Shown: positions 1 through 64,000 of the stretch, one piece after another
Layout of the letters: the number at the start of each line of letters is the position of its first letter
Position numbering within the stretch: position 1 is the first letter of the stretch
IMG/VR virus record: IMGVR_UViG_3300017991_002192
Location: 1 to 64,000 of that record
Reading direction: 5' to 3' (one strand)
Origin: a virus
Length of the DNA: 64,000 bases
Position numbers and translations under genes: made by a program
Notes under the pieces: model-generated
What the model was told of the DNA's origin: nothing
What the model saw: the letters and a program-made list of their open reading frames with translations, nothing else
Databases searched by the model: none

Positions 1-605
1 CGCCTCCCGCGGAGACAGACTTGGAGAAGACGGAGTTTCGCATCCGCGTGCGTTGCAATCGAAACCGCCTCCTCGATTCGAGGCCGGAGACGGAAGAGAG
101 AGCGGAAACCCCTCGTAGGCCGTGCAATCCTTGTAATCGCAACCGCCCCGTAACAGGGCGGAAACTCAACATGCTGGCGCGTGTCCACCGCAGAATCTCG
201 ATCTTGTAATCGCAACCGCCCCGTAACAGGGCGGAAACGCAGCGGCCCTCGAATCAATGAGCGCCAAGCTCATGGCCTTGTAATCGCAACCGCCCCGTAA
301 CAGGGCGGAAACTCGGCCAGGATTTGGGCGCATTCCTGCTCGTTCACGGCTCTTGTAATCGCAACCGCCCCGTAACAGGGCGGAAACAGCTTGGTGGCTG
401 CGCTCAGGTCCAGCGGCTCTTCCTTGTAATCGCAACCGCCCCGTAACAGGGCGGAAACCCTTGGCTTAGAACCTGCTGAAATCATTGCTCGTAATCGCAG
501 GTTATGCACGAGGGGTGAAATCGCGCGCCTGAACAGCGCTGACGTGTTCTACTCTGCGAATGTCAGAAAGCTCGTTGTACTCGCAATCGCCCCGCAGAAG
601 GAAAC
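1..605 (+). CRISPR. CRISPR array, window starts inside it
   Basis: Five identical 36-base repeats lie at 130-165, 203-238, 277-312, 352-387 and 423-458. They begin CTTGTAATCGCAACC, carry a CCGCCC/GGGCGG stem and end GGCGGAAAC. The four spacers between them are 37, 38, 39 and 35 bases and are all different. Degenerate repeat-like units flank the core on both sides: 1-16 (partial), 51-91, 488-523 and 574-605. The GAAAC end precedes each spacer, as in type I repeats, so crRNA would be read on the plus strand, convergent with the cas genes. I found no spacer match inside this window by eye. The leader is either left of the window or lost. Confidence 0.96.
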
Positions 606-611
606 CTCAGG

Positions 612-661
612 AAAAGGCACGCAAAACTAGGAGGCGCTCACGCGACCCGTAGCGTGCTTTT
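612..661. terminator. possible hairpin between array and cas operon
   Basis: AAAA-G-GCACGC (612-622) can pair with GCGTGC-TTTT (652-661) through about ten pairs with one bulge and a 29-base loop. The T run follows the stem for plus-strand transcripts, and the A run gives a U run for minus-strand transcripts. It lies exactly where the array and the cas operon converge, so a bidirectional terminator is plausible. The long loop makes this weak. Confidence 0.3.
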
Positions 662-667
662 CTGCCT

Positions 668-1006
668 CTAGGCAGCCTGACAAGCACGACGCGTAGCCGC
701 TGCCTTCTTTGCGGCCTCGGATCGCCCCTTCTTCCCCCTGGTCTTGTTCGCTTTCCTGGCGGCCTCAGAGCGCTTCTCAGCATTGGCCTTCCTGGTCCTG
801 GCTGCCTTCTCGGCGGGGCTCTTCCCACCCCCACCGTCTTCCGAATAGGCAGTTTGTGTCTCATGTATGATCTTGATCTCCTTGGGGTGCATCCCGACCC
901 GCTCACATGCCCATTTCAGAATACGCTCCCTGACGACATCATCAAACGGTTCAAGCGCATCAGCGATCACACGAACCGCCTCCAGATCATCGTTCTTCTT
1001 ACTCAT
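668..1006 (-). CDS. small protein with histone-like basic tail
   Basis: This 112-aa protein is last in the cas operon. Its start overlaps the stop of the preceding ORF by 8 bases. Residues 1-45 look like a compact helical domain (AVRVIADALEPFDDVVRERIL...). Residues 58-112 are a Lys/Ala/Arg-rich low-complexity tail with repeated EKAARTRKA / SEAARKANK units, like histone H1 tails, which suggests nucleic-acid binding. I do not recognise a Cas family. Position suggests a role with the CRISPR effector, but a passenger gene is equally possible. Confidence 0.75.
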   Translation of the reverse strand: MSKKNDDLEAVRVIADALEPFDDVVRERILKWACERVGMHPKEIKIIHETQTAYSEDGGGGKSPAEKAARTRKANAEKRSEAARKANKTRGKKGRSEAAKKAAATRRACQAA

Positions 1007-1631
1007 TGTTCGGTGTCCTTGTTGGTCCTAGGTGTATCCGAAGATTCAATCTCCGGTTGCCTGGTTGGTCAGGCGTTCCTCCTTTGTACAGGTAGCCCTC
1101 ATCAGTGAGATCAACCTGTGACAAATCTAGATAAGGCTCCAGAGTCTTGATCACGTCTTGAGCAAACTCCTCGCGAACACTGCCTCGCATCGAGTAGTTC
1201 AGAAACACCATGAAGGCCCCGATCGCCCAGAACTGGCGTGTGGCAAACTCCATGACGATCCGCATCTGTTCGGGGAATTCGAGCAGACGAAGGCTGTTGT
1301 AGAGATCGACATTCAGAACCCCTACGTTAGCGTACTTGTCCGGTGAATTAGCTAGCTCGGCAAACAAGTCATCGGCCAAAACCCACTCGCAGATCTCACT
1401 CCCGTATTGCTCCTCGCCCTCCCGGACGTACTCGGCGTTACGATCCAAACAAACGAGCTTGGACACGCCCGGTACGAGATAGGATCGAAGGATTCTCACC
1501 ATCGGAGAGCCTTCGCCCGGCACCTCCAGCCAATCGACTCGCATCTTGCCGCCCGAGAACAGCAAATAGCTGTTCATCACGTGAAGGAGATTGTTCTCCC
1601 GCGAAACTTCCTTGGCCTTACCGAAACGCAT
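999..1631 (-). CDS. unknown cas-operon protein, 210 aa
   Basis: The ATG lies inside the last codons of the helicase gene (13-14 base overlap), so the two are translationally coupled. Alternating hydrophobic stretches such as VSKLVCLDRNAEYV and VGVLNVDLYNSLRL resemble the beta strands of a Rossmann-type fold, for instance a class I methyltransferase. No clear SAM-binding glycine motif is present, so this is only a fold guess. No HD or other nuclease motif is visible. It sits between the helicase and the basic-tail protein, at the place where a missing nuclease might be sought. Function unknown. Confidence 0.75.
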   Translation of the reverse strand: MRFGKAKEVSRENNLLHVMNSYLLFSGGKMRVDWLEVPGEGSPMVRILRSYLVPGVSKLVCLDRNAEYVREGEEQYGSEICEWVLADDLFAELANSPDKYANVGVLNVDLYNSLRLLEFPEQMRIVMEFATRQFWAIGAFMVFLNYSMRGSVREEFAQDVIKTLEPYLDLSQVDLTDEGYLYKGGTPDQPGNRRLNLRIHLGPTRTPNNE

Positions 1632-3825
1632 GCCTCAAGTCTCTCAAACTGTTGATGTCCTCTGGCTGGCCTTTCAACACCTGATGTCGTAGATCGCGAT
1701 CGAGATGACGCATTGTGTAGGTCCCTGGGTCCAAGCCAAGAGGCCCGGAAAGGTCCTGGAGAACCTTCCACCGCCTTCCGCAGTGAACCAACTCTTGGCT
1801 AACAGCCTCAACAGCAACCTGATAGCTGCGAGGCTTGAATTGTGTCAGACGGTCCACCTCTCGCTGCATGCGACGGATAGTGTCCACATCGGTGTTCATG
1901 GTGGCCGCCATCTCCTCGTATGTGTCCGTGAAGGTAACAATGTCGCCATGCTTCTCAACCAACTGATTGAGAGCATCTGCAAGCACGGAGCGAACCTCAT
2001 CTGAAACCTGCTCAGGACTCTCCACGAGCGTAACCGATTTCTTCTTGTCCAGAAGCTCCCGAATCAGCCGCGCGGTCTCTTTCTTGGACTGACCCTTCTG
2101 CCCCAACAAAAGAATCAGGGCTCCGAGCTTCCGTCGTCTCGACCACTTTCTCTTCACGACCCCACGCTTCTTCTCGTCCCGCGACTCTAAGACAATCTCT
2201 CTGATGTAGTCCGAAACGGACACATCGCCTCCGAGCCGAGTCTCGATCTTTCCAAGATCAGCCCGTATTTCGTCCATCTCTCTGGGCTCAGGGTTGAGGG
2301 CCCCCAGGATACGGATGACCTGCAACTGGTCCCGGTACCCACGCACATACCGCGACAACCCCTTCTGGATCTCATCATGGATGAACGACAGCAGAGTACC
2401 TGCCTCTTCATTGACCGTGGTCGCCGCGATGATCATCAACAGCTTGAGATGATCAGGGCTCCTCAGAAACTCCGTTCGAGCTTCCTCTGACACAGTCGGC
2501 ACAAACATGATGAGCCACGCCTCATCCCGAAACCGCTCAGGGTAGCCCTCGTATCTCGTCTTCGAACGCCAACCCCGTCCTCGAAGCTGGGCCAGGAGGG
2601 TCTCAGACGAAATGAGCCCGAAGTTGAAGACATGAGATACCGGAGGCCAGTCGAAACCACACTCAACACGTCGAATGCCCACAACTAGCTGTGTCCGTAT
2701 CTCATTGGCATGCCGCACACGGCCATCATGCGCAATCTGGGCCTCCAACGCCTTGTTCACCTTGGAACCCGAAAGATCCACAACGGGCCACATCTTGTCT
2801 ACCTCTTTGCCCGAAAGATCCACAACGGGGCGCCCCACCTCCTCAGCCTTCAGGTGGGGACACTCCTCCTCGACAATTTCTTTCAAGCGCTTGGTCAACG
2901 CCTGGGTTTGGCATCGCATGAGGCCAAACGGGCATCCCAGACCAACCCAATGCCGCACCCCAAAACGGAGATCGTCATCGGTCAGAAGCTCTACAAGGGT
3001 TCCTTCCGTTCCTTCCCCTTTCACACGGACATCCACTACCTCCGTCGCTGTCTTAGCGACGGAGGGAAGGAGAACAACCTTTACAGGAAAGCGACTTGGG
3101 CAGAGGCCAGCCTCAATCAGTTTGATCCGGGGAATTTGGTGTATGTACGCACCAGGACAAATCGGAAGCCCGTCCGCTCGGTACATCGTAGCCGTCGTGG
3201 CAAGGATAGTGGCACTCTTCTCCTCACAAGCGACTCTGGCCTTTGCCCATGCTTTGAATTCTCCTACAGGGAACCGATGCGCCTCATCGAGAACGACTAA
3301 CACATGGCTCATGTCGCCAATGCAATCTAGGGCTCTGCGAAAGGTGTCCATAGTCGTGGCAAGGATGACTCTCGGCTTGCCGGCACCTGTGACGTGGTCC
3401 ACGAGATATTTTGGACCAGCCACCATAGGGTCTATCAGCTTCCCTAAGTCAATGTCAGGGACCGAGATGACAGCTTTGTTGTTCGGGCCCTCCCCAGCTA
3501 CGTCCTCAACAGCCCCAAACCGGACTACAGACTTCTGTCCTCTGTACTGGTCCCGAATGATCTGGGTCGGGACCACAACGACTACTCTAGTGATAGGAGA
3601 CACCGGAGACTTGGCCAAGTAAGCCGCAATATACGTCGTAAGGCGCGTCTTACCACACCCTGGCTGGCCAGACAGCCCAACTTGCTTCTCCTTCCGATTC
3701 AGGATGTGGTCTACTACATCAAGGAACCCAAACTGCTGATGCTCCCACAGAGAGTCGGGGCCAGAAGATTCGGCCTCTCCTCTGTCCGAGGAGAGGCCGG
3801 TGACGAATTGACACACGTCAATCAT
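1618..3825 (-). CDS. DEAH superfamily 2 helicase in the Cas3 position
   Basis: The protein is 735 aa from the ATG at 3825, overlapping the cas8c stop. Helicase motifs in order: Walker A GLSGQPGCGKTRLTTYIAAY, Ia VVVVVPTQIIRDQY, II VVLDEAHRF, III ATTATMYR, V-like GIRRVECGFDWPPVSHVFN and VI-like LLAQLRGRGWRSK. It is therefore a DEAH SF2 ATPase of the ResIII/UvsW type. Cas3 normally joins an HD nuclease to its helicase; no HHxxDxGK-type HD motif or long N-terminal extension exists here. The C-terminal ~300 residues are helical and charged, without a recognised domain. The middle contains a duplicated 14-residue unit. It probably supplies DNA translocation to the Cas7/5/8 complex, but could be an unrelated phage helicase. 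Confidence 0.9.
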   Translation of the reverse strand: MIDVCQFVTGLSSDRGEAESSGPDSLWEHQQFGFLDVVDHILNRKEKQVGLSGQPGCGKTRLTTYIAAYLAKSPVSPITRVVVVVPTQIIRDQYRGQKSVVRFGAVEDVAGEGPNNKAVISVPDIDLGKLIDPMVAGPKYLVDHVTGAGKPRVILATTMDTFRRALDCIGDMSHVLVVLDEAHRFPVGEFKAWAKARVACEEKSATILATTATMYRADGLPICPGAYIHQIPRIKLIEAGLCPSRFPVKVVLLPSVAKTATEVVDVRVKGEGTEGTLVELLTDDDLRFGVRHWVGLGCPFGLMRCQTQALTKRLKEIVEEECPHLKAEEVGRPVVDLSGKEVDKMWPVVDLSGSKVNKALEAQIAHDGRVRHANEIRTQLVVGIRRVECGFDWPPVSHVFNFGLISSETLLAQLRGRGWRSKTRYEGYPERFRDEAWLIMFVPTVSEEARTEFLRSPDHLKLLMIIAATTVNEEAGTLLSFIHDEIQKGLSRYVRGYRDQLQVIRILGALNPEPREMDEIRADLGKIETRLGGDVSVSDYIREIVLESRDEKKRGVVKRKWSRRRKLGALILLLGQKGQSKKETARLIRELLDKKKSVTLVESPEQVSDEVRSVLADALNQLVEKHGDIVTFTDTYEEMAATMNTDVDTIRRMQREVDRLTQFKPRSYQVAVEAVSQELVHCGRRWKVLQDLSGPLGLDPGTYTMRHLDRDLRHQVLKGQPEDINSLRDLRHAFR

Positions 3826-5494
3826 CAAGCAATGCCCTGGCGTCTACGTCCTGGCCATCCGCGCCCTGCTCGCTCTTCTTGGCGCTCTTGGCATCGCGCC
3901 CCAGCCTATACAAGTAGCTTTGACGGCCCTGCTCGTAGAGATACCCCAGCCAAAACTCGTTCTGCTCCCGAACAGCAAACCGATCAGGAATTTCGATCCC
4001 GCTGGTGAACACGCTGAGACTCTCAGCGTACTGATTGCCTGGGCGCTTGGGCAAATGGTGGATGATGGACTGCATCGCCCGGTGAAACCCAACAGACGGG
4101 TTGTCAACCACATTGTGCGCGATCACCCCCCGACTGTTGGCTCTGTTCGCGCTGTACCGAGCGTCCTCCATGACGGCACAAGCCCGTCCCATCCGGTAAG
4201 CATTCGACTGCCCGTCTACGCTGATGTCCGCTGTGAAATTTCCTGGATTCTCCATGTTCCGTTTCCTATACGCTTGAAAGATGGCTTTCTGGATAATGGT
4301 TTCTGGCGCACCGGAGGGCCACGCACACTCTGGTACCGGCATTCCTTTGAGCGCCATGTTGGCTAGGGCAAGGATGTCACGGTGTACCACCTGCCTATCG
4401 GACCACGCTGCGTACAGCCGCGAGAGAGACGTGTGACGAGCTTGGACTTCCTCTTCCCCAACTGTGATCTCGACTGTGAAGTCCTGAACGAACCGCCTCA
4501 GATTGGCAGAGAGCCTGCCGACAGTCGTTTCCTCCCACTCACGGACCGCGAAGCGACCCATATTCCCAGTCGTTGTCAGGAGGTAGGCGGCCTCCGTGCT
4601 CTCATCCCACTCAGGATGAGCGAAGAGGTCACCAACGGCTTCCTCTTCGCGTTTCGTTCGCTGTTCTCGGGACTCCTTCTCTGGCGCAAACAACTTCGGC
4701 CCGAGAGCCTCTAGCGGGTGGCCTTCCTCAGTCCAGACCAAGACATTGAGATCGGGCGTGAGTTGGATTCTACGATTCCGGCTCAACCACGAAAGCGCTG
4801 AAGTCATGAGTCGAGATACACCAGGGGCGATGGGAGCCGTCAAGAACCGATCCTCGGGACGCCCCTGGTACTGACTTGTCCCATTGAAACTCACAAAGGA
4901 CGCTCCACTGGAGTTGGAGCTAAGTCCTTTGGTGTTTGCGTGGGGCGTCGTCTGACACCGCACCCACTCTCCCGTAATCAAGCACTGCCTTTCGATGCTG
5001 TCCACGCTAGGAATGGCATCTACAAATTTCTCAATCACAGGGCGAAGCTGCGGAACGCTGGGCAGGTATTGGTCCTTATAGACAAACACATACCGCTGAA
5101 ATCGCCACCCCTTCGGCACCTTGTGCTTGCCCCTTAGAGACAAGTCGTAGAACCGCGCGACCGCCTGTGTGGCTTTGATCCGCACTTCCTTGGCGATCTT
5201 GGCATAGGCTTCAGCAGCGTGCTCCAGCGCTTTCCTAGGCTTCGTGGGGTCCTTGTACTCCTTCGGAGTCGTCCCAAAGAGATACATCTCGTTCTCGACA
5301 TACATCCCAATGCGCAACTCGGAGTTGGTGCGATTGGGCAAGTCTGGGACGGGAACCGCCCCAGAGGATTTGCGAACAGTGATGATGTGGCCCTCCGCAT
5401 CCAACACAACTTCCCCATAGGGCCGCTGGTCATCGAGCAGATAGCCGAGTTTTTCCCGTTGCCCCAAGGCAACGAGTGTGTCGAGACGAATCAT
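3818..5494 (-). CDS. cas8c: type I-C Cascade large subunit Cas8c (Csd1)
   Basis: This 558-aa protein matches the Csd1/Cas8c family. The hallmark is CLITGEW followed by SSGASFVSFNGTS, equivalent to the CLVTG...GAQSSGASLVSFN block of Csd1. The C-terminal third has the family pattern GRACAVMEDARYSANRANS and an NEFWLGYLYEQGRQ ending. In type I-C the large subunit recognises the PAM and stabilises the R-loop. The start overlaps the cas5 stop by four bases (ATGA), so the genes are co-translated. Length is close to that of usual Cas8c proteins, suggesting an intact effector. Confidence 0.9.
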   Translation of the reverse strand: MIRLDTLVALGQREKLGYLLDDQRPYGEVVLDAEGHIITVRKSSGAVPVPDLPNRTNSELRIGMYVENEMYLFGTTPKEYKDPTKPRKALEHAAEAYAKIAKEVRIKATQAVARFYDLSLRGKHKVPKGWRFQRYVFVYKDQYLPSVPQLRPVIEKFVDAIPSVDSIERQCLITGEWVRCQTTPHANTKGLSSNSSGASFVSFNGTSQYQGRPEDRFLTAPIAPGVSRLMTSALSWLSRNRRIQLTPDLNVLVWTEEGHPLEALGPKLFAPEKESREQRTKREEEAVGDLFAHPEWDESTEAAYLLTTTGNMGRFAVREWEETTVGRLSANLRRFVQDFTVEITVGEEEVQARHTSLSRLYAAWSDRQVVHRDILALANMALKGMPVPECAWPSGAPETIIQKAIFQAYRKRNMENPGNFTADISVDGQSNAYRMGRACAVMEDARYSANRANSRGVIAHNVVDNPSVGFHRAMQSIIHHLPKRPGNQYAESLSVFTSGIEIPDRFAVREQNEFWLGYLYEQGRQSYLYRLGRDAKSAKKSEQGADGQDVDARALLDD

Positions 5495-6156
5495 TGACCC
5501 GCCCTCAACCCGTAGCGGGCCTTGAGAACATCGAAGAACGAGTCCACCTCTACAACCCCGTCTCTCATCACCGGATGAAAGACATGGGTGATGTTCCCCG
5601 CCTTACGGTACTCGATGCCGTGCGTCATCATCCCCAAGTCCCGCGACTCCTGAATCGGCGTGTCCTCGGGCCGGGGTGCCCTGAACAGAGCTTCGCAGAA
5701 TTTCGACCCCAGCCAAGGCGGGTGCTGACACTTACCCAGGCGGATATACTTCTCGTACATCGCCATGTACTTCCGAAGATCCTGGCTCTCCAGCACCCTC
5801 TCATCGAACTTAACGATCTCTTGGGTCTCTCGGTCACGCCAACACAAGCGCAGATCGAAGTCCACTGTATAGGCCACGTCGTAGAGCAACGTGTTGTTCA
5901 TCTGATGGGCATCCGGGAGCGTGATCTGCGACATGCCTACCGCATGTTTGAGGCCGTTCGTCTTGAAGTTCATCGTCCGAATCGGCCGGTGGTACGTGAT
6001 GCGGCGGACATCCACGTAGACGCCCATCTTGAACAGGATGTTTTCAATGGCTCCGCGGAGAGCCGAAGGCGGAGGGCCGGGAAAGGTAGTCCCCTCGGCC
6101 TTCAGCAGCGGGTTGGAAAAGTGGGCGAAGTCGCCCTGAAAGTAAACACTTGGCAT
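5491..6156 (-). CDS. cas5c: Cas5 of type I-C (Cas5c/Csd5-like)
   Basis: The 221-aa RAMP protein has the family pattern FPGPPPSALRGAIENILFK (Cas5: PSAaRGileai), RITYHRPIRTMNFKTNGL and NNTLLYDVAYTV. In type I-C, Cas5 both caps the crRNA 5' handle and cleaves the repeat, replacing Cas6. That fits the absence of any cas6 here. The PWLGSKFC segment matches the HrPyLGcreF region. I cannot assign the catalytic Tyr/Lys/His with certainty. The start overlaps the cas7 stop (TGATG) and the end overlaps cas8c. Confidence 0.85.
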   Translation of the reverse strand: MPSVYFQGDFAHFSNPLLKAEGTTFPGPPPSALRGAIENILFKMGVYVDVRRITYHRPIRTMNFKTNGLKHAVGMSQITLPDAHQMNNTLLYDVAYTVDFDLRLCWRDRETQEIVKFDERVLESQDLRKYMAMYEKYIRLGKCQHPPWLGSKFCEALFRAPRPEDTPIQESRDLGMMTHGIEYRKAGNITHVFHPVMRDGVVEVDSFFDVLKARYGLRAGQ

Positions 6157-7124
6157 CAGCTAACCAGCCAATCCAAGTTCCCCCGTAGCTCAGCCAGTCG
6201 GATGATCTCAGCCCCCGGAGGGAGGTTCTTGTCATCATAGCCAAGCTCGATGTCGGCAAACGAGCGCGGGCACTCCCCATTCCGCATACGCACCTTGAGC
6301 CGATCCTTGAAATCGATCAGACTCATGCTGCCTGTGGGGCTCTTGTGCTTGACCACAATCAACTCCCGAAGGCCGAAGGTTCCGCGCGCATTCGATGTCG
6401 CGTTGTCGCACATCGTCAGATAGACGGCAAAGAAATCCTTGAGACGCTCAGCATCGACATGGTTCTTCTCAGCCCGAAAAGCATCAAAGGTTCCCACAGT
6501 GCGAATGAGCGCGTAGCGAACCGGTTTAGAGCGCGCGAAGTCGCGAGAACGGTCCACCGCATCACTATCAGACGCCATGCGCGTGTTGGTCATGTTGTGT
6601 AGCTCCACAGGATGAAGAGACATGCCCATACGCGTAGTGACGGCGCCGTGAATGGAAGGGGCTGTGTAAACTGTGCTCGTCAAGACCGATCCGTACATCG
6701 CGTCATCGATGAACGTGCGAGTCAGCGCATCGTGAACCTTCTCCTCTGGATACTTGACACTCGACCGGGCTCTTGTCTTTTTCTTCCCCTCCTCAGCCTC
6801 TTTGTCGCGCTTACTACGGGCATCCTCCAAGATCTTCCCGGCTTCCTTGGGATCAGCCGCAGCAATGGCTTCCTCAGCAACGTTAGCAAGCCGGGCTCCA
6901 CGCTGAATGTGGATCGCATTCCCCTTTGCGGGCAGCTCGCCCGTCTCCACCATGCGCTCGTACTGATTGCGTCCCAGACGATTCAGGAAAGGACCGCTGA
7001 TCACCAGATAGCCGTCCTCCGTCATCCTCGGATAACCCGGATTGTCCGGGTCTCCATTGCAGATGCCCAACTCCGATTCGAAGAAAGCCATCCAATCGAG
7101 TCTCTTGAGACTTGGTGTTTTCAT
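6156..7124 (-). CDS. cas7c: Cas7 backbone subunit of type I-C (Csd2)
   Basis: The 322-aa protein is the first gene of the cas operon. Typical Csd2/Cas7 features are an N-terminal NPGYPRMTEDGYLVISGP segment, a basic insert (residues ~95-125), and the conserved RSKPVRYALIRTVGTFD-like block. A GTFGLRELIVVKH strand and a terminal acidic block resembling Csd2 C-termini are also present. It forms the helical backbone that holds the crRNA. It lies about 57 bases downstream of the predicted transcription start. Canonical I-C order is cas3-cas5-cas8c-cas7; here the order is cas7-cas5-cas8c-helicase, a rearranged operon. Confidence 0.85.
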   Translation of the reverse strand: MKTPSLKRLDWMAFFESELGICNGDPDNPGYPRMTEDGYLVISGPFLNRLGRNQYERMVETGELPAKGNAIHIQRGARLANVAEEAIAAADPKEAGKILEDARSKRDKEAEEGKKKTRARSSVKYPEEKVHDALTRTFIDDAMYGSVLTSTVYTAPSIHGAVTTRMGMSLHPVELHNMTNTRMASDSDAVDRSRDFARSKPVRYALIRTVGTFDAFRAEKNHVDAERLKDFFAVYLTMCDNATSNARGTFGLRELIVVKHKSPTGSMSLIDFKDRLKVRMRNGECPRSFADIELGYDDKNLPPGAEIIRLAELRGNLDWLVS

Positions 7125-7187
7125 CTGATCTGATCTCCATGTTGGTGGTAGATTGAGACAGCCGCGCCCCGTGCGCCGCCACCCGCC

Positions 7188-7216
7188 ACCATACTTGGAG
7201 ACCTGCGCCGAGTCAA
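7188..7216 (-). promoter_or_regulatory. sigma-70-like promoter of the cas operon
   Basis: Reading the minus strand, a -35 box TTGACT (7211-7216) is separated by exactly 17 bases from a -10 box TATGGT (7188-7193). Transcription would start near 7181, giving a ~57-base leader before the cas7 ATG. An AGATCAGATCAG direct repeat lies just before the start codon, with GGAG upstream of it. The match is 5/6 at -35 and 4/6 at -10. Confidence 0.6.
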
Positions 7217-7318
7217 CCCCTAATCAGGCCGAGAACAACCTTCCACGAAAAATTCAGCGAAGCGAAAAGGAGATCTCTTCGTCAAGCGCCAAGCGCGAGA
7301 GAAACCAGGACAACCTGG

Positions 7319-7359
7319 GTTCTCTTGAGAACGCGAAGAGTGACCTTGCCGTCACTCCT
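7319..7359 (-). terminator. hairpins in the gap upstream of the cas promoter
   Basis: The 262-base gap between the small-gene cluster and cas7 contains two inverted repeats: GTTCTC-TT-GAGAAC (7319-7332) and GAGTGAC-CTTGCC-GTCACTC (7338-7357). Neither is followed by a clear U tract on either strand. They could insulate the cas operon from the upstream genes. Nothing else coding is evident in the gap. Confidence 0.25.
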
Positions 7360-7386
7360 CAGCGTCGGCAACTCCGACCGGTTTCC

Positions 7387-7920
7387 CTAGAAGATGTCCT
7401 CCCGGTTCTCCCACACCCACGACCCCACACAGAGGCCAATCAGCAGAAACGATCCCCACCCCCACAAGAAGAAAGGCGTGTTGTGGGGGTAGACCGAAAT
7501 GCCGTCTGGACTCGTGACCCTCACGCTCTGGCCCTCATCGAGCAGCGTCTCACGCACCTTCATCAACGTGTTGCTCACCGTGAGCGCGTCGGAATCAGGC
7601 GGTAGCTCACGCAGATCGGTGAGCGCTTGGAGTAGATTCTGGCACCAAAATGACACGTTCTCATCTGGAGTCGTGTAGACCACCGACGTGTAGAATTCCT
7701 GCTTGTCGGGGTCATGGCACCACTTGCCTCCGCCTAGTCGGTCGTCCATGCCCTCAAGACCGAGAGCCAGCCGATCCTGTGCAAGCTGGATGTTGGACGC
7801 ATCAGCAGCGAGCTTCAGGTGACCACCAACCTGCCGGTCGTACTGGATTGCAGCATACGCCCTGACGCCGATCTAGGCGATGAAGGCGAGGCAACCGAGA
7901 ATCAGAAGGTACTTGCGCAT
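7387..7920 (-). pseudogene. membrane-anchored protein with in-frame amber codon
   Basis: An ATG at 7920 opens a frame beginning MRKYLLILGCLAFIA, a signal-anchor-like peptide. A TAG follows at 7873-7875 (codon 16), and the same frame then stays open for 161 codons to 7387. The C-terminal segment (FFLWGWGSFLLIGLCVGSWVW) is a second membrane span. If translation begins only at the internal ATG at 7749, the product is 120 aa with the C-terminal span. The continuity of frame across the TAG suggests a nonsense mutation, readthrough, or a sequence error. Function unknown. Confidence 0.55.
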
Positions 7921-7979
7921 GAGAAACCCAACCTTTCGAGCATCTGGGCTATTCCCGTATACCCCAAACACCGGTCAGG

Positions 7980-8177
7980 TCAGGCATCCTCTGGCTTGCT
8001 TCCCGCCCAGATGCAGTCCTCGTAGCTCTCTGCCGCGGTGCCCGCCGTGACCCAACAGTCGCCCCCAGACAACATGTGCATCCCACGATGCCCAAGAGGC
8101 AGGATGCACCGCTCGCCATGGATGGTGCATTCCTCACAACGGAAATCTGGCTTTCGGTAAGGACCGGGCTGAGTCAC
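7980..8177 (-). CDS. small Cys/His-rich protein, 65 aa
   Basis: A GTG start at 8175-8177 overlaps the stop of the upstream gene (GTGA), which decides the start. The sequence has CEEC, C, H, C and C residues spaced like a small zinc-binding protein (FRCEECTIHGERCILPLGHRG). Function unknown. It belongs to a run of co-translated small genes. Confidence 0.6.
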   Translation of the reverse strand: MTQPGPYRKPDFRCEECTIHGERCILPLGHRGMHMLSGGDCWVTAGTAAESYEDCIWAGSKPEDA

Positions 8178-8356
8178 TGTGGTTTCCGATCTGTGCAGGT
8201 GCAAGGATCGCACCGCGGACACACGTCGTAGCCATGGTCGCACTCGATAGGAACGGCACACGTCGCAGCGAGACGGAAACGACACCCATCCTCATGCGCG
8301 GCCATGATCTCGCAAACGCAGGCGATGTGCCCACACGTATCGCAACCCAGGTTCAT
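8174..8356 (-). CDS. small Cys-rich zinc-finger-like protein, 60 aa
   Basis: The ATG at 8356 overlaps the previous stop (ATGA). The protein has many Cys/His pairs: MNLGCDTCGHIACVC, then CAVPIECDHGYDVCPRCDPCTC. This pattern suggests two zinc-binding knuckles. No family is recognised. Strict stop/start overlaps on both sides support it as real. Confidence 0.65.
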   Translation of the reverse strand: MNLGCDTCGHIACVCEIMAAHEDGCRFRLAATCAVPIECDHGYDVCPRCDPCTCTDRKPQ

Positions 8357-8532
8357 GGCTCCCCTGCGAGACGATCCAACATGCGGAAGCACTGGGTCCC
8401 TGCGTCCCCGAATCCCAACAGATCAACTCCGTCCCGTCTCGGCAAGACTTCGCCCTGCAACCAAGCGCGTGCCGCTTCGACGCAACCGGCATCGCACAGG
8501 CGCTCAAGCTCGATCCAGAAAACGTCCGTCAT
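8353..8532 (-). CDS. small protein, 59 aa
   Basis: This reads MTDVFWIELERLCDAGCVEA and ends LDRLAGEP, with a four-base ATGA overlap into the next gene. The same frame stays open upstream of the ATG for ~50 codons with a good coiled-coil pattern (RARAEELRSEAEELERQA) but no start codon. The real gene may therefore be longer and joined by a frameshift to the ORF at 8698. Confidence 0.5.
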   Translation of the reverse strand: MTDVFWIELERLCDAGCVEAARAWLQGEVLPRRDGVDLLGFGDAGTQCFRMLDRLAGEP

Positions 8533-8698
8533 TGTAAGCTGGACGGCAAGGCGACGTGGGCGACCACCGGGCCATTGGCGCGTTGGCGCGCTGTACTGAA
8601 TATCGTGGGCCTGTCGCTCTAGCTCCTCGGCCTCGGAACGAAGCTCCTCGGCTCGGGCGCGAAGTGATGTCCTCGATCGTGTTCATGGTTTCACCCAT
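8504..8698 (-). CDS. doubtful 64-aa ORF, possibly frameshifted
   Basis: Starts MGETMNTIEDITSRP just before the stop of the upstream gene, which is the normal spacing here. After about 15 codons the sequence in this frame becomes Arg/Pro/Ser-rich and unconvincing, while the +1 frame shows a coiled-coil reading continuous with the 8532 gene. I include it because its start is well placed. The downstream part is probably not the true reading frame. Confidence 0.25.
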   Translation of the reverse strand: MGETMNTIEDITSRPSRGASFRGRGARATGPRYSVQRANAPMARWSPTSPCRPAYNDGRFLDRA

Positions 8699-8876
8699 GC
8701 GTGGCCCCTGGTGCGGGGATCGGCTCTCCCCACTGGATGACAAGCATAGATGACGAATAGCCACCCGACATTCCCATCCTGACGATGAAGTCAGGCCCCT
8801 TGAGCAACACGCACTCCCAGCGGCCATCGATGAGCGCCCAATAAAGCCCAGGTTCGTCTGGCTCAGTACGCGTCAT
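8691..8876 (-). CDS. small protein, 61 aa
   Basis: MTRTEPDEPGLYWALIDGRW opening, a common style of small phage proteins whose first strand reads EPGLYWA. The start lies inside the end of the upstream gene (14-base overlap). Function unknown. Confidence 0.6.
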   Translation of the reverse strand: MTRTEPDEPGLYWALIDGRWECVLLKGPDFIVRMGMSGGYSSSMLVIQWGEPIPAPGATHG

Positions 8877-9228
8877 TGTACGTCCCTCCGCTTCGATCTC
8901 TGGAACCCGGCAGTTTCCAGACCCGTCCTACGGGGGATTCGTCCGCCGCGTACCAATCTGGAAACGCACCAACGTTCGCTATGTCGTCAGACCTAAGCTC
9001 ACGCAAACGCTGGCGCACCTCAGGAGACTGTTGCTCGATGAAAGCTCCCGGCCGACGCTGTTTCCAAAAGAACCGGAGAATCGACGCTCGATGCTCTGAG
9101 GGCCCCGAACCTCGGATGCCGCCGTGAACGATCAGAGCGGAATGCCCATCCCACGCTTCGTGAGCCAAATACGCCAGCGTAGCAGCCGGAGATCGTCGGT
9201 TGGTCGGGATCTTGTCCGTCTTGTTCAT
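8863..9228 (-). CDS. unknown protein, 121 aa
   Basis: ATG at 9228 is preceded by a GAGGAA ribosome-binding site within the end of the upstream gene. Contains a LAHEAWDGHSALIVHGGIRG segment and a basic middle (RFFWKQRRPG). No family recognised. Confidence 0.6.
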   Translation of the reverse strand: MNKTDKIPTNRRSPAATLAYLAHEAWDGHSALIVHGGIRGSGPSEHRASILRFFWKQRRPGAFIEQQSPEVRQRLRELRSDDIANVGAFPDWYAADESPVGRVWKLPGSRDRSGGTYNDAY

Positions 9229-9234
9229 GATTCC

Positions 9235-9441
9235 TCACGCACACCCGCGAGCCAAGAGAACCTCGGTCGCAATCTGCATGTGTTCCAAGTCCGCCAGACC
9301 AACGGCCCAACCCCCGCATCGGCACGTCCAGATCTGGTAGTCGGGTGTCTTTCGCATGAAACGGCCACACTTGAGGCACTTCTGTTGACCGCGGAAGTGC
9401 AAGTCATCGGTCGCTGGCTTCTGGCTCACATCGTCACCCAT
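9235..9441 (-). CDS. zinc-ribbon protein, 68 aa
   Basis: CLKCGRFMRK and WTCRCGGWAV give two CxxC/CxC pairs ~14 residues apart, a typical small zinc ribbon, followed by a helix LADLEHMQIATEVLL. Could be a nucleic-acid or protein adaptor. No specific function can be assigned. Confidence 0.65.
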   Translation of the reverse strand: MGDDVSQKPATDDLHFRGQQKCLKCGRFMRKTPDYQIWTCRCGGWAVGLADLEHMQIATEVLLARGCA

Positions 9442-9453
9442 TCCTCATCAACC

Positions 9454-9960
9454 TCACCAGTAACGTAGTCTACACCAAGGCAACTTCGAACGCTCAGATC
9501 GCTCCTCAGGCGTCCCACGCACGGGATCGGGGTCCCGGTAACTCCACCACGTCTGGTATTTGCACGAACAGGCCCACTCGTGCTCGATCAGAGAACCGGC
9601 ACCCCTGGTCTTTCCCGTGGGATGGACGGGCCCACCATCACAAGGCAGCCCATCCTGGAGATAGGGGCACTCGGGCTCCTCGGGCTCCTCGTAGACGACG
9701 CGCACCGTCTCCCCTCTCATCCACGTGGTACGCCACTCCCTGTCAGGATGCCACTTGACCCACAAGGAGTCGCTGTAGCTCTTGCGCGTCACCGTGAAGT
9801 GAAACGAGATCCCGCTTCGACAGGCGGTCACCGTGGGGGCCTCGACGAGCTTGCGGTCGTCAATGAAAACCCTCACCGTCCCACGTCGAGCCGGACGACG
9901 GGTCCAGAAGGAACCGAACGCGGCGGGCTCGCCAAGGGGAAAGGACTCGACCCGGAGCAC
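9454..9960 (-). CDS. unknown protein with C-terminal Cys cluster, 168 aa
   Basis: Starts at ATG 9960, preceded by AGGATGAGG. The N-terminal part is beta-rich and basic (RVFIDDRKLVEAPTVTACRS). The C-terminal part has C-P-Y-L and WACSCKYQTWWSY, spaced as a possible zinc site. No family recognised. Confidence 0.6.
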   Translation of the reverse strand: MLRVESFPLGEPAAFGSFWTRRPARRGTVRVFIDDRKLVEAPTVTACRSGISFHFTVTRKSYSDSLWVKWHPDREWRTTWMRGETVRVVYEEPEEPECPYLQDGLPCDGGPVHPTGKTRGAGSLIEHEWACSCKYQTWWSYRDPDPVRGTPEERSERSKLPWCRLRYW

Positions 9961-9964
9961 GCCC

Positions 9965-10126
9965 TCATCCTACCCCGTCAGGCACCTCACGGAGACGGGA
10001 CGCGAAATCCCTGAGCACAGCAACGGCGTCCTCCGCGGCCTTCACGGGATCGTCCTCGGCAGTCTCAGCAATCTCTCGAAGCCGCTTCACGACCTGCTTC
10101 TGCTCGTCCTGCTGCTCGTGAGCCAT
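9965..10126 (-). CDS. small helical acidic protein, 53 aa
   Basis: Starts MAHEQQDEQKQVVKRLREIA and is predicted all-helical (heptad-like LREIAETAEDDPVKAAEDAV). Upstream in the same frame is a fragment reading GLGLVCLDERGR that matches the end of the membrane protein at 11275. This suggests a partial duplication. Confidence 0.55.
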   Translation of the reverse strand: MAHEQQDEQKQVVKRLREIAETAEDDPVKAAEDAVAVLRDFASRLREVPDGVG

Positions 10127-10158
10127 TATCCTACCCCTCTCGTCCAGGCACACAAGAC

Positions 10159-10296
10159 CTAACCCAACCAAGCCGCGCTCGTCCCCGTCAATTTCGCCTC
10201 GGTGCCTTTGATCGAAGAAATCTCGGCCTGGACACGCGCGGGAGCTTTACCCCGCTCTTCAGGAGGGAGCAAAAAAGGCTCCAAGTAGCGAGTCAT
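10159..10296 (-). CDS. small protein, 45 aa
   Basis: The ATG at 10296 overlaps the preceding stop by ATGA, which decides the start. Reads MTRYLEPFLLPPEERGKAPA. Its end overlaps a 26-base direct repeat shared with 11296-11321. Function unknown. Confidence 0.5.
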   Translation of the reverse strand: MTRYLEPFLLPPEERGKAPARVQAEISSIKGTEAKLTGTSAAWLG

Positions 10297-10529
10297 GGGC
10301 ATTCTACTCGATCTCCCAACCACAAGCGTCTCCACGACAGCGGAATCGGCTGCCATCGGTCCCCACGTTTTGCAGGTCTCATGGCGTCGGCCTCGATACG
10401 GAAAACGTCTGTCGGTCGGCCCCGTTGATCGAGTGTCTGCCGAAGCACACACCGAACAGTATGATCCCCGAATCGACGGCTAGTCGAAGCCAGGATCTCA
10501 GAGGGCTTGCGTTTGCGTTTGAGTGCCAT
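10293..10529 (-). CDS. small basic protein, 78 aa
   Basis: Internal ATG at 10529 (MALKRKRKPSEILASTSRRF) is preferred over the longer frame because it begins just before a basic helix. The chain is Arg-rich with several strands (DVFRIEADAM). Probably nucleic-acid associated by composition only. Confidence 0.5.
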   Translation of the reverse strand: MALKRKRKPSEILASTSRRFGDHTVRCVLRQTLDQRGRPTDVFRIEADAMRPAKRGDRWQPIPLSWRRLWLGDRVECP

Positions 10530-10574
10530 ACAAAACCTTACCGCTTCTGCTGCCCCGGTCGTCCGCCTCAACGC

Positions 10575-10859
10575 TCATCGGATTTCGACCCACTTGGCCG
10601 TGACCCGAACAAGGCGTTCGTAGTTTTCACGTAAAAGCCGCGGATAATCGGAGGCATCATACGCAGCAACACCCAACGCCTCCCGCGTGTAGCGGTCCAA
10701 CGTGGTCTGTTCGTAGCCCGCATCCCTCAATGCCTTCATACTCCGCCCAAAAATCGCGTGCGCGTCCACGAGACGTGTCGAAGCGTCGCTCGCGAGAAGG
10801 TAATCCAAAGGATCTCCGTCGTAGAGACCTCCAACTAAAAGCACCTGCGGTCGCCTCAT
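10575..10859 (-). CDS. unknown protein, 94 aa
   Basis: Starts MRRPQVLLVGGLYDGDPLDY, with a start overlapping the upstream stop by four bases. The opening strand-turn resembles a small Rossmann-like edge, but no motif supports an enzyme call. Confidence 0.55.
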   Translation of the reverse strand: MRRPQVLLVGGLYDGDPLDYLLASDASTRLVDAHAIFGRSMKALRDAGYEQTTLDRYTREALGVAAYDASDYPRLLRENYERLVRVTAKWVEIR

Positions 10860-11275
10860 ACCGTCAGTCTACCCCTCTTGTCCCGATTGAGAATCTTCGC
10901 GACGCGACTCCGACCCTCCGGCGTCCCCATCAGAAACTCCAGCCCGTCAACCGTGGGGTCGGCCTCAACGGCCTCGGGCCTGAAGCGCCCCGTCGTCTCC
11001 TCTCCGCGGAGAGCGGCGACGGGCACAAGATGGAGCACGGATTCCCAGCCCTCTCTCACCTCCTCGAACCCGAAGGACCTCTCGTCGGGATCCTGCGACG
11101 GGTAGTCGTGCGAAAACACCTCCACGGAGAGCGACCTCAACGCCGCGAGGAGCGACGGGAAGTCCGGGTAGAGCGTGCCCTCCAGCGGCATCCCCGTCAG
11201 GAAATGACGGCCGCGCCAGCTCGTGCCGGCCTGTTTCTCCGAACCGACTCCCGCGTCAGCACATGGCTTCTGCAT
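10856..11275 (-). CDS. unknown protein, 139 aa
   Basis: ATG at 11275 overlaps the upstream TGA, with AAGGGAG nine bases before it, so this start is preferred over the GTG at 11278. Contains a helical LLAALRSLSVEVFSHDYPSQ region. No family recognised. Confidence 0.6.
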   Translation of the reverse strand: MQKPCADAGVGSEKQAGTSWRGRHFLTGMPLEGTLYPDFPSLLAALRSLSVEVFSHDYPSQDPDERSFGFEEVREGWESVLHLVPVAALRGEETTGRFRPEAVEADPTVDGLEFLMGTPEGRSRVAKILNRDKRGRLTV

Positions 11276-11448
11276 CACCTATCTCCCTTCCTGATGTCCA
11301 GGCACACAAGACCTAACCCAATCACGACCACAACCGCCAACATCATGTGCAACCCAAAATGAATCGCGAGCCCCCAGTCGCCAATGAGCCCCACCAGTCC
11401 CACCAATGCGATAGCCAAGACAATCAACCACTTAGGTGTCGATTTCAT
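11275..11448 (-). CDS. small two-span membrane protein, 57 aa
   Basis: AAGGAG lies eight bases before the ATG at 11448, which decides the start. The sequence is almost entirely hydrophobic, with two spans: WLIVLAIALVGLVGLIGDWG and LHMMLAVVVVIGLGLVCL. A short basic end (DIRKGDR) follows. Holin-like by size and topology, but no lysis neighbours are visible, so I do not assign that role. Confidence 0.6.
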   Translation of the reverse strand: MKSTPKWLIVLAIALVGLVGLIGDWGLAIHFGLHMMLAVVVVIGLGLVCLDIRKGDR

Positions 11449-11453
11449 GACAT

Positions 11454-11855
11454 TCACTCCTTCCGAGACGCGATAACGGCCTCCAGCTTCCTCACCATCT
11501 CCTGCTCCTCCTTGGTCAACTCCTCCTCAGACAACAACGCACGACGCAACAACGCATTCTCCTCAGCCAATTGGTCTCGTTCGGCTTTCAACGCCGACAT
11601 CGGATGCTCAGGACACTGCTCGATGTGCTCCTTGAGAACCTCCGCCATCGTCGCAGGCACTTCATCATCCGGGCCATAGCGATGTCCGCAGTAGACGCAG
11701 TTGATGTACATGCCAGCTTGACAATCGTGAACCCACTGCCGTAGCTGCTCTGCCCGCTCCTCCACGGCAGCGTAGTCGGTTGCGAGCACATAGTCCCCAT
11801 CAGAATCCTCGACCAAACAAACGTCCACCGGGTTGATGCTGTAGCGCTTAACCAT
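11454..11855 (-). CDS. zinc-finger coiled-coil protein, 133 aa
   Basis: An N-terminal strand region (residues 1-45) is followed by INCVYCGHRYGPDD and EHIEQCPEHPM, a C2HC-type zinc site at residues ~52-84. A leucine-rich coiled coil (LKAERDQLAEENALLRRALL) leads to a basic end. Overlaps the upstream gene by eight bases. Likely a DNA-binding or adaptor protein, judged from domains only. Confidence 0.65.
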   Translation of the reverse strand: MVKRYSINPVDVCLVEDSDGDYVLATDYAAVEERAEQLRQWVHDCQAGMYINCVYCGHRYGPDDEVPATMAEVLKEHIEQCPEHPMSALKAERDQLAEENALLRRALLSEEELTKEEQEMVRKLEAVIASRKE

Positions 11856-12390
11856 CGGTCTTCTCAGTCCCGTCTGCGGATAGATGCTCTGCCTCCGCTT
11901 GGTGCTGCTCCGTCTCCCGCCGGATGTGCCGAATCGCGTTCACGAGATCAATGATGTCCACCCACCGCGTCGTCTCAACGATCTCGCGAGCCAAGACATT
12001 AACCGCGCGCCGAGCCTCGTCTTCCCAGGTTGATGTCTTGCGATTGCACTCGATCATGTCTCCAGCCAAAGCAGAATCGACCGCAGCAATCCCCGTCTCA
12101 ACTCGTTCGTACAAACGGCACGTTGGAGTCGAAGCGTGAGCATGCTCCTCCTTCTTACCTCTATAAGCCGAGTTTTCAGCAACCAGCTTCCGCACGCCCG
12201 CGACTGTATCAACGACCAAGTCCGGGGAGCCAGGAAGCCGGAGAATATACGAGATCTCCTCAAGCGCGTCTCGAAAAGCTCTGAGAAAATAGGCTTTCTC
12301 TTCCTCTTCCGTTTCCGGGCGCGGCGATTCCTCAATTGTCACTTTCTCGTCTGTGTCCATCTCCCTATACCTCATTATCTCGTTGCTCAT
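11848..12390 (-). CDS. unknown helical protein, 180 aa
   Basis: Very acidic N-terminus (PRPETEEEEKAYFLRAFRDA), then a helical body. Three candidate starts exist: 12390, 12375 and 12360. The last lies four bases after the upstream stop. I list the longest. Function unknown. Confidence 0.55.
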   Translation of the reverse strand: MSNEIMRYREMDTDEKVTIEESPRPETEEEEKAYFLRAFRDALEEISYILRLPGSPDLVVDTVAGVRKLVAENSAYRGKKEEHAHASTPTCRLYERVETGIAAVDSALAGDMIECNRKTSTWEDEARRAVNVLAREIVETTRWVDIIDLVNAIRHIRRETEQHQAEAEHLSADGTEKTDG

Positions 12391-12583
12391 GGCCCGTTTC
12401 TACAGCGAGCGCGGTGTCGATGATCGCGATCAGGAATCCGCGTTGCGGCGTATCGCCTGGCATTGACGCTTTGAGCTTCCGCAACGCCCTTTCAAACCAC
12501 GTTGCCCGCTTCTTCCAAACGTCTCGACTCTCCTGCACGCCCTCGAAATGGGCTAGATCAACCGGCAGCCACTCATCGCACAT
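12365..12583 (-). CDS. unknown protein, 72 aa
   Basis: ATG at 12583 has AGGAGA seven bases upstream. Contains a basic helix (ESRDVWKKRATWFERALRKL), typical of coiled-coil small phage proteins. Function unknown. Confidence 0.6.
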   Translation of the reverse strand: MCDEWLPVDLAHFEGVQESRDVWKKRATWFERALRKLKASMPGDTPQRGFLIAIIDTALAVETGHEQRDNEV

Positions 12584-12812
12584 CGTGTTTCTCCTGCACG
12601 GCCCTGGCAACCTCTTTCCCGAGATCGCTGATCTCACAGTGCGAACCTACAGGCTCGCCGCTGCCCCATACACACTTGCACTTCATGAAACGCTCAACGC
12701 TACTGAATTGCGCCTCACTTGCGGGTCGAAACTCGCCGTCGAAACTCCACATGAAAACCAAGAGCGCCTTGTCCTGACTGCTGAGCTTGTCCGCGATTTC
12801 GAGGGATCGCAT
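12573..12812 (-). CDS. unknown protein, 79 aa
   Basis: AAGGAG stands seven bases before the ATG at 12812 (four before the ATG at 12815), so 12812 is preferred. Reads MRSLEIADKLSSQDKALLVF and has a later Cys pair (FMKCKC). No family recognised. Confidence 0.6.
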   Translation of the reverse strand: MRSLEIADKLSSQDKALLVFMWSFDGEFRPASEAQFSSVERFMKCKCVWGSGEPVGSHCEISDLGKEVARAVQEKHDVR

Positions 12813-12823
12813 CATCCATCTCC

Positions 12824-13333
12824 TTAGTCGCTGTAAGGAGCTTCTCCCCACGACCGCATCTCAGTGGAGAGACCTTCCTGCGCGTCCCGAAGTATCATTC
12901 TCAGGCGTAAGACTTCACGGACAACCTCAATCACGGGAGGCGCATCAGCAGGAGTCTCCCCTGAATCGAGCCACTTCTGCAAGACGCGCGTGGAAAGCCC
13001 CACGTCGTGTGGAGCAGAGAAAACGGCACACACCTTCGGCACAGGATTGTCGGCGAGAGCGTCCTCAAAAACCCGACGCGCCTCTTGGCGCGTCATCTTA
13101 GGACGGACATGTTCCGCGAGTACGGCCACAGCCGCCGTTGCCATCATTTTCAGCGCTGCCGCTAGGCGACTGCACTGTTCCTCAATCTCAAGCAGTTGCG
13201 GGGTCCCGTTCGGTTGGCACACGGGGCAACGCGTGTGCAATTGGGCCAGAAACAACTTCGCTCGCTCCACGGCATCAGCAAGCTCGCCCTTGAGCTTCTC
13301 ATTCTCCGCTCTGAGATCGTCAACCTCAGCCAT
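12824..13333 (-). CDS. coiled-coil protein with Cys pair, 169 aa
   Basis: Starts with a coiled coil (MAEVDDLRAENEKLKGELAD), followed by TRCPVCQ, which may bind zinc with a later Cys. A helix-rich second half contains PHDVGLSTRVLQKWLDSGET. Overlaps the upstream gene by eight bases. Function unknown. Confidence 0.6.
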   Translation of the reverse strand: MAEVDDLRAENEKLKGELADAVERAKLFLAQLHTRCPVCQPNGTPQLLEIEEQCSRLAAALKMMATAAVAVLAEHVRPKMTRQEARRVFEDALADNPVPKVCAVFSAPHDVGLSTRVLQKWLDSGETPADAPPVIEVVREVLRLRMILRDAQEGLSTEMRSWGEAPYSD

Positions 13334-13550
13334 TCACGTTCTCCGTCGTCTCGTACTCTCGCAGACCCCGCCGCCCAATCTCCCTCCGCGCCTCATGGTA
13401 ACACCACCGCGCCCTCTTGGGCGTCGAGAAACTCCCGTCCAAACCCTCCTGCCGAACAAACTTCAACTTCCTGTACCACTTGATGAGATCCCCATCGCGA
13501 AGTGCCGCGATCTGTTGACGGGTGAGGAGTCTGGGTAGGCTCTGCCCCAC
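13326..13550 (-). CDS. small basic protein, 74 aa
   Basis: Reads TRQQIAALRDGDLIKWYRKL, then RARWCYHEARREIGRRGL. The Arg-rich helices suggest nucleic-acid contact. First of the small-gene run after the ParB-like gene. Function unknown. Confidence 0.55.
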   Translation of the reverse strand: MGQSLPRLLTRQQIAALRDGDLIKWYRKLKFVRQEGLDGSFSTPKRARWCYHEARREIGRRGLREYETTENVNG

Positions 13551-13567
13551 AACGAGATCTTACCCCA

Positions 13568-14218
13568 TTATGTGTCGCCTCCGTCAAGCTCAGGCTCCCA
13601 CGCCTTGGAAAACTCTCGATCCCGAAAAGCCTCAGCAAGTCCGGTAATCTGCTTGAGCCGCAAGACCTCATCAGGGTCCATACCAAGCTCCTTCGCAATA
13701 CGCTCATCCTTCCACTTGCGTCGTGACAACTCAACCACAATCTCAGCCATCCCGCTGACTTGGTGCCGCCCCCGAGCACGATTGTGACGAATTGTCGCCG
13801 CCATCCGATCCCTGATCCCCCTGCGCTCCTCGTTGATCACTACCAGCGGCAAGTACCCGTGAATGCGCTCCCGAATCTCACCATCCTCCTTCCCCACCCG
13901 ATTCCGATGAAACCCATCCACAACCTCATACTCGCCCCCCGTATAAAAGCCGACAATTGGCTGCGTGTACCCATCCGACTTGATCGAGTGGGCCAAAAGC
14001 TCCATCTCCACGGGAGACACGACGTTGGGATTGTAAGAGTTGGCCCTGACCCCCTTCTCCGGTACCCACTGGAGACAGTCCACAGGCTCCTCTCGAAACG
14101 GACTATGAGCATGTAGGAGCTTCCGTAGACCATTGAGAGCCTCCACACGCTCCTCAAGGCCCATGACGTCTAGCTCAGCAAAAAGCTCCTCCGCGCGCGC
14201 CAGAAGCGTCTCAGACAT
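13568..14218 (-). CDS. ParB/sulfiredoxin-fold protein, IbrB-like
   Basis: The 216-aa protein starts at ATG 14218, overlapping the acetyltransferase stop (ATGA). A ParB-type N-terminal domain spans about residues 45-130, with ANSYNPNVVSPVEMELLAHS, GYTQPIV and the catalytic-type DGFHRNRVGKE motif. Helix-turn-helix segments follow (RKWKDERIAKELGMDPDEV and a recognition helix). The pairing with a DUF3440-type PAPS-reductase-like gene two genes upstream is the IbrA/IbrB arrangement known from enterobacterial prophages. ParB-fold proteins of this group bind or hydrolyse nucleotides; the exact reaction is not known to me. Confidence 0.8.
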   Translation of the reverse strand: MSETLLARAEELFAELDVMGLEERVEALNGLRKLLHAHSPFREEPVDCLQWVPEKGVRANSYNPNVVSPVEMELLAHSIKSDGYTQPIVGFYTGGEYEVVDGFHRNRVGKEDGEIRERIHGYLPLVVINEERRGIRDRMAATIRHNRARGRHQVSGMAEIVVELSRRKWKDERIAKELGMDPDEVLRLKQITGLAEAFRDREFSKAWEPELDGGDT

Positions 14219-14640
14219 CAGAACACCTCCCTCTCGTAAAACAACCAAGCTCCCTTCTCGCGCCGGACGCGCCACCCGCGCTTCTTGAACGCCCTCTGCA
14301 TGTCCTCATCACTGGTTGCGGTATTCACGCGCGCCACCCCGCGCTCACGCAACCAGTCCATCTTGAAATCGTAAAGCCGCTCCCACAAGCCCTCCTGTCG
14401 CCATTCCGGCACCACGTAGGTCCAATCAAACACAGCAACTCCGTCCTTCCGAATCCGAAACACGGACCACCCCACGACCTTCTTGGCCTTCCGGGCAATC
14501 ACCCAAAAAGATCCCGCTTCATCATAAAGGGGCGAACCAAGCTCTTTACTTACCTCGGCGCTCGCAAAGAAAGGACCCATATCCGCGTAAAACTCGCGAT
14601 CCCGGTCACCCTCGATCAGAGTCAATTGGACGTTACTCAT
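14218..14640 (-). CDS. GNAT-family N-acetyltransferase-like protein
   Basis: The 140-aa protein has GNAT order: a strand pair (FWVIARKAKKVVGWSVFRIR), VFDWTYVVPEWRQEGLWERL where the acetyl-CoA loop lies, and a final ARVNTATSDEDMQRAFKKRG segment typical of the GNAT C-terminus. The Q/RxxGxG/A signature is degenerate (EWRQEGLWERL). The gene sits between ibrA-like and ibrB-like genes with overlaps on both sides, so it probably works with them. Confidence 0.7.
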   Translation of the reverse strand: MSNVQLTLIEGDRDREFYADMGPFFASAEVSKELGSPLYDEAGSFWVIARKAKKVVGWSVFRIRKDGVAVFDWTYVVPEWRQEGLWERLYDFKMDWLRERGVARVNTATSDEDMQRAFKKRGWRVRREKGAWLFYEREVF

Positions 14641-15880
14641 CTGTCACCGTCTCTGCAAAAATACCCCACTCTCTGCGCCTGCGTTTCATGAGATCTTGAT
14701 ACTTCTTGTACGCCGAATTTCTCTGAGGACCGAAACTCAAACTACTTGCCCAGAAGTCGTTTTTCAAGATGCAACGCGCCATCCGACGCCAAGACCCCAC
14801 ATCCCGCGACCCTGTATCACCAGGCACGGAATCAGGTACGTCGTCCAAACCCTCGTGGTCCTTGTACCACTTGAGATAGACCGCAAACTTGTTCCTGTAA
14901 TGCTCAGCCGTCGCCTGCGGCATCGTATCGAGCAACATCATCGTAAACGATTTCCACGTATGACCATCAGGTAGCGTGACCTTCTGATTTCCCAAGATGT
15001 TTCCACGCTCGCCAGCATACAAGGCGCCGGAATTCGCCCCCGCAACACGGGCCATGATGCGGCTCCACGTCTGTGGCTCGATCACGTGAAACAACCATAA
15101 GCCCCGGCGCTGCTCATCTCCATAGGGCTCGCAAATCCGCATCTGGTGCAGCGACAACCCAGCCTGGTAAAACCGATCATACAACCGATTGTACGGCTTC
15201 TCAAACGCCCCGTAATATGTCCAAACGTCTTTCGTTTGCCAATCATAGATCGGGTAGACATTGAACGTCCCCGGCTGCCCTACCTTGGTCGTCCACTGCC
15301 TCCCATCCTTGGTCACCTTCCGATCGCTAATCAACGTCCGAAACCGATTCAACGACTCCCCAGACCGAAGACCAATCAGACACGCGGCGGAGCCGGCATC
15401 CTGGCCAAACCACTCGCCGAATTCTGGGACAAAGTCCTCGAATGTCATCTTGTCTTCGTAGAAGGGAAACCCGCGAGGATCTGATATCACACCCTCAGGC
15501 AGCGGACGTACCCACAAATCCTTCTTGGCCGGGTCCCAACAAACCCACTCGGGCTCGTATACGCTGACCGCATTCGTGGTCGTCAACGGGAGACACACCC
15601 AATAGGGAATGATGTGCTCCTCATACAGCTTGAAACAATCCCGCACGTAGCTGATCGTGAGATCGTATTGCGCCTCCCAGTCGATGAACATGACATGAAC
15701 CTTCCGACCCCGCTTGATGGCTTCGTCCATGACAAGATGCAACATGACCCCCGAATCCTTCCCGCCCGAAAACGAAACGCAGATCTTCTCAAACACATCA
15801 AATGTCCAAGAGATACGCTGACGCGCTGCCTCCAGAACGGAAATCCCGAGAAACCGCTTGAACGATCCGTCGCTCATCAC
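14633..15880 (-). CDS. PAPS-reductase-like PP-loop protein, IbrA-like (DUF3440 type)
   Basis: The 415-aa protein has a PP-loop ATP pyrophosphatase motif ICVSFSGGKDSGVMLHLV at residues ~33-50. VHVMFIDWEAQYDLTISYVR and a CLIGLRSGESLNRFRTL block follow, as in phosphoadenosine phosphosulfate reductase relatives and IbrA. Such enzymes activate a substrate with ATP and often transfer sulfur, as DndC does in DNA phosphorothioation. No DndCDE set is present here. Together with the ParB-like partner it could modify nucleic acid or act as a regulator. An AGGAAG site precedes the start. Confidence 0.8.
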   Translation of the reverse strand: MMSDGSFKRFLGISVLEAARQRISWTFDVFEKICVSFSGGKDSGVMLHLVMDEAIKRGRKVHVMFIDWEAQYDLTISYVRDCFKLYEEHIIPYWVCLPLTTTNAVSVYEPEWVCWDPAKKDLWVRPLPEGVISDPRGFPFYEDKMTFEDFVPEFGEWFGQDAGSAACLIGLRSGESLNRFRTLISDRKVTKDGRQWTTKVGQPGTFNVYPIYDWQTKDVWTYYGAFEKPYNRLYDRFYQAGLSLHQMRICEPYGDEQRRGLWLFHVIEPQTWSRIMARVAGANSGALYAGERGNILGNQKVTLPDGHTWKSFTMMLLDTMPQATAEHYRNKFAVYLKWYKDHEGLDDVPDSVPGDTGSRDVGSWRRMARCILKNDFWASSLSFGPQRNSAYKKYQDLMKRRRREWGIFAETVTDE

Positions 15881-15922
15881 TTCCTCATACGCAATCCCTC
15901 ACGATTTTTTGAAGCATGCCGT

Positions 15923-17098
15923 TCAACCCAACCTCAACCTGGCTCGTTCTGCCTTGGAAATGGCCAAAATCCCGTATGCCCTGCGTCGTGCCCGAATCGG
16001 CGTCTTGCTCACGCCGTAGATTCTCCCAATTTCCGTGTCGCTTAGCAAATCCTCGACGTACAAACGTTCCAAAACCTTCCGTGTCAAGCCAGTCAATCGC
16101 GGAGCAGTCCCACGCCTCCTCTCTTTCCGTTCCTGACTCGTCATGGCCGGAATACCCCACTTCTTTCGGACTCTCCGCACAGTCTCCGCACGAAACGGAG
16201 AAACACCAAAGCGCTTGGCAACACAAACAGCAATCTCCCCATCCGTCATCAGGTCGCCTTCGTACATCTTCCGCAAACGCTCCGGCGTCAGGGCAGAAAT
16301 AAACTCGGGCCTCCGATCCTGCCTCTCCGCAACAAACACATAACGTTTTCGGACACGCTCAAGAGGCAGCTTGTAAACCATACACGAATGCACATGCTCT
16401 CGGACCAAGCTAAAGAAAAGATCATCTTGCCCCGGAAAATGAAGCGTGCGCCCCTTCTTGCTCGTGTATACCTTTGGAGACAAACCCAACATCGCCAAAG
16501 CCTCCAAAGCTCGGTCTAGACCCTGAGCATCCAGGCCGTAGGAGATGCGTGGGTAGTACCTCCCCCACCGGCTCCCGTCATCCATGTACCACACGGCAAG
16601 CACAAAAGGCGTCATCAACTCAGGTAACTGCTTCGGAAACACCTTGTGCCCGCTGCCGTAAAACATATCGTAAAAAGGACGCAGCCGAGTCGTCGTCCGA
16701 GACGAATACCACCACGCCTTGTACGTCTTGCCGTCCTTCCGTTTGGTAGCCTCATACTGATTGGACACGTAAGATCCCATGATGCCGGCCTTCCAATCCG
16801 TGTACTCCCGCTGCTTGAGCGCATGCCCCTCCGCAATCCGTGCCGTGCGAAAGCTGGGAGCACTCATCGTCCCGTCCCCCAACAAAGATCCCACGACGAG
16901 CGCCTGCTGAATCGCGGTCAGAGGCGGCAGCTCCCGATCAATCTTCCCCGTCTTACCCAACGCCTCAATCCCATAATGCCGCAGCCAGCGACTCACCGTT
17001 ACCTGAGCCACACCATAACGACCAGCAATCTGCTGTTGCGTCAAAAGCTCCGCGACCAAGCTCTCCAAGACTTCTCGCGGTGGCCTCTTGCTACGCAT
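15923..17098 (-). CDS. free-standing LAGLIDADG homing endonuclease with HTH repeats
   Basis: The 391-aa protein is taken from ATG 17098, which overlaps the upstream TAG. Two LAGLIDADG motifs are visible: QALVVGSLLGDGTM and FVLAVWYMDDGSRW. Both flanks carry resolvase-like helix-turn-helix units: LTQQQIAGRYGVAQVTVSRW at the N-terminus, and MTDGEIAVCVAKRFGVSPF plus LSDTEIGRIYGVSKTPIRAR at the C-terminus. It cuts a DNA target to copy itself; the HTH units probably set specificity. It is third in a tandem of overlapping homing endonuclease genes. Confidence 0.88.
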   Translation of the reverse strand: MRSKRPPREVLESLVAELLTQQQIAGRYGVAQVTVSRWLRHYGIEALGKTGKIDRELPPLTAIQQALVVGSLLGDGTMSAPSFRTARIAEGHALKQREYTDWKAGIMGSYVSNQYEATKRKDGKTYKAWWYSSRTTTRLRPFYDMFYGSGHKVFPKQLPELMTPFVLAVWYMDDGSRWGRYYPRISYGLDAQGLDRALEALAMLGLSPKVYTSKKGRTLHFPGQDDLFFSLVREHVHSCMVYKLPLERVRKRYVFVAERQDRRPEFISALTPERLRKMYEGDLMTDGEIAVCVAKRFGVSPFRAETVRRVRKKWGIPAMTSQERKERRRGTAPRLTGLTRKVLERLYVEDLLSDTEIGRIYGVSKTPIRARRRAYGILAISKAERARLRLG

Positions 17099-17885
17099 CC
17101 CGCTCCTTCCGACGCACAGCCTGTGCCTTGGCCAAGCACAGAGAAGAACAGTACTTACGGTTGTTGGCCTGCGTTTCATCCACAAACCCACCACCGCATG
17201 TGGGACACTGTTTGGTTCTACGCAACCTCCAACGCCGCTCTCGTTCCTGAGCCCGCTTTTCCTCGCACTCTGGACAAACCAATCCTCTGACTCTCCTGGT
17301 CTTCCACCGCTTCCCACAATCAGAACAGGTGACTGTATGAAGCATATCCTCAGGAGACGGCTTTCCTTCTGCTGCTTTCAGATAGGCGATGGCTGAACAA
17401 AGCAGCTCAGGATCATCCTTGAATTTACCCAACCCCAGATTACAGCCAGCACACAAAAGCCCCCGGATTTTTCCCGACTCATGGCAATGGTCTACAGAAA
17501 AGACCTTACGCTTACCGCCAGGCTCTTTGGTCTGGCAGATCGCGCAGGCATTCCCCTGAGAAGCCAAAAGCTCCTCGTAGTCTTCAGGCGTAAGACCATA
17601 GCTGCTCTTCAAACGCCACTTGTGGAGTTTGGCAGAGCGTTCATGCTCAGGAAGCTCTCTCAAACGAGCGTTGGCTCTCTTACTTCCCGCCAACACCTTG
17701 GTCTTGTAGTCAGAGTCTTCCTCCATCCGTCGAGCATGCTTGATTCGTTTGGTCTTACTTCGCTTGGCATGCTTGGCAGGATCGGCCCGGACCCGATCCC
17801 AATCATACTCCCGCATCTTGCGATGCTTAGCCGTTCCACGCAATCCCTCACGATATTTTCGAAGTGCGTCAGTCGAGCTAGACAT
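17091..17885 (-). CDS. Endonuclease VII-type HNH endonuclease
   Basis: The 264-aa protein starts at ATG 17885. The core (residues ~115-190) has GLTPEDYEELLASQGNACAI, then FSVDHCHESGKIRGLLCAGC and NLGLGKFKDDPELL, the recombination endonuclease VII/HNH fold. The C-terminus adds zinc units: CSDCGKRW, CPECEEK, CPTCGGGF and KYCSSLC. Its position between two LAGLIDADG genes with overlaps on both sides indicates a homing-type nuclease rather than the packaging resolvase. Confidence 0.85.
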   Translation of the reverse strand: MSSSTDALRKYREGLRGTAKHRKMREYDWDRVRADPAKHAKRSKTKRIKHARRMEEDSDYKTKVLAGSKRANARLRELPEHERSAKLHKWRLKSSYGLTPEDYEELLASQGNACAICQTKEPGGKRKVFSVDHCHESGKIRGLLCAGCNLGLGKFKDDPELLCSAIAYLKAAEGKPSPEDMLHTVTCSDCGKRWKTRRVRGLVCPECEEKRAQERERRWRLRRTKQCPTCGGGFVDETQANNRKYCSSLCLAKAQAVRRKERDA

Positions 17886-18861
17886 GGGTTCTCCGATGGT
17901 TTGGATTCCCCTTGGTCCGGGGATGCTCGATCCCATTTTTCCGAAGATAGCGATCCACCGTGGAGCTACCAACCCCAAGAATCTTTGCTATGCGCCGAAT
18001 TGGAATTCCCTCGGCCGCAAACTCCCGTAAGACCTCGGAATCGAGCTTGCCCTTGATGATGTTGTTTCGACCGCTGTTGTAACCGAAACCCCTGAGTTTC
18101 CACGCCATGCAGACCGGGACATGTGGTGTGATAATGTTGAGAAATTTCTCGGCAGTGTCTTCGCGTTCCATGTGAAAGGTACCTGTCTCCCGACCCGCCA
18201 TCTCTTTCGCCAACCGCCACCGAGGTTTGAGACCGAACTTTTCAAAGATGGCCCACGCAACCTTGCGGCTTTCCCCATCCGCACCGAATATGATGTCAGG
18301 CCACCATCCCGCAGAACCATCATCGAGGTACCAGATGGCCAGCGCGAATTCGTCTACATGATCCACGATCTCAGAGACAAGACGCTTCCAGCCGCGATCA
18401 CGCCGTTCGTAGAAAAGCGCTTGCCAATCATTCAGAATCGCATGGGCGACCGTGTTGAATCGCCATGAACGGTAGGTTTTCCCATCCTTCTTCTTGACAC
18501 TGGGCTTGGGCTCCGTACGCACCCAGGACGACCCCCATTGAGCGACTTTCCACTCAAGATAAGCCTTCTGAGCCTCCTCATGGTTCTCCGTGTAGTGGGT
18601 TGCGTGCGTCCTGTAAACGAGCCTCCCATCACCGAGCATTGAGCCAACTAGCAAAGACTTGAGTCGCCCCTCAATCAGCGGCACATCGTAACGCTCCCAT
18701 CGATGAAGCGTGCGAATGCCAAACCGCTTACGCCACGATCGAACACGCTTGACCGTCGCCTCCTCACCGATGCGTTCGACAATCTGCTCGTCAGTGAGTT
18801 TCTCTACTCGATAAAGCTGTTCAAGCTCCTGTGGAGAAATAGGACACGGGATGGCACGCAT
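17878..18861 (-). CDS. free-standing LAGLIDADG homing endonuclease
   Basis: The 327-aa protein has LAGLIDADG motifs LKSLLVGSMLGDGRLV and FALAIWYLDDGSAGW. HTH-like units lie at the N-terminus (LTDEQIVERIGEEATVKRVR) and C-terminus (GIPIRRIAKILGVGSSTVDR). It is homologous in layout to the gene at 15923. It begins 43 bases past the capsid-operon terminator with an AGGA site and no visible promoter, so it may depend on readthrough. Confidence 0.88.
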   Translation of the reverse strand: MRAIPCPISPQELEQLYRVEKLTDEQIVERIGEEATVKRVRSWRKRFGIRTLHRWERYDVPLIEGRLKSLLVGSMLGDGRLVYRTHATHYTENHEEAQKAYLEWKVAQWGSSWVRTEPKPSVKKKDGKTYRSWRFNTVAHAILNDWQALFYERRDRGWKRLVSEIVDHVDEFALAIWYLDDGSAGWWPDIIFGADGESRKVAWAIFEKFGLKPRWRLAKEMAGRETGTFHMEREDTAEKFLNIITPHVPVCMAWKLRGFGYNSGRNNIIKGKLDSEVLREFAAEGIPIRRIAKILGVGSSTVDRYLRKNGIEHPRTKGNPNHRRTHV

Positions 18862-18904
18862 AGGGTCCTGGGTATCCTACCGCGCCCCAAATACGCCCCA
18901 CAAG

Positions 18905-18941
18905 CAAAAAGAAAACCCCGGAGGCCGAAGCCACCGGGGTT
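18905..18941 (-). terminator. rho-independent terminator after the capsid gene
   Basis: AACCCCGG (read on minus, 18941-18934) pairs with CCGGGGTT (18921-18914). The stem extends by GGC/GCC and is capped by a stable TTCG loop. A T-rich tract (TTTTCTTTTT) follows on the minus strand. It lies 23 bases past the major capsid stop. This is a textbook intrinsic terminator and marks the end of the late head operon. Confidence 0.92.
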
Positions 18942-18963
18942 CCATTCTGCCTCTCAGCCGCTA

Positions 18964-19836
18964 CTAGCGGGTGACAGACAGTCGAGTGAGCCCACGCGGG
19001 TTGTAGGCACCGATTCCGAGATTCTCAAAAACTGAGAACCCGATGGTGCGGGCGCGGGGGTCGTCGGCCGAGAGGACCGTGAGTTCTGTACGCACCGGGA
19101 TGCGTCCGAACAACTCGGGCTCGCAGCACACATAGACCGTGCCAACCGGAACGAGCCGGCTGGTGATGATCTGCGCGCCCCACAGGGTTGCCTGGAGACC
19201 GGTCTTCAGCAAGTCGCGCTGACTCTCGATATCCAAGATGTCCCGACCAAACTTCCTGATGTCGGCATAGTCGCGCGCATTCATGTACACACGAGCAACC
19301 CGAAGGTCGTGACGCTCGATGAGACTGAATGCGTCGGCCAGGACGGCACCAGAAATGGGAGCGACCACCGGCACGTCGGGGTTCAACTGGCCCGGAAGCG
19401 AGTCGAATCCAACAGTGGCGATAGCGTCGAGGATGGCGAACACCCTCTCGTCCTCCGCGGCTTGGATCTGAGCCCTCGCCAGATCTTGCGCACGCTCGAT
19501 CAGGTCGAAGCGCCGCTCCTTGATCTGGGTCAGCGGGATCTCGGGCAAGCTCGCGATCTCGAAGAGTGGGAACACCACGCGCCGCGGCTTGGTGACAGCG
19601 AGAATGTTCTCGCCTTCCTCGCCGACGACATACGCCGTGACATCGGGATCCTTGTCGTAGATCGGCAGTGCGCCATCGGGGAGTTGCTCCACGAGGAACG
19701 TGCGCCGACCCACAGACGTGTAGTCACGCCGCGTGCGGAGAGGCTGCGTCATGGACGCGGCCAGCTTGTGACGCCCAGCAGCGGTCTTGATGTAGTCGCT
19801 GATGATGCGCTGTTTGACTGCGTTGTCAACCGTCAT
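18964..19836 (-). CDS. major capsid protein, HK97-like (predicted)
   Basis: The 290-aa protein is last in the head operon, directly after scaffold and decoration-like genes and before a strong terminator, the usual place of an abundant capsid protein. Sequence features fit a small HK97-fold subunit. A helical N-arm (1-30) is followed by a beta E-loop-like region RRTFLVEQLPDGALPIYDKD. A long spine helix RFDLIERAQDLARAQIQAAE and an A-domain-like region with LRVARVYMNARDYADIRKFG come next, then VYVCCEPELFGRIPVRTELT. The call rests on position and general pattern. Confidence 0.8.
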   Translation of the reverse strand: MTVDNAVKQRIISDYIKTAAGRHKLAASMTQPLRTRRDYTSVGRRTFLVEQLPDGALPIYDKDPDVTAYVVGEEGENILAVTKPRRVVFPLFEIASLPEIPLTQIKERRFDLIERAQDLARAQIQAAEDERVFAILDAIATVGFDSLPGQLNPDVPVVAPISGAVLADAFSLIERHDLRVARVYMNARDYADIRKFGRDILDIESQRDLLKTGLQATLWGAQIITSRLVPVGTVYVCCEPELFGRIPVRTELTVLSADDPRARTIGFSVFENLGIGAYNPRGLTRLSVTR

Positions 19837-19850
19837 CGTTTTGTCCTCCC

Positions 19851-20531
19851 CTAGATGCGCTGGTCGTAGACCAACTCATTCATGGTTGCGTCAGGGGGCA
19901 TCTTGAGGATGCCGATGAGGGTTACATCTGCTACCACAATGCCGTTCGTGATCTCGACCGAGTGGGCCGCGTTCAGGAACGAGGTTGCAGCGCCAGCTTG
20001 CGCCGACTCCATTGGCTGCAAGTACCCGTTGCGTGAAGCAAACAGGCGCATACCAGTCGAGTAGACGATGTCCGTACCGGCCGCCAGGACGCCACCACCA
20101 ACGGTAGCTGCCTCGATGACCTGGCTCTCGAAGAGGGCATTCCCGTAGGTTCCCTGAGCCGAGACGTAGGGGCCCTTCCCACTTGCGGGACCGGGCTGAT
20201 TCTCGAATGCGTTTCCGACCGCGGTGTTGATGAAGCATCCGACCGGCTTGATCTGGAATGCTTGATTGCCAAGACCGTGCTCAACGGGACCACCGATGAA
20301 GTTGTCCCCCGCGTCAACGCGCGTGAAAGCGACCGACCCAGACAGAACACCCAGCACTGACGTATCGCACTGAGTGGAAATCTGAGCAGCCACCGTAGTT
20401 ACGGGAGGGTTGGTTTGCGTGAAGCTATCCTCGGTCAGAACCCCCACGGTGTTACGCACACCCACATGGAGAATTCGGAGAGCCGAGGACGACTCCGTGA
20501 AACCACCACTCGCCTGTCCAAGCAACGCCAT
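19851..20531 (-). CDS. capsid decoration or head-associated protein (predicted)
   Basis: The 226-aa protein lies between scaffold and major capsid genes, the usual slot of a decoration protein. It is beta-rich and low in charge (GVLSGSVAFTRVDAGDNFIG), with a repeated AAGTDIVYSTGMRLFASRNG style of strand-turn. An AAAAGGAG site precedes the ATG. No domain is recognised. A capsid-surface role is inferred from position only. Confidence 0.6.
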   Translation of the reverse strand: MALLGQASGGFTESSSALRILHVGVRNTVGVLTEDSFTQTNPPVTTVAAQISTQCDTSVLGVLSGSVAFTRVDAGDNFIGGPVEHGLGNQAFQIKPVGCFINTAVGNAFENQPGPASGKGPYVSAQGTYGNALFESQVIEAATVGGGVLAAGTDIVYSTGMRLFASRNGYLQPMESAQAGAATSFLNAAHSVEITNGIVVADVTLIGILKMPPDATMNELVYDQRI

Positions 20532-20635
20532 TTTTCTATGGCTCCTTTTGCTCCCTGTTCACAGGTTTGGTGGATTGCGGCTTGACGGGGCGACCCCCAG
20601 AATGGTGGTCAAAGACCAACCCTCACCAAGCTCCG

Positions 20636-20677
20636 ATACTTATATGGGTGCGTATAGTCATTCCACCGATGGTGGAA
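20636..20677 (-). promoter_or_regulatory. late-type promoter with palindromic operator
   Basis: On the minus strand a TATAAGTAT box (20636-20644) lies ~105 bases before the decoration-like gene and resembles phage late -10 elements such as TATAAATA. Seventeen bases upstream, where -35 would be, is a perfect palindrome TTCCACC-ATC-GGTGGAA (20661-20677). No consensus -35 exists. The arrangement suggests a capsid-gene promoter bound by a phage-specific sigma or activator. Confidence 0.4.
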
Positions 20678-20685
20678 CCCGATTA

Positions 20686-20717
20686 CCTACCTGCCCTCGA
20701 TGAAAAGGGCAGGTAGG
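20686..20717 (-). terminator. 12-bp perfect hairpin after the scaffold gene
   Basis: CCTACCTGCCCT (20686-20697) is perfectly complementary to AGGGCAGGTAGG (20706-20717) with an eight-base loop. It starts nine bases after the scaffold stop. No U tract follows. It may attenuate transcription between scaffold and capsid genes or protect the mRNA 3' end. Confidence 0.5.
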
Positions 20718-20725
20718 CGAAAGTC

Positions 20726-22111
20726 CTACTTGAACACTGAGGACACGTCGGGAGCGTGCTCCCACAGGCTGCTGAGATCGCTGACCTCGCTCGACGCCGA
20801 CTTCTGGACGGTGCCGAGAGCCTGAGCCCCTGTGCTGGGCTCCTTCGGCTGCGGACGGAGATCAGTACCTTTCTTCTTGCCGCCTTCCTTCTCACCCTCA
20901 TCCTGGGCCTCTTCCTCCTTCTCCTCGGCCTTGTCCTCTTCCTTCTTGCCCTCTTCCTCGTCCTTGTCCTTCTTCTCAAACTGCGAAGGGATCTTGCCCT
21001 TTTCGGGCTTGCCGCCCTTGTCCTCATCGTCCTCGGCAGTGCGGTAGAGAAGCTCCAGATCTGTGTCGCTGTCTGGGGCTGACGTATCCATCAGGCCCAT
21101 TGGGTCTTCAAGCTGGATGTCGAGGGAAGCCTCTTTCTCCTCGGGCTCTTTCTCCTCCTTCTTCTCCTCCTCCTCGGCCTTCTTGCAGGCGCTCTCCTTG
21201 TCCTCATCGGCCTCCTCATCCTCATCGTCCTCACCCTTCTTGGCCTTCTTGCCGCCCTCCTTGTCCTCTTCCTTTTCCTCCTCCTCGTCGGCCGCGGTAC
21301 GTCCGCAGAGCATGGCCGCGAGCATCTCTTCCTCGTCGTCATCGAGATCGTCGTCATCCTGGGAGAGCATCTCCTCCAGCATGGCGTCTTCCTCGACTAC
21401 CGGCTCATCTTGAGCCAGCATCTCTTCCAGCATCGCGTCCTCTTCCTCCAGTGGAGTCTCCAGCAGGTCTTCCTCCATGGGCTCTTCGATGATCGGCTCA
21501 TCCATCTGGCCGAACAGATTGCCGGCGATGCCCATCTTCTCTGCGATGCGCTCCAGGCCAGACTCAAGCCTGTCGAGACGGGCTGTGATGTCCATGGAGG
21601 CTTCCTTGTCGGATTCCTCATCGTCGGCCATTCCGAGACGCTCCAGAGTCGACTGAAGGTGATCGTCGGGAAGGTCCATGAGATCGAGAGCCTGGCTCTC
21701 GATGGCCAGGACATGCTTTTCCTCATCGACGCCCTCGGGGACATCGCCGAGCATCACGGCAGCGACGCGAATGCACTTCGCCGCCTTCAACTCGGTGGCC
21801 CTGCGAATCTCCTCCTCGCTCTGGTCAGACGCACTCATGGGCTTGCCGGGTTTGGCGGCCGGGTGGTCTGCTGGCTCTCTGTAGCCGGGCGTTGCAGGAG
21901 CAGCGGCCGTGTCGTAGGGACCAGGATGTACGTCCTCGGCCCAGGCAGACGGGTCGCCTTCCTTGTATTTCGCGTAGTCGGGATCGGGCTGTGCCGCCGG
22001 ATGCTCGGACTTCTCGGTCCGGTCATTGGCCGGAATTTGCGGTGGCGGGGACGCTTCTTTGTCCGATGCAGCGGCTCCCTTATCCCAGGTCAGTCGTTGA
22101 CGATTACCCAT
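20726..22111 (-). CDS. acidic prohead scaffold/core protein
   Basis: The 461-aa protein is taken from ATG 22111, overlapping the preceding stop. Composition is extreme: long Glu/Asp/Lys runs, and repeated units EEEDAMLEEMLAQD and VEEDAMLEEMLSQD at residues ~255-290. A coiled-coil segment MDITARLDRLESGLERIAEK precedes them. Acidic, helical, low-complexity proteins just before the capsid gene are typical prohead core scaffolds, removed or cleaved during maturation. The C-terminal end (SSLWEHAPDVSSVFK) may be the capsid-binding helix. Confidence 0.8.
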   Translation of the reverse strand: MGNRQRLTWDKGAAASDKEASPPPQIPANDRTEKSEHPAAQPDPDYAKYKEGDPSAWAEDVHPGPYDTAAAPATPGYREPADHPAAKPGKPMSASDQSEEEIRRATELKAAKCIRVAAVMLGDVPEGVDEEKHVLAIESQALDLMDLPDDHLQSTLERLGMADDEESDKEASMDITARLDRLESGLERIAEKMGIAGNLFGQMDEPIIEEPMEEDLLETPLEEEDAMLEEMLAQDEPVVEEDAMLEEMLSQDDDDLDDDEEEMLAAMLCGRTAADEEEEKEEDKEGGKKAKKGEDDEDEEADEDKESACKKAEEEEKKEEKEPEEKEASLDIQLEDPMGLMDTSAPDSDTDLELLYRTAEDDEDKGGKPEKGKIPSQFEKKDKDEEEGKKEEDKAEEKEEEAQDEGEKEGGKKKGTDLRPQPKEPSTGAQALGTVQKSASSEVSDLSSLWEHAPDVSSVFK

Positions 22112-25100
22112 TGCGAGATTCCTCGACTTTGTGGTTGTGGTTGGTGAAAGCCGCCATTTGATCGAGAAGTTTTCCAAGGCGCAGAAGCGTCTTGGTCTCT
22201 CCCAAGGACGGTGTACGGTTGAGTGCGCTGTGAGCATTCACAGCCCACTCCTCAATCGAGCCGTGTTTGGATAGCGGCCCTAAACTCAGAGCGGCCATGT
22301 AGAGCGCTCTGGGAACCTTCACGCCCATGCGCGAGTTGAATCGCGCAACGGCGTCAATCAGATGGGCGTCTCCTGAGGCCGACTTCACGATGGCCTCGAT
22401 TCCCAGCCGATACGCACGCTTGTGGGCGGCTTGTTTGATGATGTCTTCGCCAGTCGAATTTGCAGGCTCTTGCACGGAAGGCTGTTCCCCCCGCCCTGCT
22501 AACTCGTCTTGAACCTTCTGAGTCACGCGGTCGAGAACCTGCTGGTAGACAGCATCGGTAAGCTGGTCCAGCGGGCCCGCTTCCGGCTTCTCCTCAGGCT
22601 TCTTCTCCTCTTCGCCGCCGCCCTCATCGTCACCAAAGTCGAATCCGAGAATCTCCTCTGGGGCACTGCCGGGCTCTCCGATGATGGCTCCGGGACCATC
22701 GGGAGCGTAGTAGTCACTAACCCGAGTCCGCGACTTCGCGGGAGACTCGGCTTGCGAAACTTGGATAGCCTCGCTGAAGTCTGACGGTGGTTCTTTGCTG
22801 GCTGCTTTCGCGAGCCCATCGAGCCACTGTGGCGGAGGCTCGCTCAGAACCCTCTGAGCCTGGCGAAGCATCTCTGGGCTCATGCCCGTGGGCGTCAGGA
22901 TGTTCCGAGCGACAGCGCCACCGAAGGCCGGGGTTGCGACCCAGGAAGCCTCGATGAAGTTGACGCCTCCGTTGGCCAGCGTGGGGTGGCCGCAAAGCTC
23001 AGCAACTCTGTGCTTGTTGCCCTTGTCATCGTAGAAGTAGTTGCCCTTCTCAAATCGGACATGATTGCAAAGTTCTGTTTCATCAGCGCCAACATTTCCA
23101 CACTTCGTGCAGATCGTCTCGGTGACCGAACAGTTGTGAACTGCCACACCCTCAACCACATAGGTGTGGTCCTCCTCTACTTCCATGTTGTAGACCGGCC
23201 CTTCGTACCAGCCCGACTCAACAGAGGTGACGGGGAAAACCACATGGTCATCTAAAACACGAAGCTGCTGCTGTGCCTCTGACGGACGGCCAACCTTGTC
23301 AGAATACCCCCGAAGCTGTTGTGCAGAGGACAGCCCAACCGCGAGAGTAATGGCCGGACGCTTACCCGTTTCAGGATCGGGCATCCAACCGGCGCCTACA
23401 GCCTCCGCAAGCTCGATCGCTCTTCCATTTTGCGCGCATTCCATCCGCACAAAAACACCGCATCGCGTCAATAGCAGATGCAACTGACACGCCAAGGCAT
23501 AGGAAGTCGTCGTCCCCGAAAGCGTCTTGTTGTCCTTACCCAACGTGCCATCACCATTGATCCAGGCGCCAACAAGATGCCGGTGTAACTCCGCGGGTAC
23601 GTGCATCGCCTCAAACGACACCCGCTTGCCGTGGCTATACTCACCGCAGTGTTTATAGAACCAAGCCACGGCATCACGGCCAGTCATGTGGACCACACAG
23701 GTGTTCCGACTAGGCCGGTCCTGAACCCAGGGTTCGTTAGCCTCGGGAAACTCCTCCTTAAGAAGCTCGACTACCTCACGAACATAAGTGTCCTTCTCCT
23801 CCATGGAGAAGTTGAATTGCACTTCAACGTGCTCACCCTTGTGTTTGAGATAGGAACCTTCGGCCAAGAAATAGCCAGCCAGCCTTGCCTTGCCAACCGT
23901 CCAGCCTTTAGTCTGTAGATGAAATCGAACCTTGGGAAAGCACAAGAAATCACCAACCTCAAGCTCATCCGCTCGTACTTTCTCGAAACGAAGCGCTTTG
24001 AGATCAGTAATCTGCTGCTTCCGCCGCCGGGCTTCCGCCAGCGAATAGGTGTTGTTGGGGTTGTAGATCCGTTTGTCGTGGCCTCGTTTGAAACGACGTG
24101 TCGTGCGGCGCGTTATAGAGCTTGTCTCCCCAAGGGGCTCTCCACACCCACAAGCGCACGTCTTCGGAGCCCGCAAAACCTCAAACCCATGGTTCGCCGT
24201 CGCCTGAATGGTAGAAGAAACCCCAACCGCCTTGATCCGACGCAACTCTCCTCGATACGTCCGAATCTGCGTGTTGAGCACCTCGCGAAAACGACCCTTG
24301 TGGGTCAGCACCATATCCCCTGGGACCACCTCCTCGATCGCCACCCGCTGGCCGTCCTGCAACGACACCTGCGTCCCGGCCAGAAAGCACCCCATACTCA
24401 GAGTTCTCATCTTGCCAGACTCGATGTCCCTCACGAGACCTGTGTGCCGACGATCCGTCGCGAGCAAAATGTCAATGTAGACTGATGGTCCAATATCGCG
24501 AGCCACGGCATCGATGATTCGGCCTTTCGACTCTTCTTCCTTCTGCAAGTGCTCGCAGAAGTTTTGTGCCCCGATGAACGTCCGGTACGACTTCATCAAC
24601 ACCGGACGAGCCCAAGCATCACAGTTGTGAACAGCGACACCGTTAGCAACATACGAGTGGTCGTCTTCAACATCAAAGTTGTAGACAGGGCCCGCGTAAG
24701 CGATCGTATCGAGGTTCTCGATGATTTGCAGGTGGTAGCCATTCAAGAAGCGCAACTTGGGCGCAGCTTGAAGTCCTCCGCGCTCCTCGACGGCTGCAAG
24801 ATACGGCTCTTCGTACACCGTATCCTGCACGAGATCTTCAACCCAAGCACCCCCGCAAGCAAGCGCCCACGATACGTTTCGCGGCTTCTCGGGATCGTTG
24901 ACAATCTTGATTTCACCATCAACGATCAGCCGTTTACGTCCTGGCGATTCTATGCGTGTCAGGTGGGAAGAGATCCCGAGCCGCTGCAAGATGATCTGCA
25001 TCTGACTGGCAAGGGAACGATTCGAGGTATCGCCAGTCAGCCGGATATCACCAGGCTTTTTCTCAGTGCGTGTGTCCTGAAAACACCCGTCTCCTTCCAG

Positions 25101-26219
25101 CCACCCCCGCGCGATTTCCATTTGTATGTCGGCAGAAGCAAACAGCAGATCAGGATGGAGAGTCTTTGTCTTAGATCCACTTCCGCGAACCCACTTGGTG
25201 AAGAAGGCCGCCGCGTCACGATGGGTCCTTGTCGTGACATGAATCCCGTTGTCGTTCTTGTGGGGCCGTATGACACACTCGACCCCAAACTCCCGCTTCA
25301 TGAGATCCCGAACGAGCCGCGCGAGCGTAGGAGCTTCATCTTTGTGAAAAGCCCAGATCGCCCCAACTCGCTCATTATCGTTTCTACTATCCTGCTCGTA
25401 GTAGCCTTCCGCCAAGAACAATCCAATCAGACGGGCTTGCCCAAGCGTCAGCCCAACATCCTTTGCACCTCTCAGTACGGGAGAAGCAGTGAAATCGCGG
25501 TCTGTCAGATCCTTCGCCTCGACAAACTCTCCCCGTTTCTCTTCCAACAATTCGCGCTTCGGAACCCGCTTCGCGTAGTAACACTCGCTGGAACAGTAAA
25601 ACTTCCCTATGAGATGCGAAATGCAGCGTGCATTCCATGAGACATGCTGCCGCGCCGGGCTTCCACAATTCACACATGCGTTCTCACGAAACACATAGAA
25701 CGGATGCTCTGCCGTGACATACAGCCGCTCCGTTGTTCCTCGCGGCTTGATCTCGCGTAATTCCTCAACGACATCGCGCCGCATCGTGGCCGTCACTCGC
25801 TTCGGCCGACCAAGATGCGTCAGAACCTCATCCCCCTCACAGATGTCCTCGATGGCCTTGACCGTGCCATCTGCCATTGTGATGAGCGTCCCAGGAATGA
25901 AACAGTTGTTGTTGATGAATTTGTCGCACTCAGGTATGACCCGGTAGTCGGTCCACTTCCGGTTGATCCGGCGTCCCGTGTTGGGATCGAGGACTGACCC
26001 GAGCTTGACGTTCGGGACTTCTTCCACGTCCACGGACGCGACGATCGTGGCGTGTGTCAGCAGATACCGATGGGGGTCGAAGTTTTCCCCGAGGATCTCG
26101 CTGGCCTTCTCGACCAAATTCGCATCAGACCCGCCGCTTGCCGTGCGGATCTTGCTCCAACCGCGTCCCGATATGGCGGGCTCGACGGTCTGAGCGTATG
26201 CGTACTTGAGGAAAGCCAC
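22104..26219 (-). CDS. capsid-assembly (protease/core-like) protein with two inteins
   Basis: The open frame is 1371 aa; after removal of two inteins a 525-aa protein remains. Exteins are residues 1-105, 533-610 and 1030-1371. The middle extein (VYIDILLATDRRHTGLVRDI...RTLSMG) joins to CSVTETICTKCGNVGADETE and ELCNHV, giving a conserved block with a Cys/His cluster. Position between portal-associated proteins and scaffold is where a prohead protease or core protein is encoded, so I call it that with reserve. The last 200 residues are Pro/Glu-rich then helical (PLDQLTDAVYQQVLDRVTQK), scaffold-like. I cannot point to a certain protease catalytic set. Confidence 0.7.
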   Translation of the reverse strand: MAFLKYAYAQTVEPAISGRGWSKIRTASGGSDANLVEKASEILGENFDPHRYLLTHATIVASVDVEEVPNVKLGSVLDPNTGRRINRKWTDYRVIPECDKFINNNCFIPGTLITMADGTVKAIEDICEGDEVLTHLGRPKRVTATMRRDVVEELREIKPRGTTERLYVTAEHPFYVFRENACVNCGSPARQHVSWNARCISHLIGKFYCSSECYYAKRVPKRELLEEKRGEFVEAKDLTDRDFTASPVLRGAKDVGLTLGQARLIGLFLAEGYYEQDSRNDNERVGAIWAFHKDEAPTLARLVRDLMKREFGVECVIRPHKNDNGIHVTTRTHRDAAAFFTKWVRGSGSKTKTLHPDLLFASADIQMEIARGWLEGDGCFQDTRTEKKPGDIRLTGDTSNRSLASQMQIILQRLGISSHLTRIESPGRKRLIVDGEIKIVNDPEKPRNVSWALACGGAWVEDLVQDTVYEEPYLAAVEERGGLQAAPKLRFLNGYHLQIIENLDTIAYAGPVYNFDVEDDHSYVANGVAVHNCDAWARPVLMKSYRTFIGAQNFCEHLQKEEESKGRIIDAVARDIGPSVYIDILLATDRRHTGLVRDIESGKMRTLSMGCFLAGTQVSLQDGQRVAIEEVVPGDMVLTHKGRFREVLNTQIRTYRGELRRIKAVGVSSTIQATANHGFEVLRAPKTCACGCGEPLGETSSITRRTTRRFKRGHDKRIYNPNNTYSLAEARRRKQQITDLKALRFEKVRADELEVGDFLCFPKVRFHLQTKGWTVGKARLAGYFLAEGSYLKHKGEHVEVQFNFSMEEKDTYVREVVELLKEEFPEANEPWVQDRPSRNTCVVHMTGRDAVAWFYKHCGEYSHGKRVSFEAMHVPAELHRHLVGAWINGDGTLGKDNKTLSGTTTSYALACQLHLLLTRCGVFVRMECAQNGRAIELAEAVGAGWMPDPETGKRPAITLAVGLSSAQQLRGYSDKVGRPSEAQQQLRVLDDHVVFPVTSVESGWYEGPVYNMEVEEDHTYVVEGVAVHNCSVTETICTKCGNVGADETELCNHVRFEKGNYFYDDKGNKHRVAELCGHPTLANGGVNFIEASWVATPAFGGAVARNILTPTGMSPEMLRQAQRVLSEPPPQWLDGLAKAASKEPPSDFSEAIQVSQAESPAKSRTRVSDYYAPDGPGAIIGEPGSAPEEILGFDFGDDEGGGEEEKKPEEKPEAGPLDQLTDAVYQQVLDRVTQKVQDELAGRGEQPSVQEPANSTGEDIIKQAAHKRAYRLGIEAIVKSASGDAHLIDAVARFNSRMGVKVPRALYMAALSLGPLSKHGSIEEWAVNAHSALNRTPSLGETKTLLRLGKLLDQMAAFTNHNHKVEESRNG
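23133..24389 (-). mobile_element. intein B (419 aa) with LAGLIDADG domain
   Basis: Begins CFLAGTQVSLQDG after TLSMG and ends VEGVAVHN before CSVTET, so both splice residues (Cys1, terminal His-Asn, +1 Cys) are present. Block B contains TANHGFEVL. The endonuclease domain has LAGYFLAEGSY and LVGAWINGDGTL. A CACGCG zinc-type insertion with RRFKRGHD sits at residues ~78-104. It is inserted in the most conserved part of the extein. Confidence 0.92.
24624..25904 (-). mobile_element. intein A (427 aa) with LAGLIDADG domain
   Basis: Begins CFIPGTLITMADG after FINNN and ends ANGVAVHN before CDAWARP, with intact Cys1, His-Asn and +1 Cys. Block B has TAEHPFYVF. Endonuclease motifs are LIGLFLAEGYY and IARGWLEGDGCF. 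A zinc-like insertion reads CVNCGSPARQ ... FYCSSECYYAKR. It shares overall plan with intein B in the same protein but differs in sequence, so the two probably arrived separately. Confidence 0.92.
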
Positions 26220-26753
26220 CTAGCCCTCCAACCCGGCGTCCATTGGTTTGATCAAGAAGAGACACCTATGACAGGCCAGAAGCCTTTCAGTGATGCCGTT
26301 GCGTCGTTTGTAGCGAGCCATCCCCATCGACCCTTTGCATCGTGGGCAGATGTATTCGCCAGTCTCAATCTCCTCTTGTGTGGGTCGGTACTGGCGATCT
26401 CGTGCGGCCCAATAGAGCGCCTTCTTGACGTATGCTTCCGCAACCCGGCGCACGCTAGATTGCTTGTTTGCCGGGCCTGCGCTGACAGGAACCGTACCCG
26501 CACCGCCTGGAACTTGACTGTGCTCGGTCTTCGGCGGCGCATACGGAGTCCACTTGTCCAGCCGGACCACATCCTCGACCGGCTTACGAGTCCACCCCGT
26601 GGCAAATTGCAGATCGAGCATTCCGATCGCAGGCCAGACGGCAACGACGCGGCCTACATCGGTATCCTCGCCGTTGAATAGCCTGACAGAATCCCCCACG
26701 GTGAATTCCCGTGTGGTCTCCTGCCAATTCACATCGTCTGACCTGCGTTCCAT
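26220..26753 (-). CDS. zinc-ribbon virion-type protein, 177 aa
   Basis: The N-terminal 65 residues form an SH3/KOW-like beta barrel (FTVGDSVRLFNGEDTDVGRV, VVAVWPAIGMLDLQFATGWT). The middle carries the recurring helix VRRVAEAYVKKALYWAARD. The C-terminus is a zinc ribbon: YICPRCKGSMGMARYKRR...LLACHRCLFL. It sits between the topoisomerase fusion and the core protein, so it is probably part of the prohead. Confidence 0.7.
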   Translation of the reverse strand: MERRSDDVNWQETTREFTVGDSVRLFNGEDTDVGRVVAVWPAIGMLDLQFATGWTRKPVEDVVRLDKWTPYAPPKTEHSQVPGGAGTVPVSAGPANKQSSVRRVAEAYVKKALYWAARDRQYRPTQEEIETGEYICPRCKGSMGMARYKRRNGITERLLACHRCLFLIKPMDAGLEG

Positions 26754-26762
26754 GCAGATCGC

Positions 26763-29700
26763 CTACTCGGCGCCGTCAAGTGCAGCTTGAAGCCCCTGAA
26801 GCTTGGCGATCATCCGGCTGGCAACTACGGAGGCTGCCTTCGCATTGGAGAACAACCCTTGCTCCTGCCAGTTGCGAAGCTCGTTGTACTCCTTCTGGAG
26901 AAAGTTGCCCTTCATGTAAGGCTCATCGGGCTCCGTCTGCGGGGGCGTGTTGTCCTGCTTGCCGATCTCGGCAGGGTTGAACGGCTGCGACGGACCCTTG
27001 TTCGTGTTGTCGTCGGAACCTGGCGCTGTACCCTCTCCTGTGCCTTGCTGGTACGCCTCTTTCTCCTGGCCGGTCAGACGGCCAATCTCGTCGGAGAGCA
27101 GATCACAGCGATAGGCAAAGTCGAGCGCAATCTTCTGCGGAACCCCCAGGGATTCGTGATTGTGCTGGAAGAGATTGGCAATACGATCAAGGTCATCCGT
27201 GACCTTTTGGGCAGCCTCACGAGTCAGCGTTGACATTTGTTTTCCTCTCTTTGAGACGAAAAAGGGTTCGACAGCGCGGACAGAAGGCTGCCCCGCTGCT
27301 AATACGTGCCTACTATCAAGCGAAAAACGAGAATTTCGTCCCTCTTTCTTCCGTTCCGCACTTTCAAAGTCTCCTTCTGGAGTTTCAGGTTCGGATCGGA
27401 GGAAATTCGGGTTCTTCGTTTCCAAGAATCGTTGAATTGCGCGGTCTGCATGCGACTTTGAAGGCTTCCCAATTTCTTTGGTCACAAAGTCGTTGAGAGC
27501 CCGCAAATACTCCAACCGCATGTCCAAAACAGGGCTTTCCTCGGGAGAATCTGAATCTGCCAGTCGGACCCTTTCTCCATCTCGGAGAGTCCACGCTGGA
27601 AGTTTCAAACTACCGGAGGAAGTCCGAGTTTGCGCCATCGGAACATCCGGTTTTAGGTACTTCTCGATGAGTTTCTGCCACCAAGACTTTCCAGTAGCTT
27701 TTCGCGCCGTCTCGGCCACATACTTGGCGTCTCGGGCCTTCTTCTTCTCTCCGGCTTCTTCCAGTCGGGAGCGGATGAGGCGGTCCACGACGGTCATGTT
27801 GTCTACGGCCATGTCGATGATGGCCTGGCGCAAATGCCGCTTCTTCTCTTCTGGGAGCGCTGGCGTCTCCTCGGTGCCTACGAGGTACTCATCCATCCCC
27901 GGCATGGTGTCCTTGACGGACCGAGCCAGGTTGGCGTCATCGAGGCTCTGCATCGCAGAGTGGACCGACTTCTGGCCCTCCGCGCTGTAGAAATCCTCGA
28001 CGGGACCTAGTAACAAGTCAATTTTGCCCGCCTTCGCCATCGCTCGCGCAACCTCCGCGAATCCCTCATTCACTTCGCGGCCCGGGATCTGCGGCAGCTT
28101 GTCTTCCTCGCGTTCATCAACGAGCGCAGCCAGGGCGATGCCATCGAGGATGCGGTTTAGCTCCTTGGCTTCGGGGCTCTCGGGATCGACGTTCTCCAGC
28201 CGCTCTTGAATCTGGGAGGCAGCAGCCGTCCTCATCTGCTGGGGCAACTCCTGGTACTTCTCGAAAGCCTGGAGCCCTCGCTGACGGGTTCCAGCGTCGT
28301 CCAGAGCAACCTGGCCGACCTTCTGTCCGCCGATCGTGAACGGGTCTGCGATCAACGTCTGTGCCGCCATCGCGCGTGCTGTGGCGCGTCCGATGTCCTC
28401 GGGGCTGCCCTCGTAGGATGGTTTCTCCAGCGCCTCCATGGACTCCCTGAGAAGCAAGGGCGGAATCCGTTGTGCGCCGGTTGCCGGATCTGTCTCGATG
28501 CGGTTCTTGATGTCTCGGTACTCGGCCTGGACAGCCTCGACGTACTTCTCTTTCTCCTCTAGATCGAGCCCTTCCAGGGCCGGGCCCAGCTTGTCCATGA
28601 CATCCGAAGGGACTTCCTTCGTTCCGAAGATCCGTGCAGTGGACGACACCGCTGCCTTGTTCGCCTGATGCTTCGCCTTCTCACGTTGCTCATGTCGCTG
28701 GACGACGCGCGTGGCTTGGATGGCTTCCGCGATCTGGTCTCCCTTCGCGTGCGGATCGTCCATTTCATCGATGCGCTCCTCGAATTCCTCCAAGGACGCC
28801 TCTGCCGGAGCTAGAGCCGTTGCTGCATCGAGGTTCTCTTCCTGCTGCATGAGATGGAGATGGCGCTCGACGGCACCGATGACATCCTCGTACTTCTCCT
28901 CTTCCATCCCCTCCAGTTGCTTCTTGAGCACGTCCTTGACCTTCTTCGGGATGACGTACTTGGAGTCGCCCGACAGGTCGCGCACGACTTCTTGCATCTT
29001 GTCGATGGAGTCGGTGACCTTGCGCTTCTTACCGCGTTGCTTCTGCTTGTCCTTCTTGATCACCGCGTTCGCGTGAGCCTGCTCGACCACTTTCTGAGCT
29101 AGCTCATCGGCTTTGAGCGCTCCCGCGAAGTCATAGTCGGCCAAATCCTCTAGCGCCCGCTCGGCCTTCTGGACAGCCTTCGGCCCATCTATCGCGAGCG
29201 TCTTGGCTCGTGAACCGTAGCTCTGGAGAGCGCTGTTGAACGTTTTGATCTGCTCCGCGTCCATGTTCTCCAGCGCTGTCGTGATCTCCTTGCGCACGGC
29301 TGGAGGGAGCGAAGCACCTGCGATGTTGGATTTCAGAGAATCCGCAACGCCCTTCACGGTGTCTTTGACAATCTTCTTGCGTGCGACCGCTTCGGCGTCG
29401 GGCGATGGTTTCTTCCCCTTGTCTGGCGGAGGCTCATCCTTTATGTCTTTCCAGAGCTTCTCGCCTTCTTCCCCGACCTCAGCCTTGTCCTTCTTCGACT
29501 TCTCTTCCTCGGGCTTCTTTTCCTTGGGCTCGGGGTCCTCTAGGAATTCCTGCCAGGTCTTTTCCGTGTCCGGGTTCTTCTCTTTGTACTGGTCAAAGAG
29601 CTTCTTGGCGGCTTCCTCGCTCTTGGCCTTCTGCCAGGCTTGCAGGTAGAGAGCCGCCACGTGTTTGTAATTCAGGCTGCGATCCTTGTCCTCATCCGCC

Positions 29701-31334
29701 CGGTCTCCCTTCAGATCCTCATCCTCTTCCTCGATGCGATGTTTTCGAAGGTCGTGACGGGGCGGCTTCTTCTTGGGATCGGGACGGAGCAGTTTCCTGA
29801 TCTGCTCCTCTTCTTTCTCGGCCTTGCTCTTGGTCGCCTCGCGCCCAAACTCGGGCGTCCCGTAGGGAGGCAGCAAACCCTGCTCCTGCAAGTGAGGAGC
29901 CGCCTCGGGAATCGTCACATCCCAGCGTCCATCACCGCCCGGCGACAACACGGCTCCGCCGTGTTCACGAATCTCCCGGCTCATGCGCTCCCACAACGCA
30001 CTAAAGTCAGCCGGAACACCCTCGTTCCAAACCTCATCCGCAGCGTCACGCCAAACACTGCGTGAGACCACGCGATGAAGCATCTCGGGCGAAATCGCGT
30101 AAATGGTTCCGGTATCCGTGCCCACTTCGGCCGCTGTCTTGGCCGCAACGCGCCGGAACCCTTTGTGCCAACGCACTGTCCGCTTCCCCTGGACTGGCCG
30201 ATCCAGCTTCACATACGGGATGCCCTTCTTGTCCACCACAGTGCCGGTGAACACGTCCACCGTCATGAACGGCCCCACCTGATGCCATTCCACACGATCT
30301 CCGAACCGGACCCCGACTTCCTTCATGGCACGCTCGGCATCTCCGCGCAGACTCTTCCTCGCCTCACTCTTCGCCTTGTCGGACAACCGTTTGATCACCG
30401 GGTAGGCTTCCCGGTACTCGTCACTCGACAGAAACTTGTTCTTACCGCCGTACTCCCGGCTTTTCTTCTTCACCCACGCCATAGCCTCTTCGTAGTTGCG
30501 GAATTTCGGGGCGGCTGCCGTCTTGTCCAGATTCGTGAGAACGGTGCCGTCCTTCCTGTACTCGTCCTCCAAGTGAGGAACGAGATACTGGCTTCGCAAC
30601 GTGCTCGGCTCGTGCCCGACAATTTCGGCCGTCTCCTTCAACGCTCGATTAAATTCGTCTTTGAGAATGCGGTCACGCTCCGTGCGAGCCTTCGGCAGCT
30701 TCGATCCCTTGCTCCTGACCTTCTTTAGCTGCCCAAGCATCTCCTCATTGGCATGGAGCCCTCGCAGATCCTTGGCCGTGATGCCTTCGGGCAGATAGGC
30801 ATTGATGTCCTTGGCTGTGATGCTCGCGTCATCTGTCGTGAGGATCTGCTCGTCTGGCTTCTTGCCCTTCGTGATCTCCTTGAGCAGCTTGACCGCAGCC
30901 GCGTCGTTCACGATCTTCTTCTGCTTGACGCCAGACTTCCCGACGTAACTCAGCGTGGCCTTGTTGCCAGAGAACGTGACGTGCTTCTTGAGCCAGCCAG
31001 TAACACCGAAATGACCATCGTCGGCGCTGTCCTCGTTACCCGGACGCTCGTAAGTGTGATCAATGAGTGCGACCGCCAGAGCGGTCAGTCGGGTCTTGTC
31101 ATCCTTGCTCTTGAGATCGCTCTTGACCTTCTTGATCAGGTCGCTCCGGCGTTGTCGGAGCTTCTGGATGCGCTCGGCCTTGTCCTTGTCCCGCAACGCA
31201 ACCTGCCGTTCGCTGTACTCGTAGACGGTCGTATCTTCACCGTCTTGGTTCTTGACGACCTTCTTGCCCTTGTACTTGGTGTCCTGAGAGGCTCGGTACA
31301 AGGCCGCAACTTGAAGCACGGAATAGTCGCTCAC
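26763..31334 (-). CDS. giant virion-type protein with N-terminal topoisomerase IB
   Basis: The protein is 1523 aa. Residues ~45-260 are a type IB topoisomerase: catalytic Arg97 in HTYERPGNEDSA, Lys133 in LSYVGKSG, Arg191 in AKDLRGLHAN, His241 in VGHEPST and Tyr250 in RSQYLVP. The H-to-Y distance of 9 and R-to-Y distances match poxvirus topoisomerase. Residues ~340-400 form an SH3-like barrel. From ~480 on it is long charged coiled coil with recurring motifs (KHVAALYLQAW). The gene lies in the head operon, overlapping its neighbours, so the enzyme is probably packaged in the capsid. It could relax DNA during packaging or ejection. Confidence 0.85.
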   Translation of the reverse strand: MSDYSVLQVAALYRASQDTKYKGKKVVKNQDGEDTTVYEYSERQVALRDKDKAERIQKLRQRRSDLIKKVKSDLKSKDDKTRLTALAVALIDHTYERPGNEDSADDGHFGVTGWLKKHVTFSGNKATLSYVGKSGVKQKKIVNDAAAVKLLKEITKGKKPDEQILTTDDASITAKDINAYLPEGITAKDLRGLHANEEMLGQLKKVRSKGSKLPKARTERDRILKDEFNRALKETAEIVGHEPSTLRSQYLVPHLEDEYRKDGTVLTNLDKTAAAPKFRNYEEAMAWVKKKSREYGGKNKFLSSDEYREAYPVIKRLSDKAKSEARKSLRGDAERAMKEVGVRFGDRVEWHQVGPFMTVDVFTGTVVDKKGIPYVKLDRPVQGKRTVRWHKGFRRVAAKTAAEVGTDTGTIYAISPEMLHRVVSRSVWRDAADEVWNEGVPADFSALWERMSREIREHGGAVLSPGGDGRWDVTIPEAAPHLQEQGLLPPYGTPEFGREATKSKAEKEEEQIRKLLRPDPKKKPPRHDLRKHRIEEEDEDLKGDRADEDKDRSLNYKHVAALYLQAWQKAKSEEAAKKLFDQYKEKNPDTEKTWQEFLEDPEPKEKKPEEEKSKKDKAEVGEEGEKLWKDIKDEPPPDKGKKPSPDAEAVARKKIVKDTVKGVADSLKSNIAGASLPPAVRKEITTALENMDAEQIKTFNSALQSYGSRAKTLAIDGPKAVQKAERALEDLADYDFAGALKADELAQKVVEQAHANAVIKKDKQKQRGKKRKVTDSIDKMQEVVRDLSGDSKYVIPKKVKDVLKKQLEGMEEEKYEDVIGAVERHLHLMQQEENLDAATALAPAEASLEEFEERIDEMDDPHAKGDQIAEAIQATRVVQRHEQREKAKHQANKAAVSSTARIFGTKEVPSDVMDKLGPALEGLDLEEKEKYVEAVQAEYRDIKNRIETDPATGAQRIPPLLLRESMEALEKPSYEGSPEDIGRATARAMAAQTLIADPFTIGGQKVGQVALDDAGTRQRGLQAFEKYQELPQQMRTAAASQIQERLENVDPESPEAKELNRILDGIALAALVDEREEDKLPQIPGREVNEGFAEVARAMAKAGKIDLLLGPVEDFYSAEGQKSVHSAMQSLDDANLARSVKDTMPGMDEYLVGTEETPALPEEKKRHLRQAIIDMAVDNMTVVDRLIRSRLEEAGEKKKARDAKYVAETARKATGKSWWQKLIEKYLKPDVPMAQTRTSSGSLKLPAWTLRDGERVRLADSDSPEESPVLDMRLEYLRALNDFVTKEIGKPSKSHADRAIQRFLETKNPNFLRSEPETPEGDFESAERKKEGRNSRFSLDSRHVLAAGQPSVRAVEPFFVSKRGKQMSTLTREAAQKVTDDLDRIANLFQHNHESLGVPQKIALDFAYRCDLLSDEIGRLTGQEKEAYQQGTGEGTAPGSDDNTNKGPSQPFNPAEIGKQDNTPPQTEPDEPYMKGNFLQKEYNELRNWQEQGLFSNAKAASVVASRMIAKLQGLQAALDGAE

Positions 31335-34300
31335 GGCCGTTCCTCCTTCAGAATCTTCACAATCTCATCGTCCGTGAGCCCCTTATCCAACTCCTCCCCG
31401 ATGATCCTGATCAACTGCTCAATCATCTTATCCATCGCGGATTCGGACTTGGACTTCTCTTCCGAAGCCATCACCACCTTACTCACGGCATCCCAAATCT
31501 GACCCAGACCAGGAAGAGCACTCGTGCTGACTGGAAGCACCGCCGAAATGCCTCCTGCCTGAGCAACACTTTCGGCTGCTTCGTAGGCCAGGAATCCCTC
31601 ATCAGCAAACTGGTTCATGGCCTTGATGCCGATGTGCAGGCTCAGGCTATGCCCGAACGCTTTAGCGCCGGCCAAGGCCACTCGCCCAATCGCTCCGCCT
31701 GCCGGCCTTCCGGTGGTCATGGCTAGAACCGTCCCTGCCACATACACACCGACTCCATAAAGAGTCTTTGCCTCTGCCTTCGTGGGAGCGCGTCGTTCTT
31801 TCGCCAGCGTGGCGAGGATGCGCGGAGTCTCCTTGAAGATTGCCTTCAACTCGGCTTTGCCGGACTGGATGACCGCGGTCTTGATCTTTCCAGGGGCTTC
31901 CTTGATCGTCTTGGCGGCTGCTTTGGTCACGTCATCGCGATAACTCTTGTCCACGATGAATTTCTGGACCTTCTCGGGAGCTTCGCGAACCGATTTGGCG
32001 ACCGACTTGCTGAGCCCCTTGATGCTCGTGAACACGTGGTCGAGCTTCTGCCGGACCGTTTTCTTGGGCTTTGGAGCCTTCCCCTTCTCGGGCTGGACAA
32101 TCTCGTGTCGCTTCGGATCGGCTTTGGGGTGCTTGCGCTTGTACTCTTTCCACGCCTCCGGCGTGAACCGCTTGGCGAGGTACATCCGGGCGACCTTTGC
32201 CGGCATCCCAGGAGGGTCTTCACCCTTGATCACGACCGTGTCGAAGATCGACTTGTGGGGCTCCGGCAGATTGCCGAGGAGGTGCATGGCAAGCGCCTCA
32301 CAGAAGTGCTCCTCCCTATTCGTACTGGCGTAAGGGGTCGGAAACTGCCCCCGTTTGGCTCGGCGCTCCAAAAACTTCCAGTACTCCCGCTTCTTGATCT
32401 TGGCGTCACGTCCAGTTGGCTTGTGCAAGACGTGGATGAAGCGATCATCGATATCGGTGACTATCGGAGGACCCCCGCGCCTCATGCCCTGCATGGGGAT
32501 CGGAAGAGGCTCACCAATCTCAGGTAGATCTGTGGGTCTAGACCGCTCGTACTGCCCAAGCCCGTACTTGATCATCGAGTGGTGATTCGCCCATTTCGTC
32601 TTGACATCGCGAGACATGATCTTGTCCCAATAGCGATGCCCCAACTCATGCAGGAAATTGTGAAGCTCGCCCTCTCCCACCTTGATATGCGGTCGTAGGT
32701 AGAGCTTGTCGTCATTCGGGTTGTACCAGGCCAACGTTCGCGGCTGACCGCCCGTCTCCCGCACGGTGTTGTGGACCTTGAACGGCCCGACCGTAAACAA
32801 GTCCTCTGCTCCCCCGATGCCATTCTCAACCTTGTCCGGCCACCCGGCTGCGTCTACCAAGTAGCGATACTTGCCCTTGTTCTTCTCAAGCCACGCGACG
32901 ATGTCTCGTGGAGGCCGCTTGGCCGCAGAGAAGGGCCGTGCCGACAACTCAAACTTCTTCGCCTGGCCTCGCGGAATCGATTTGGTTTGAAGCAGGTACT
33001 CGACCCAGAGCTTGGCAGCCCGAAGCATGTGCGGCCAAATGACCCGGCCGCTAGACTTGAGACGCATGAGCAACGACCGAATGTCGTACTCGTCCAGACC
33101 TTTGAACCTGTTGGCCAGGAAATCGGCCCGCGATACCCCGCCCTTTTGCAGATCCTCATCGACGCTACGGTTGAGAAGCTCCCATTTGCCCATCAGGTCC
33201 CCGAGCAGCTTGCTCATGGGAGCGCGGGCAACCAGATGCCGAATCGCTACCCGCTCTGCCATGCGGGCGGTCTTGTGTCGCGCTGCTACCCTCTTGGAAG
33301 ACGGCAATCTCGTTGGCGGCAAGACGAGCTTGTTCTGCACACGCTTCCACAACTCACGCACTGCCCGTTGCCACCGCTTGCGGTCGTATTCCCACAGAGT
33401 CGCGAAGAACGGATGCGTGGCAATGGGGTCGCCCTTCTTGAGAACCCGGCCTTTCGACTTGATCGGCCGCGGGTTGCCTACAAACTGGTCAAACTCCTTC
33501 TTCTTGGGTCGGGGGTCCTTCTCACCACCAACCACCCGCATGGTGCGAACCTCATCCAAGAACGTCTCCTCGCTCTGACCGAGCCACGTGAAAAACTCCT
33601 GCGGCAGTAGGTAGTACTGTAGATTCTTGGGAACGTCCTCATAGAGCGCAAAGCTGCCAACTTCGTACTCCTTTGGCGCACCTCGGCTCAGCGACTTGCG
33701 GATGTGTTCTTGCTCTTTCGGGCTCAGCTTCTCCCAGCTCTTGCCGCGCTCCAGAATCTTCCTCTCCATCAACTCCGCTTCAAACTGGAAGAACATCTGC
33801 TGGACCATGTGCCGAAGCTCATGCTTGATGATCGTGTCCATGGTCCGAGCAGCTTCGCGGTACTTGAAGATCTGGTCAGGCGCTCTACCGTGCAGCAGAA
33901 TCCTCAACTTCTTGGTGTTGCCGTTCCACGTGCCGTGGACAGCGCGTTCTCGCGGAGCGGGCTGGCCTGTAAACTCCACCCCGACGCGAATCTTGGGTAT
34001 CTCCTGCTGCAACTGCTCGATCGGGTAGTTTTTCGGCATCCCCCCCAGGTCCGTCACGAAGTCACGCTTGGACTTTTTCCGACCACGGCCCTTCGCACCA
34101 TCGCGGATGGCTTCCTTCAGAATCTTGCTCGCTTTGTCGATGCCTTCTTGTCGTACCTCGATACGATCCTTGAGCCGCTCAATCTCTCTTGGAGTCGTTG
34201 CCTCCTTGAGATCAGCCTTGAATTCCTTGATATCCTCCTTGTGCCCCTTGATTTCCACACGGGCTCTCGTTGCAGCCCATGTGGCATATAGCGACTTCAC

Positions 34301-34378
34301 CCAATCGAGGATCTCCTGTCGCATCTTTGGCGGGTAGGCCAAGATGCCGGCGACACGCATGGGAGTCGTCACTTCCAC
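31331..34378 (-). CDS. giant virion-type protein with two HELxH metallopeptidase domains
   Basis: The protein is 1015 aa. A coiled-coil N-terminus (40-95) leads to a first zinc-peptidase helix DTIIKHELRHMVQQ (186-190). The RVAARHK/RVAIRHLVARA linker lies at 363-386. A second peptidase domain has FLHELGHRYWDK (577-581), with REEHFCEALAMHL (688-700) as the likely third zinc ligand. A shared module FTPEAWKEYKRKHPKAD (738-754) follows. The C-terminal 230 residues are Lys/Ala-rich, then hydrophobic and Gly-rich (LYGVGVYVAGTVLAMTTGRP), membrane-active looking. Possibly a capsid-borne protein that acts on host or virion proteins at entry. Confidence 0.75.
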   Translation of the reverse strand: MEVTTPMRVAGILAYPPKMRQEILDWVKSLYATWAATRARVEIKGHKEDIKEFKADLKEATTPREIERLKDRIEVRQEGIDKASKILKEAIRDGAKGRGRKKSKRDFVTDLGGMPKNYPIEQLQQEIPKIRVGVEFTGQPAPRERAVHGTWNGNTKKLRILLHGRAPDQIFKYREAARTMDTIIKHELRHMVQQMFFQFEAELMERKILERGKSWEKLSPKEQEHIRKSLSRGAPKEYEVGSFALYEDVPKNLQYYLLPQEFFTWLGQSEETFLDEVRTMRVVGGEKDPRPKKKEFDQFVGNPRPIKSKGRVLKKGDPIATHPFFATLWEYDRKRWQRAVRELWKRVQNKLVLPPTRLPSSKRVAARHKTARMAERVAIRHLVARAPMSKLLGDLMGKWELLNRSVDEDLQKGGVSRADFLANRFKGLDEYDIRSLLMRLKSSGRVIWPHMLRAAKLWVEYLLQTKSIPRGQAKKFELSARPFSAAKRPPRDIVAWLEKNKGKYRYLVDAAGWPDKVENGIGGAEDLFTVGPFKVHNTVRETGGQPRTLAWYNPNDDKLYLRPHIKVGEGELHNFLHELGHRYWDKIMSRDVKTKWANHHSMIKYGLGQYERSRPTDLPEIGEPLPIPMQGMRRGGPPIVTDIDDRFIHVLHKPTGRDAKIKKREYWKFLERRAKRGQFPTPYASTNREEHFCEALAMHLLGNLPEPHKSIFDTVVIKGEDPPGMPAKVARMYLAKRFTPEAWKEYKRKHPKADPKRHEIVQPEKGKAPKPKKTVRQKLDHVFTSIKGLSKSVAKSVREAPEKVQKFIVDKSYRDDVTKAAAKTIKEAPGKIKTAVIQSGKAELKAIFKETPRILATLAKERRAPTKAEAKTLYGVGVYVAGTVLAMTTGRPAGGAIGRVALAGAKAFGHSLSLHIGIKAMNQFADEGFLAYEAAESVAQAGGISAVLPVSTSALPGLGQIWDAVSKVVMASEEKSKSESAMDKMIEQLIRIIGEELDKGLTDDEIVKILKEERP

Positions 34379-37300
34379 TTCTTGACCACCAGATCCGTGA
34401 GCTTTCGGGGATCGTCAGCCAGCTTCGGGTCAGCCAGAATTAGCTCGCGAGCTAACGGTTTGATGCGGCTTCGCTCTGGCGGCGGCAGCATCAACTCGTC
34501 AATGACTCTCTTGTTGTCCACCGGAGGCTTGATCAGCCTGTCTGCAAACTTGCTCGCCTCATCCTCTGGCATCCTCACCGTGGTCTCGCGAAGCCACTGC
34601 CGTTGTTTGGGCGTGAGGAAGTGGAGCGGTGTGTTCGCTGGGAGACCGAGATCCATGAGATCGAGGAGAAGCTGCACCCGTCGGTCGCGCTTGAGTTGGT
34701 TCGCCATGAACGTGGCGAACGGTCGCTTCTCCTGAATCATCTCGCTCACCACGTCGAGCAGCCCAAGCTCCTTCATCTGACGTAGTGACTTGCGGGCGGT
34801 AGGCTCCTTGAGAATGTCTCCGACCAAGATGTTGCCGATGGCCTCCCAGGGCATCTGCTTCATCTTCCGTGCGTTGCGCTTGATGGAAGCCGCTACGTCT
34901 GGCGGGATCTTGAAGCCGTACTTCCCCGTAAACTTAATGACCCTCAACATGCGCGTGGGGTCATCTGAGAACGTCTTGTTGGGGTCGGCCGGGCATTTGA
35001 CCGAACGCTCTTTCAGGTCTTTCAGACCACACCCCGTAAGATCGATGATCTCGGCCTTGTCTGGCCCCTTCGCCAAGTCCAGCAGGCGCCACATCAATGT
35101 ATTCATTGTAAAGTCGCGCCTTCGTATATCCTGCTCGATGGTCGCCGGTTGTACCTCCGAAGGCTTGTAGCCTTTCCCCTCACCCTTGGCGTAGGACTCG
35201 CTACGGGCGTTGGCGATCTCTATGACCTCACCCTTCATGTTGTCGCCATCTAGCTCCCAATCTCCGCTCACAGTGAGGATGGCGACCCCGTACTGATTCG
35301 TCTTGAGGTTTGTGGCTGCTGGGATCCGACGCGCTAACTCCTTGGCAAACCACTCGGAGTCGCGCCCGGCCGACATGGAGTCGATCACGAGATCCAGATC
35401 CTTGATCGGCCGCTCGATGACGAAGTTTCGTACCGCGCCACCCACCACGTAGACATGCTTCGCTACGCCGAGGCTCCTCGCAGTCTCGGACAGAAACTTC
35501 ATCAACGCGATCGAGCGTCGGTGCGCACTCAGAGCCAAGTGCTGGGAAGCCACCCGACCAATGAAGATCTCCGGCTCCTGGTCTCCTTCCAAAGTATCTT
35601 CACCACGGAAAGTCTCATCATGGATGACCGAGACCCGAGCTTGGAGCCTCTCTGCCAGGTCTTCTGAACGAAGCGTGGCGTGCTCGCCGAACCCCTTGGA
35701 GTCCTCACAGACCCCCAGCAACTCCTTGCGGTATGCCTCCAGGTGCGCGGGACCTTTCCCTTCTTTCCACAGCCGCGCCAACGCATGCCACAGATCGTCG
35801 CTCCAGAACATGATCTCGTTGGGTTTCTTCCCCAACCACTCGGCAAATTCGATGAGCCACTGGTTCAACGGCTCCGACTTGCTTCCGTAGTTGAAGCTCC
35901 CGTCCTCCAGAATCGGACCCATCACGAAATTCCATGCCTCTTCTAGCTCTGTCCGGGTCGCCGGTCGGCCCCAGGCAAGCAGATACTCTCGGTCCACATC
36001 CCGCATGGCGTCACCCAGGATGTCCGCGGGACGATCCCCGCCATAGAGCGCCCCTTCGTTCGGGTCCGTGCCTGGGATGGCGTTCATCAAGCCACCCTTG
36101 TCGACTGGCGGAGGGTTGATGCCCGGCTTGCCCGGCTGAATCGCCCACCATCCAGCCGTCTTGAGCCTGTACTGGAAAGCCACGCGCATTACGGGCGGAG
36201 CGATCTTCAGGAACGACGCCACGTCCTCGTTCCACTCCGTGCTATCCACAACGGGTCCGGCTTTGGCAACTCCCAACAACCGCGCGGCTTCGGCTACGAG
36301 ATCCTCCGCCGTCACTTCCTCATCCTCCTCTTCGGCCCGGTAGAGCACGTCGGGATTCAGCGCCAGCCAGCTATCGCTTGGCTTGGCTGTCTTCAAAGAG
36401 GGATCTGCCCTAGCGTCTGGTCCTTCCAAGGGAACCAAGCTGTCCTGGTCCTCCCAGTCCTCAATGCCTTCGTCATCTCGCACCAGAACATCTGGATTGA
36501 GGATGTCGTATCGCTCCAACTTCAAGACAACGCCATCCTTCCAAGATCCGTCTGTATAAGGGCCGATCTTCACGCGCTGGCCTGGATAGAAACACTCTCC
36601 ATCACCAGCGCACTTCTTCTCTCCCGCCTTTCCGTCGATCTCCCATTGCCTACAGACCTCTCCCTTCCCGTCCCCTTTGGTGGACCACTCCTTGAAGTGC
36701 GGCTTGCAAAACCACGCATGGCCGATGCCCTCAGCCCAGATACACTCGATCTCTGGAGCCTTCTTGCAGCCCTTGTGCATGCACTGGCTCACGGAATGGC
36801 GTGCGATCTTGATCTGGGGCAGAATCGTCTTGAGCCACAACCGAACCTCCGGCAGTACGGTGCGTGGTCCGTAACCGACGAGCATGCCCAGAGCCTCGCA
36901 AAACGCTTCCTCCTTATTCTTGTGGGCGTATCCCGTGATCGGCTTGCCGTGGACCCGAAACTTGGCCGTGCCGCCTTCTGCGAGGTACTTCTTCAAGTCA
37001 TCCATGCCCAAGACGTAATCGAATACGCGCTTGGTCTCCGGCATGTGCCACAGCCCTTGGATCTGAAGATAAAGTAACGGGTTCTCTTTCTTGATCCGTT
37101 CGTTATCGTAGAGAAACTTGTCGCCTCCGTACCTACGAGCAACTTCGTTGAGATCAAGCGTTCCGTAGTTTCCTGAAATCGCCCGAGACCAGAAGTCTTG
37201 AGCGGTTTTGCTCAAGTACGTCTTGTAGACGTGGTGCCCCATCTCATGCGCAATGGTCTTAGCCAGCGCGCCTGGATTTCGCTCCGCCGAAGTAGGATTG

Positions 37301-38901
37301 ATGGAGATGTGGTCGTGCTCGTAGACCCCCGCTTCATCGAGCCTCGCACGGAAATCGACAACCAACGGAAGCTGACCGCGGAGCAGAAGCGGAAGCGCTT
37401 GTCTGGCACGCTGTTTGTAGCGTTTCAGACCTACCTTAAATCGTTCCAAAAAGTCGGCGTACATCTCAGAGGAGTCGGTCGGAAAACCTCTGATTGTTAC
37501 CGGAAGACCCTCAATGCTTACCCGCTCCTCTTCAGGGATATCCACGCCCAGCGGTGTTTCAGAGATTCGCGAGTACCACTCCGCAAAGTCCTTGAGCACA
37601 CGCCATGCTTTGCGCGCTGAGCGACGCACACGCCCTTCCCACTTTGGAAGCTCGCGCTGTAGCTGCGCAAACAGCCCCTCTCTAGACGCCCTCGGATCAT
37701 ACTTGACCACAAATTCGTAGCGCTCTAGAGGAACACGAAAGTCGAGATGCAAATCCCAGACCTCGTGCCCGATCTTCTTGTCCCAATAGTCTGCATCACC
37801 TTGGGTAATTCGCCTCTGAAATCTCAGGTCTTTGATTGCCTTGCGAAGACGATCAAGAACGAAAAGCTCAAACCGATCACTCCAAGTCTGGACCGCCTCT
37901 TTCCACTTCAACGCCTGTTTATAGTCCTTCACGACCTTGGCGTTCTTCATCAGCATCAAGAAGTCCTTGCGAAACTTCTCGATCTGCCGTAGGTCAAGTG
38001 GCTGAACGCGAGCCAAGTACTGCCTGGCAACACGTTTGGCAATTTCCCCATGGACCTCGACTCCGAGCGGACGACCTTGTTCCTTCTGTGTGTCGCTCCA
38101 GACACGCCCGGTGAAGTACCCGCTGTCCTCGAATAGCGACCGCACTGGCCCGTTGAGAAACGTCTCCTCATCTCTGTTGTCCGGCCAGAGCACAAATCGA
38201 TGGTTGTCCGCTGCATCCCAACCCGACTCCGCGACAAACGCTGACTTCTGCCAGTGGGAGAACGTGCCATCAAAGTCAAGCTGCGCCTTCGTGGGGATGT
38301 CCCGAGGACTCCTTTTCTGAGCACCCAGCTTGCTCTGGAGTGCGGACCCAAACTTGACTTTGTGGACCTTGGGCAAGCCCCACACTTCCATTTCATCAAA
38401 CTCCCACGTACCGGTCGGCACGTCCCCCTTGTACGGCTTGTCAAACCCAGGCGTGTAATCCAACGTGACGTGCGGCATGTAGACGGGAAACGAGTCCTTG
38501 ACCTCGAAACCCGCTTCCTCCAAGCGATTCTTCACCCGGTCCCGTAACTCAGCCATCGGCTGACCGAATTTCACGGCCACGTGAGGAACGATCCGCCCCT
38601 TGTCGGTGTGCTGGAAGTAGTTGAGATCGCCCAGCGTGGCCTTGACCCTGGGCCAGCCCTCGCCCTGGAACGCATCGCTCAAAACCCTCAGAAAGTCAGC
38701 TTCCCGGTCCTCCGAAACGTCACCTACGAACAGGAAAGTGGTGTGCGGTGGCGAACGGTCCTCAGTGCCGAGTGACGGAAACTGCCTGGCGAGAGCGGCG
38801 GGCAGCGGAATGAACAATCCCACGCTGTCCCGGTAGCCAGTTTTCTTGCCATTCGCCTGCCGTTGCAGGTAACGTTTGGCGATTTTGGCGGCTGAGAACA
38901 T
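34369..38901 (-). CDS. giant fusion: 2H phosphoesterase, metallopeptidase, CCA-adding-type enzyme
   Basis: The protein is 1510 aa. Residues ~25-185 are a 2H phosphoesterase with HTT (53-55) and HVT (144-146) motifs. The linker KRVARQYLARV lies at 289-299. A zinc-peptidase helix TIAHEMGHHVYK (549-560) pairs with KEEAFCEALGML (663-674). A Cys/His zinc cluster spans 707-740. Residues ~1130-1430 are a class II nucleotidyltransferase of the CCA-adding/poly(A) polymerase family: YVVGGAVRNF, IKDLDLVID, RRDFTMNTL, DDPTRMLRVIKF. The order suggests RNA-end repair functions carried on a structural protein. A hairpin masks its ribosome-binding site. Confidence 0.85.
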   Translation of the reverse strand: MFSAAKIAKRYLQRQANGKKTGYRDSVGLFIPLPAALARQFPSLGTEDRSPPHTTFLFVGDVSEDREADFLRVLSDAFQGEGWPRVKATLGDLNYFQHTDKGRIVPHVAVKFGQPMAELRDRVKNRLEEAGFEVKDSFPVYMPHVTLDYTPGFDKPYKGDVPTGTWEFDEMEVWGLPKVHKVKFGSALQSKLGAQKRSPRDIPTKAQLDFDGTFSHWQKSAFVAESGWDAADNHRFVLWPDNRDEETFLNGPVRSLFEDSGYFTGRVWSDTQKEQGRPLGVEVHGEIAKRVARQYLARVQPLDLRQIEKFRKDFLMLMKNAKVVKDYKQALKWKEAVQTWSDRFELFVLDRLRKAIKDLRFQRRITQGDADYWDKKIGHEVWDLHLDFRVPLERYEFVVKYDPRASREGLFAQLQRELPKWEGRVRRSARKAWRVLKDFAEWYSRISETPLGVDIPEEERVSIEGLPVTIRGFPTDSSEMYADFLERFKVGLKRYKQRARQALPLLLRGQLPLVVDFRARLDEAGVYEHDHISINPTSAERNPGALAKTIAHEMGHHVYKTYLSKTAQDFWSRAISGNYGTLDLNEVARRYGGDKFLYDNERIKKENPLLYLQIQGLWHMPETKRVFDYVLGMDDLKKYLAEGGTAKFRVHGKPITGYAHKNKEEAFCEALGMLVGYGPRTVLPEVRLWLKTILPQIKIARHSVSQCMHKGCKKAPEIECIWAEGIGHAWFCKPHFKEWSTKGDGKGEVCRQWEIDGKAGEKKCAGDGECFYPGQRVKIGPYTDGSWKDGVVLKLERYDILNPDVLVRDDEGIEDWEDQDSLVPLEGPDARADPSLKTAKPSDSWLALNPDVLYRAEEEDEEVTAEDLVAEAARLLGVAKAGPVVDSTEWNEDVASFLKIAPPVMRVAFQYRLKTAGWWAIQPGKPGINPPPVDKGGLMNAIPGTDPNEGALYGGDRPADILGDAMRDVDREYLLAWGRPATRTELEEAWNFVMGPILEDGSFNYGSKSEPLNQWLIEFAEWLGKKPNEIMFWSDDLWHALARLWKEGKGPAHLEAYRKELLGVCEDSKGFGEHATLRSEDLAERLQARVSVIHDETFRGEDTLEGDQEPEIFIGRVASQHLALSAHRRSIALMKFLSETARSLGVAKHVYVVGGAVRNFVIERPIKDLDLVIDSMSAGRDSEWFAKELARRIPAATNLKTNQYGVAILTVSGDWELDGDNMKGEVIEIANARSESYAKGEGKGYKPSEVQPATIEQDIRRRDFTMNTLMWRLLDLAKGPDKAEIIDLTGCGLKDLKERSVKCPADPNKTFSDDPTRMLRVIKFTGKYGFKIPPDVAASIKRNARKMKQMPWEAIGNILVGDILKEPTARKSLRQMKELGLLDVVSEMIQEKRPFATFMANQLKRDRRVQLLLDLMDLGLPANTPLHFLTPKQRQWLRETTVRMPEDEASKFADRLIKPPVDNKRVIDELMLPPPERSRIKPLARELILADPKLADDPRKLTDLVVKKWK

Positions 38902-38919
38902 AGCCCTCGATAGAGGGCT
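38902..38919 (-). promoter_or_regulatory. hairpin sequestering the ribosome-binding site
   Basis: On the minus strand AGCCCTC-TATC-GAGGGCT ends directly before the ATG at 38901. The 3' arm contains GAGGG, the only Shine-Dalgarno candidate, two bases from the start. The stem is a perfect seven pairs. It would lower or control translation of the 1510-aa protein. The remainder of the 38-base gap holds a second small inverted repeat (GATAG/CTATC). Confidence 0.5.
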
Positions 38920-38939
38920 TAGATAGGCTATCTATCAGC

Positions 38940-41900
38940 CTAGAACCGTCCTCCGCCGCCTTCCTCCTTCGGCTCGTACTTGAGCCCAAGCCGCTTGGCG
39001 ATCATCTCCGTGAAGTCGGTATCGTCAGCCAGCTTGGTTCCCACGCTGGAGTAGGCACCGCGGAGAACCTCGTTGAACGTCGCGTCTTGGAAGGTCGCGA
39101 AGTCGCGCTCCAACTCCTCCGCCGCCGACTCTGGATCGATGTTGAGAAGGTCCAGAATGGTCGAAACCGGGATCGAGCCTTTCGAGTAGAGGTTGTAGAG
39201 TGCGTCGTAGGTGTCCTGATTGTCCCGAAGCGCAAGCCGAGTAAAGCTCAGCTTCGGATAGACGACCTGATCCCTGCCATTGACGGTCTCGATGAAGCCC
39301 ATCCTCGCGCACATGGGCTTGAAGCAATACTCCTCGATGAGATCTTGAACGATCTCACGCATGAGCATGTAGCGGACGTTGATGACCTCCAGATTGATGC
39401 GGTCGCCACTGTAGCTCGACTCGCCAGACAGCAACGACTCCGTGACCCCGAGCCCCGCGTAAAGCTCCCGGTTGATTAGCTCGTACTCTCCCGAAAGCTC
39501 CAAGAGACGACCCTGCGGTGTCATCTCTTCCCACGTCACCTGGAAGTTGGTGACGATGCTGTAGTCGGGATCTTGCAGCGCCAGATCGATCTGATCTCGG
39601 AGGGCCTCGGTCTGCGCTTGGTTCATATTCTCAGCGTAGACCAGGCGAATTGGAGTCATATGACGCGATGCGATCGATGTCTGGGCTTGCCGACAGTTAT
39701 GCAAAAGCAATCCACCGCCTGTATGCGACTCATCTTCTTCTACATCAAACGAATACACCGTACCCGTGTATGGAATTCTCTCCACTCCAGTGATTCTTCG
39801 AGTCAGCCTATTATGATCAAACCGCGAACGCCAAGTATACTTTCGCTCAACCCACTCTGTTTCTTCTCCCTTAACTGAACCCCTACTCCACTCCCTAACA
39901 CTAGAATAATCTGTGCTTCTCAGCGAATAATATGTTGCCTCCGGGTACGTGTATGTCTTCTCCCGCATCCCGGATTTTGTTTTCCAGCGGCGCGTTATCG
40001 AAGTTGCAGACCTCGTGCATTGCCCAACATACGACACAAGCCCCACACGATTGCACAAGAGATGTAACTGATCAATTAATGTAGCGTTTGCCAACTCAAC
40101 AGAGATCTCGACAGTTTTATCGTTAGAAGGCAATCCAACCTTCAACGATCCGTCCGTATCAAGTAGGCCACACAGCAACGCCTTGATTTGTTCATCTGCT
40201 AGCTCAAACACCCAAAAAGGCAACCGCTTAGTATAGCAGTCAACGCCCATCTCCTCGGCTACCCATCGTGCAAACAATTCATCCTCAACACGAACATAAT
40301 GAATCGCACTCTCCGTGTCGTATTCCCCCATTACAGGGGTAAAATGCAGATTCTCATCGCTGATCAAATCTCCTGCAATGCGGGCGATCCGATCTCGTAC
40401 TTTTAACGAAATGGCGTCGCCGCCGAACGACCACTCAACATAGCAGGTATTGAGAAATCTACAATCGCTGTGCCATATTGCCCCATCACCCAAAAAAGCA
40501 CCAAGCAAATAACACACGTCTTCCGTCAGAGGAACTTCGCAAAGACCCGAAGCCAACGTATGATACTGAGTCTCATCAGGAACCTCGGCGTCTGGGGGCG
40601 CGGGATGCCACGTAGTCTTGCGCGGACCTGCCCCTACTGGAGTTGTATCCATCCGCAGACCCAAACGCTTTCTTAGTGTAAACGCGTAGTTCCTTAAGCG
40701 AACAGGAAATGCCAGTAACCTCAGAAAGAGCCTTGTAAGAAACCTGAGTAGGTCTCTCCAAATCTCTGAGCCATTCTAGCAATTTCCTCATTCCTTGTAC
40801 GGCCCCGACACGATTGACATGATCCTGCGGAAAACTAAATGTTACATATAGAGTGTTGTCCTCTTCGCTTACCTCACAAACACTCAAGTGACGGTCCACA
40901 ATACAAGTCTCCCCCCCGCAAAGACTTCTTCGTTGGACCGCAAAATGACGATTGCCCCACCACTTTCTAAGATCAAACGTCCTCCGCCTATCCCCGTTAT
41001 CAATCGAAGGCTCGCAAAGCTGCTGCCCCGGCCTCAACTCACCTGCTTCGATCCATCGCTCAACACCATCCTCCACAACCAACACTCGATGATCCCTCGT
41101 CACACAAAGCGGACGCCGGATTCCCTCCACCGCCAGAGCAACAATATCTTCTTCAATTTCCCGAGACCCGGTTATAGCCTTGCGAAATCTCCCCTTGTGC
41201 GTAAGTAAGAATTCCCCGTCTTGAATCGTCTCTACTCGGACCTGCTGCGGGATACCCTTTCTCCTCACCCAAACCAAGCAGCCCGGAAGCAGACACTTGT
41301 CCTTATAGACGAGCGTGCGAATGCAGCGCTCCAGACGAGAGTGCCCGCGGGGCTCGTACTGGCTGCGCTTGTTCGCCATGTAGTAGCAGAACGACCCTGC
41401 CTTCGGATTCGTGTTGAGCGGGATGTTCTTGCCATCCGTAACCGCACTCACGACATCCGCAGGCATCGACTCCACAATCTCTTTGGCTCGTTCGTCGCCG
41501 TTGCCAGCCATCTCGATGATGGCCTTGGTCTTGGAGTCAGGGATTAGCTCGATGAGTTTCTCATCCGTAAAGGGAAAGCCCTCAAGATGAATCTGCTCCG
41601 GCGGAAGCACGCGGATCGCCGTCCATCCTTCGTAGTTTGCCTGCATCCAGTCGGCAGCGCGCTCGTCCGCGTTGTCGCGCTCCTCGGCTTGCTCGATCAG
41701 CTCCGCACCCTCCTCATCCGGCAAGACATACTTCCGCTCGACACGGATATCCTCGGGCATCTCCGGGTTGCGGTCCTCAAAGAAGATGAAGACCTCACCA
41801 AGGAGGTTGTACTCGTGAACGATCTCGATCAGCCGATGCAACAACCCGATGTTCTTGCACCAACGTTTGATGAAGTCCAATGACTGATCGCCAAGCTCCT

Positions 41901-42405
41901 TGCTCTTGGCCTCGGGGCGACCGAGACGAATCTTGGACAGCGGTAGCTCCGTGTGTAGATCGATGGCCTGACCAACAAACGGATCAGCCCGGTAGAAGAA
42001 CCGGAAGTAGTTTCGCTGCTCGTCTAGGCTCTGCGGTAGCTCAAGGAAATCGGTGGATAGCTCGGGCGAATAGAAGTTGCCACCACTTCCGAGCGTGGAT
42101 GATCCCGCCGACCCAACACCCGAACCGCCGCCAGAAACACCTATGCCTCCTACGCCGCCGGCTCCTCCGTAGCCGCTGAAAGCCGACCCACCACACGTAG
42201 CGATCTTCGACCTCATCGAGCCACGAATGAGAGGCTGCGGCTTACCTACCGATAGCTCCTCTCGCCGGTCTGTCCGCGTGGGTACTCGGCCCACGAGTTG
42301 AGCATCTCCGTTGGTCGGAACATCCGCTGATCCCGCGATGACCCGTCGCTTGGGGGTCACCCGCAGGCATGTCCGAGCGCGAACGCGTTTCCTTGGAGAC
42401 GCCAC
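38940..42405 (-). CDS. portal protein, interrupted by an intein and one frameshift
   Basis: N-extein (370 aa, 42405-41296) and C-extein (251 aa, ending 38940) join to a 621-aa portal. The Gly-rich N-terminus leads to FLELPQSLDEQRNYFRFFYR, FVGQAIDLHTELPLSKIRLG and YNLLGEVFIFF. Across the junction, RTLVYKDK is followed by CRQAQTSIASRHMTPIRLVY. Later come VTWEEMTPQGRLLELSGEYE and GVTESLLSGESSYSG, typical of SPP1/T4-type portals. The gene directly follows terminase genes. The two halves are in different frames; the switch lies inside the intein near 40594-40598, so exteins themselves are intact. Confidence 0.85.
39696..41295 (-). mobile_element. portal intein with LAGLIDADG domain, frameshifted
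   Basis: Starts CLLPGCLVWVRRKG and ends GGGLLLHN before +1 Cys. Block B VTRDHRVLVVED and the LAGLIDADG motifs CYLLGAFLGDGAIW and IKALLCGLLDTDGSL are present. The element is 1600 bases, one more than a multiple of three. The first frame runs to a stop at 40576; the second is open from about 40664 down. A C5 run at 40594-40598 (coding strand) is the likely slip site. The intein is visibly richer in A/T than the surrounding gene, a sign of recent transfer. Confidence 0.85.
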
Positions 42406-42407
42406 AA

Positions 42408-42821
42408 TTAGCCTTCTAAGTCTCTGTCTCTGATAGCCAAATCCGGGTCGCTGTAGTCAACGAGCGACCCACGCTTTGCGCGCCTGACTGCGGATAACGC
42501 GTCCCCTATGTTCCCGACCAAAAACCTCATTTCTCGGTGCTCTGGACCGCGCTTGGCTATCCGAATGCTCCTAAACGCCCTCAGAGCCCTCCTGAGAGCC
42601 CTCTCAGCCTCTTCCAGCGAACCGGTCCCCCGCTGCAACAAGGCAGTATTTTCGGCCTCCTGGGCCTCCTGGCGGCTCCTGGCGGCCCGCCACGTCGGAG
42701 ACCGCTCCAGCACCGCGGCAGCCCGTTCCTGGTCCCCTTCATCTAGATACCGCAGGTATGCCTGGCGCTGCCGAGGGGGCAGGGCACGGACTGCGGGATC
42801 GCGCGCGGAGAGTAGCGTCAT
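42408..42821 (-). CDS. unknown helical protein, 137 aa
   Basis: ATG at 42821 overlaps the preceding stop (ATGA). Arg/Ala-rich helices (RQRQAYLRYLDEGDQERAAA, EEAERALRRALRAFRSIRIA). Sits between terminase and portal; could be a packaging accessory. No family recognised. Confidence 0.6.
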   Translation of the reverse strand: MTLLSARDPAVRALPPRQRQAYLRYLDEGDQERAAAVLERSPTWRAARSRQEAQEAENTALLQRGTGSLEEAERALRRALRAFRSIRIAKRGPEHREMRFLVGNIGDALSAVRRAKRGSLVDYSDPDLAIRDRDLEG

Positions 42822-43096
42822 CCCTTCCCACTGTACCCGCCCCACTTTGGCGCAGGGCTGATTCGTTTGGTCTTGATCGCGTTCTTGATGATCTTCTTGA
42901 GCAGATCAATCTGCGCAACGCTCCCCTTCGCCGCTGCCTCCCACGAACCCCCCAGACCAGAGAAGCACCCACAGACCCACTCGTACTCTTGGGGAAGGTG
43001 CTGGACCTTCTCCGCCTTCCCCATGGTACGGATGAGATCCTTGATCAACCGATGGTCAGCCCGGAGGAGATCTGAAGGCTGAAGGATCTTTGCCAT
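42818..43096 (-). CDS. unknown protein, 92 aa
   Basis: Reads MAKILQPSDLLRADHRLIKD with a C-terminal basic helix (LLKKIIKNAIKTKRISPAPK). Starts one base past the large terminase stop. Function unknown. Confidence 0.6.
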   Translation of the reverse strand: MAKILQPSDLLRADHRLIKDLIRTMGKAEKVQHLPQEYEWVCGCFSGLGGSWEAAAKGSVAQIDLLKKIIKNAIKTKRISPAPKWGGYSGKG

Positions 43097-43097
43097 G

Positions 43098-45269
43098 TCA
43101 CCCCTTTAGCCTTCCTCCGCGAACCCCGAGCACTGGACGCACATAGTGACCCTGGCGCTGGCGAACAGTCCGATGCTCATGGCTACCACTCTGCATCGCC
43201 CTCATTCGCGCCTTGACAACCGCACCTTCTGAGATTCGGTGTCGATTGGGGCCAACGCCCTGAGCTATCTGCCCTGAGATATACTTGATGTTTCCAAGTC
43301 TCTGCGAAGCCAGCCACACCATGCGCACCAGAGCATCCGAGCGGTCGTCATGCTTACCAACGAGATTGGGAGCCTTGACCTCCACGATGTACTTGGACTT
43401 GATCGTGGCCTGTAGCTCCAGCAACTCTTGGAGATACGAGATAGGCCCTTCTTCCTCCTTCGGATCGTCGCCCTCCCCCATCTCGTCCTGCGCCGCCAGT
43501 GCCTCCCGGTACGCGTCCTCGCTCATCCCCGTCTTGTCCTTATCGGGCATGTCATCGTAGAGAACGAGCCGCGACTCTCCGCCGGGAAGCCTCTCGTACA
43601 TCAGATCCTTGAAGTTTTTGAAGATCTGGCTCGACAGAGGACCCGTCAGGTGTTGCGTCTTGATCTGGGCAAGTCCGCGCTTCGCAAGAGCTTGCTCAAA
43701 GATGATCCCGGCCCACTGATCGAACATCCCCTCCTCGATCAGAAACTTCTTCGACAAGTCCCGAATCCAGTCAGCCACTTCCTCGTAGTCGAGCCGCTCA
43801 TGGTTCTCGTAGGGCCCTGGCGTCCCGGCACGGATCTCATCGATGTAGTCGAGGATGACCTTGGGGCCTTCGATGTGACCGATGGCTACGGCCGTGCCGT
43901 CTTGAGCCAACGCGAAGTCGATCCCCATGAAATGAGGAACACGAGGGAGCCCGCGTGTTCGCTGGCGAAGCGTCGGGTCCACGCATTCGAGCAGATCCTT
44001 GCGGACCTCGATCCAACCCAGCGTCCGGCTGGAGAATTCGCCGCCAAACTCCGTGATGAATTGGATAGGATCTTTGGCGTACTCTTTCTCGTACTCTCCC
44101 GGCGGAATGGTCGGGTTGATCTCCCACGTCGGTGCCTGAATCGCCAGCATGTTGGCCGACCCAGAGCCGCCCTTCATCGCCATCTGGAACAACTCGAAAA
44201 ACTTGCCCTGCCGACCAAGCGGAGATGAGATCAGAATCATGCGCCCATCGGATGTTTCCGTGAGCGCCTTGGTTCGGTTGTCGGGATCCTTCGGAGTAAA
44301 CGTCGAGAGCGACGGAGAGATCGCCTTGTAGACCTCCTCTGCCGACGACTGCCCTGCATCTGTGAAGTGAGCGATCTCGTCTAGGATGGCGACGATGTTA
44401 CCGGGACCACGCAGCCCCTTCGCGATGCACGAACGGAAAGTGACGTTGATGCTCGCCTGCTGAGCATTGCCATCAAACCGACCGAAGTCTTGGATGTCCC
44501 TCGCCGTCTGAAACTTCGCAAAGGTCTGGGTCGAGTTGGCCCGGTGAGCCGCGAAGTAGTCCGTGTCGTTGAAGATCGCCTTGACCTTGCCGTAGAGAAT
44601 GCTCGCCTGATCACGATCAGTAGCAACAGAGATAAGCTGAATCGTCTCGCCGTTTGGGAGCCCGTAGAAAAGCTGCGGATCCCCCTTGGCCAGCAGCTTG
44701 TACGTCTCGTAAGCCGCAATGATGGCCGACAACTCAGTCTTTCCTGACCGTCGTCCGACACTCAGGATCATCTCCCGGCGTTCTTCGCCGGGAATGACCT
44801 CGCGAATGTTCGCACGCTGGTTGTCGTACAGATAGTGCAGGTACTCGCGCTCAGTCAGCCACTTCGCTGAGGCTGGCGTCTTGCGCCAAGGAGCATCGTC
44901 ATCATAGATGACGACGGTCTTGCGCATGATGGTCCGAATGAGTTGCGCTCGATCTGCCTGACCACTGACCTTGGGATCTTCCTCCAGCGCCAGAGCCAGG
45001 AGATCCACGGTCGAGTAAGACGCCAGTAGCTCCTCTGAAAAGCCAGCCGGGCTGTCATCGAGAGCCAGCCCGTAGTGGGCCTTGAGGATGACTCTTTGTG
45101 CTGGGAAAAGCCTGCGGCCTGCCCACTCCTCGATGAAGGTGATGACATCCACCACCTCTGTCTGCCCGGAAGCCGCGTTGTTGTCCCAGAAGGAGCCGAC
45201 CGTTCGGGCTATCTCCGCTAGGCTCGACCGGGTCACTGCTTCATCCTCATCCGAGCCTCGTTCCACCAA
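43098..45269 (-). CDS. terL: large terminase subunit (packaging ATPase-nuclease)
   Basis: The 723-aa protein has the TerL arrangement. Walker A is LSVGRRSGKTELSAI. Walker B plus catalytic Glu is IVAILDEIAHF, and coupling motif ILISSPLGRQG follows. The RNase H-like nuclease has Asp in FMGIDFALAQDGTAVAIG, a second acidic cluster, and Asp in GKHDDRSDALVRM. It cuts concatemeric DNA and pumps it into the prohead through the portal. The start overlaps the small-terminase candidate by 37 bases. All catalytic residues appear intact. Confidence 0.95.
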   Translation of the reverse strand: MVERGSDEDEAVTRSSLAEIARTVGSFWDNNAASGQTEVVDVITFIEEWAGRRLFPAQRVILKAHYGLALDDSPAGFSEELLASYSTVDLLALALEEDPKVSGQADRAQLIRTIMRKTVVIYDDDAPWRKTPASAKWLTEREYLHYLYDNQRANIREVIPGEERREMILSVGRRSGKTELSAIIAAYETYKLLAKGDPQLFYGLPNGETIQLISVATDRDQASILYGKVKAIFNDTDYFAAHRANSTQTFAKFQTARDIQDFGRFDGNAQQASINVTFRSCIAKGLRGPGNIVAILDEIAHFTDAGQSSAEEVYKAISPSLSTFTPKDPDNRTKALTETSDGRMILISSPLGRQGKFFELFQMAMKGGSGSANMLAIQAPTWEINPTIPPGEYEKEYAKDPIQFITEFGGEFSSRTLGWIEVRKDLLECVDPTLRQRTRGLPRVPHFMGIDFALAQDGTAVAIGHIEGPKVILDYIDEIRAGTPGPYENHERLDYEEVADWIRDLSKKFLIEEGMFDQWAGIIFEQALAKRGLAQIKTQHLTGPLSSQIFKNFKDLMYERLPGGESRLVLYDDMPDKDKTGMSEDAYREALAAQDEMGEGDDPKEEEGPISYLQELLELQATIKSKYIVEVKAPNLVGKHDDRSDALVRMVWLASQRLGNIKYISGQIAQGVGPNRHRISEGAVVKARMRAMQSGSHEHRTVRQRQGHYVRPVLGVRGGRLKG

Positions 45270-45919
45270 TCATCAGCCTCGACACGGTGACTGAATTTGG
45301 TGAACGTCAGCTTGATGGCCTCCTCACGGATATTTGCAGAGGACATGGCCTCGCGAAACGTCTCCATGATCAGGTTGTAGACACCCTTGAAAGCCGGGCT
45401 CTCCAGATCGATGCCCTTGGACATGATCTGGTCCATCCGCTTGAGCCATGTGTCACCGATCTTGGTCAACGCCGCGATGCGACGATTCGAGAGCATGGCT
45501 GAGCCCTCGCCTTTGCGGTCTGCCTCAATGCGCTCGAATTCCAGGGAGGAAACCTCGTTGGCTATGGCCTTGATCGTTTCGTGCAGAACCTCCACCGACT
45601 CCGGGTTCTCGCGAACCGCAGCCAGAAGAGGATCCTTCTTCATGTGTTCTTCTTTGTCCTTGACGATGACCTTGACTAGCTCATCTTTGGGATCCCGCTT
45701 GGGACGGACCTTCCGCCCCGGCTTCCCCGTCATGAAGATGGGCCTGCGCTTCTTGCTGCTCAGCGCAATCGTGTCGGTATCGAGAAGGACTTGCTCCTCG
45801 GGGCCAACCAAACCAGGAAGGATTCGCCACTTCTCTTTCCCTTCGGCCGTGACGACCTTGACCCGTGTGGCATTTGGAGGACTGTCAGCAAGGAGATCTA
45901 GCTGTTCTTTCGTCGGCAT
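45233..45919 (-). CDS. terS: small terminase subunit (predicted)
   Basis: The 228-aa protein is encoded directly upstream of and overlapping terL, the classic terS position. It is mostly helical and charged, with IANEVSSLEFERIEADRKGE and FKGVYNLIMETFREAMSS as candidate oligomerisation helices. A basic N-terminal part (MTGKPGRKVRPKRDPKDELV) could bind DNA. No clear HTH. Call rests on position and size. Confidence 0.6.
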   Translation of the reverse strand: MPTKEQLDLLADSPPNATRVKVVTAEGKEKWRILPGLVGPEEQVLLDTDTIALSSKKRRPIFMTGKPGRKVRPKRDPKDELVKVIVKDKEEHMKKDPLLAAVRENPESVEVLHETIKAIANEVSSLEFERIEADRKGEGSAMLSNRRIAALTKIGDTWLKRMDQIMSKGIDLESPAFKGVYNLIMETFREAMSSANIREEAIKLTFTKFSHRVEADDWWNEARMRMKQ

Positions 45920-45925
45920 TCACAC

Positions 45926-46663
45926 CTAGCGATACACGCTTCCATGGCTGTCGAAGTTGATCTTGTTCTTGCGCAACCAGTCCGTAAGCTGATACCAAGA
46001 CACCCGTTTGAGCGCGTCAGGGTTGACCTTGAGCATCTTGTAGAGTTTCCGCGCTCCTGTCGGAGACTTCGATACGATCACCGTGTATGTTGGATCGTGC
46101 GATTGGAAATCCGCACCTGGGTCGTATGCCTTGAAGTCGGTCCACGTACTTTGAAGAGTGAAGTCCTTGCCCTTGATGCTGAGCGGCTTGTAGTCCGAGG
46201 GCTCGACCAACAGGTAGTTGATTTCGTCTTGGCTGATGCGAGGAAACCAGGGATCAGGCTTGCCGTCGATCTTCTGCTCCTCCCACTCCTTGGTCGTCAA
46301 CTCCTCGGCTTTGCTGAGAGCCTTCTGGAGTTTCTTGAGAGCCTGATCGTAGGTGTCGTTCTTGCCAATCTTGGCGCCATCGCGATGGTGAAGCAGGTTG
46401 TCCACAATGAACGCATCGAAGGGCCTACTACCCGGTGCGTTGATAGGAATCGACAGGGTGCGAACACTCCGACGCCTGAGCGGCTTTTGAGGAATTTCGA
46501 CCACCCTGATCATAAAACGATCCGCATAGACACGGATGTTCTTGCCCTCAAGAATCTTTGGAATTTCCCGCGCGACCTTCTTGCGGGTCACGAGCGGAAG
46601 CAAAAACGACCGAAGATTTGGCTTCTCATAGGCAAGACGGATGACGCTCTTACGAAGGCTCAT
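45926..46663 (-). CDS. unknown protein with shared SLR N-terminal helix, 245 aa
   Basis: Begins MSLRKSVIRLAYEKPNLRSF followed by LLPLVTRKK, the N-terminal element shared with proteins at 49295, 52280 and 55541. The rest is mixed alpha/beta (FMIRVVEIPQKPLRRRSVRT, DPTYTVIVSKSPTGARKLYK). Function unknown; likely virion-associated because it lies between Dps-like and terminase genes. Confidence 0.65.
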   Translation of the reverse strand: MSLRKSVIRLAYEKPNLRSFLLPLVTRKKVAREIPKILEGKNIRVYADRFMIRVVEIPQKPLRRRSVRTLSIPINAPGSRPFDAFIVDNLLHHRDGAKIGKNDTYDQALKKLQKALSKAEELTTKEWEEQKIDGKPDPWFPRISQDEINYLLVEPSDYKPLSIKGKDFTLQSTWTDFKAYDPGADFQSHDPTYTVIVSKSPTGARKLYKMLKVNPDALKRVSWYQLTDWLRKNKINFDSHGSVYR

Positions 46664-46670
46664 AACGACC

Positions 46671-47264
46671 TCACGCGGGGAGAATCACGTTGCCGCCACG
46701 TTGCGGATCGCCCGGAGCCAAGAACCCACTGTCTGGCGTGATATTCGAGAAGTTGGCTTTGGCGCCAAACACTTGTGTTCGCCACGTGAGCACCTGGCTA
46801 CCAAGAGGCCCAACGACATTGACAACTGCTGCCGCGGGCGTACCGGTGTAGCCTGGCAGATTGCTAATCGCTAACGCCAGGTTCGTTGCCGTGGCCCCCA
46901 CGTTGGCCCCAACGGCGAAGTCCTCTCCTGCCTCCAGCACAAACCTACCGATGAAAACGAACGCGCGCCCGGTGGTGAAGTCGTTGTCGTTGATCGTGAC
47001 AGCTCCCGTCTGGCCCGTCCACGGAGGATTCGTCAGAAGGGAACCCGTCCCTGTTGCCACGACCGTATTGCGAGCAGCGTCGTGTCCATACGACAGGTAG
47101 CTCGTGTTCTGCCACTCGAACCCAGACCTCGTGCGAATGGGATTGCTTCCCGTCGTGCCAAACTCGGGCGTGTGCGGCTTGGAGAAATTCGCTACCAATA
47201 GCTGATAGGGCGGCTGTGCCGACTGCGGCGCTATGAGCAACGGTGTGATCCTGAGTTGACCCAT
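46671..47264 (-). CDS. beta-rich virion protein, 197 aa
   Basis: The C-terminal ~110 residues carry a phage tail-type repeat domain (FVLEAGEDFAVGANVGATAT, NLALAISNLPGYTG, VLTWRTQVFG). It is related in pattern to a domain inside the beta-helix protein at 52851. The N-terminus is strand-rich. Likely a minor tail or head-neck protein. Confidence 0.6.
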   Translation of the reverse strand: MGQLRITPLLIAPQSAQPPYQLLVANFSKPHTPEFGTTGSNPIRTRSGFEWQNTSYLSYGHDAARNTVVATGTGSLLTNPPWTGQTGAVTINDNDFTTGRAFVFIGRFVLEAGEDFAVGANVGATATNLALAISNLPGYTGTPAAAVVNVVGPLGSQVLTWRTQVFGAKANFSNITPDSGFLAPGDPQRGGNVILPA

Positions 47265-47273
47265 GCAGTCCTC

Positions 47274-48953
47274 CTATCCGGTCGCGGATAGAGTCCACCC
47301 TTCAAAGGGCTCTTGGTCCGTCTTCGGCATCTTCTCTCGTTCGCCGGATTCTGCTAGCTCACGTAGCTCGCTCCACTGCGGAACCGAATGGAAATAGCCC
47401 TCATCGTCCGCGAGACTTTCCCATGAAGCATCGAGATCCAGGTCATCGGCATCGACTTCCTCGTCCTCATCCTCCTCGCCACGGCGAATCGGCCGGAAGG
47501 ACGAATAGCCACCCCAGGACTTTTCGAGAGGCGTCATCTCGCCAGGCAATCCTGCCCATCCTGGCCCGTATCCCGGCCCCGGCCCATATCCACCCCAGCC
47601 CGGTCCTGGCCCCCGGCCCGGCCCCGGCCCATATCCACACTCATATCCACGTCCTGGTCCATATCCTCGTCCCCATGCCTCAACCAACGTAGCTACCCGC
47701 GACACACCACCAAGTGACTGCTGCACCAAATACGTGTGAGTCTCATGGGTATTGGCAATGGCGGCCAAAAAATCATCAAGCCCCAACGTCAAAGAGCCTT
47801 CCTTCTCTAACTGATCGTAGATCAGACGCAGACTCTCTTGAAAATCCTTCTCAGCTTGAAGAGACCTACGACGTAAATCCTCAATCGAAGACCAACGCTG
47901 CAACCATCCCTGCATCAAAGAAGCCAGCGCCACAGGCTCAACAGCTTCCGCACCGAAGAAGGCAACCAACTTCTCAGCAAGAGAATCGACTTCCTCATCG
48001 ATTGCCTCATAAATGCGCTGGAACATGAGATGCTTACCGTAGAAAGGCTCCCCACGCGTTGTCCAGTGTGCTGTGTAGTAGTGCTGATACATTGCCTGCA
48101 ACAACGCCATCAGCGCTCTGAGGTTGACGCATGCTTGCTTAGTGTTCTCCATTGAGGACCACCTATTCATCAAAGCAGCCTGCTTCTCCCCACCTTCTGT
48201 TTTCTCTTCCTCTTGTTTGAGAACCGCAGCGGCAAGGCTGGCTGCGTTCTCTTTGGACTTCGCCTTCCCGACTAGCGCCATCTCGTCATCCGTCACGTTC
48301 GTAAAGTAGTCGAGCAATGCTTGCTTGAGATCATCAGGCATGTCGGCCAAATCGGCGGCTGTCTTGCCTTCCTTACCGCCAGCCCACTTGGCAAGTTTCT
48401 TGGCGAGCACTCCCAACGCCCCGAGACCTGCCAACACCGTTGCACTACCGGGAATAGCTCCCATCGCCGCTCCTGCCGCTCCTGCGAGCAGTGTGCCCTT
48501 GATCCCTGGCAACATCGTTGCGAGATCGCCAGAACCCAGAGCATCAAGCCACTCAGGCCCCAGAGCAGCGCCTACCGCAGCGCCAACAGCGATACCCGCT
48601 GTAGGTAGATGCTTGAGAAACTTGCTTGTCGAGCCCTCAGAGATACTCAGGAGCTTATCGACACCATCCGCGATCTTCTGCGACTGCTCGCCGATCGCCT
48701 CCTTGAATTTGCTCTCGATCTTCGGCTTCGCGGCCTTGAGCGCCTCCTTGGTCTCGTTCGCTTTCCCCTTCGGCTTCTCAGCCTTCTCCTCTTCCTTCCC
48801 ACGCTCCCTCTTGCGCTCACGGATCGTATGACGCTCCCGCTTTGCGCCAGGGTGATCCTTCTTGTACGTCTCCCACTCCTCGGGGGAAAACTCCCGCGCC
48901 ACCCGCTCTACCTCGGGAGCAACGATCCAGCTTTGAAGAGCTAGAGCAGTCAT
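47274..48953 (-). CDS. Dps/ferritin-like fusion protein with Gly-zipper domain
   Basis: The 559-aa protein begins with the FSPEEWETYKKDHPGAKRERH module (22-42), also present in the 1015-aa protein. Residues 115-190 are hydrophobic and Gly/Ala-rich (GIAVGAAVGAALG, LLAGAAGAAMGAIPG), membrane-active looking. Residues ~270-415 are a Dps-like four-helix bundle with ferroxidase-type residues in TAHWTTRGEPFYGKHLMFQR and IYEAIDEEVDSLAEKL (His296, His308, Asp319, Asp323). A Gly/Pro/Tyr-rich spacer (428-468) and an acidic tail follow. Dps proteins oxidise iron and protect or compact DNA. Here it is probably a virion component. Confidence 0.8.
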   Translation of the reverse strand: MTALALQSWIVAPEVERVAREFSPEEWETYKKDHPGAKRERHTIRERKRERGKEEEKAEKPKGKANETKEALKAAKPKIESKFKEAIGEQSQKIADGVDKLLSISEGSTSKFLKHLPTAGIAVGAAVGAALGPEWLDALGSGDLATMLPGIKGTLLAGAAGAAMGAIPGSATVLAGLGALGVLAKKLAKWAGGKEGKTAADLADMPDDLKQALLDYFTNVTDDEMALVGKAKSKENAASLAAAVLKQEEEKTEGGEKQAALMNRWSSMENTKQACVNLRALMALLQAMYQHYYTAHWTTRGEPFYGKHLMFQRIYEAIDEEVDSLAEKLVAFFGAEAVEPVALASLMQGWLQRWSSIEDLRRRSLQAEKDFQESLRLIYDQLEKEGSLTLGLDDFLAAIANTHETHTYLVQQSLGGVSRVATLVEAWGRGYGPGRGYECGYGPGPGRGPGPGWGGYGPGPGYGPGWAGLPGEMTPLEKSWGGYSSFRPIRRGEEDEDEEVDADDLDLDASWESLADDEGYFHSVPQWSELRELAESGEREKMPKTDQEPFEGWTLSATG

Positions 48954-48980
48954 CAGATCACCGTCCGTAGTAGCCGTTTC

Positions 48981-49295
48981 TCAGTGCGAAGGCTTCGTGG
49001 TGAATTCACACTTTCTCAGTGCGAGTTTCTCAGCTTCCTTCAGACTCTTGGCCTTTCCGTGTTTCTTGGTCCTCTTGCCGGATTGAGCCACGAGAAAATC
49101 TCCGTCTTTCTCTACGTGATCGATGAAGATCCCGTAGTTGTACTTGTAGCGCGTTCCTCCGTACTTCATCCCGTGGATGATCTCTGGCTTGCCCAACTTC
49201 TTGGCGGCCTCCTTGAGCAGCGGGAGGATGGCGTCGCGCACTTCGCCAGGGTTCTCATGAGCGAGTCGGATGAGGTGACTTCGCAGACTACTCAT
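48981..49295 (-). CDS. small protein with SLR N-terminal helix, 104 aa
   Basis: ATG at 49295 (or 49298) overlaps the previous TAG. The N-terminus MSSLRSHLIRLAHENPGEVR continues as AILPLLKEAAKK, the shared element. The remaining ~70 residues form a small alpha/beta fold (GTRYKYNYGIFIDHVEKDGD). Function unknown. Confidence 0.65.
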   Translation of the reverse strand: MSSLRSHLIRLAHENPGEVRDAILPLLKEAAKKLGKPEIIHGMKYGGTRYKYNYGIFIDHVEKDGDFLVAQSGKRTKKHGKAKSLKEAEKLALRKCEFTTKPSH

Positions 49296-51243
49296 CATTC
49301 CACTCCATGCCTCCGAAGGTGTACTCTGACAACTTGGACAAAGGCGGCCCCTCATCGATGTCGAAGCCTTCAAGGTTATCGTTGCAGAGATCAAACTCGG
49401 ATGGCGAGAAAATCGAAGCCGTTATCTCGGCATCCGAAGCATCGGCCAGCCGTATCTGCTCAGCCTGATACACGAGTGGGTTTTCGACCGGCGGCGCATC
49501 CACCAACATCTTGTTGTACTTCTGGCACCGCATCGTGCCATCTTCCAACTGACTCCGCGACACGCACGAGCTACAACGTGACATAGCCAAAACGGTAGGT
49601 AGTGCGTTCGCGCGGTGAATCAGAGCGCCTTCCTCACAGCCTTTTGTCCCGCTCGATGAAGCATAGGCAGCGGCATCCACATACACGCGCCCCGAAAGCC
49701 CTTCATGCTTCTTGCGGATCTGAGTCAGTTGCTTGCTGGCTGCCGAGAGCAACCGCGGAGAGAATTTCCCTCTGAGCAGATCGGTCAGACCCTTGCCTGC
49801 GAATCCTTCTGTCATCTGTCGCCTGGCCCACCGCATCATCTGTGTGACCTGACGGACATTCTCACCCTCTGGCTCTGGGACTTGCTGAGAAGCCACACGC
49901 TTCTGTAGCTCCGCACCCTGACCCCGCATCGCCTCGAATGCTTCTTTCGCCGTCGCCATTGGCGGCAGACGACCATCCCCTCTGTAGACCCCACTCTCCT
50001 TGCGTGCTGTAATGATACGCGCTGCTTTCTTGAGCATGGCGTCTGGATGTCCACCGGACTCCAGGAGAGTACGCGCCTCACCTTCTGTGAGGAGACGAGC
50101 GTTGACCCATTGTCCAATCTTCGCCTGCACCTTCTTGCTCTGGTGCTTCGCGGCCAATTTGGCCGGATCGACCACTTCACGCTTCGCTGGGCCAGTTTCC
50201 GCAAATGCCCGACGCGCCTCCTCTGGCGAAATCTCCGGCTCGGGCACCACATCCTTGGGGAATTGCTGCCGCGTCACCGGCACCACGTTCCGCTCGTGAC
50301 GCAGGAATGCTTGTTGGAGCGCCAGGCGCTTGTCCATGACCGTAGCCATACGGTCCAGTCGCCCTGTCGCCTCCAGACGCGGCGCGTAGTGGGCGTATGC
50401 CTGATTCCAGTCAACCGCCGTAACCACTTTCAGGCCCAGCAGAGCATTGCAGGCGCACTCCGAGCTGTTGCCGCCCTTGCACGCCGTGCATTGTCCGCAC
50501 GCTATGAGATAGCGTGCGGTCTTGTAATTCTTCTTGATCTCCTTGGCCCACTTCCCCCGGAGCAGTCCAGGGAAAGCGCTTGGACGCAAGTACACATTCC
50601 CAACGAGCCCATGCTCATTCTCCAGAGCCTTCATGGGCTTCGCCAGCCGTGCTGCTTCATGGCCGAGAGCTTGAACGACCTCTTCCTTGATCTGAGCAAC
50701 CGAAACGCCGGAAGCGGACTTGCGCATTGCCGAAGCCAGAACACGCCGAAGGTCAGCATCGGAAACCTTCGTTTCGGTTGGGGCTGCGTCACGATCGACT
50801 GCCTCGATCCGACGAATACCATCCGTTCTCTTGCCCCATGCTTCAACTAGCTCTGGGATCACTCGATTGGTCGCCAAGCTCGGAAGCCGATTGGGATCTT
50901 GCTCAGCATCCTCTAACCAGGAGAAGTCCGTGACATCAGGTACCGAATCCGTATGGGCCTCATCCTCCTGATACTCCGGCTGCGGCAGACCGCTGTCGGC
51001 TACCAGATCCGTGCTGGTCAGATCGAACCCTTCTTCCTCCGTACGCTCGACTCCCTCGGGAATCGCGAGTTTATCGTCCGCATCAACGATGCCATCGGGC
51101 AGTCCGCCGAGACCATAGGCTTCGGGAAGCCTGGCGCCATCGACAACACCATCCCCATACTGCTCATCGAAGTCGTACCCCTCCAAGAGATAGTTGTATC
51201 CCATGGTGGGCGTGAGATCGTCACTTGGCATCTTGGAACCCAT
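49288..51243 (-). CDS. Cys-rich virion-type protein with duplicated domain, 651 aa
   Basis: ATG 51243 shares its base with the upstream TAA. An acidic N-terminal 110 residues precede two related domains. The first (~205-290) has GLVGNVYLRPSAFPGLLRG and ACGQCTACKGGNSSECAC. The second (~520-600) has GLSGRVYVDAAAYASS and SRCSSCVSR...MRCQKYNKML. Each looks like a strand-helix unit plus a zinc site. The middle is helical. Position among virion genes suggests a structural role; no family recognised. Confidence 0.7.
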   Translation of the reverse strand: MGSKMPSDDLTPTMGYNYLLEGYDFDEQYGDGVVDGARLPEAYGLGGLPDGIVDADDKLAIPEGVERTEEEGFDLTSTDLVADSGLPQPEYQEDEAHTDSVPDVTDFSWLEDAEQDPNRLPSLATNRVIPELVEAWGKRTDGIRRIEAVDRDAAPTETKVSDADLRRVLASAMRKSASGVSVAQIKEEVVQALGHEAARLAKPMKALENEHGLVGNVYLRPSAFPGLLRGKWAKEIKKNYKTARYLIACGQCTACKGGNSSECACNALLGLKVVTAVDWNQAYAHYAPRLEATGRLDRMATVMDKRLALQQAFLRHERNVVPVTRQQFPKDVVPEPEISPEEARRAFAETGPAKREVVDPAKLAAKHQSKKVQAKIGQWVNARLLTEGEARTLLESGGHPDAMLKKAARIITARKESGVYRGDGRLPPMATAKEAFEAMRGQGAELQKRVASQQVPEPEGENVRQVTQMMRWARRQMTEGFAGKGLTDLLRGKFSPRLLSAASKQLTQIRKKHEGLSGRVYVDAAAYASSSGTKGCEEGALIHRANALPTVLAMSRCSSCVSRSQLEDGTMRCQKYNKMLVDAPPVENPLVYQAEQIRLADASDAEITASIFSPSEFDLCNDNLEGFDIDEGPPLSKLSEYTFGGMEWNDE

Positions 51244-51911
51244 TAGGCACCTTCCAACCAACGGCTCGCTAGTCGGCTCGCGGTCTTGGCAACCCCTTCG
51301 TTGCCTTCCTCAAACTCTTCTTCGATCTGCTCCTCGGCCCACTCCTCGGGATCGCTGCGGATCTCCTCCACGTCCTCGATCATCTCCTGCACTTCACGTT
51401 TCTGCTCGGAGTCTTCTTGACGCGAGAGCACGGACCAGTGCGGAGCATTCACTTCGTCATAGAGCGTGTCCGACAGAGCCGACAAGGACTCGACACAATT
51501 CATAAACTGCCGTCTCATGTCCGAGATCTTCTGGATGAATCCCTTGCCACCCAGACTTCCGTCCGGGCTCACACGCGCCGACTTGGTTTTGGCAAACACG
51601 TTGTAGGCCGAGAGAACATGCCCCAATCCAGCCAGCGTCGAGCGTAGCGCCCGCGCCAGAGGCTTGAGGTTCTTGGGCGAATAGTTGAAATCCCCTATGA
51701 CACGCTCGGATGGCCCAACATCAGCATAGGCCCACTGATTCTCGTCTCCGCCGCGATCCTTCCTGAAGATGACCTCTCCAGCCGTCTTGATGCGGCCTCC
51801 CGTCTCCTGGCTCGCGATCCGGTCCATTGACGCCAACAGGCTTTCTGCCCGTGAATACAAGCACCTAGCCTGGTAAATGGCTGCTACACGCTGTGGGTCG
51901 GGCTGAGTCAT
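51243..51911 (-). CDS. helical protein with RVAxxY N-terminus, 222 aa
   Basis: Begins MTQPDPQRVAAIYQARCLYS, matching the RVAxxYL motif found inside the giant proteins, and ends ASRLASRWLEGA, a similar helix. Between are strand segments (VIFRKDRGGDENQWAYADVG), helices and an acidic stretch (EEWAEEQIEEEFEEGNEG). Function unknown; probably virion-associated. Confidence 0.65.
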   Translation of the reverse strand: MTQPDPQRVAAIYQARCLYSRAESLLASMDRIASQETGGRIKTAGEVIFRKDRGGDENQWAYADVGPSERVIGDFNYSPKNLKPLARALRSTLAGLGHVLSAYNVFAKTKSARVSPDGSLGGKGFIQKISDMRRQFMNCVESLSALSDTLYDEVNAPHWSVLSRQEDSEQKREVQEMIEDVEEIRSDPEEWAEEQIEEEFEEGNEGVAKTASRLASRWLEGA

Positions 51912-51947
51912 GGGGGTCCGTAGGGGGTTTTTCTATAGGAGGATTCG

Positions 51948-52280
51948 CTACTTACAGCCTAGTAGTGCCACTTCGACGCGGGATCGCTCCACTCGCCTTT
52001 GCCCTTGTAGCCCTGGCGCAACACCCCAGCCGCCATACCCGGTCTTGAAGCCTCCCAGGCCCTTGATCACCTTTTCCACCTTCCGCTTCTGGTTCTCGTT
52101 CGCGACCTCGATCTCCCAATCCGTCCCGCGACCGCTCACCTCCCCCGGAAGATTGTGTTTCTTGATCAGAGCCTTGACCTGGCGAAGCGTCAGCTTGGCG
52201 GCCAATACATCAAGCAACGCTTCCCGAAGCATGCCGGGATTCTCGTGTGCAAGGCGGATGAGATTCTTGCGAAGCGTCAT
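51948..52280 (-). CDS. small protein with SLR-type N-terminal helix, 110 aa
   Basis: Begins MTLRKNLIRLAHENPGMLRE continuing ALLDVLAAK, then LTLRQVKALIKKHNLPGEVS and a short alpha/beta region. The N-terminal 26 residues are the shared element. Function unknown. Confidence 0.65.
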   Translation of the reverse strand: MTLRKNLIRLAHENPGMLREALLDVLAAKLTLRQVKALIKKHNLPGEVSGRGTDWEIEVANENQKRKVEKVIKGLGGFKTGYGGWGVAPGLQGQRRVERSRVEVALLGCK

Positions 52281-52283
52281 GGC

Positions 52284-52847
52284 CTAGCCTTTCAAGGGCT
52301 CTCCCGTGTCATCAAACAAACGGCTGATCACATACTCGCCGTCCTTCTCCTCAAAGCTCCACAGGTCCTTCGTGCTCTTGTGGACTAACTCACTTGTCTT
52401 GTCGTCCGAGCTAATGAAGGTTCCGTGCAAGTCACCAAGGCTGGCGAAGCGCATGGTGGGAGGGTTTGCGTCCTCGGAGGTTCCTGGCCGAAGGTGGTAG
52501 CGAGAGACGGGCATGAAGTACCCGTCATCCCATCTCACGAACACATTGTCTCCCAGGCTCGTGCAGTCACCCTCTGCCGTCCGCACCATGATAACCGATC
52601 CCTCGACGCCCTCATCAGGGATGTAGTCATAGTGAAGAACCGAACCAATGTTTGCCACGAAAGCAACGCGCGTACCCGCAACCGCCGGAACCGCCAACGC
52701 ATTCTTCTCACGCTCACGATCAGTCAGGCTCCGAACCGCAACAAACTGACCCCCATCCAACTTTTTGCCCTGGATGTGGGAGTCCATCACATCGGTGTCG
52801 GGGCCCAGCGTAATGCTGGCATAGGGATCGAAGGGGTCACCACTCAT
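52284..52847 (-). CDS. unknown beta-rich protein, 187 aa
   Basis: Mostly strands: GTRVAFVANIGSVLHYDYIP, GVEGSVIMVRTAEGDCTSLG, NVFVRWDDGYFMPVSRYHLR. An SH3/KOW-like barrel is likely, followed by a second small domain. Lies between fibre and tail-type genes. Function unknown. Confidence 0.65.
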   Translation of the reverse strand: MSGDPFDPYASITLGPDTDVMDSHIQGKKLDGGQFVAVRSLTDREREKNALAVPAVAGTRVAFVANIGSVLHYDYIPDEGVEGSVIMVRTAEGDCTSLGDNVFVRWDDGYFMPVSRYHLRPGTSEDANPPTMRFASLGDLHGTFISSDDKTSELVHKSTKDLWSFEEKDGEYVISRLFDDTGEPLKG

Positions 52848-52850
52848 TGA

Positions 52851-54479
52851 TTACCTCGTTACCGTGAAACCGACCGTGGTCGTCTGTGGTGCGCCGAACG
52901 TCACCGTGAAACTGGCTGCCGATCGAGAAGTCACAACCGGAATGTCCGCAACCGCCCCAGGCAAGATGGCCGAATCGAGATGCACGGTGTAGGCTGCATC
53001 TGGCTGGGGAACCGGGAACGTGAATGTCGCTGCTGGTGCAGCGGCGAATGCGAGCGACCCAACCGAGAGAGTCTCCGCTACGGTGGAAGTCCCGTCTCCA
53101 GTCAGGGTGCCGCGTGTGCAATTCGTCAGTGTAGCCGCCGAGGAACCCGTCACATCCAGAGCACCCAGAGACGAGTTTTGCGCCGTGAGAGCGCCTCCCC
53201 CACCCACCGTCGTGGAAGTGCTCACGTCCGAATTGGCAATCAAAGCCGTCCCGCCAGACAACGTAAACGCTGCGCTTAGCCGAGACGAGCGAACATCTAG
53301 GCTCCCGACCACCCCAACAAACGTTGCCGTGACCGCCGTCGAAACCGTCATGTCGCGCAACGTGTAGGTGGATGTCGCGATGGACGGCAACGTGCCGCCT
53401 GAATCGTAACGAAGGTCGATTCGAGAAACGTTGCCGAGTCCGACAACCTCAAACCGAGCACACTCGTGACAGATCAACGTAGCTCCGGTGCTCGATCCGG
53501 CGCAGTCGCCGCCCTGCACGTAGATGTTGTTGATCGACGCCAGGTTCATGTACTGGCCCGTCACTCCGGCCGGAACGAAGTCGCAGTTGAGAAACGCGAT
53601 ATGATCGTTCGCAACCGTAGAACCGGCAGCCGAATCTACCCCACCAGCCAGCGTGGCTCCCGAAAGCACAAAAGTTGCCGGCACAGAAGTTGCCATCGTA
53701 ATCGCATTTCCAGCCAACCCAGGTACCTGCGCTCGAAGCGTGATCACCGGACCGCTGGAAAATGCCTTAACCGTCGTGTCAAGCGGCGTGTTGATTGGAT
53801 CGTTGATTGCCGTCGTGAGATTCGTGGCCGTGTCGATGAACGTGGCTCCAAGCAGAAATTCTCCCGCTACCGGAACACCGGACGCAATCGCCGTGAGCGT
53901 GATCCCGGCAATGGAAACCGTGTCTCCCGCAAGCGTCACATCGGATACCGTGATCGTGCCTGTCGCGTAGAGCGCAGAAGTCACCGTGACACAAGCGCTC
54001 GACACGTCGGTGTTCTCGAAGCGCACGCCTTCAAAGGTCACACGCCGAGGCACCGAGAAAGGTCCCTCCAAGATAGTGAGCGTATCGTTCGCAGTGGCGT
54101 TCCGAACGATGACGTTTCCGAGTCCCCGGACCTGGACGCCGTCACGATCAGCGTAAACATCCTCGATGTAGACCCCCGGCATTAGAAGAATGAGCCAGGG
54201 ATTCGAGGCGCTCGCTGACGTGGGAACCGCCGCAAAGGCTGCCTGAAGGGTCGTGATCGGGTTGTTGTCCGCGTCCTTGCTCACGCCATCGCCAGAGCCG
54301 CAAACGATCACACCATCGACACCCTGCAAACCGATGATTTCGGCCAGCTTGCGAGCGCTTACAACAGCATCCGAAAAGAGAAGCTCTCCGGTTGTCGCGT
54401 CCGACTCGATTAGCCGAACACCAACGCCACTATCGCCGACGATTTCCAGAGCATCGAGTTTGAGCGGGGGCTGTGCCAT
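52851..54479 (-). CDS. beta-helix fibre or tailspike-like protein
   Basis: The 542-aa protein has a pectate-lyase-like right-handed beta-helix: LILLMPGVYIEDVYADRDGV, VQVRGLGNVIVRNATANDTL, then SRIDLRYDSGGTLPSIATST and many short SxxT/N repeat turns. An inserted phage domain (residues ~170-280) reads GTITVSDVTLAGDTVSIAGI, AGEFLLGATFIDTATNLTTA. The C-terminal ~80 residues form a small beta domain similar in plan to the end of the 142-aa protein at 55978. Likely surface-exposed adsorption fibre. No catalytic residues assigned. Confidence 0.8.
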   Translation of the reverse strand: MAQPPLKLDALEIVGDSGVGVRLIESDATTGELLFSDAVVSARKLAEIIGLQGVDGVIVCGSGDGVSKDADNNPITTLQAAFAAVPTSASASNPWLILLMPGVYIEDVYADRDGVQVRGLGNVIVRNATANDTLTILEGPFSVPRRVTFEGVRFENTDVSSACVTVTSALYATGTITVSDVTLAGDTVSIAGITLTAIASGVPVAGEFLLGATFIDTATNLTTAINDPINTPLDTTVKAFSSGPVITLRAQVPGLAGNAITMATSVPATFVLSGATLAGGVDSAAGSTVANDHIAFLNCDFVPAGVTGQYMNLASINNIYVQGGDCAGSSTGATLICHECARFEVVGLGNVSRIDLRYDSGGTLPSIATSTYTLRDMTVSTAVTATFVGVVGSLDVRSSRLSAAFTLSGGTALIANSDVSTSTTVGGGGALTAQNSSLGALDVTGSSAATLTNCTRGTLTGDGTSTVAETLSVGSLAFAAAPAATFTFPVPQPDAAYTVHLDSAILPGAVADIPVVTSRSAASFTVTFGAPQTTTVGFTVTR

Positions 54480-54488
54480 GAGTTGCTC

Positions 54489-55541
54489 CTAGAGGATCTC
54501 CCGCGTCATGGCGTTGCGCCCCTTCGTGGTGATCTTCATCGCCCCAGCCCGGTTGGCTTTGATCATCCCCTTCTTGGCGAGCGACTGGAGAAGGGGGTTA
54601 GCCCGAAAGTCGTAGGGGCCAAGGTTATTGCGTTCGAAGTAGCGGACCCGGTGACCGCCCTTGATCCCGCCGATGATGTTGAGAGCCTTCTGCTCATCGG
54701 GAGGAAGTTTGTCCTCATCCCCAGACGGAAGAATGGCCGACAGGTTGGATGGGTTGACTTTGATGCGGGCAAAGGAGCCACGACCACCCGATTCGCCAAC
54801 AACCACAGCTCCGTTGGCCGGGATGGGGTAGTTGCGCCGATCCAGATCAACCTGCTTGCGCTCGAAGGGGTTGGGGCCGCCCCACGAGCCCATCTCCGTT
54901 TTCATCTGACCCGTCTGCATGTTGACGACGATGACGTAGCCGCGCTGTCCCGAAGCACTGGCCGACCCTTCGCTCGGACTGTAGGTCGTGTCCGGCTCGA
55001 CTCGAATGTCCTTGCGCCGGTATCCCACGGACTTGAGAGCCCGCTGAAGCACCGGAGGCAACTCGCGAAGCTCCACCCAAAAGTCCTTGGCCGTCCGCAA
55101 CACTCCCGGCTCTGTCTCCAAAATGAGTTTGTAGGGATGTTCCGAGTAGTATTTCTGGAACCTCTCGCGATGCGTGTCCCACCCCACCCCCGGACGACCG
55201 AAGGGATCTAGACCAGGGCTTGGGGACAACATTCGAATCATGACAACTGGATACTTCGATACCGCGCGGTCTAGCTCCTTGCGGACGAGCCTCGTTAGGT
55301 GTTGACGACCTTTCGTAGCTCCAATCTCAGCGTCCATGTAGATCCCAAGGATAACCTCTCGTTTCCCGTTCAAAGTCGGCTTGTCCGAAATCACCTTGAC
55401 GCTATCGACACCCTGTAGCTTCTCAATCTGCTTGGAAAGACTACCCAGAGCGCCCGCATCCTTCTCGATCAAAGGCAACAGATAGGACCGCAGATCCTCC
55501 CGTTGATAAGCCAGCTTCAAGACTCTCTTGCGTAGCGACAT
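54489..55541 (-). CDS. unknown protein with SLR N-terminal helix, 350 aa
   Basis: Begins MSLRKRVLKLAYQREDLRSY continuing LLPLIEKD, the shared element. An alpha/beta domain (VKVISDKPTLNGKREVILGI) and a middle strand region follow. The C-terminal winged-helix-like end reads NPLLQSLAKKGMIKANRAGA, MKITTKGRNAM. Function unknown; within the virion block. Confidence 0.65.
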   Translation of the reverse strand: MSLRKRVLKLAYQREDLRSYLLPLIEKDAGALGSLSKQIEKLQGVDSVKVISDKPTLNGKREVILGIYMDAEIGATKGRQHLTRLVRKELDRAVSKYPVVMIRMLSPSPGLDPFGRPGVGWDTHRERFQKYYSEHPYKLILETEPGVLRTAKDFWVELRELPPVLQRALKSVGYRRKDIRVEPDTTYSPSEGSASASGQRGYVIVVNMQTGQMKTEMGSWGGPNPFERKQVDLDRRNYPIPANGAVVVGESGGRGSFARIKVNPSNLSAILPSGDEDKLPPDEQKALNIIGGIKGGHRVRYFERNNLGPYDFRANPLLQSLAKKGMIKANRAGAMKITTKGRNAMTREIL

Positions 55542-55549
55542 GAGTCCTC

Positions 55550-55978
55550 CTACACGAACAGATCGAAGCCCACGAACCCCGTAAACGAGATGCTCGCGTT
55601 GATGGTGAAGCCGGTGAGAGTTTTGTTTGTCGTCCAGAAGTACACCGGGTCTTGTTGAGCAATCTGGACGCGATAGCTCGTGTTGGAAAGGGGTGTCGCG
55701 AACGTCACCGTTTGACTCGTATCGTTCGTGAACGTCAGAATGCCATTGATCGCACTTGTGGTAGCCAAGATATTCTCCACCTGGCCGATGGCCGTCTGCT
55801 GATCATCGAGAACGAATTGCGGAATCTGTGTGTTGGAATCGCAGAGAGGACCGTAGGGCGAGAGGATGTCTCGAATCCCAAGCACACCATTCATGTTCTG
55901 GACGATGGTGTAGTACCACGACTGTCCGCCGCTCTCCGAGCGGTACGTGAACGCTGACTCGATCAGTGAGAGGGTCAT
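55550..55978 (-). CDS. small fibre/lectin-type protein, 142 aa
   Basis: An N-terminal adaptor-like half (QSWYYTIVQNMNGVLGIRDI) is followed by a beta-sandwich half: TVTFATPLSNTSYRVQIAQQ and FTINASISFTGFVGFDLFV. The second half matches the pattern of phage tail-fibre C-terminal domains. Likely a tail-tip or fibre accessory protein. Confidence 0.65.
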   Translation of the reverse strand: MTLSLIESAFTYRSESGGQSWYYTIVQNMNGVLGIRDILSPYGPLCDSNTQIPQFVLDDQQTAIGQVENILATTSAINGILTFTNDTSQTVTFATPLSNTSYRVQIAQQDPVYFWTTNKTLTGFTINASISFTGFVGFDLFV

Positions 55979-56301
55979 CGATCACCATCTCGGGTCCAAA
56001 TCCACGACGTATCCATCCCCTTCTTCTCAAAGAAGGTCTTGAGCGACATGATCGCCTTCCAGTCTGACGACCATACTGTGAAACCGCCGACCTCTTCCTT
56101 CACCCCCAAATCGGGAAGCTGGTCCACACCCGCGAGCTTGAAACGACCATCCCGAAAGCTCCGCAACAAACTCACATAAGGCGCCGAATCCTGGTTGTGG
56201 TAAACCCGGAATCGATACTCTGGTTTGGCACGTTTCAGCAGCCAATCACGGGCCACCTTCTTAGCCATGATGATCCGCCGCTCAGATGGTTTCTTTTCCA
56301 T
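55975..56301 (-). CDS. unknown protein, 108 aa
   Basis: Overlaps the downstream gene by four bases. Basic N-terminus (MAKKVARDWLLKRAKPEYRF) has a weak form of the recurring AKKVAxxWL helix. A small alpha/beta fold follows. An alternative start is the internal ATG twelve codons in. Function unknown. Confidence 0.6.
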   Translation of the reverse strand: MEKKPSERRIIMAKKVARDWLLKRAKPEYRFRVYHNQDSAPYVSLLRSFRDGRFKLAGVDQLPDLGVKEEVGGFTVWSSDWKAIMSLKTFFEKKGMDTSWIWTRDGDR

Positions 56302-56377
56302 GAGGTAGAGGAGTCCTACTCAAATGGGACGGATAGGCGGAGTACCGGCCCAGGAGCCCCTGAAAGGCCCAGAAACG

Positions 56378-56414
56378 CAGAAACCGGACCCTGGAGCCCA
56401 GAGCCCGGTTTCTG
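56378..56414 (-). terminator. strong hairpin after the lipoprotein gene
   Basis: CAGAAACCGG (56378-56387) pairs perfectly with CCGGTTTCTG (56405-56414). The hairpin follows the lipoprotein stop by 16 bases and precedes the virion block. Only a short T-rich stretch (GTTTCT) follows on the minus strand. The 129-base gap holds nothing else evident. Confidence 0.5.
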
Positions 56415-56430
56415 GCTGCCGTGGGCGGAA

Positions 56431-57000
56431 CTAGCGTCTACACTCGTCAAACGTGATCTCGACAGCCGGGACCGAGATCATGCTACCGGGCTCGGCGACC
56501 TGATCGGTGATGGGCTTGATCAACCCCCGAATGTACGCAATGGCCCCCAGCGCGGCGACCCCCTTCTTGCAGTCGTGCTGCTTGAGTTTCTTGGCGTAAA
56601 ACTCGCCGGTCATGAGAGCTATGCCGGAGACGCCCTCGATGAGCGGAACCAGATCTTCGTGTCCCTGCGGCGTGTCGCCCTTGATCGCCAGGCACTCTTC
56701 AAGGTCTAGCTCCATCGCAGGAAGAACGATCTTGTCCTGCATCTTCCCCGACAGCACATCCTGCGCCGAACCGAACCCCGAGATCAGAACCTCCGTTGCC
56801 ACGCACCCGCCGAAATTCTTCTTCTCGATGAATTCGTTGCGTCCGATCATGGCGGCGGTCTTGCCACCGTCCAGGGCGATGAGAATGAGCGGGTAGTAGT
56901 CCTCGGGACTAGCGGTTTGCTTCTTGACCTTGCAGCCCGTGGACCCAGCCATGAGCCCAATAAGAGCAACCACCGACATGAATTTTGCGAATCGAGACAT
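56431..57000 (-). CDS. phage lipoprotein, 189 aa
   Basis: From ATG 57000 the protein has a signal peptide (MSRFAKFMSVVALIGLMAG) ending in lipobox AGSTGC, so it is probably lipidated and exported. The mature part is an alpha/beta domain with four further Cys (GGCVATEV, EECLAIKG, HDCKKG, DECRR) likely forming disulfides. Phage lipoproteins often act in superinfection exclusion or immunity at the envelope; nothing here proves that role. Confidence 0.7.
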   Translation of the reverse strand: MSRFAKFMSVVALIGLMAGSTGCKVKKQTASPEDYYPLILIALDGGKTAAMIGRNEFIEKKNFGGCVATEVLISGFGSAQDVLSGKMQDKIVLPAMELDLEECLAIKGDTPQGHEDLVPLIEGVSGIALMTGEFYAKKLKQHDCKKGVAALGAIAYIRGLIKPITDQVAEPGSMISVPAVEITFDECRR

Positions 57001-57040
57001 GACCTTCTCCTGTGCTTGACGTGTCATAGGCGGACTATCG

Positions 57041-57655
57041 CTAGTCCACGACGTGCGTTACTCGGGCATCCCAAGCGTTGCGTTGTACTTCGCGAAGAAT
57101 GTTGAGGTTTCTGCTGATGGCATCGAAGACCTGAGCGTAGGTCTCCATCTCCTCATTGTTCTGCATCTTCTGCGTGGCTCGCATGAACCGATGTCGCACG
57201 AGACCTTGCGTGACGCCCAGACGCTTTGCGACCTCGCTCTGACACGTGGTCTTGTACATGAGCACCATGATCTCAACATCCTTCGGATCAGCCAAGAAGC
57301 CACGCATTGCTTCCTCGATCTCCTCCGCCGTCACATCAGGCAACGAGAGCATAAACTGAATGCGTAGGGTTGCTCGTTGCAGTCGGTAGCAGACAGTCGG
57401 CTGACTGACCTTGAAGATGTTTGCAATGTCTGTTTGTTTCAGGTGACGAAAGAAGTACAACTCCACGAAGTCAGCTTCACGCGGTGGGAGATCCTCGATG
57501 ATCTCCCGAATGCGCTCCAGGTTTCGTTGCGCCTCTTCGGAAGGCTCATCGTTGACCGTTGACTCGATGAAGTCCATCAAGTCGTCAACCGAGTACCGAG
57601 CCTCTAACTCGGCAGGATCAACTGACCGGCAATCCGTCCATCGCGTCGCCATCAA
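57041..57655 (-). CDS. sigma-factor-like protein with two region-4 HTH units
   Basis: The 204-aa protein has a sigma region 4-like HTH at ~70-115: LPPREADFVELYFFRHLKQT, DIANIFKVSQPTVCYRLQRA. A second related unit at ~125-165 reads FLADPKDVEIMVLMYKTTCQ, SEVAKRLGVTQGLVRHRFMR. No clear region 2. It could guide host RNA polymerase to late promoters or act as an anti-sigma/adaptor. Its start overlaps the NusG-like gene by four bases. Confidence 0.7.
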   Translation of the reverse strand: MMATRWTDCRSVDPAELEARYSVDDLMDFIESTVNDEPSEEAQRNLERIREIIEDLPPREADFVELYFFRHLKQTDIANIFKVSQPTVCYRLQRATLRIQFMLSLPDVTAEEIEEAMRGFLADPKDVEIMVLMYKTTCQSEVAKRLGVTQGLVRHRFMRATQKMQNNEEMETYAQVFDAISRNLNILREVQRNAWDARVTHVVD

Positions 57656-58203
57656 ACAACACCTTTGTCAATGCTCGCATCCAGAAACACCCGAGGAATC
57701 CGGGCCATCGTCTGCAACGACCGCAAACCGATGTGGACTATAGCACAGTCGTCCAAGATCAGAAGCACCTCTCCGTCCAAACCACGATACTTACCTTCGG
57801 TCACATGAACCTTCATGCCAGGTGAGATATCTGACGCAATACGCTCCATCAATTGTCGACGCAAACTCTGTATTTCAATATCCGCAATCGTACTCAGAAC
57901 CTTCACACCGGAGGGTGAGATTGCAGACATGACCTTTGAAACTAGCTTCGTGTCACTCTCCAATTTGAAATAGTCTACTTCGTCCAACCCCGAAGCTATG
58001 AAAGCATATCCTTCCATTAGGTGGATGGTGATTTGCTTGCCGCCTTTGGCGTAGACCTTCGCTGGCACGAACACGGGCCAGTCCTCATCTACGCCCAGAG
58101 CTTCACGGATATCGGTGACCAGAGACCCGTCTTCGACCTTTTGCTCGCCCTGCTTGGATAGCTCAAGAGCCACCCAGGTAACCCGGTCCCTCTGATCTCC
58201 CAT
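57652..58203 (-). CDS. NusG-like KOW-domain transcription factor
   Basis: The 183-aa protein has NusG order. The N-terminal domain starts VTWVALELSKQGEQKVEDG and has WPVFVPAKVYAKGGKQITIH, LMEGYAFIASGL at the usual 'eGYvFv' place. A C-terminal KOW motif ISPGMKVHVTEGKYRGLDGE follows. NusG couples RNA polymerase to elongation or antitermination. Start choices are 58203 or 58212. The gene lies between dnaX and the sigma-like gene with overlaps on both sides. Confidence 0.8.
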   Translation of the reverse strand: MGDQRDRVTWVALELSKQGEQKVEDGSLVTDIREALGVDEDWPVFVPAKVYAKGGKQITIHLMEGYAFIASGLDEVDYFKLESDTKLVSKVMSAISPSGVKVLSTIADIEIQSLRRQLMERIASDISPGMKVHVTEGKYRGLDGEVLLILDDCAIVHIGLRSLQTMARIPRVFLDASIDKGVV

Positions 58204-59362
58204 TCTCGTCAATCAACTCCCGCAGCCGTTCATCCAAACGCTGCGCAAAGTCTTCGGGAGACAGAGTAGAGGATTGGCGAGAACCATCTTGCGGAGCGCC
58301 TTGCCGGTTAGAACGTGCAGCACGTGGATCACAAAACACACCCGTGGAAGTCACGTACCCCTCTACAATACCAGCCTGCTCCTCAGGAGCCGGGTCCGGT
58401 AAAGGTTTTTCAGGGGACGGGGAAGGTGCATCTTCGGTCTTTTTCGGTGCAGGCGGAGCTACGATTTTCGGCTCGGAAGAACCTTCACTCACGGTGGGCT
58501 GCACGGCAACAGGAGTCTCGGTCTGCACGATCGTGGCTACCGCTCCAGTCGCCAATTGATGAAGTGCAGCCAAATCACAACGCAGCATTGCAGACGAAAC
58601 CCGGCCCGGACGCTTCGCAAATCTCGACCCGGCTTCAATCAGAAATGCCCCATGGCGATCTCCGACTTCTTTGAGTTTGTCCTTGTCCAAAAATGAAGGT
58701 ACGGTTCCTACTCCCAAATTTGCCAACCGATATGCCAACATTGCCAACTCGGCCAGGTTGTCGTAGGCAGTGGCCGGGGCGACGTGCTGCAAAAGCCGCT
58801 CTATGGCTTCCAGGAGGGCTTTCTGGTCCTTTCCGATGTTCTCCAGAACCTCCAGGTAGATCGGATTGGCGTCCATCTGGAGATACGAGCGGACGCTCTC
58901 AGGACTCACATCCCCGACCATCGAGACCCCCTCGACAGCCTTGATGGCGTCTCGGATGTGGCACTCCGTGGCCTCGGCTATGAGCATCAGGGCCTCTGGC
59001 TGGTGAGGGATCTCTTCAGCGGTGCAGATCTGCCCCAGCCGCTCCGCGATCTGCGCAGGCGCGCAGGGTCGGATGATGAAGGCGGGAGCGCAGCGGGACA
59101 GGACAGCCGGTCGCATCTTCTCGGGCTCCGTCGTCGCGAAGATGCACACGAGCTTCTTGTCCTGGCTGTTGGGCCGGTTGTCCTCCATCGGCAGAAGCAT
59201 GGCGTCGAATGCTTGACGACTTAGCTCATGGCAGTTGTGAGCCAGGACAGCATGACAACCGTTACCCTCACGTGAATAGGCGAAGAAAGCATGGCTGCCA
59301 GCAACAGCAACATCATAAACCTTCCTCTTCCCCGCGAGGATTCGTCGCACGAGCCTAGCCAC
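58163..59362 (-). CDS. dnaX: intein C-part plus DnaX C-extein
   Basis: GTG start at 59362 overlaps the endonuclease stop. Residues 1-43 are a typical split-intein C-part (RKVYDVAVAGSHAFFAYSRE, ending HAVLAHN). The C-extein then starts CHELSRQAFDAMLLPMED, completing the DnaX block 'DE-x-H-x-LS-x-x-x-F-N-A-x-L'. VLSRCAPAFIIRP carries the SRC arginine finger. The ~110-residue C-terminal part is Pro/Glu-rich tau-like. Mature DnaX would be about 483 aa. Clamp loading onto the phage or host sliding clamp is the likely role. Confidence 0.9.
   Translation of the reverse strand: MARLVRRILAGKRKVYDVAVAGSHAFFAYSREGNGCHAVLAHNCHELSRQAFDAMLLPMEDNRPNSQDKKLVCIFATTEPEKMRPAVLSRCAPAFIIRPCAPAQIAERLGQICTAEEIPHQPEALMLIAEATECHIRDAIKAVEGVSMVGDVSPESVRSYLQMDANPIYLEVLENIGKDQKALLEAIERLLQHVAPATAYDNLAELAMLAYRLANLGVGTVPSFLDKDKLKEVGDRHGAFLIEAGSRFAKRPGRVSSAMLRCDLAALHQLATGAVATIVQTETPVAVQPTVSEGSSEPKIVAPPAPKKTEDAPSPSPEKPLPDPAPEEQAGIVEGYVTSTGVFCDPRAARSNRQGAPQDGSRQSSTLSPEDFAQRLDERLRELIDENGRSEGPGYLGGS
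59234..59362 (-). mobile_element. split intein C-part (43 aa)
   Basis: 43 residues ending with the His-Asn pair (VLAHN) and followed by +1 Cys. The length fits natural split-intein C-parts. It must associate with the N-part encoded 1.07 kb upstream to splice DnaX in trans. Confidence 0.88.
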
Positions 59363-60422
59363 AAGCGCACCTCACCTTGTACCGCATCGAATCAGGAACG
59401 AAAGGCCGAACAGCTTTGACCAGGCTTTCAGCGTCGCTCCGAGGAACATACAGATACCAATACCCCCGAGCCTTAGCCTTGACTACCTGAAGATAGCCAC
59501 GACTACGAAACCACCCAACCATCAAATCATGTTCCTGCTCCGAAAAGGCTTCAGTGTGAAAAGCTGCGTGAGACAGCTTTTTGTTACTGAAAGAAACCGA
59601 TCCGTCATCCATGAACCAGTACGCCAAAGCTCTGTCATCGATCTCATCTAGCCATCGGCCGGTGACCCGCTTTGGGCCGCCACCGGGCCGGACAAGCTCG
59701 TAGATCTCCCCCAAGGCTACCGCGCAAGAGGAGGAGGCTTGAATTCCAAGATTGTCTGTGTATCCGCTTGTCTGCGTCTCTTGCCACCACCAAGACAATC
59801 GCTCTAACACTCGGATCTTGTGTAGTGTGTACTCACGTTGAGAAATCCCATGCGTGAATTGCAAACGCGGTGTTTTACACGGCACAGAAATTGACACATC
59901 ACCCAAAAGCACACCAAGAACCACGCTGCGCTCTATCGAGTTAAGCCTCTGTAACCCCGACCGACGATGTGCATGTCCTGGGTAATGCTTCGCATCCGGC
60001 AAACGAGCACGCATCTGATCCGGCGTTCGGTGAAGACGCAACCCACACCCACAAGCGCAAAGGGGCGCCCGAGCATTCCATTCAGCCGCTCGTTTCTCCC
60101 AATCCACCACCGGACCCGGAGTCATGCGAGCGGCGTGTTGTCGATCCCGTACCTTTCTAGGTTGTCCTCGCTCATCAACAGCCTCGATCAATTCTCCACA
60201 CCCGCAAGCGCAAGAAATAAGCGGAGCATGCCCCGGACGATATTTAGGTAGCCATACATTGCGCTGGGCGCCTTGCGCTTTGAGCCACTCCAAACTAACT
60301 CGAATTGGCTCAGCACAACCACAAGCACACAACTTTCCTCGCCGCAGCAGAAGCTCCAAACGTCTCTCCCAATAGGCGTCACTTCCTCTTGGATGGGGAT
60401 TTTTTGTCATCGCATCCAACAT
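59355..60422 (-). CDS. LAGLIDADG homing endonuclease inside the split intein
   Basis: The 355-aa protein has motifs ERSVVLGVLLGDVSISV and DRALAYWFMDDGSVSF. The N-terminal 130 residues contain three CACGCG/CACGCA zinc-type units (KLCACGCAEPIRV, SCACGCGELIEA, LCACGCGLRLHR), presumably for target binding. It is a free gene with its own ATG (60422, or 60410), ten bases after the N-part stop and overlapping the C-part start. Such fractured arrangements have been described for split inteins in phage-rich metagenomes. Confidence 0.9.
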   Translation of the reverse strand: MLDAMTKNPHPRGSDAYWERRLELLLRRGKLCACGCAEPIRVSLEWLKAQGAQRNVWLPKYRPGHAPLISCACGCGELIEAVDERGQPRKVRDRQHAARMTPGPVVDWEKRAAEWNARAPLCACGCGLRLHRTPDQMRARLPDAKHYPGHAHRRSGLQRLNSIERSVVLGVLLGDVSISVPCKTPRLQFTHGISQREYTLHKIRVLERLSWWWQETQTSGYTDNLGIQASSSCAVALGEIYELVRPGGGPKRVTGRWLDEIDDRALAYWFMDDGSVSFSNKKLSHAAFHTEAFSEQEHDLMVGWFRSRGYLQVVKAKARGYWYLYVPRSDAESLVKAVRPFVPDSMRYKVRCACG

Positions 60423-60431
60423 ATCACGACC

Positions 60432-61130
60432 TCAGCGTCGAGCAAACGACGCATTAGCGGCTTCGCAAACATCATCGCCATCCGTCAAGTCCGAAGCGGC
60501 AACCCATCCTCGATTCCTCGTGAATATCTCCTGGTCGGTCGTAACAGTTAACACAACACCATTATCAAATTCCAACATCACACAGTCGCGTTCATCTTCG
60601 ATGTCATGCCAATCAGTAACCGGCCTCCAACAATGGTCACCAGTAACCGGATCTAGCGAGGCAACCAAACCCATGTATCTCTCTTCCACAAGGTCTTTGA
60701 TGCTCCGCGCGCCGTCCGGCGTCAAAAGCATCGTGTCCTCAGTAAAGCACTCATCGAAGAGATAGATCTTCTGCTTGCCCGAGAACGTCGAATAGTCCAG
60801 ATCTTGGATAAGCTTGGCAACGTCCGCTTTGCCACTGTTGGTGGCGGCATCAACTTCGATGAAGCACTCGTGCGAGCCGGGCTTGTCGAGCATCACCTTG
60901 CACGAATGACACTCGTCACATGGCTCCCCCTTCTGAGGATTAGCACACAGCAACGCTCGGGCGAGAATGCGAGCAAGGGTCGTCTTTCCTGCGCCAAACG
61001 GACCGCCGAAGAGGTAGCTCTGACAGAACCCATGTCCCGTGCTCACGAATTGGCGCAGCACCGCGACAGTGCCTTCTTGCCCGAGCACTTCCTTGTACTT
61101 CATTGGCCTGTATTTGGTATCGAGACTCAT
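60432..61130 (-). CDS. dnaX: DnaX N-extein plus intein N-part
   Basis: Starts at ATG 61130, overlapping the upstream 40-aa ORF (ATGA). MSLDTKYRPMKYKEVLGQEG is the DnaX opening. Walker A YLFGGPFGAGKTTLARILAR and the four-Cys zinc module (CANPQKGEPCDECHSCK) follow, then FIEVDAATNSGKADVAKLIQ. The extein stops at IYLFDE, in the middle of Walker B. The remaining 105 residues, starting CFTEDTMLLTPDG, are the intein N-part. 232 aa in all. Confidence 0.92.
   Translation of the reverse strand: MSLDTKYRPMKYKEVLGQEGTVAVLRQFVSTGHGFCQSYLFGGPFGAGKTTLARILARALLCANPQKGEPCDECHSCKVMLDKPGSHECFIEVDAATNSGKADVAKLIQDLDYSTFSGKQKIYLFDECFTEDTMLLTPDGARSIKDLVEERYMGLVASLDPVTGDHCWRPVTDWHDIEDERDCVMLEFDNGVVLTVTTDQEIFTRNRGWVAASDLTDGDDVCEAANASFARR
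60435..60749 (-). mobile_element. split intein N-part (105 aa)
   Basis: Begins CFTEDTMLLTPDGARSIKDL, with block A Cys1 and a degenerate block B (LTVTTDQEIFTRNRGWVAAS). It ends FARR and stop. Length and motif order match N-parts of natural split inteins. Confidence 0.9.
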
Positions 61131-61249
61131 CCTTCCGGCCGTGTGGTCTCCTCTACGCGACGTAGCACCCAAGCTACCCCATCATGAAACCCATCTGTAT
61201 ACCCGTCTGTGGCGATCACTTCTTCCGCCGGGATCGCGTGCTGATGCAT
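61127..61249 (-). CDS. very small protein, 40 aa
   Basis: Reads MHQHAIPAEEVIATDGYTDG and ends TRPEG; ATGA overlap with dnaX and one base after the previous stop. This perfect coupling on both ends supports translation, if only as a leader to dnaX. Function unknown. Confidence 0.45.
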   Translation of the reverse strand: MHQHAIPAEEVIATDGYTDGFHDGVAWVLRRVEETTRPEG

Positions 61250-61250
61250 C

Positions 61251-61748
61251 CTACTCCTCCTCCTCCTCCATCGTCTCCTCTTCCTCCTCCGCGCCGAACA
61301 TCTGCTCCACCAACGTCTTGGCCTTCGGGTTCTGTGCAGGACGCCACAAGCCCCAGCGCTCTACCTCATCCCGATACCCCACGAAGTCCGGTGGCTTGAC
61401 GCCATACGTGATGCCACCTTGCTGGCTCACGTCTGCGACCATGGCACACAGATGGTGATCAAGGAGCGCAGTCTTTTGCTTGTCGGAGAGTGGCTTCCAG
61501 TAGTCGTGCCCTAGCTCGATGATGAATGTGATCTTGCGCTTGTTCTCCGTCACCAACCCGGCGGCCAGCAGCAGGGGCGCCTTCTTGGTCTTGCCCGCCA
61601 CAGCCACGCCTCCCGGCGTTGATGCCTTCTCCTTGAAATACACGAAGATCTGGTCTTTCACATCGGATAGATGCGGATGGTACTTGCCAATCAGCATCTT
61701 CAGCGCTTTGTAGACATCGTTTCCTGCTTCAAAGATCTCCTGAGACAT
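61251..61748 (-). CDS. putative phage metallopeptidase-like protein, 165 aa
   Basis: From ATG 61748. A ...KQKTALLDHHLCAMV helix resembles the zinc helix of the putative phage metallopeptidase family, where an H-x-x-x-H-like motif sits on a similar helix. ELGHDYWKPL lies just before. DRV-like end is acidic (EEEEETMEEEEE). Catalysis is unproven; could equally be a structural relative. Located between primase and dnaX. Confidence 0.55.
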   Translation of the reverse strand: MSQEIFEAGNDVYKALKMLIGKYHPHLSDVKDQIFVYFKEKASTPGGVAVAGKTKKAPLLLAAGLVTENKRKITFIIELGHDYWKPLSDKQKTALLDHHLCAMVADVSQQGGITYGVKPPDFVGYRDEVERWGLWRPAQNPKAKTLVEQMFGAEEEEETMEEEEE

Positions 61749-61759
61749 GGCTGCTCCCG

Positions 61760-62437
61760 TCAGTTGTGGTAAGGAAACTCGCGACGCATGGCCTCTGCGC
61801 CGCCTCGATCCCAAATCTTACCTGGGTCATCCTCTGCTCTACCGTAAGCAATCTCCCGGCATGAGACTCCGCGACCCTGAAGGTTCGCGAGAGCCTCTTG
61901 TGATCCTTTACGCCCTGCGGCATCCCGATCGAACACGAGATTGACGTGCTTGCAGAACCGCCGGAGAAACTCCACCTGGCTATAGACGAGACGCGCAGGC
62001 CCCGCTCCTAGTACAGGCTCGTCCGGCAACGCGTGCTGTAGCGCGAACACATCGAAGGCTCCCTCCACGATCCACGGATCTCGACCGTCCCAGATCTTGT
62101 CCATCGCCACCTGGAGCCCAACCCAGCACACGCACCAAGGCCGGTCTCCGATCAGCCAACGAAGGACCGCCTTCTCACCTATAGATCGGCTGTCCCATCC
62201 CAGAAGAACCCCGCGAGGGCTCCGCAGCGGGATGATGATGCGGTCATTGAAAACCTCGCCGTGCTCGCCAAGACGCTTCCGAAAGTCCTCATCTGGAGCG
62301 GACTCTGCTGGTGCCGTCCAGGTCGTGATCCCCCACTCCTCGATGGTCTCTGGCTTCGCCCCGCGCGCCAAGAGGTAACCTCTCGCCTCCTGCGACAGCA
62401 CACACTGCGCCAGGGCTTCCTCGACCCACTCTCTCAT
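61760..62437 (-). CDS. TOPRIM primase-like protein
   Basis: The 225-aa protein has the DnaG-type TOPRIM fold: GVLLGWDSRSIGEKAVLRWL, WIVEGAFDVFALQHALPDEP (Glu motif) and VNLVFDRDAAGRKGSQEALA (DxD motif). The zinc-binding N-domain and helicase-binding C-domain of a full primase are absent; length is about a third of DnaG. Likely phage primase core for lagging-strand priming, or a TOPRIM nuclease. Lies with other replication genes. Confidence 0.8.
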   Translation of the reverse strand: MREWVEEALAQCVLSQEARGYLLARGAKPETIEEWGITTWTAPAESAPDEDFRKRLGEHGEVFNDRIIIPLRSPRGVLLGWDSRSIGEKAVLRWLIGDRPWCVCWVGLQVAMDKIWDGRDPWIVEGAFDVFALQHALPDEPVLGAGPARLVYSQVEFLRRFCKHVNLVFDRDAAGRKGSQEALANLQGRGVSCREIAYGRAEDDPGKIWDRGGAEAMRREFPYHN

Positions 62438-62970
62438 CTCTTCACTACTGCGATTCCCCGAAGCGGATTGTGGACCACGACAATGACGTGTCCCGTGCTC
62501 ATCTGTCCCATATCACCCACGAATGACCGGTCCTTCGGGAGCAGCACCAAGTGCCCCTCCGGCACCCACTCTTTGACGTAGGTGTTCACCTCTTCCAGAT
62601 ACGTTTCCTTCACGTCCGATGCGACCAGGGCTTCCACATCATCGAAACTGTAGGCTTTGAGGTAAGCCAACGCCGCCTGCACACCCTCGATCGTGAGAGG
62701 ATGTATGTTGCCTACCTCCTTCTCTTCCCCTGCCCGAACGACCTCTTCGATGATCTTGGTGCGCAGCGTCAGATCCTTGCGCGGGCAGGCACGAATCTTC
62801 TCTCGGTTGTTTGCCTTGTGGACCCACACGAGCGGGAACGGGGCTCCTTCCCGAGCCGAAACCAGGAAGGGCGCACTCTCGGGATCGACAGGAACCTCCA
62901 TGATTCGAGGAGGGACTTTCGCTTGCTTGAGCAAGCCATCCCAATTGTGAACCATCAACAGATCACTCAT
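62434..62970 (-). CDS. unknown protein, 178 aa
   Basis: ATG at 62970 overlaps the upstream gene by eight bases; the longer frame is disfavoured. Starts MSDLLMVHNWDGLLKQAKVP. Contains a helical middle (VQAALAYLKAYSFDDVEALV) and a beta end (GHVIVVVHNPLRGIAVVKR). No family recognised; neighbours are replication genes. Confidence 0.65.
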   Translation of the reverse strand: MSDLLMVHNWDGLLKQAKVPPRIMEVPVDPESAPFLVSAREGAPFPLVWVHKANNREKIRACPRKDLTLRTKIIEEVVRAGEEKEVGNIHPLTIEGVQAALAYLKAYSFDDVEALVASDVKETYLEEVNTYVKEWVPEGHLVLLPKDRSFVGDMGQMSTGHVIVVVHNPLRGIAVVKR

Positions 62971-63457
62971 TGGGTTCCTCCGCCAATGGTTCTTCCGGCA
63001 GCTCCTCTGGCTCCTCTTTGCCAACCAAGTCCAAGACACTGTGCTCGGGTTTCGCCTTGGGCTGCTCGCCCAGAACCCACGTCAACGCTGCAATGTCGGG
63101 ATAGTGCTTAGCAACCCATCCGATCTCTACGGGCGTCCCGTCTAGACCAAGCAGCGACGCGAACATCTCCTTGAGATCCTCCGCCGTGTTCTGGCACTTA
63201 AAATACGGACACTGCTGCGCCTGCGAAGCGCCATCGAACGCATCGTCACAGATGGTGTTGTTCCACGCAGAGCGATCTGCGATTTGGAAGAGGCACACGT
63301 GAACCGTCTCCCTGGCGCTCGTCTTACGCGGAAACTTCACAGGAGCGTTGTAGGCGCAGTTGCACGGTCGTCTCTTGAGCCCTTCCTCGATGAACCTCTT
63401 ACGATGCCGAAACACCACCTGGCCCAGCTTGTGCTTGATGGCTCCGGGCTTCATCAT
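62963..63457 (-). CDS. Cys-rich protein, 164 aa
   Basis: Cys residues in RPCNCAYN, HVCLFQIADRS, TICDDAF and QCPYFKCQNT could form a metal or iron-sulfur site. The C-terminal third is acidic and Pro-rich. Overlaps the ATPase gene by four bases. I do not recognise the family. Confidence 0.65.
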   Translation of the reverse strand: MMKPGAIKHKLGQVVFRHRKRFIEEGLKRRPCNCAYNAPVKFPRKTSARETVHVCLFQIADRSAWNNTICDDAFDGASQAQQCPYFKCQNTAEDLKEMFASLLGLDGTPVEIGWVAKHYPDIAALTWVLGEQPKAKPEHSVLDLVGKEEPEELPEEPLAEEPNE

Positions 63458-64000
63458 TGGCGTCGTTCCTTGAATTTGACGCTACCATCGGCCTGCACAT
63501 CAACAACGTAGGCTTTCTCAGCCGCATCGATGAGCAACGGATCGTGGCTCACGGCAAGAACATCCATACCGCCAGGAATGCGATTGCACAAAGTCCTCAG
63601 GAACGTCGCCATGCGGTCCACGTAGAGCTTGGCGATGGCTCCTAACGTCTCATCCAACACAAGCAACGGCCGCAAGCCCCGACGCATAATCACGATGATG
63701 CGCAGCAACACGGACTCGACGGTGCTTATAGAGCCGCCAAAGAAGTCCACATCGGCGCCCTTAACCACCTCTCCGTCCGGCTTGCGGTCTACCGTCATCA
63801 GATCAACGGAGACCTTACCTCGTGAAGACGTGACATCGGCCTCCAGGCTCACGTCCTTGTCGGGGAAAATCTCCTGCAAGCCCTCCGTCTGGAGCTTTGT
63901 CACGGCTTCGACGCCCTCCGTCACCTCCGCGTCCACCAACGTCCGAAGCAACTCAGCTACCAACAGAAGCAACGCTTCCTCGTTTGTCAGGTCCCGAATC
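63454..64000 (-). CDS. SMC/SbcC-like ATPase, C-terminal part (runs off the window)
   Basis: The visible ~180 residues are the C-terminal ATPase lobe: VDFFGGSISTVESVLLRIIV (signature-like), RPLLVLDETLGAIAKLYVDR (Walker B and D-loop) and DVLAVSHDPLLIDAAEKAYV (H-loop). This pattern belongs to the SbcC/Rad50/gp46 group of recombination ATPases. The frame is open to the window edge, so the N-terminal lobe and coiled coil lie outside. Likely phage recombination or nuclease complex component. Confidence 0.8.
   Translation of the reverse strand, partial: IRDLTNEEALLLLVAELLRTLVDAEVTEGVEAVTKLQTEGLQEIFPDKDVSLEADVTSSRGKVSVDLMTVDRKPDGEVVKGADVDFFGGSISTVESVLLRIIVIMRRGLRPLLVLDETLGAIAKLYVDRMATFLRTLCNRIPGGMDVLAVSHDPLLIDAAEKAYVVDVQADGSVKFKERRQ

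Follow-up and report, generated by a model that had tools for sequence, protein, structure and literature searches.

A candidate cargo cassette of RNA 3'-end enzymes and a polyvalent protein in the head module of a huge phage

The question raised by the locus described here is why a phage should encode, in the midst of its head genes, a single chain that joins RNA-end enzymes to a metallopeptidase. The locus lies in a window of 64,000 nucleotides (positions 1 to 64,000 of the IMG/VR virus record IMGVR_UViG_3300017991_002192), for which an initial annotation had claimed one polypeptide with 2H phosphoesterase, metallopeptidase and CCA-adding-type domains. Indeed, one ORF of 1510 amino acids, opened by ATG, spans 34369..38901 on the minus strand (as do all features below), and its product is arranged as tag - 2H - tag - zincin - Cys/His cluster - unassigned region - nucleotidyltransferase (NTase). 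A chance ORF is rejected, given that two IMG/VR contigs (497,194 and 372,162 bases) encode an identical protein and that its domains are conserved. The gene sits between the portal and head protease genes of a huge phage, a head-module position that is syntenic in related phages, and the product is best explained as a polyvalent protein that a huge tailed phage encodes in its head module. The features reported here (domains and their folds, intact motifs, genomic neighbours, recurring fusions and the tag) were established by computation.

Polyvalent proteins, the closest known kind, are described in the part of Iyer et al. (2017, PMC5512222) drawn on here as large, multidomain proteins whose genes lie close to those of the virion; they contain zincin peptidases, some also 2H domains, and are predicted to be injected. 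Like them, the 1510-aa protein unites disparate activities (2H, zincin, NTase) in one chain, is encoded near virion genes, between portal and head protease, and contains a zincin with an HEMGH motif (residues 552-556; 37234..37248) and a downstream Glu, a common though not obligatory hub of such proteins. Large-polyvalent-associated families, likewise common but not obligatory, do not figure among its four Pfam matches at E<=1. By contrast, the Pol-beta NTases of polyvalent proteins are, in the same part of that account, minimal and mostly ArdC-N-linked, whereas the NTase here is of CCA type, and that part describes no short tag like the one that marks modules here.

The 2H domain (residues ~25-188; 38338..38829) carries the HxT phosphoesterase motifs H53-x-T55 and H144-x-T146, which the initial annotation had pointed out and which are real: all four residues are invariant in 23 sequences. 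Taken alone, the 1510-aa protein falls under the cut-off of the Pfam family LigT_PEase (17.2 vs 23.3 bits); relatives pass that of 2_5_RNA_ligase2. The structural model (pLDDT 88.5) matches Deinococcus CPDase and E. coli LigT, and viral 2',5'-phosphodiesterases and cGAMP phosphodiesterases rank lower. With two H-x-[ST]-x motifs and a predicted 2H fold, the domain can be assigned to the LigT/CPDase group. The Acb1 profile (Pfam) has no match in the 1510-aa protein at E<=1, and identity with this anti-CBASS nuclease was therefore rejected. The zincin-like metallopeptidase domain (residues ~300-700; 36802..38004) is 39% identical to a separate 454-aa protein, in which both HEMGH and the downstream EEAFCEA (residues 664-670 of the 1510-aa protein) are conserved; the domain is without any Pfam match at E<=1, and its match to a PHROG metallo-protease is weak (E=0.049).

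The zincin is followed by a Cys/His cluster (residues ~707-770; 36592..36783), with homologues in locus L203 and contig G013, and by a region without a domain name (residues 870-1112; 35566..36294), with homologues in 6 of 80 loci, counting copies of the same phage. The initial annotation had listed neither of these, nor the three segments resembling the tag (residues 3-15 and 287-299, and a weak one at 1113-1125).

The C-terminal part is a class II CCA-type NTase (residues ~1128-1505; 34387..35520), which scores 70.3 bits with Pfam PolyA_pol (cut-off 23; residues 1150-1301) and 106.9 bits with a PHROG tRNA nucleotidyltransferase; its RNA-binding partner domain stays under the Pfam cut-off (19.1 vs 22). 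The full motif set ascribed to it earlier is present, GG..R (1154-1158), D.D (1168/1170), RR[DE] (1261-1263) and DxxR (1314/1317) being invariant or nearly so in 19 sequences. Its AlphaFold model (pLDDT 91.6) finds CCA-adding enzymes as best PDB matches (Foldseek top matches 6qy6, 6qxn and 5hc9, TM ~0.5), and the top match of a profile search is 9ns2, with chains named poly(A) polymerase matching too. The predicted fold is thus nearest to CCA-adding enzymes, and the nucleotide-adding specificity is a prediction. Loss of catalytic residues on alignment, named earlier as a refutation, is rejected for 2H, zincin and NTase, all of whose motifs are intact. In motifs and folds the two RNA-end domains are like known class II CCA-adding and LigT/CPDase 2H enzymes; here, however, they are embedded in a phage polyprotein and their substrate is predicted.

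Related loci place this chain in a wider context. Among 31 non-redundant loci with the portal before the topoisomerase (own phage counted), 27 have at least one of 2H, NTase and the RNA-repair phosphatase HAD-SAK between portal and protease. Fusion order varies widely, and the same parts also occur as separate proteins. 2H and NTase adjoin in eight chains, in either order, and in other phages no peptidase stands between them. One more chain, of 919 aa and from a locus without a portal in view, unites NTase, HAD-SAK and 2H (PolyA_pol 63.2, HAD_SAK_1 'Swiss Army Knife RNA repair' 42.5 and 2_5_RNA_ligase2 39.7 bits, all above cut-off). It tells against the main reading that HAD occurs in none of 15 cassettes with NTase vs 6 of 16 without (p=0.018). 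Judged by sequence, 2H, HAD-SAK and NTase are an RNA 3'-end healing set, and the 1510-aa protein is best explained as one form of a shuffling portal-to-protease cassette of RNA 3'-end enzymes, zincins and type IB topoisomerase. Similar functions (CCA-adding enzyme, 2H, Swiss-army-knife HAD phosphatases) are listed among the RNA repair functions of jumbo phages (PMC7824862), but the part of that account drawn on here gives neither a 2H-NTase or NTase-HAD-2H fusion nor a placement in the head operon.

Co-presence of these domains could alternatively reflect an accumulation of effectors, the 2H domain destroying defence alarm nucleotides (cyclic or 2'-5' linked) and the NTase tailing other RNAs. 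Indeed, the presence of 2H in a cassette shows no statistical association with that of NTase (Fisher p=0.47), one relative has a weak Acb1 match (E=0.0031, under cut-off), and Iyer et al. (2017, PMC5512222), in the part drawn on, propose and favour RNase or signal-degrading roles for polyvalent 2H domains, having never observed these together with RNA ligases. The order of the fold matches, with CPDase and LigT ahead of 2',5'- and cGAMP phosphodiesterases, the CCA enzymes as best NTase matches, and the eight adjoining pairs together with the NTase-HAD-2H chain nevertheless make this alternative distinctly improbable.

Many modules of the cassette share a short peptide tag with the core [RK]-[VI]-A-x-R-[YFH], found at termini and module boundaries. 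In 137 cargo proteins we counted 88 tag sites against 1.8 in shuffles, and in 137 terminase, portal, protease and capsid proteins none against 0.8. Two families account for part of the signal, namely one fixed position before the topoisomerase (19 of 88) and a fixed helix of the topoisomerase's C-terminal family (13 of 88); 56 sites are left once both are removed. With a looser pattern the 497-kb contig showed no excess of sites (8 vs 6.45); a matrix trained on two other phages was therefore applied to that contig, which was held out as test genome. In this held-out contig 13 tag sites stand against 1.85 (maximum 4 in 20 shuffles); its reversed proteins still yielded 5. Rctr197k and contig G008 show scarcely any enrichment of the tag (3 vs 0.8 each).

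Within the 1510-aa protein, the N-terminal tag (residues 3-15; 38857..38895; matrix score 26.3) is the best-scoring site among the 542 ORFs of the 497-kb contig, with none in 10 shuffles. The internal tag (residues 287-299; 38005..38043; score 16.0, at 0.4 chance sites per proteome) marks the start of homology to a separate zincin of LR745208. A degenerate tag precedes the NTase (residues 1113-1125; 35527..35565); its score of only 6.0, at which about 30 sites are expected by chance, is not significant alone, and it aligns with the N-terminal tag of a separate NTase in contig G003. Elsewhere the tag stands just before zincin, NTase, topoisomerase, ART and Zn modules (before 2H in the 1510-aa protein only) and just after 2H, NTase, zincin, topoisomerase and HAD modules. 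The idea that the tag is merely a helix intrinsic to a single domain is rejected, since it adjoins many different modules, before or after them. One short peptide thus recurs in unrelated cargo proteins and is absent from shell proteins, and has the look of a tag for head targeting or cleavage.

The capsid targeting sequence of T4 is a short peptide common to several otherwise unrelated head-internal proteins, alongside the head protease. The motif here is a different one, placed at either terminus of a protein or at internal boundaries between modules. We found no description of the tag or the cassette in the open-licence PubMed Central papers searched. Residue frequencies were too loose to support a claim of either a herpes-type cleavage consensus where the tag ends or a charge pairing of scaffold and tag.

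That the tagged proteins are packaged is suggested by gene position and the shared tag. They might instead act unpackaged in the infected cell, the tag leading to an intracellular compartment or a replication or assembly site. Tagged proteins are spread over the genome, in the head module and beyond; a topoisomerase and RNA enzymes could be of use in replication and translation; and Rctr197k has a related zincin yet little tag enrichment. This reading is nonetheless rather unlikely, as the topoisomerase with its cargo comes after the portal in 31 of the 35 non-redundant loci that have portal, topoisomerase and protease or p177 all in view, and a capsid N-arm motif (TQPLxTRRDY-like) is present in three non-capsid proteins.

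Our preferred reading, to which we give a probability of about 0.48, is that a tagged head cassette brings RNA 3'-end enzymes that keep tRNAs chargeable. The basic tag would most likely direct many modules into the head during assembly, and a head or zincin protease may separate them at the tag; this release by proteolysis, proposed in the initial annotation, is suggested by tags at module boundaries. On infection the enzymes would enter the cell together with the DNA; the 2H domain may open 2',3'-cyclic phosphate ends, the phosphatase, where present, would take off the phosphate, and the NTase would rebuild CCA, so that host and phage tRNAs, the presumed substrates, could stay chargeable during host nuclease action. 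Somewhat more tentatively, one tag may serve throughout this huge-phage lineage as an address, perhaps also a cut site, that loads swappable modules, chiefly an RNA 3'-end healing set protecting or rebuilding tRNA ends at entry; the modules would pass freely from stand-alone proteins to giant fusions and back. If so, these phages would deliver a kit for tRNA-end repair alongside the genome, ahead of any phage gene expression, which would bear directly on the defeat of tRNA-cleaving defences; the tag would be a sequence handle for predicting which proteins uncultured huge phages carry inside the head, and might serve as a tool to load proteins into very large capsids.

The repair kit proposed earlier stands in part. 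Given the intact residues, the head-module position, the 2H-NTase fusions and the HAD-SAK chain, the enzymes are best read as an RNA 3'-end kit; repair of anticodon cuts fits less well. Such repair requires a ligase, and neither of the two families searched for, PF09414 and RtcB, was found in the 497-kb contig, which disfavours it and makes damage to the 3' CCA end the better fit. PF09414 occurs in 4 of 14 records and RtcB in 2 of 14. The acceptor-end toxins that we looked up cut inside position 73, slightly past the stretch that CCA addition by itself can rebuild.

The main rival of tRNA repair, the leading reading, is maturation, with the NTase completing the phage's own CCA-poor tRNAs and the 2H domain trimming or opening precursor ends. 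Three of these phages have 46, 36 and 37 tRNA genes, most of them without an encoded CCA (present in only 11/46, 12/36 and 4/37). C74 is kept in 44/45, 27/30 and 35/36 of the genes that could be placed, as if only the first C of CCA were retained, and T75 occurs in 30 of 36 placed genes of contig G003. However, across the few genomes compared, having an NTase does not go with lacking CCA: LR745208 has no NTase by PF01743 and CCA in 9 of 30 tRNA genes, contig G006 an NTase and CCA in 35 of 44. Maturation as the sole reason for the NTase is therefore rejected, and a late head gene would be odd for an enzyme of early tRNAs unless virion-delivered; we regard maturation as unlikely.

Several further genes of the window were assigned. 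Beside the 1510-aa gene lie those of a 1015-aa protein (31331..34378) with HELRH (186-190, named from motif alone) and HELGH (577-581) domains and two tags (residues 360-385) between them, and of a 1523-aa protein with a type IB topoisomerase core (26763..31334; Pfam Topoisom_I 85.4 bits). On the other side, the portal gene (38940..42405), recognised by portal PHROG matches and split homology to the LR745208 portal, contains an insert, probably an intein, with a weak LAGLIDADG match; the gene forms two ORFs in the window and one 1155-aa ORF in the 497-kb contig. The terminase large subunit (43098..45269; PHROG 92.3 bits), a head maturation protease with intein insertions (22104..26219), an acidic protein that by composition and position is a probable scaffold (20726..22237) and the major capsid protein (18964..19836; PHROG 164.6 bits) were also located. 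In the phage collection only the uncultured LR745208 has a capsid protein of >60% identity, and the nearest cultured ones are those of Tunturi_5 (48.5%) and Bacillus phage G (38.1%). The system may be common, because the capsid protein of this lineage is 88-100% identical in the best 80 of 533 matching IMG/VR stretches.

The open reading frame at 34369-38901 on the minus strand encodes a polyvalent protein of 1510 aa, and two IMG/VR contigs, 497 and 372 kb long, encode exactly the same protein. The initial annotation had described a chain joining HxT phosphoesterase motifs, an HEMGH peptidase and a class II nucleotidyltransferase, and each of these domains is borne out. The CCA-type nucleotidyltransferase (NTase) reaches 70.3 bits in Pfam (cut-off 23) and 106.9 bits in PHROG, while the 2H phosphoesterase (2H) scores 17.2 bits in Pfam for this protein alone, under the cut-off of 23.3, and is clear with Pfam profiles in its relatives. 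An alignment check for loss of catalytic residues found them kept in both enzymes: all 22 unique 2H sequences have both H-x-T motifs, and GG..R and D.D are present in all 24 NTase sequences covering that part (out of 32 unique pieces). The AlphaFold model of the 2H (pLDDT 88.5) resembles Deinococcus CPDase and E. coli LigT, and that of the NTase (91.6) resembles CCA-adding enzymes. The zincin possesses the HEMGH motif and shares 39% identity with a separate 454-aa protein that has the same active site.

On the minus strand of the window, the terminase is followed by the portal (38940-42405; probable intein, with the frame broken in the window and a single intact ORF in the 497-kb contig), the 1510-aa protein, a neighbour of 1015 aa that has two HExxH motifs, a protein of 1523 aa that contains a type IB topoisomerase, a small protein of 177 aa (p177), a head protease with inteins (signatures at 22104-26219), an acidic scaffold-like protein, a 226-aa protein and the capsid protein. 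An intein signature was also seen by eye in the clamp loader (58163-59362). The same gene order is found in the uncultured phage genome LR745208 (485 kb) and the related contig G003 (199 kb; topoisomerase locus L236), where the gap between portal and topoisomerase is short and devoid of such giant proteins. There, NTase (404 aa in G003) and zincins (364 aa in G003; 454 and 359 aa in LR745208) are separate proteins elsewhere in the genome, and the 2H of LR745208 is a 497-aa protein with three copies of a short basic motif, the tag (49.9 bits to 2_5_RNA_ligase2). In contig G005 a 212-aa 2H protein adjoins the topoisomerase. The RNA-repair phosphatase HAD-SAK stands alone in the 497-kb contig, at 25.2 bits slightly short of the 25.6 cut-off; LR745208 (84.7 bits) and G003 carry it as a fusion with the topoisomerase. 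A ferritin/Dps-like domain, contained in a 559-aa protein at 47274-48953, is a separate small protein in both relatives.

A search of IMG/VR confirmed 125 topoisomerase loci, of which 80 were kept and 60 were non-redundant by a k-mer rule. Among the 80 loci (duplicates included), 29 have a 2H, 33 an NTase, 22 a zincin of the commonest class and 12 an HAD domain less than 10 kb from the topoisomerase. Portal, topoisomerase and either protease or p177 are visible in 35 non-redundant loci; in 31 of these the portal precedes the topoisomerase, and the non-redundant set includes LR745208, G003 and the phage of the window itself. The 31 loci contain 2H in 18 cases, NTase in 15, zincin in 9 and HAD in 6, and 27 have at least one of 2H, NTase and HAD. 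Co-presence of 2H and NTase is not enriched across the 31 loci (p=0.47), and HAD occurs in 0/15 loci with NTase versus 6/16 without (p=0.018). Within single chains, 2H and NTase are neighbours in eight cases, in both orders. A 919-aa chain in locus L203 combines a Zn cluster, NTase, HAD-SAK and 2H, all three enzymes exceeding the Pfam cut-off, and L204 shares this architecture; in two further phages (G004, G013) 2H is fused to an NTase interrupted by an insert, which is probably an intein. By eye, a tagged 283-aa protein of LR745208 (19465-20316, minus strand) looks like an ADP-ribosyltransferase, judging from a motif; in L234 a homologue shares its chain with 2H and zincins.

The tag (core [RK]-[VI]-A-x-R-[YFH]) marks the start of aligned homology for the separate NTase and zincin. 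A 13-residue matrix, trained on LR745208 and G003 only, was used to score the 497-kb contig (542 ORFs): the top site was residues 3-15 of the 1510-aa protein, rank 4 lay in its 1015-aa neighbour and rank 9 was residues 287-299 of the 1510-aa protein. At a score of at least 12 there were 13 sites, where 20 shuffles gave 1.85 on average and never more than 4; reversed proteins gave 5. The three genomes pooled, training ones included, have 48 sites versus 4.05, of which 23 lie close to a terminus, versus 18.5% of positions (p=3e-6). Observed and expected numbers are 12 and 0.4 in G006, 8 and 1.0 in G007 and 5 and 0.4 in G017, whereas the tag is barely enriched in G008 and Rctr197k (3 versus 0.8 each). 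In 57 loci (the 60 minus three training or window loci), 137 cargo proteins carry 88 sites versus 1.8, with at least one in 68; 137 terminase, portal, protease and capsid proteins from the same loci have none (0.8 expected), and 44 p177 proteins have 4 versus 0.1. Removal of 19 sites at the topoisomerase-start position and 13 in a fixed helix leaves 56 cargo sites. Among proteins with catalytic domains, 55/71 sites fall outside the domains (p=0.003); the remaining 16 overlap the topoisomerase domain start.

The N-arm motif of the capsid protein, as TQPLxTRRDY or a similar sequence, recurs in three non-capsid proteins (LR745208 474341-474964, minus strand; G003 49667-51745; G007 207548-209638), the one in G007 with a matrix-scored tag and that in LR745208 with a tag by a looser pattern only. 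From gene position, tag and N-arm motif, we infer that the modules may be packaged and cut apart. Precedents for the end chemistry are CdiA-CT toxins: according to PMC9071432, CdiA-CT(EC869) cuts tRNA between positions 71 and 72, leaving a 2',3'-cyclic phosphate, and CdiA-CT(NC101) between 72 and 73. As the discriminator base is also lost, CCA addition alone would not restore such ends; for damage beyond the discriminator, 2H, phosphatase and CCA-enzyme activities together would do the healing with no need for a ligase. Of two ligase families searched, PF09414 occurs in 4/14 records and RtcB in 2/14, and neither was found in the 497-kb contig. In Tunturiibacter phage Tunturi_5, a cultured relative by capsid protein, a tRNA nucleotidyltransferase and a tRNA splicing ligase are annotated as separate genes located away from the head genes (233135-234583 and 243762-244943).

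The first three genomes, G001, LR745208 and G003, contain 46, 36 and 37 tRNA genes, with CCA encoded in 11, 12 and 4 by acceptor-stem fitting and in 11/45, 9/30 and 4/36 by T-loop fitting. The latter gave 35/44 in G006, 0/44 in G007, 1/13 in G008, 0/6 in G017 and 0/41 in Rctr197k. Among placed genes of the first three, C74 is near-constant and CA is mostly missing from positions 75-76 (30/36 in G003 have T75), so that the first C alone seems to be kept. In these few genomes NTase presence does not track missing CCA, since a profile search found no PF01743 NTase in LR745208 and NTases are present in G006 and G007.

Polyvalent proteins, as treated in the relevant parts of Iyer et al. (PMC5512222), likewise carry zincins and 2H domains, but their NTases are minimal Pol-beta only, unlike the CCA type found here. 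Where they touch on these enzymes, a jumbo-phage overview (PMC7824862) assigns CCA enzymes, 2H and HAD to repair and a huge-phage paper (PMC7162821) groups the CCA-adding enzyme with translation proteins. Neither the tag nor a shuffling RNA-end cassette was found described in the open-licence PubMed Central literature searched, and we therefore class the 1510-aa protein as a variant within the polyvalent proteins, with injection putative. The phage also bears a CRISPR-type array at 129-460 of the window, with five 39-nt direct repeats spaced 71-75 nt.
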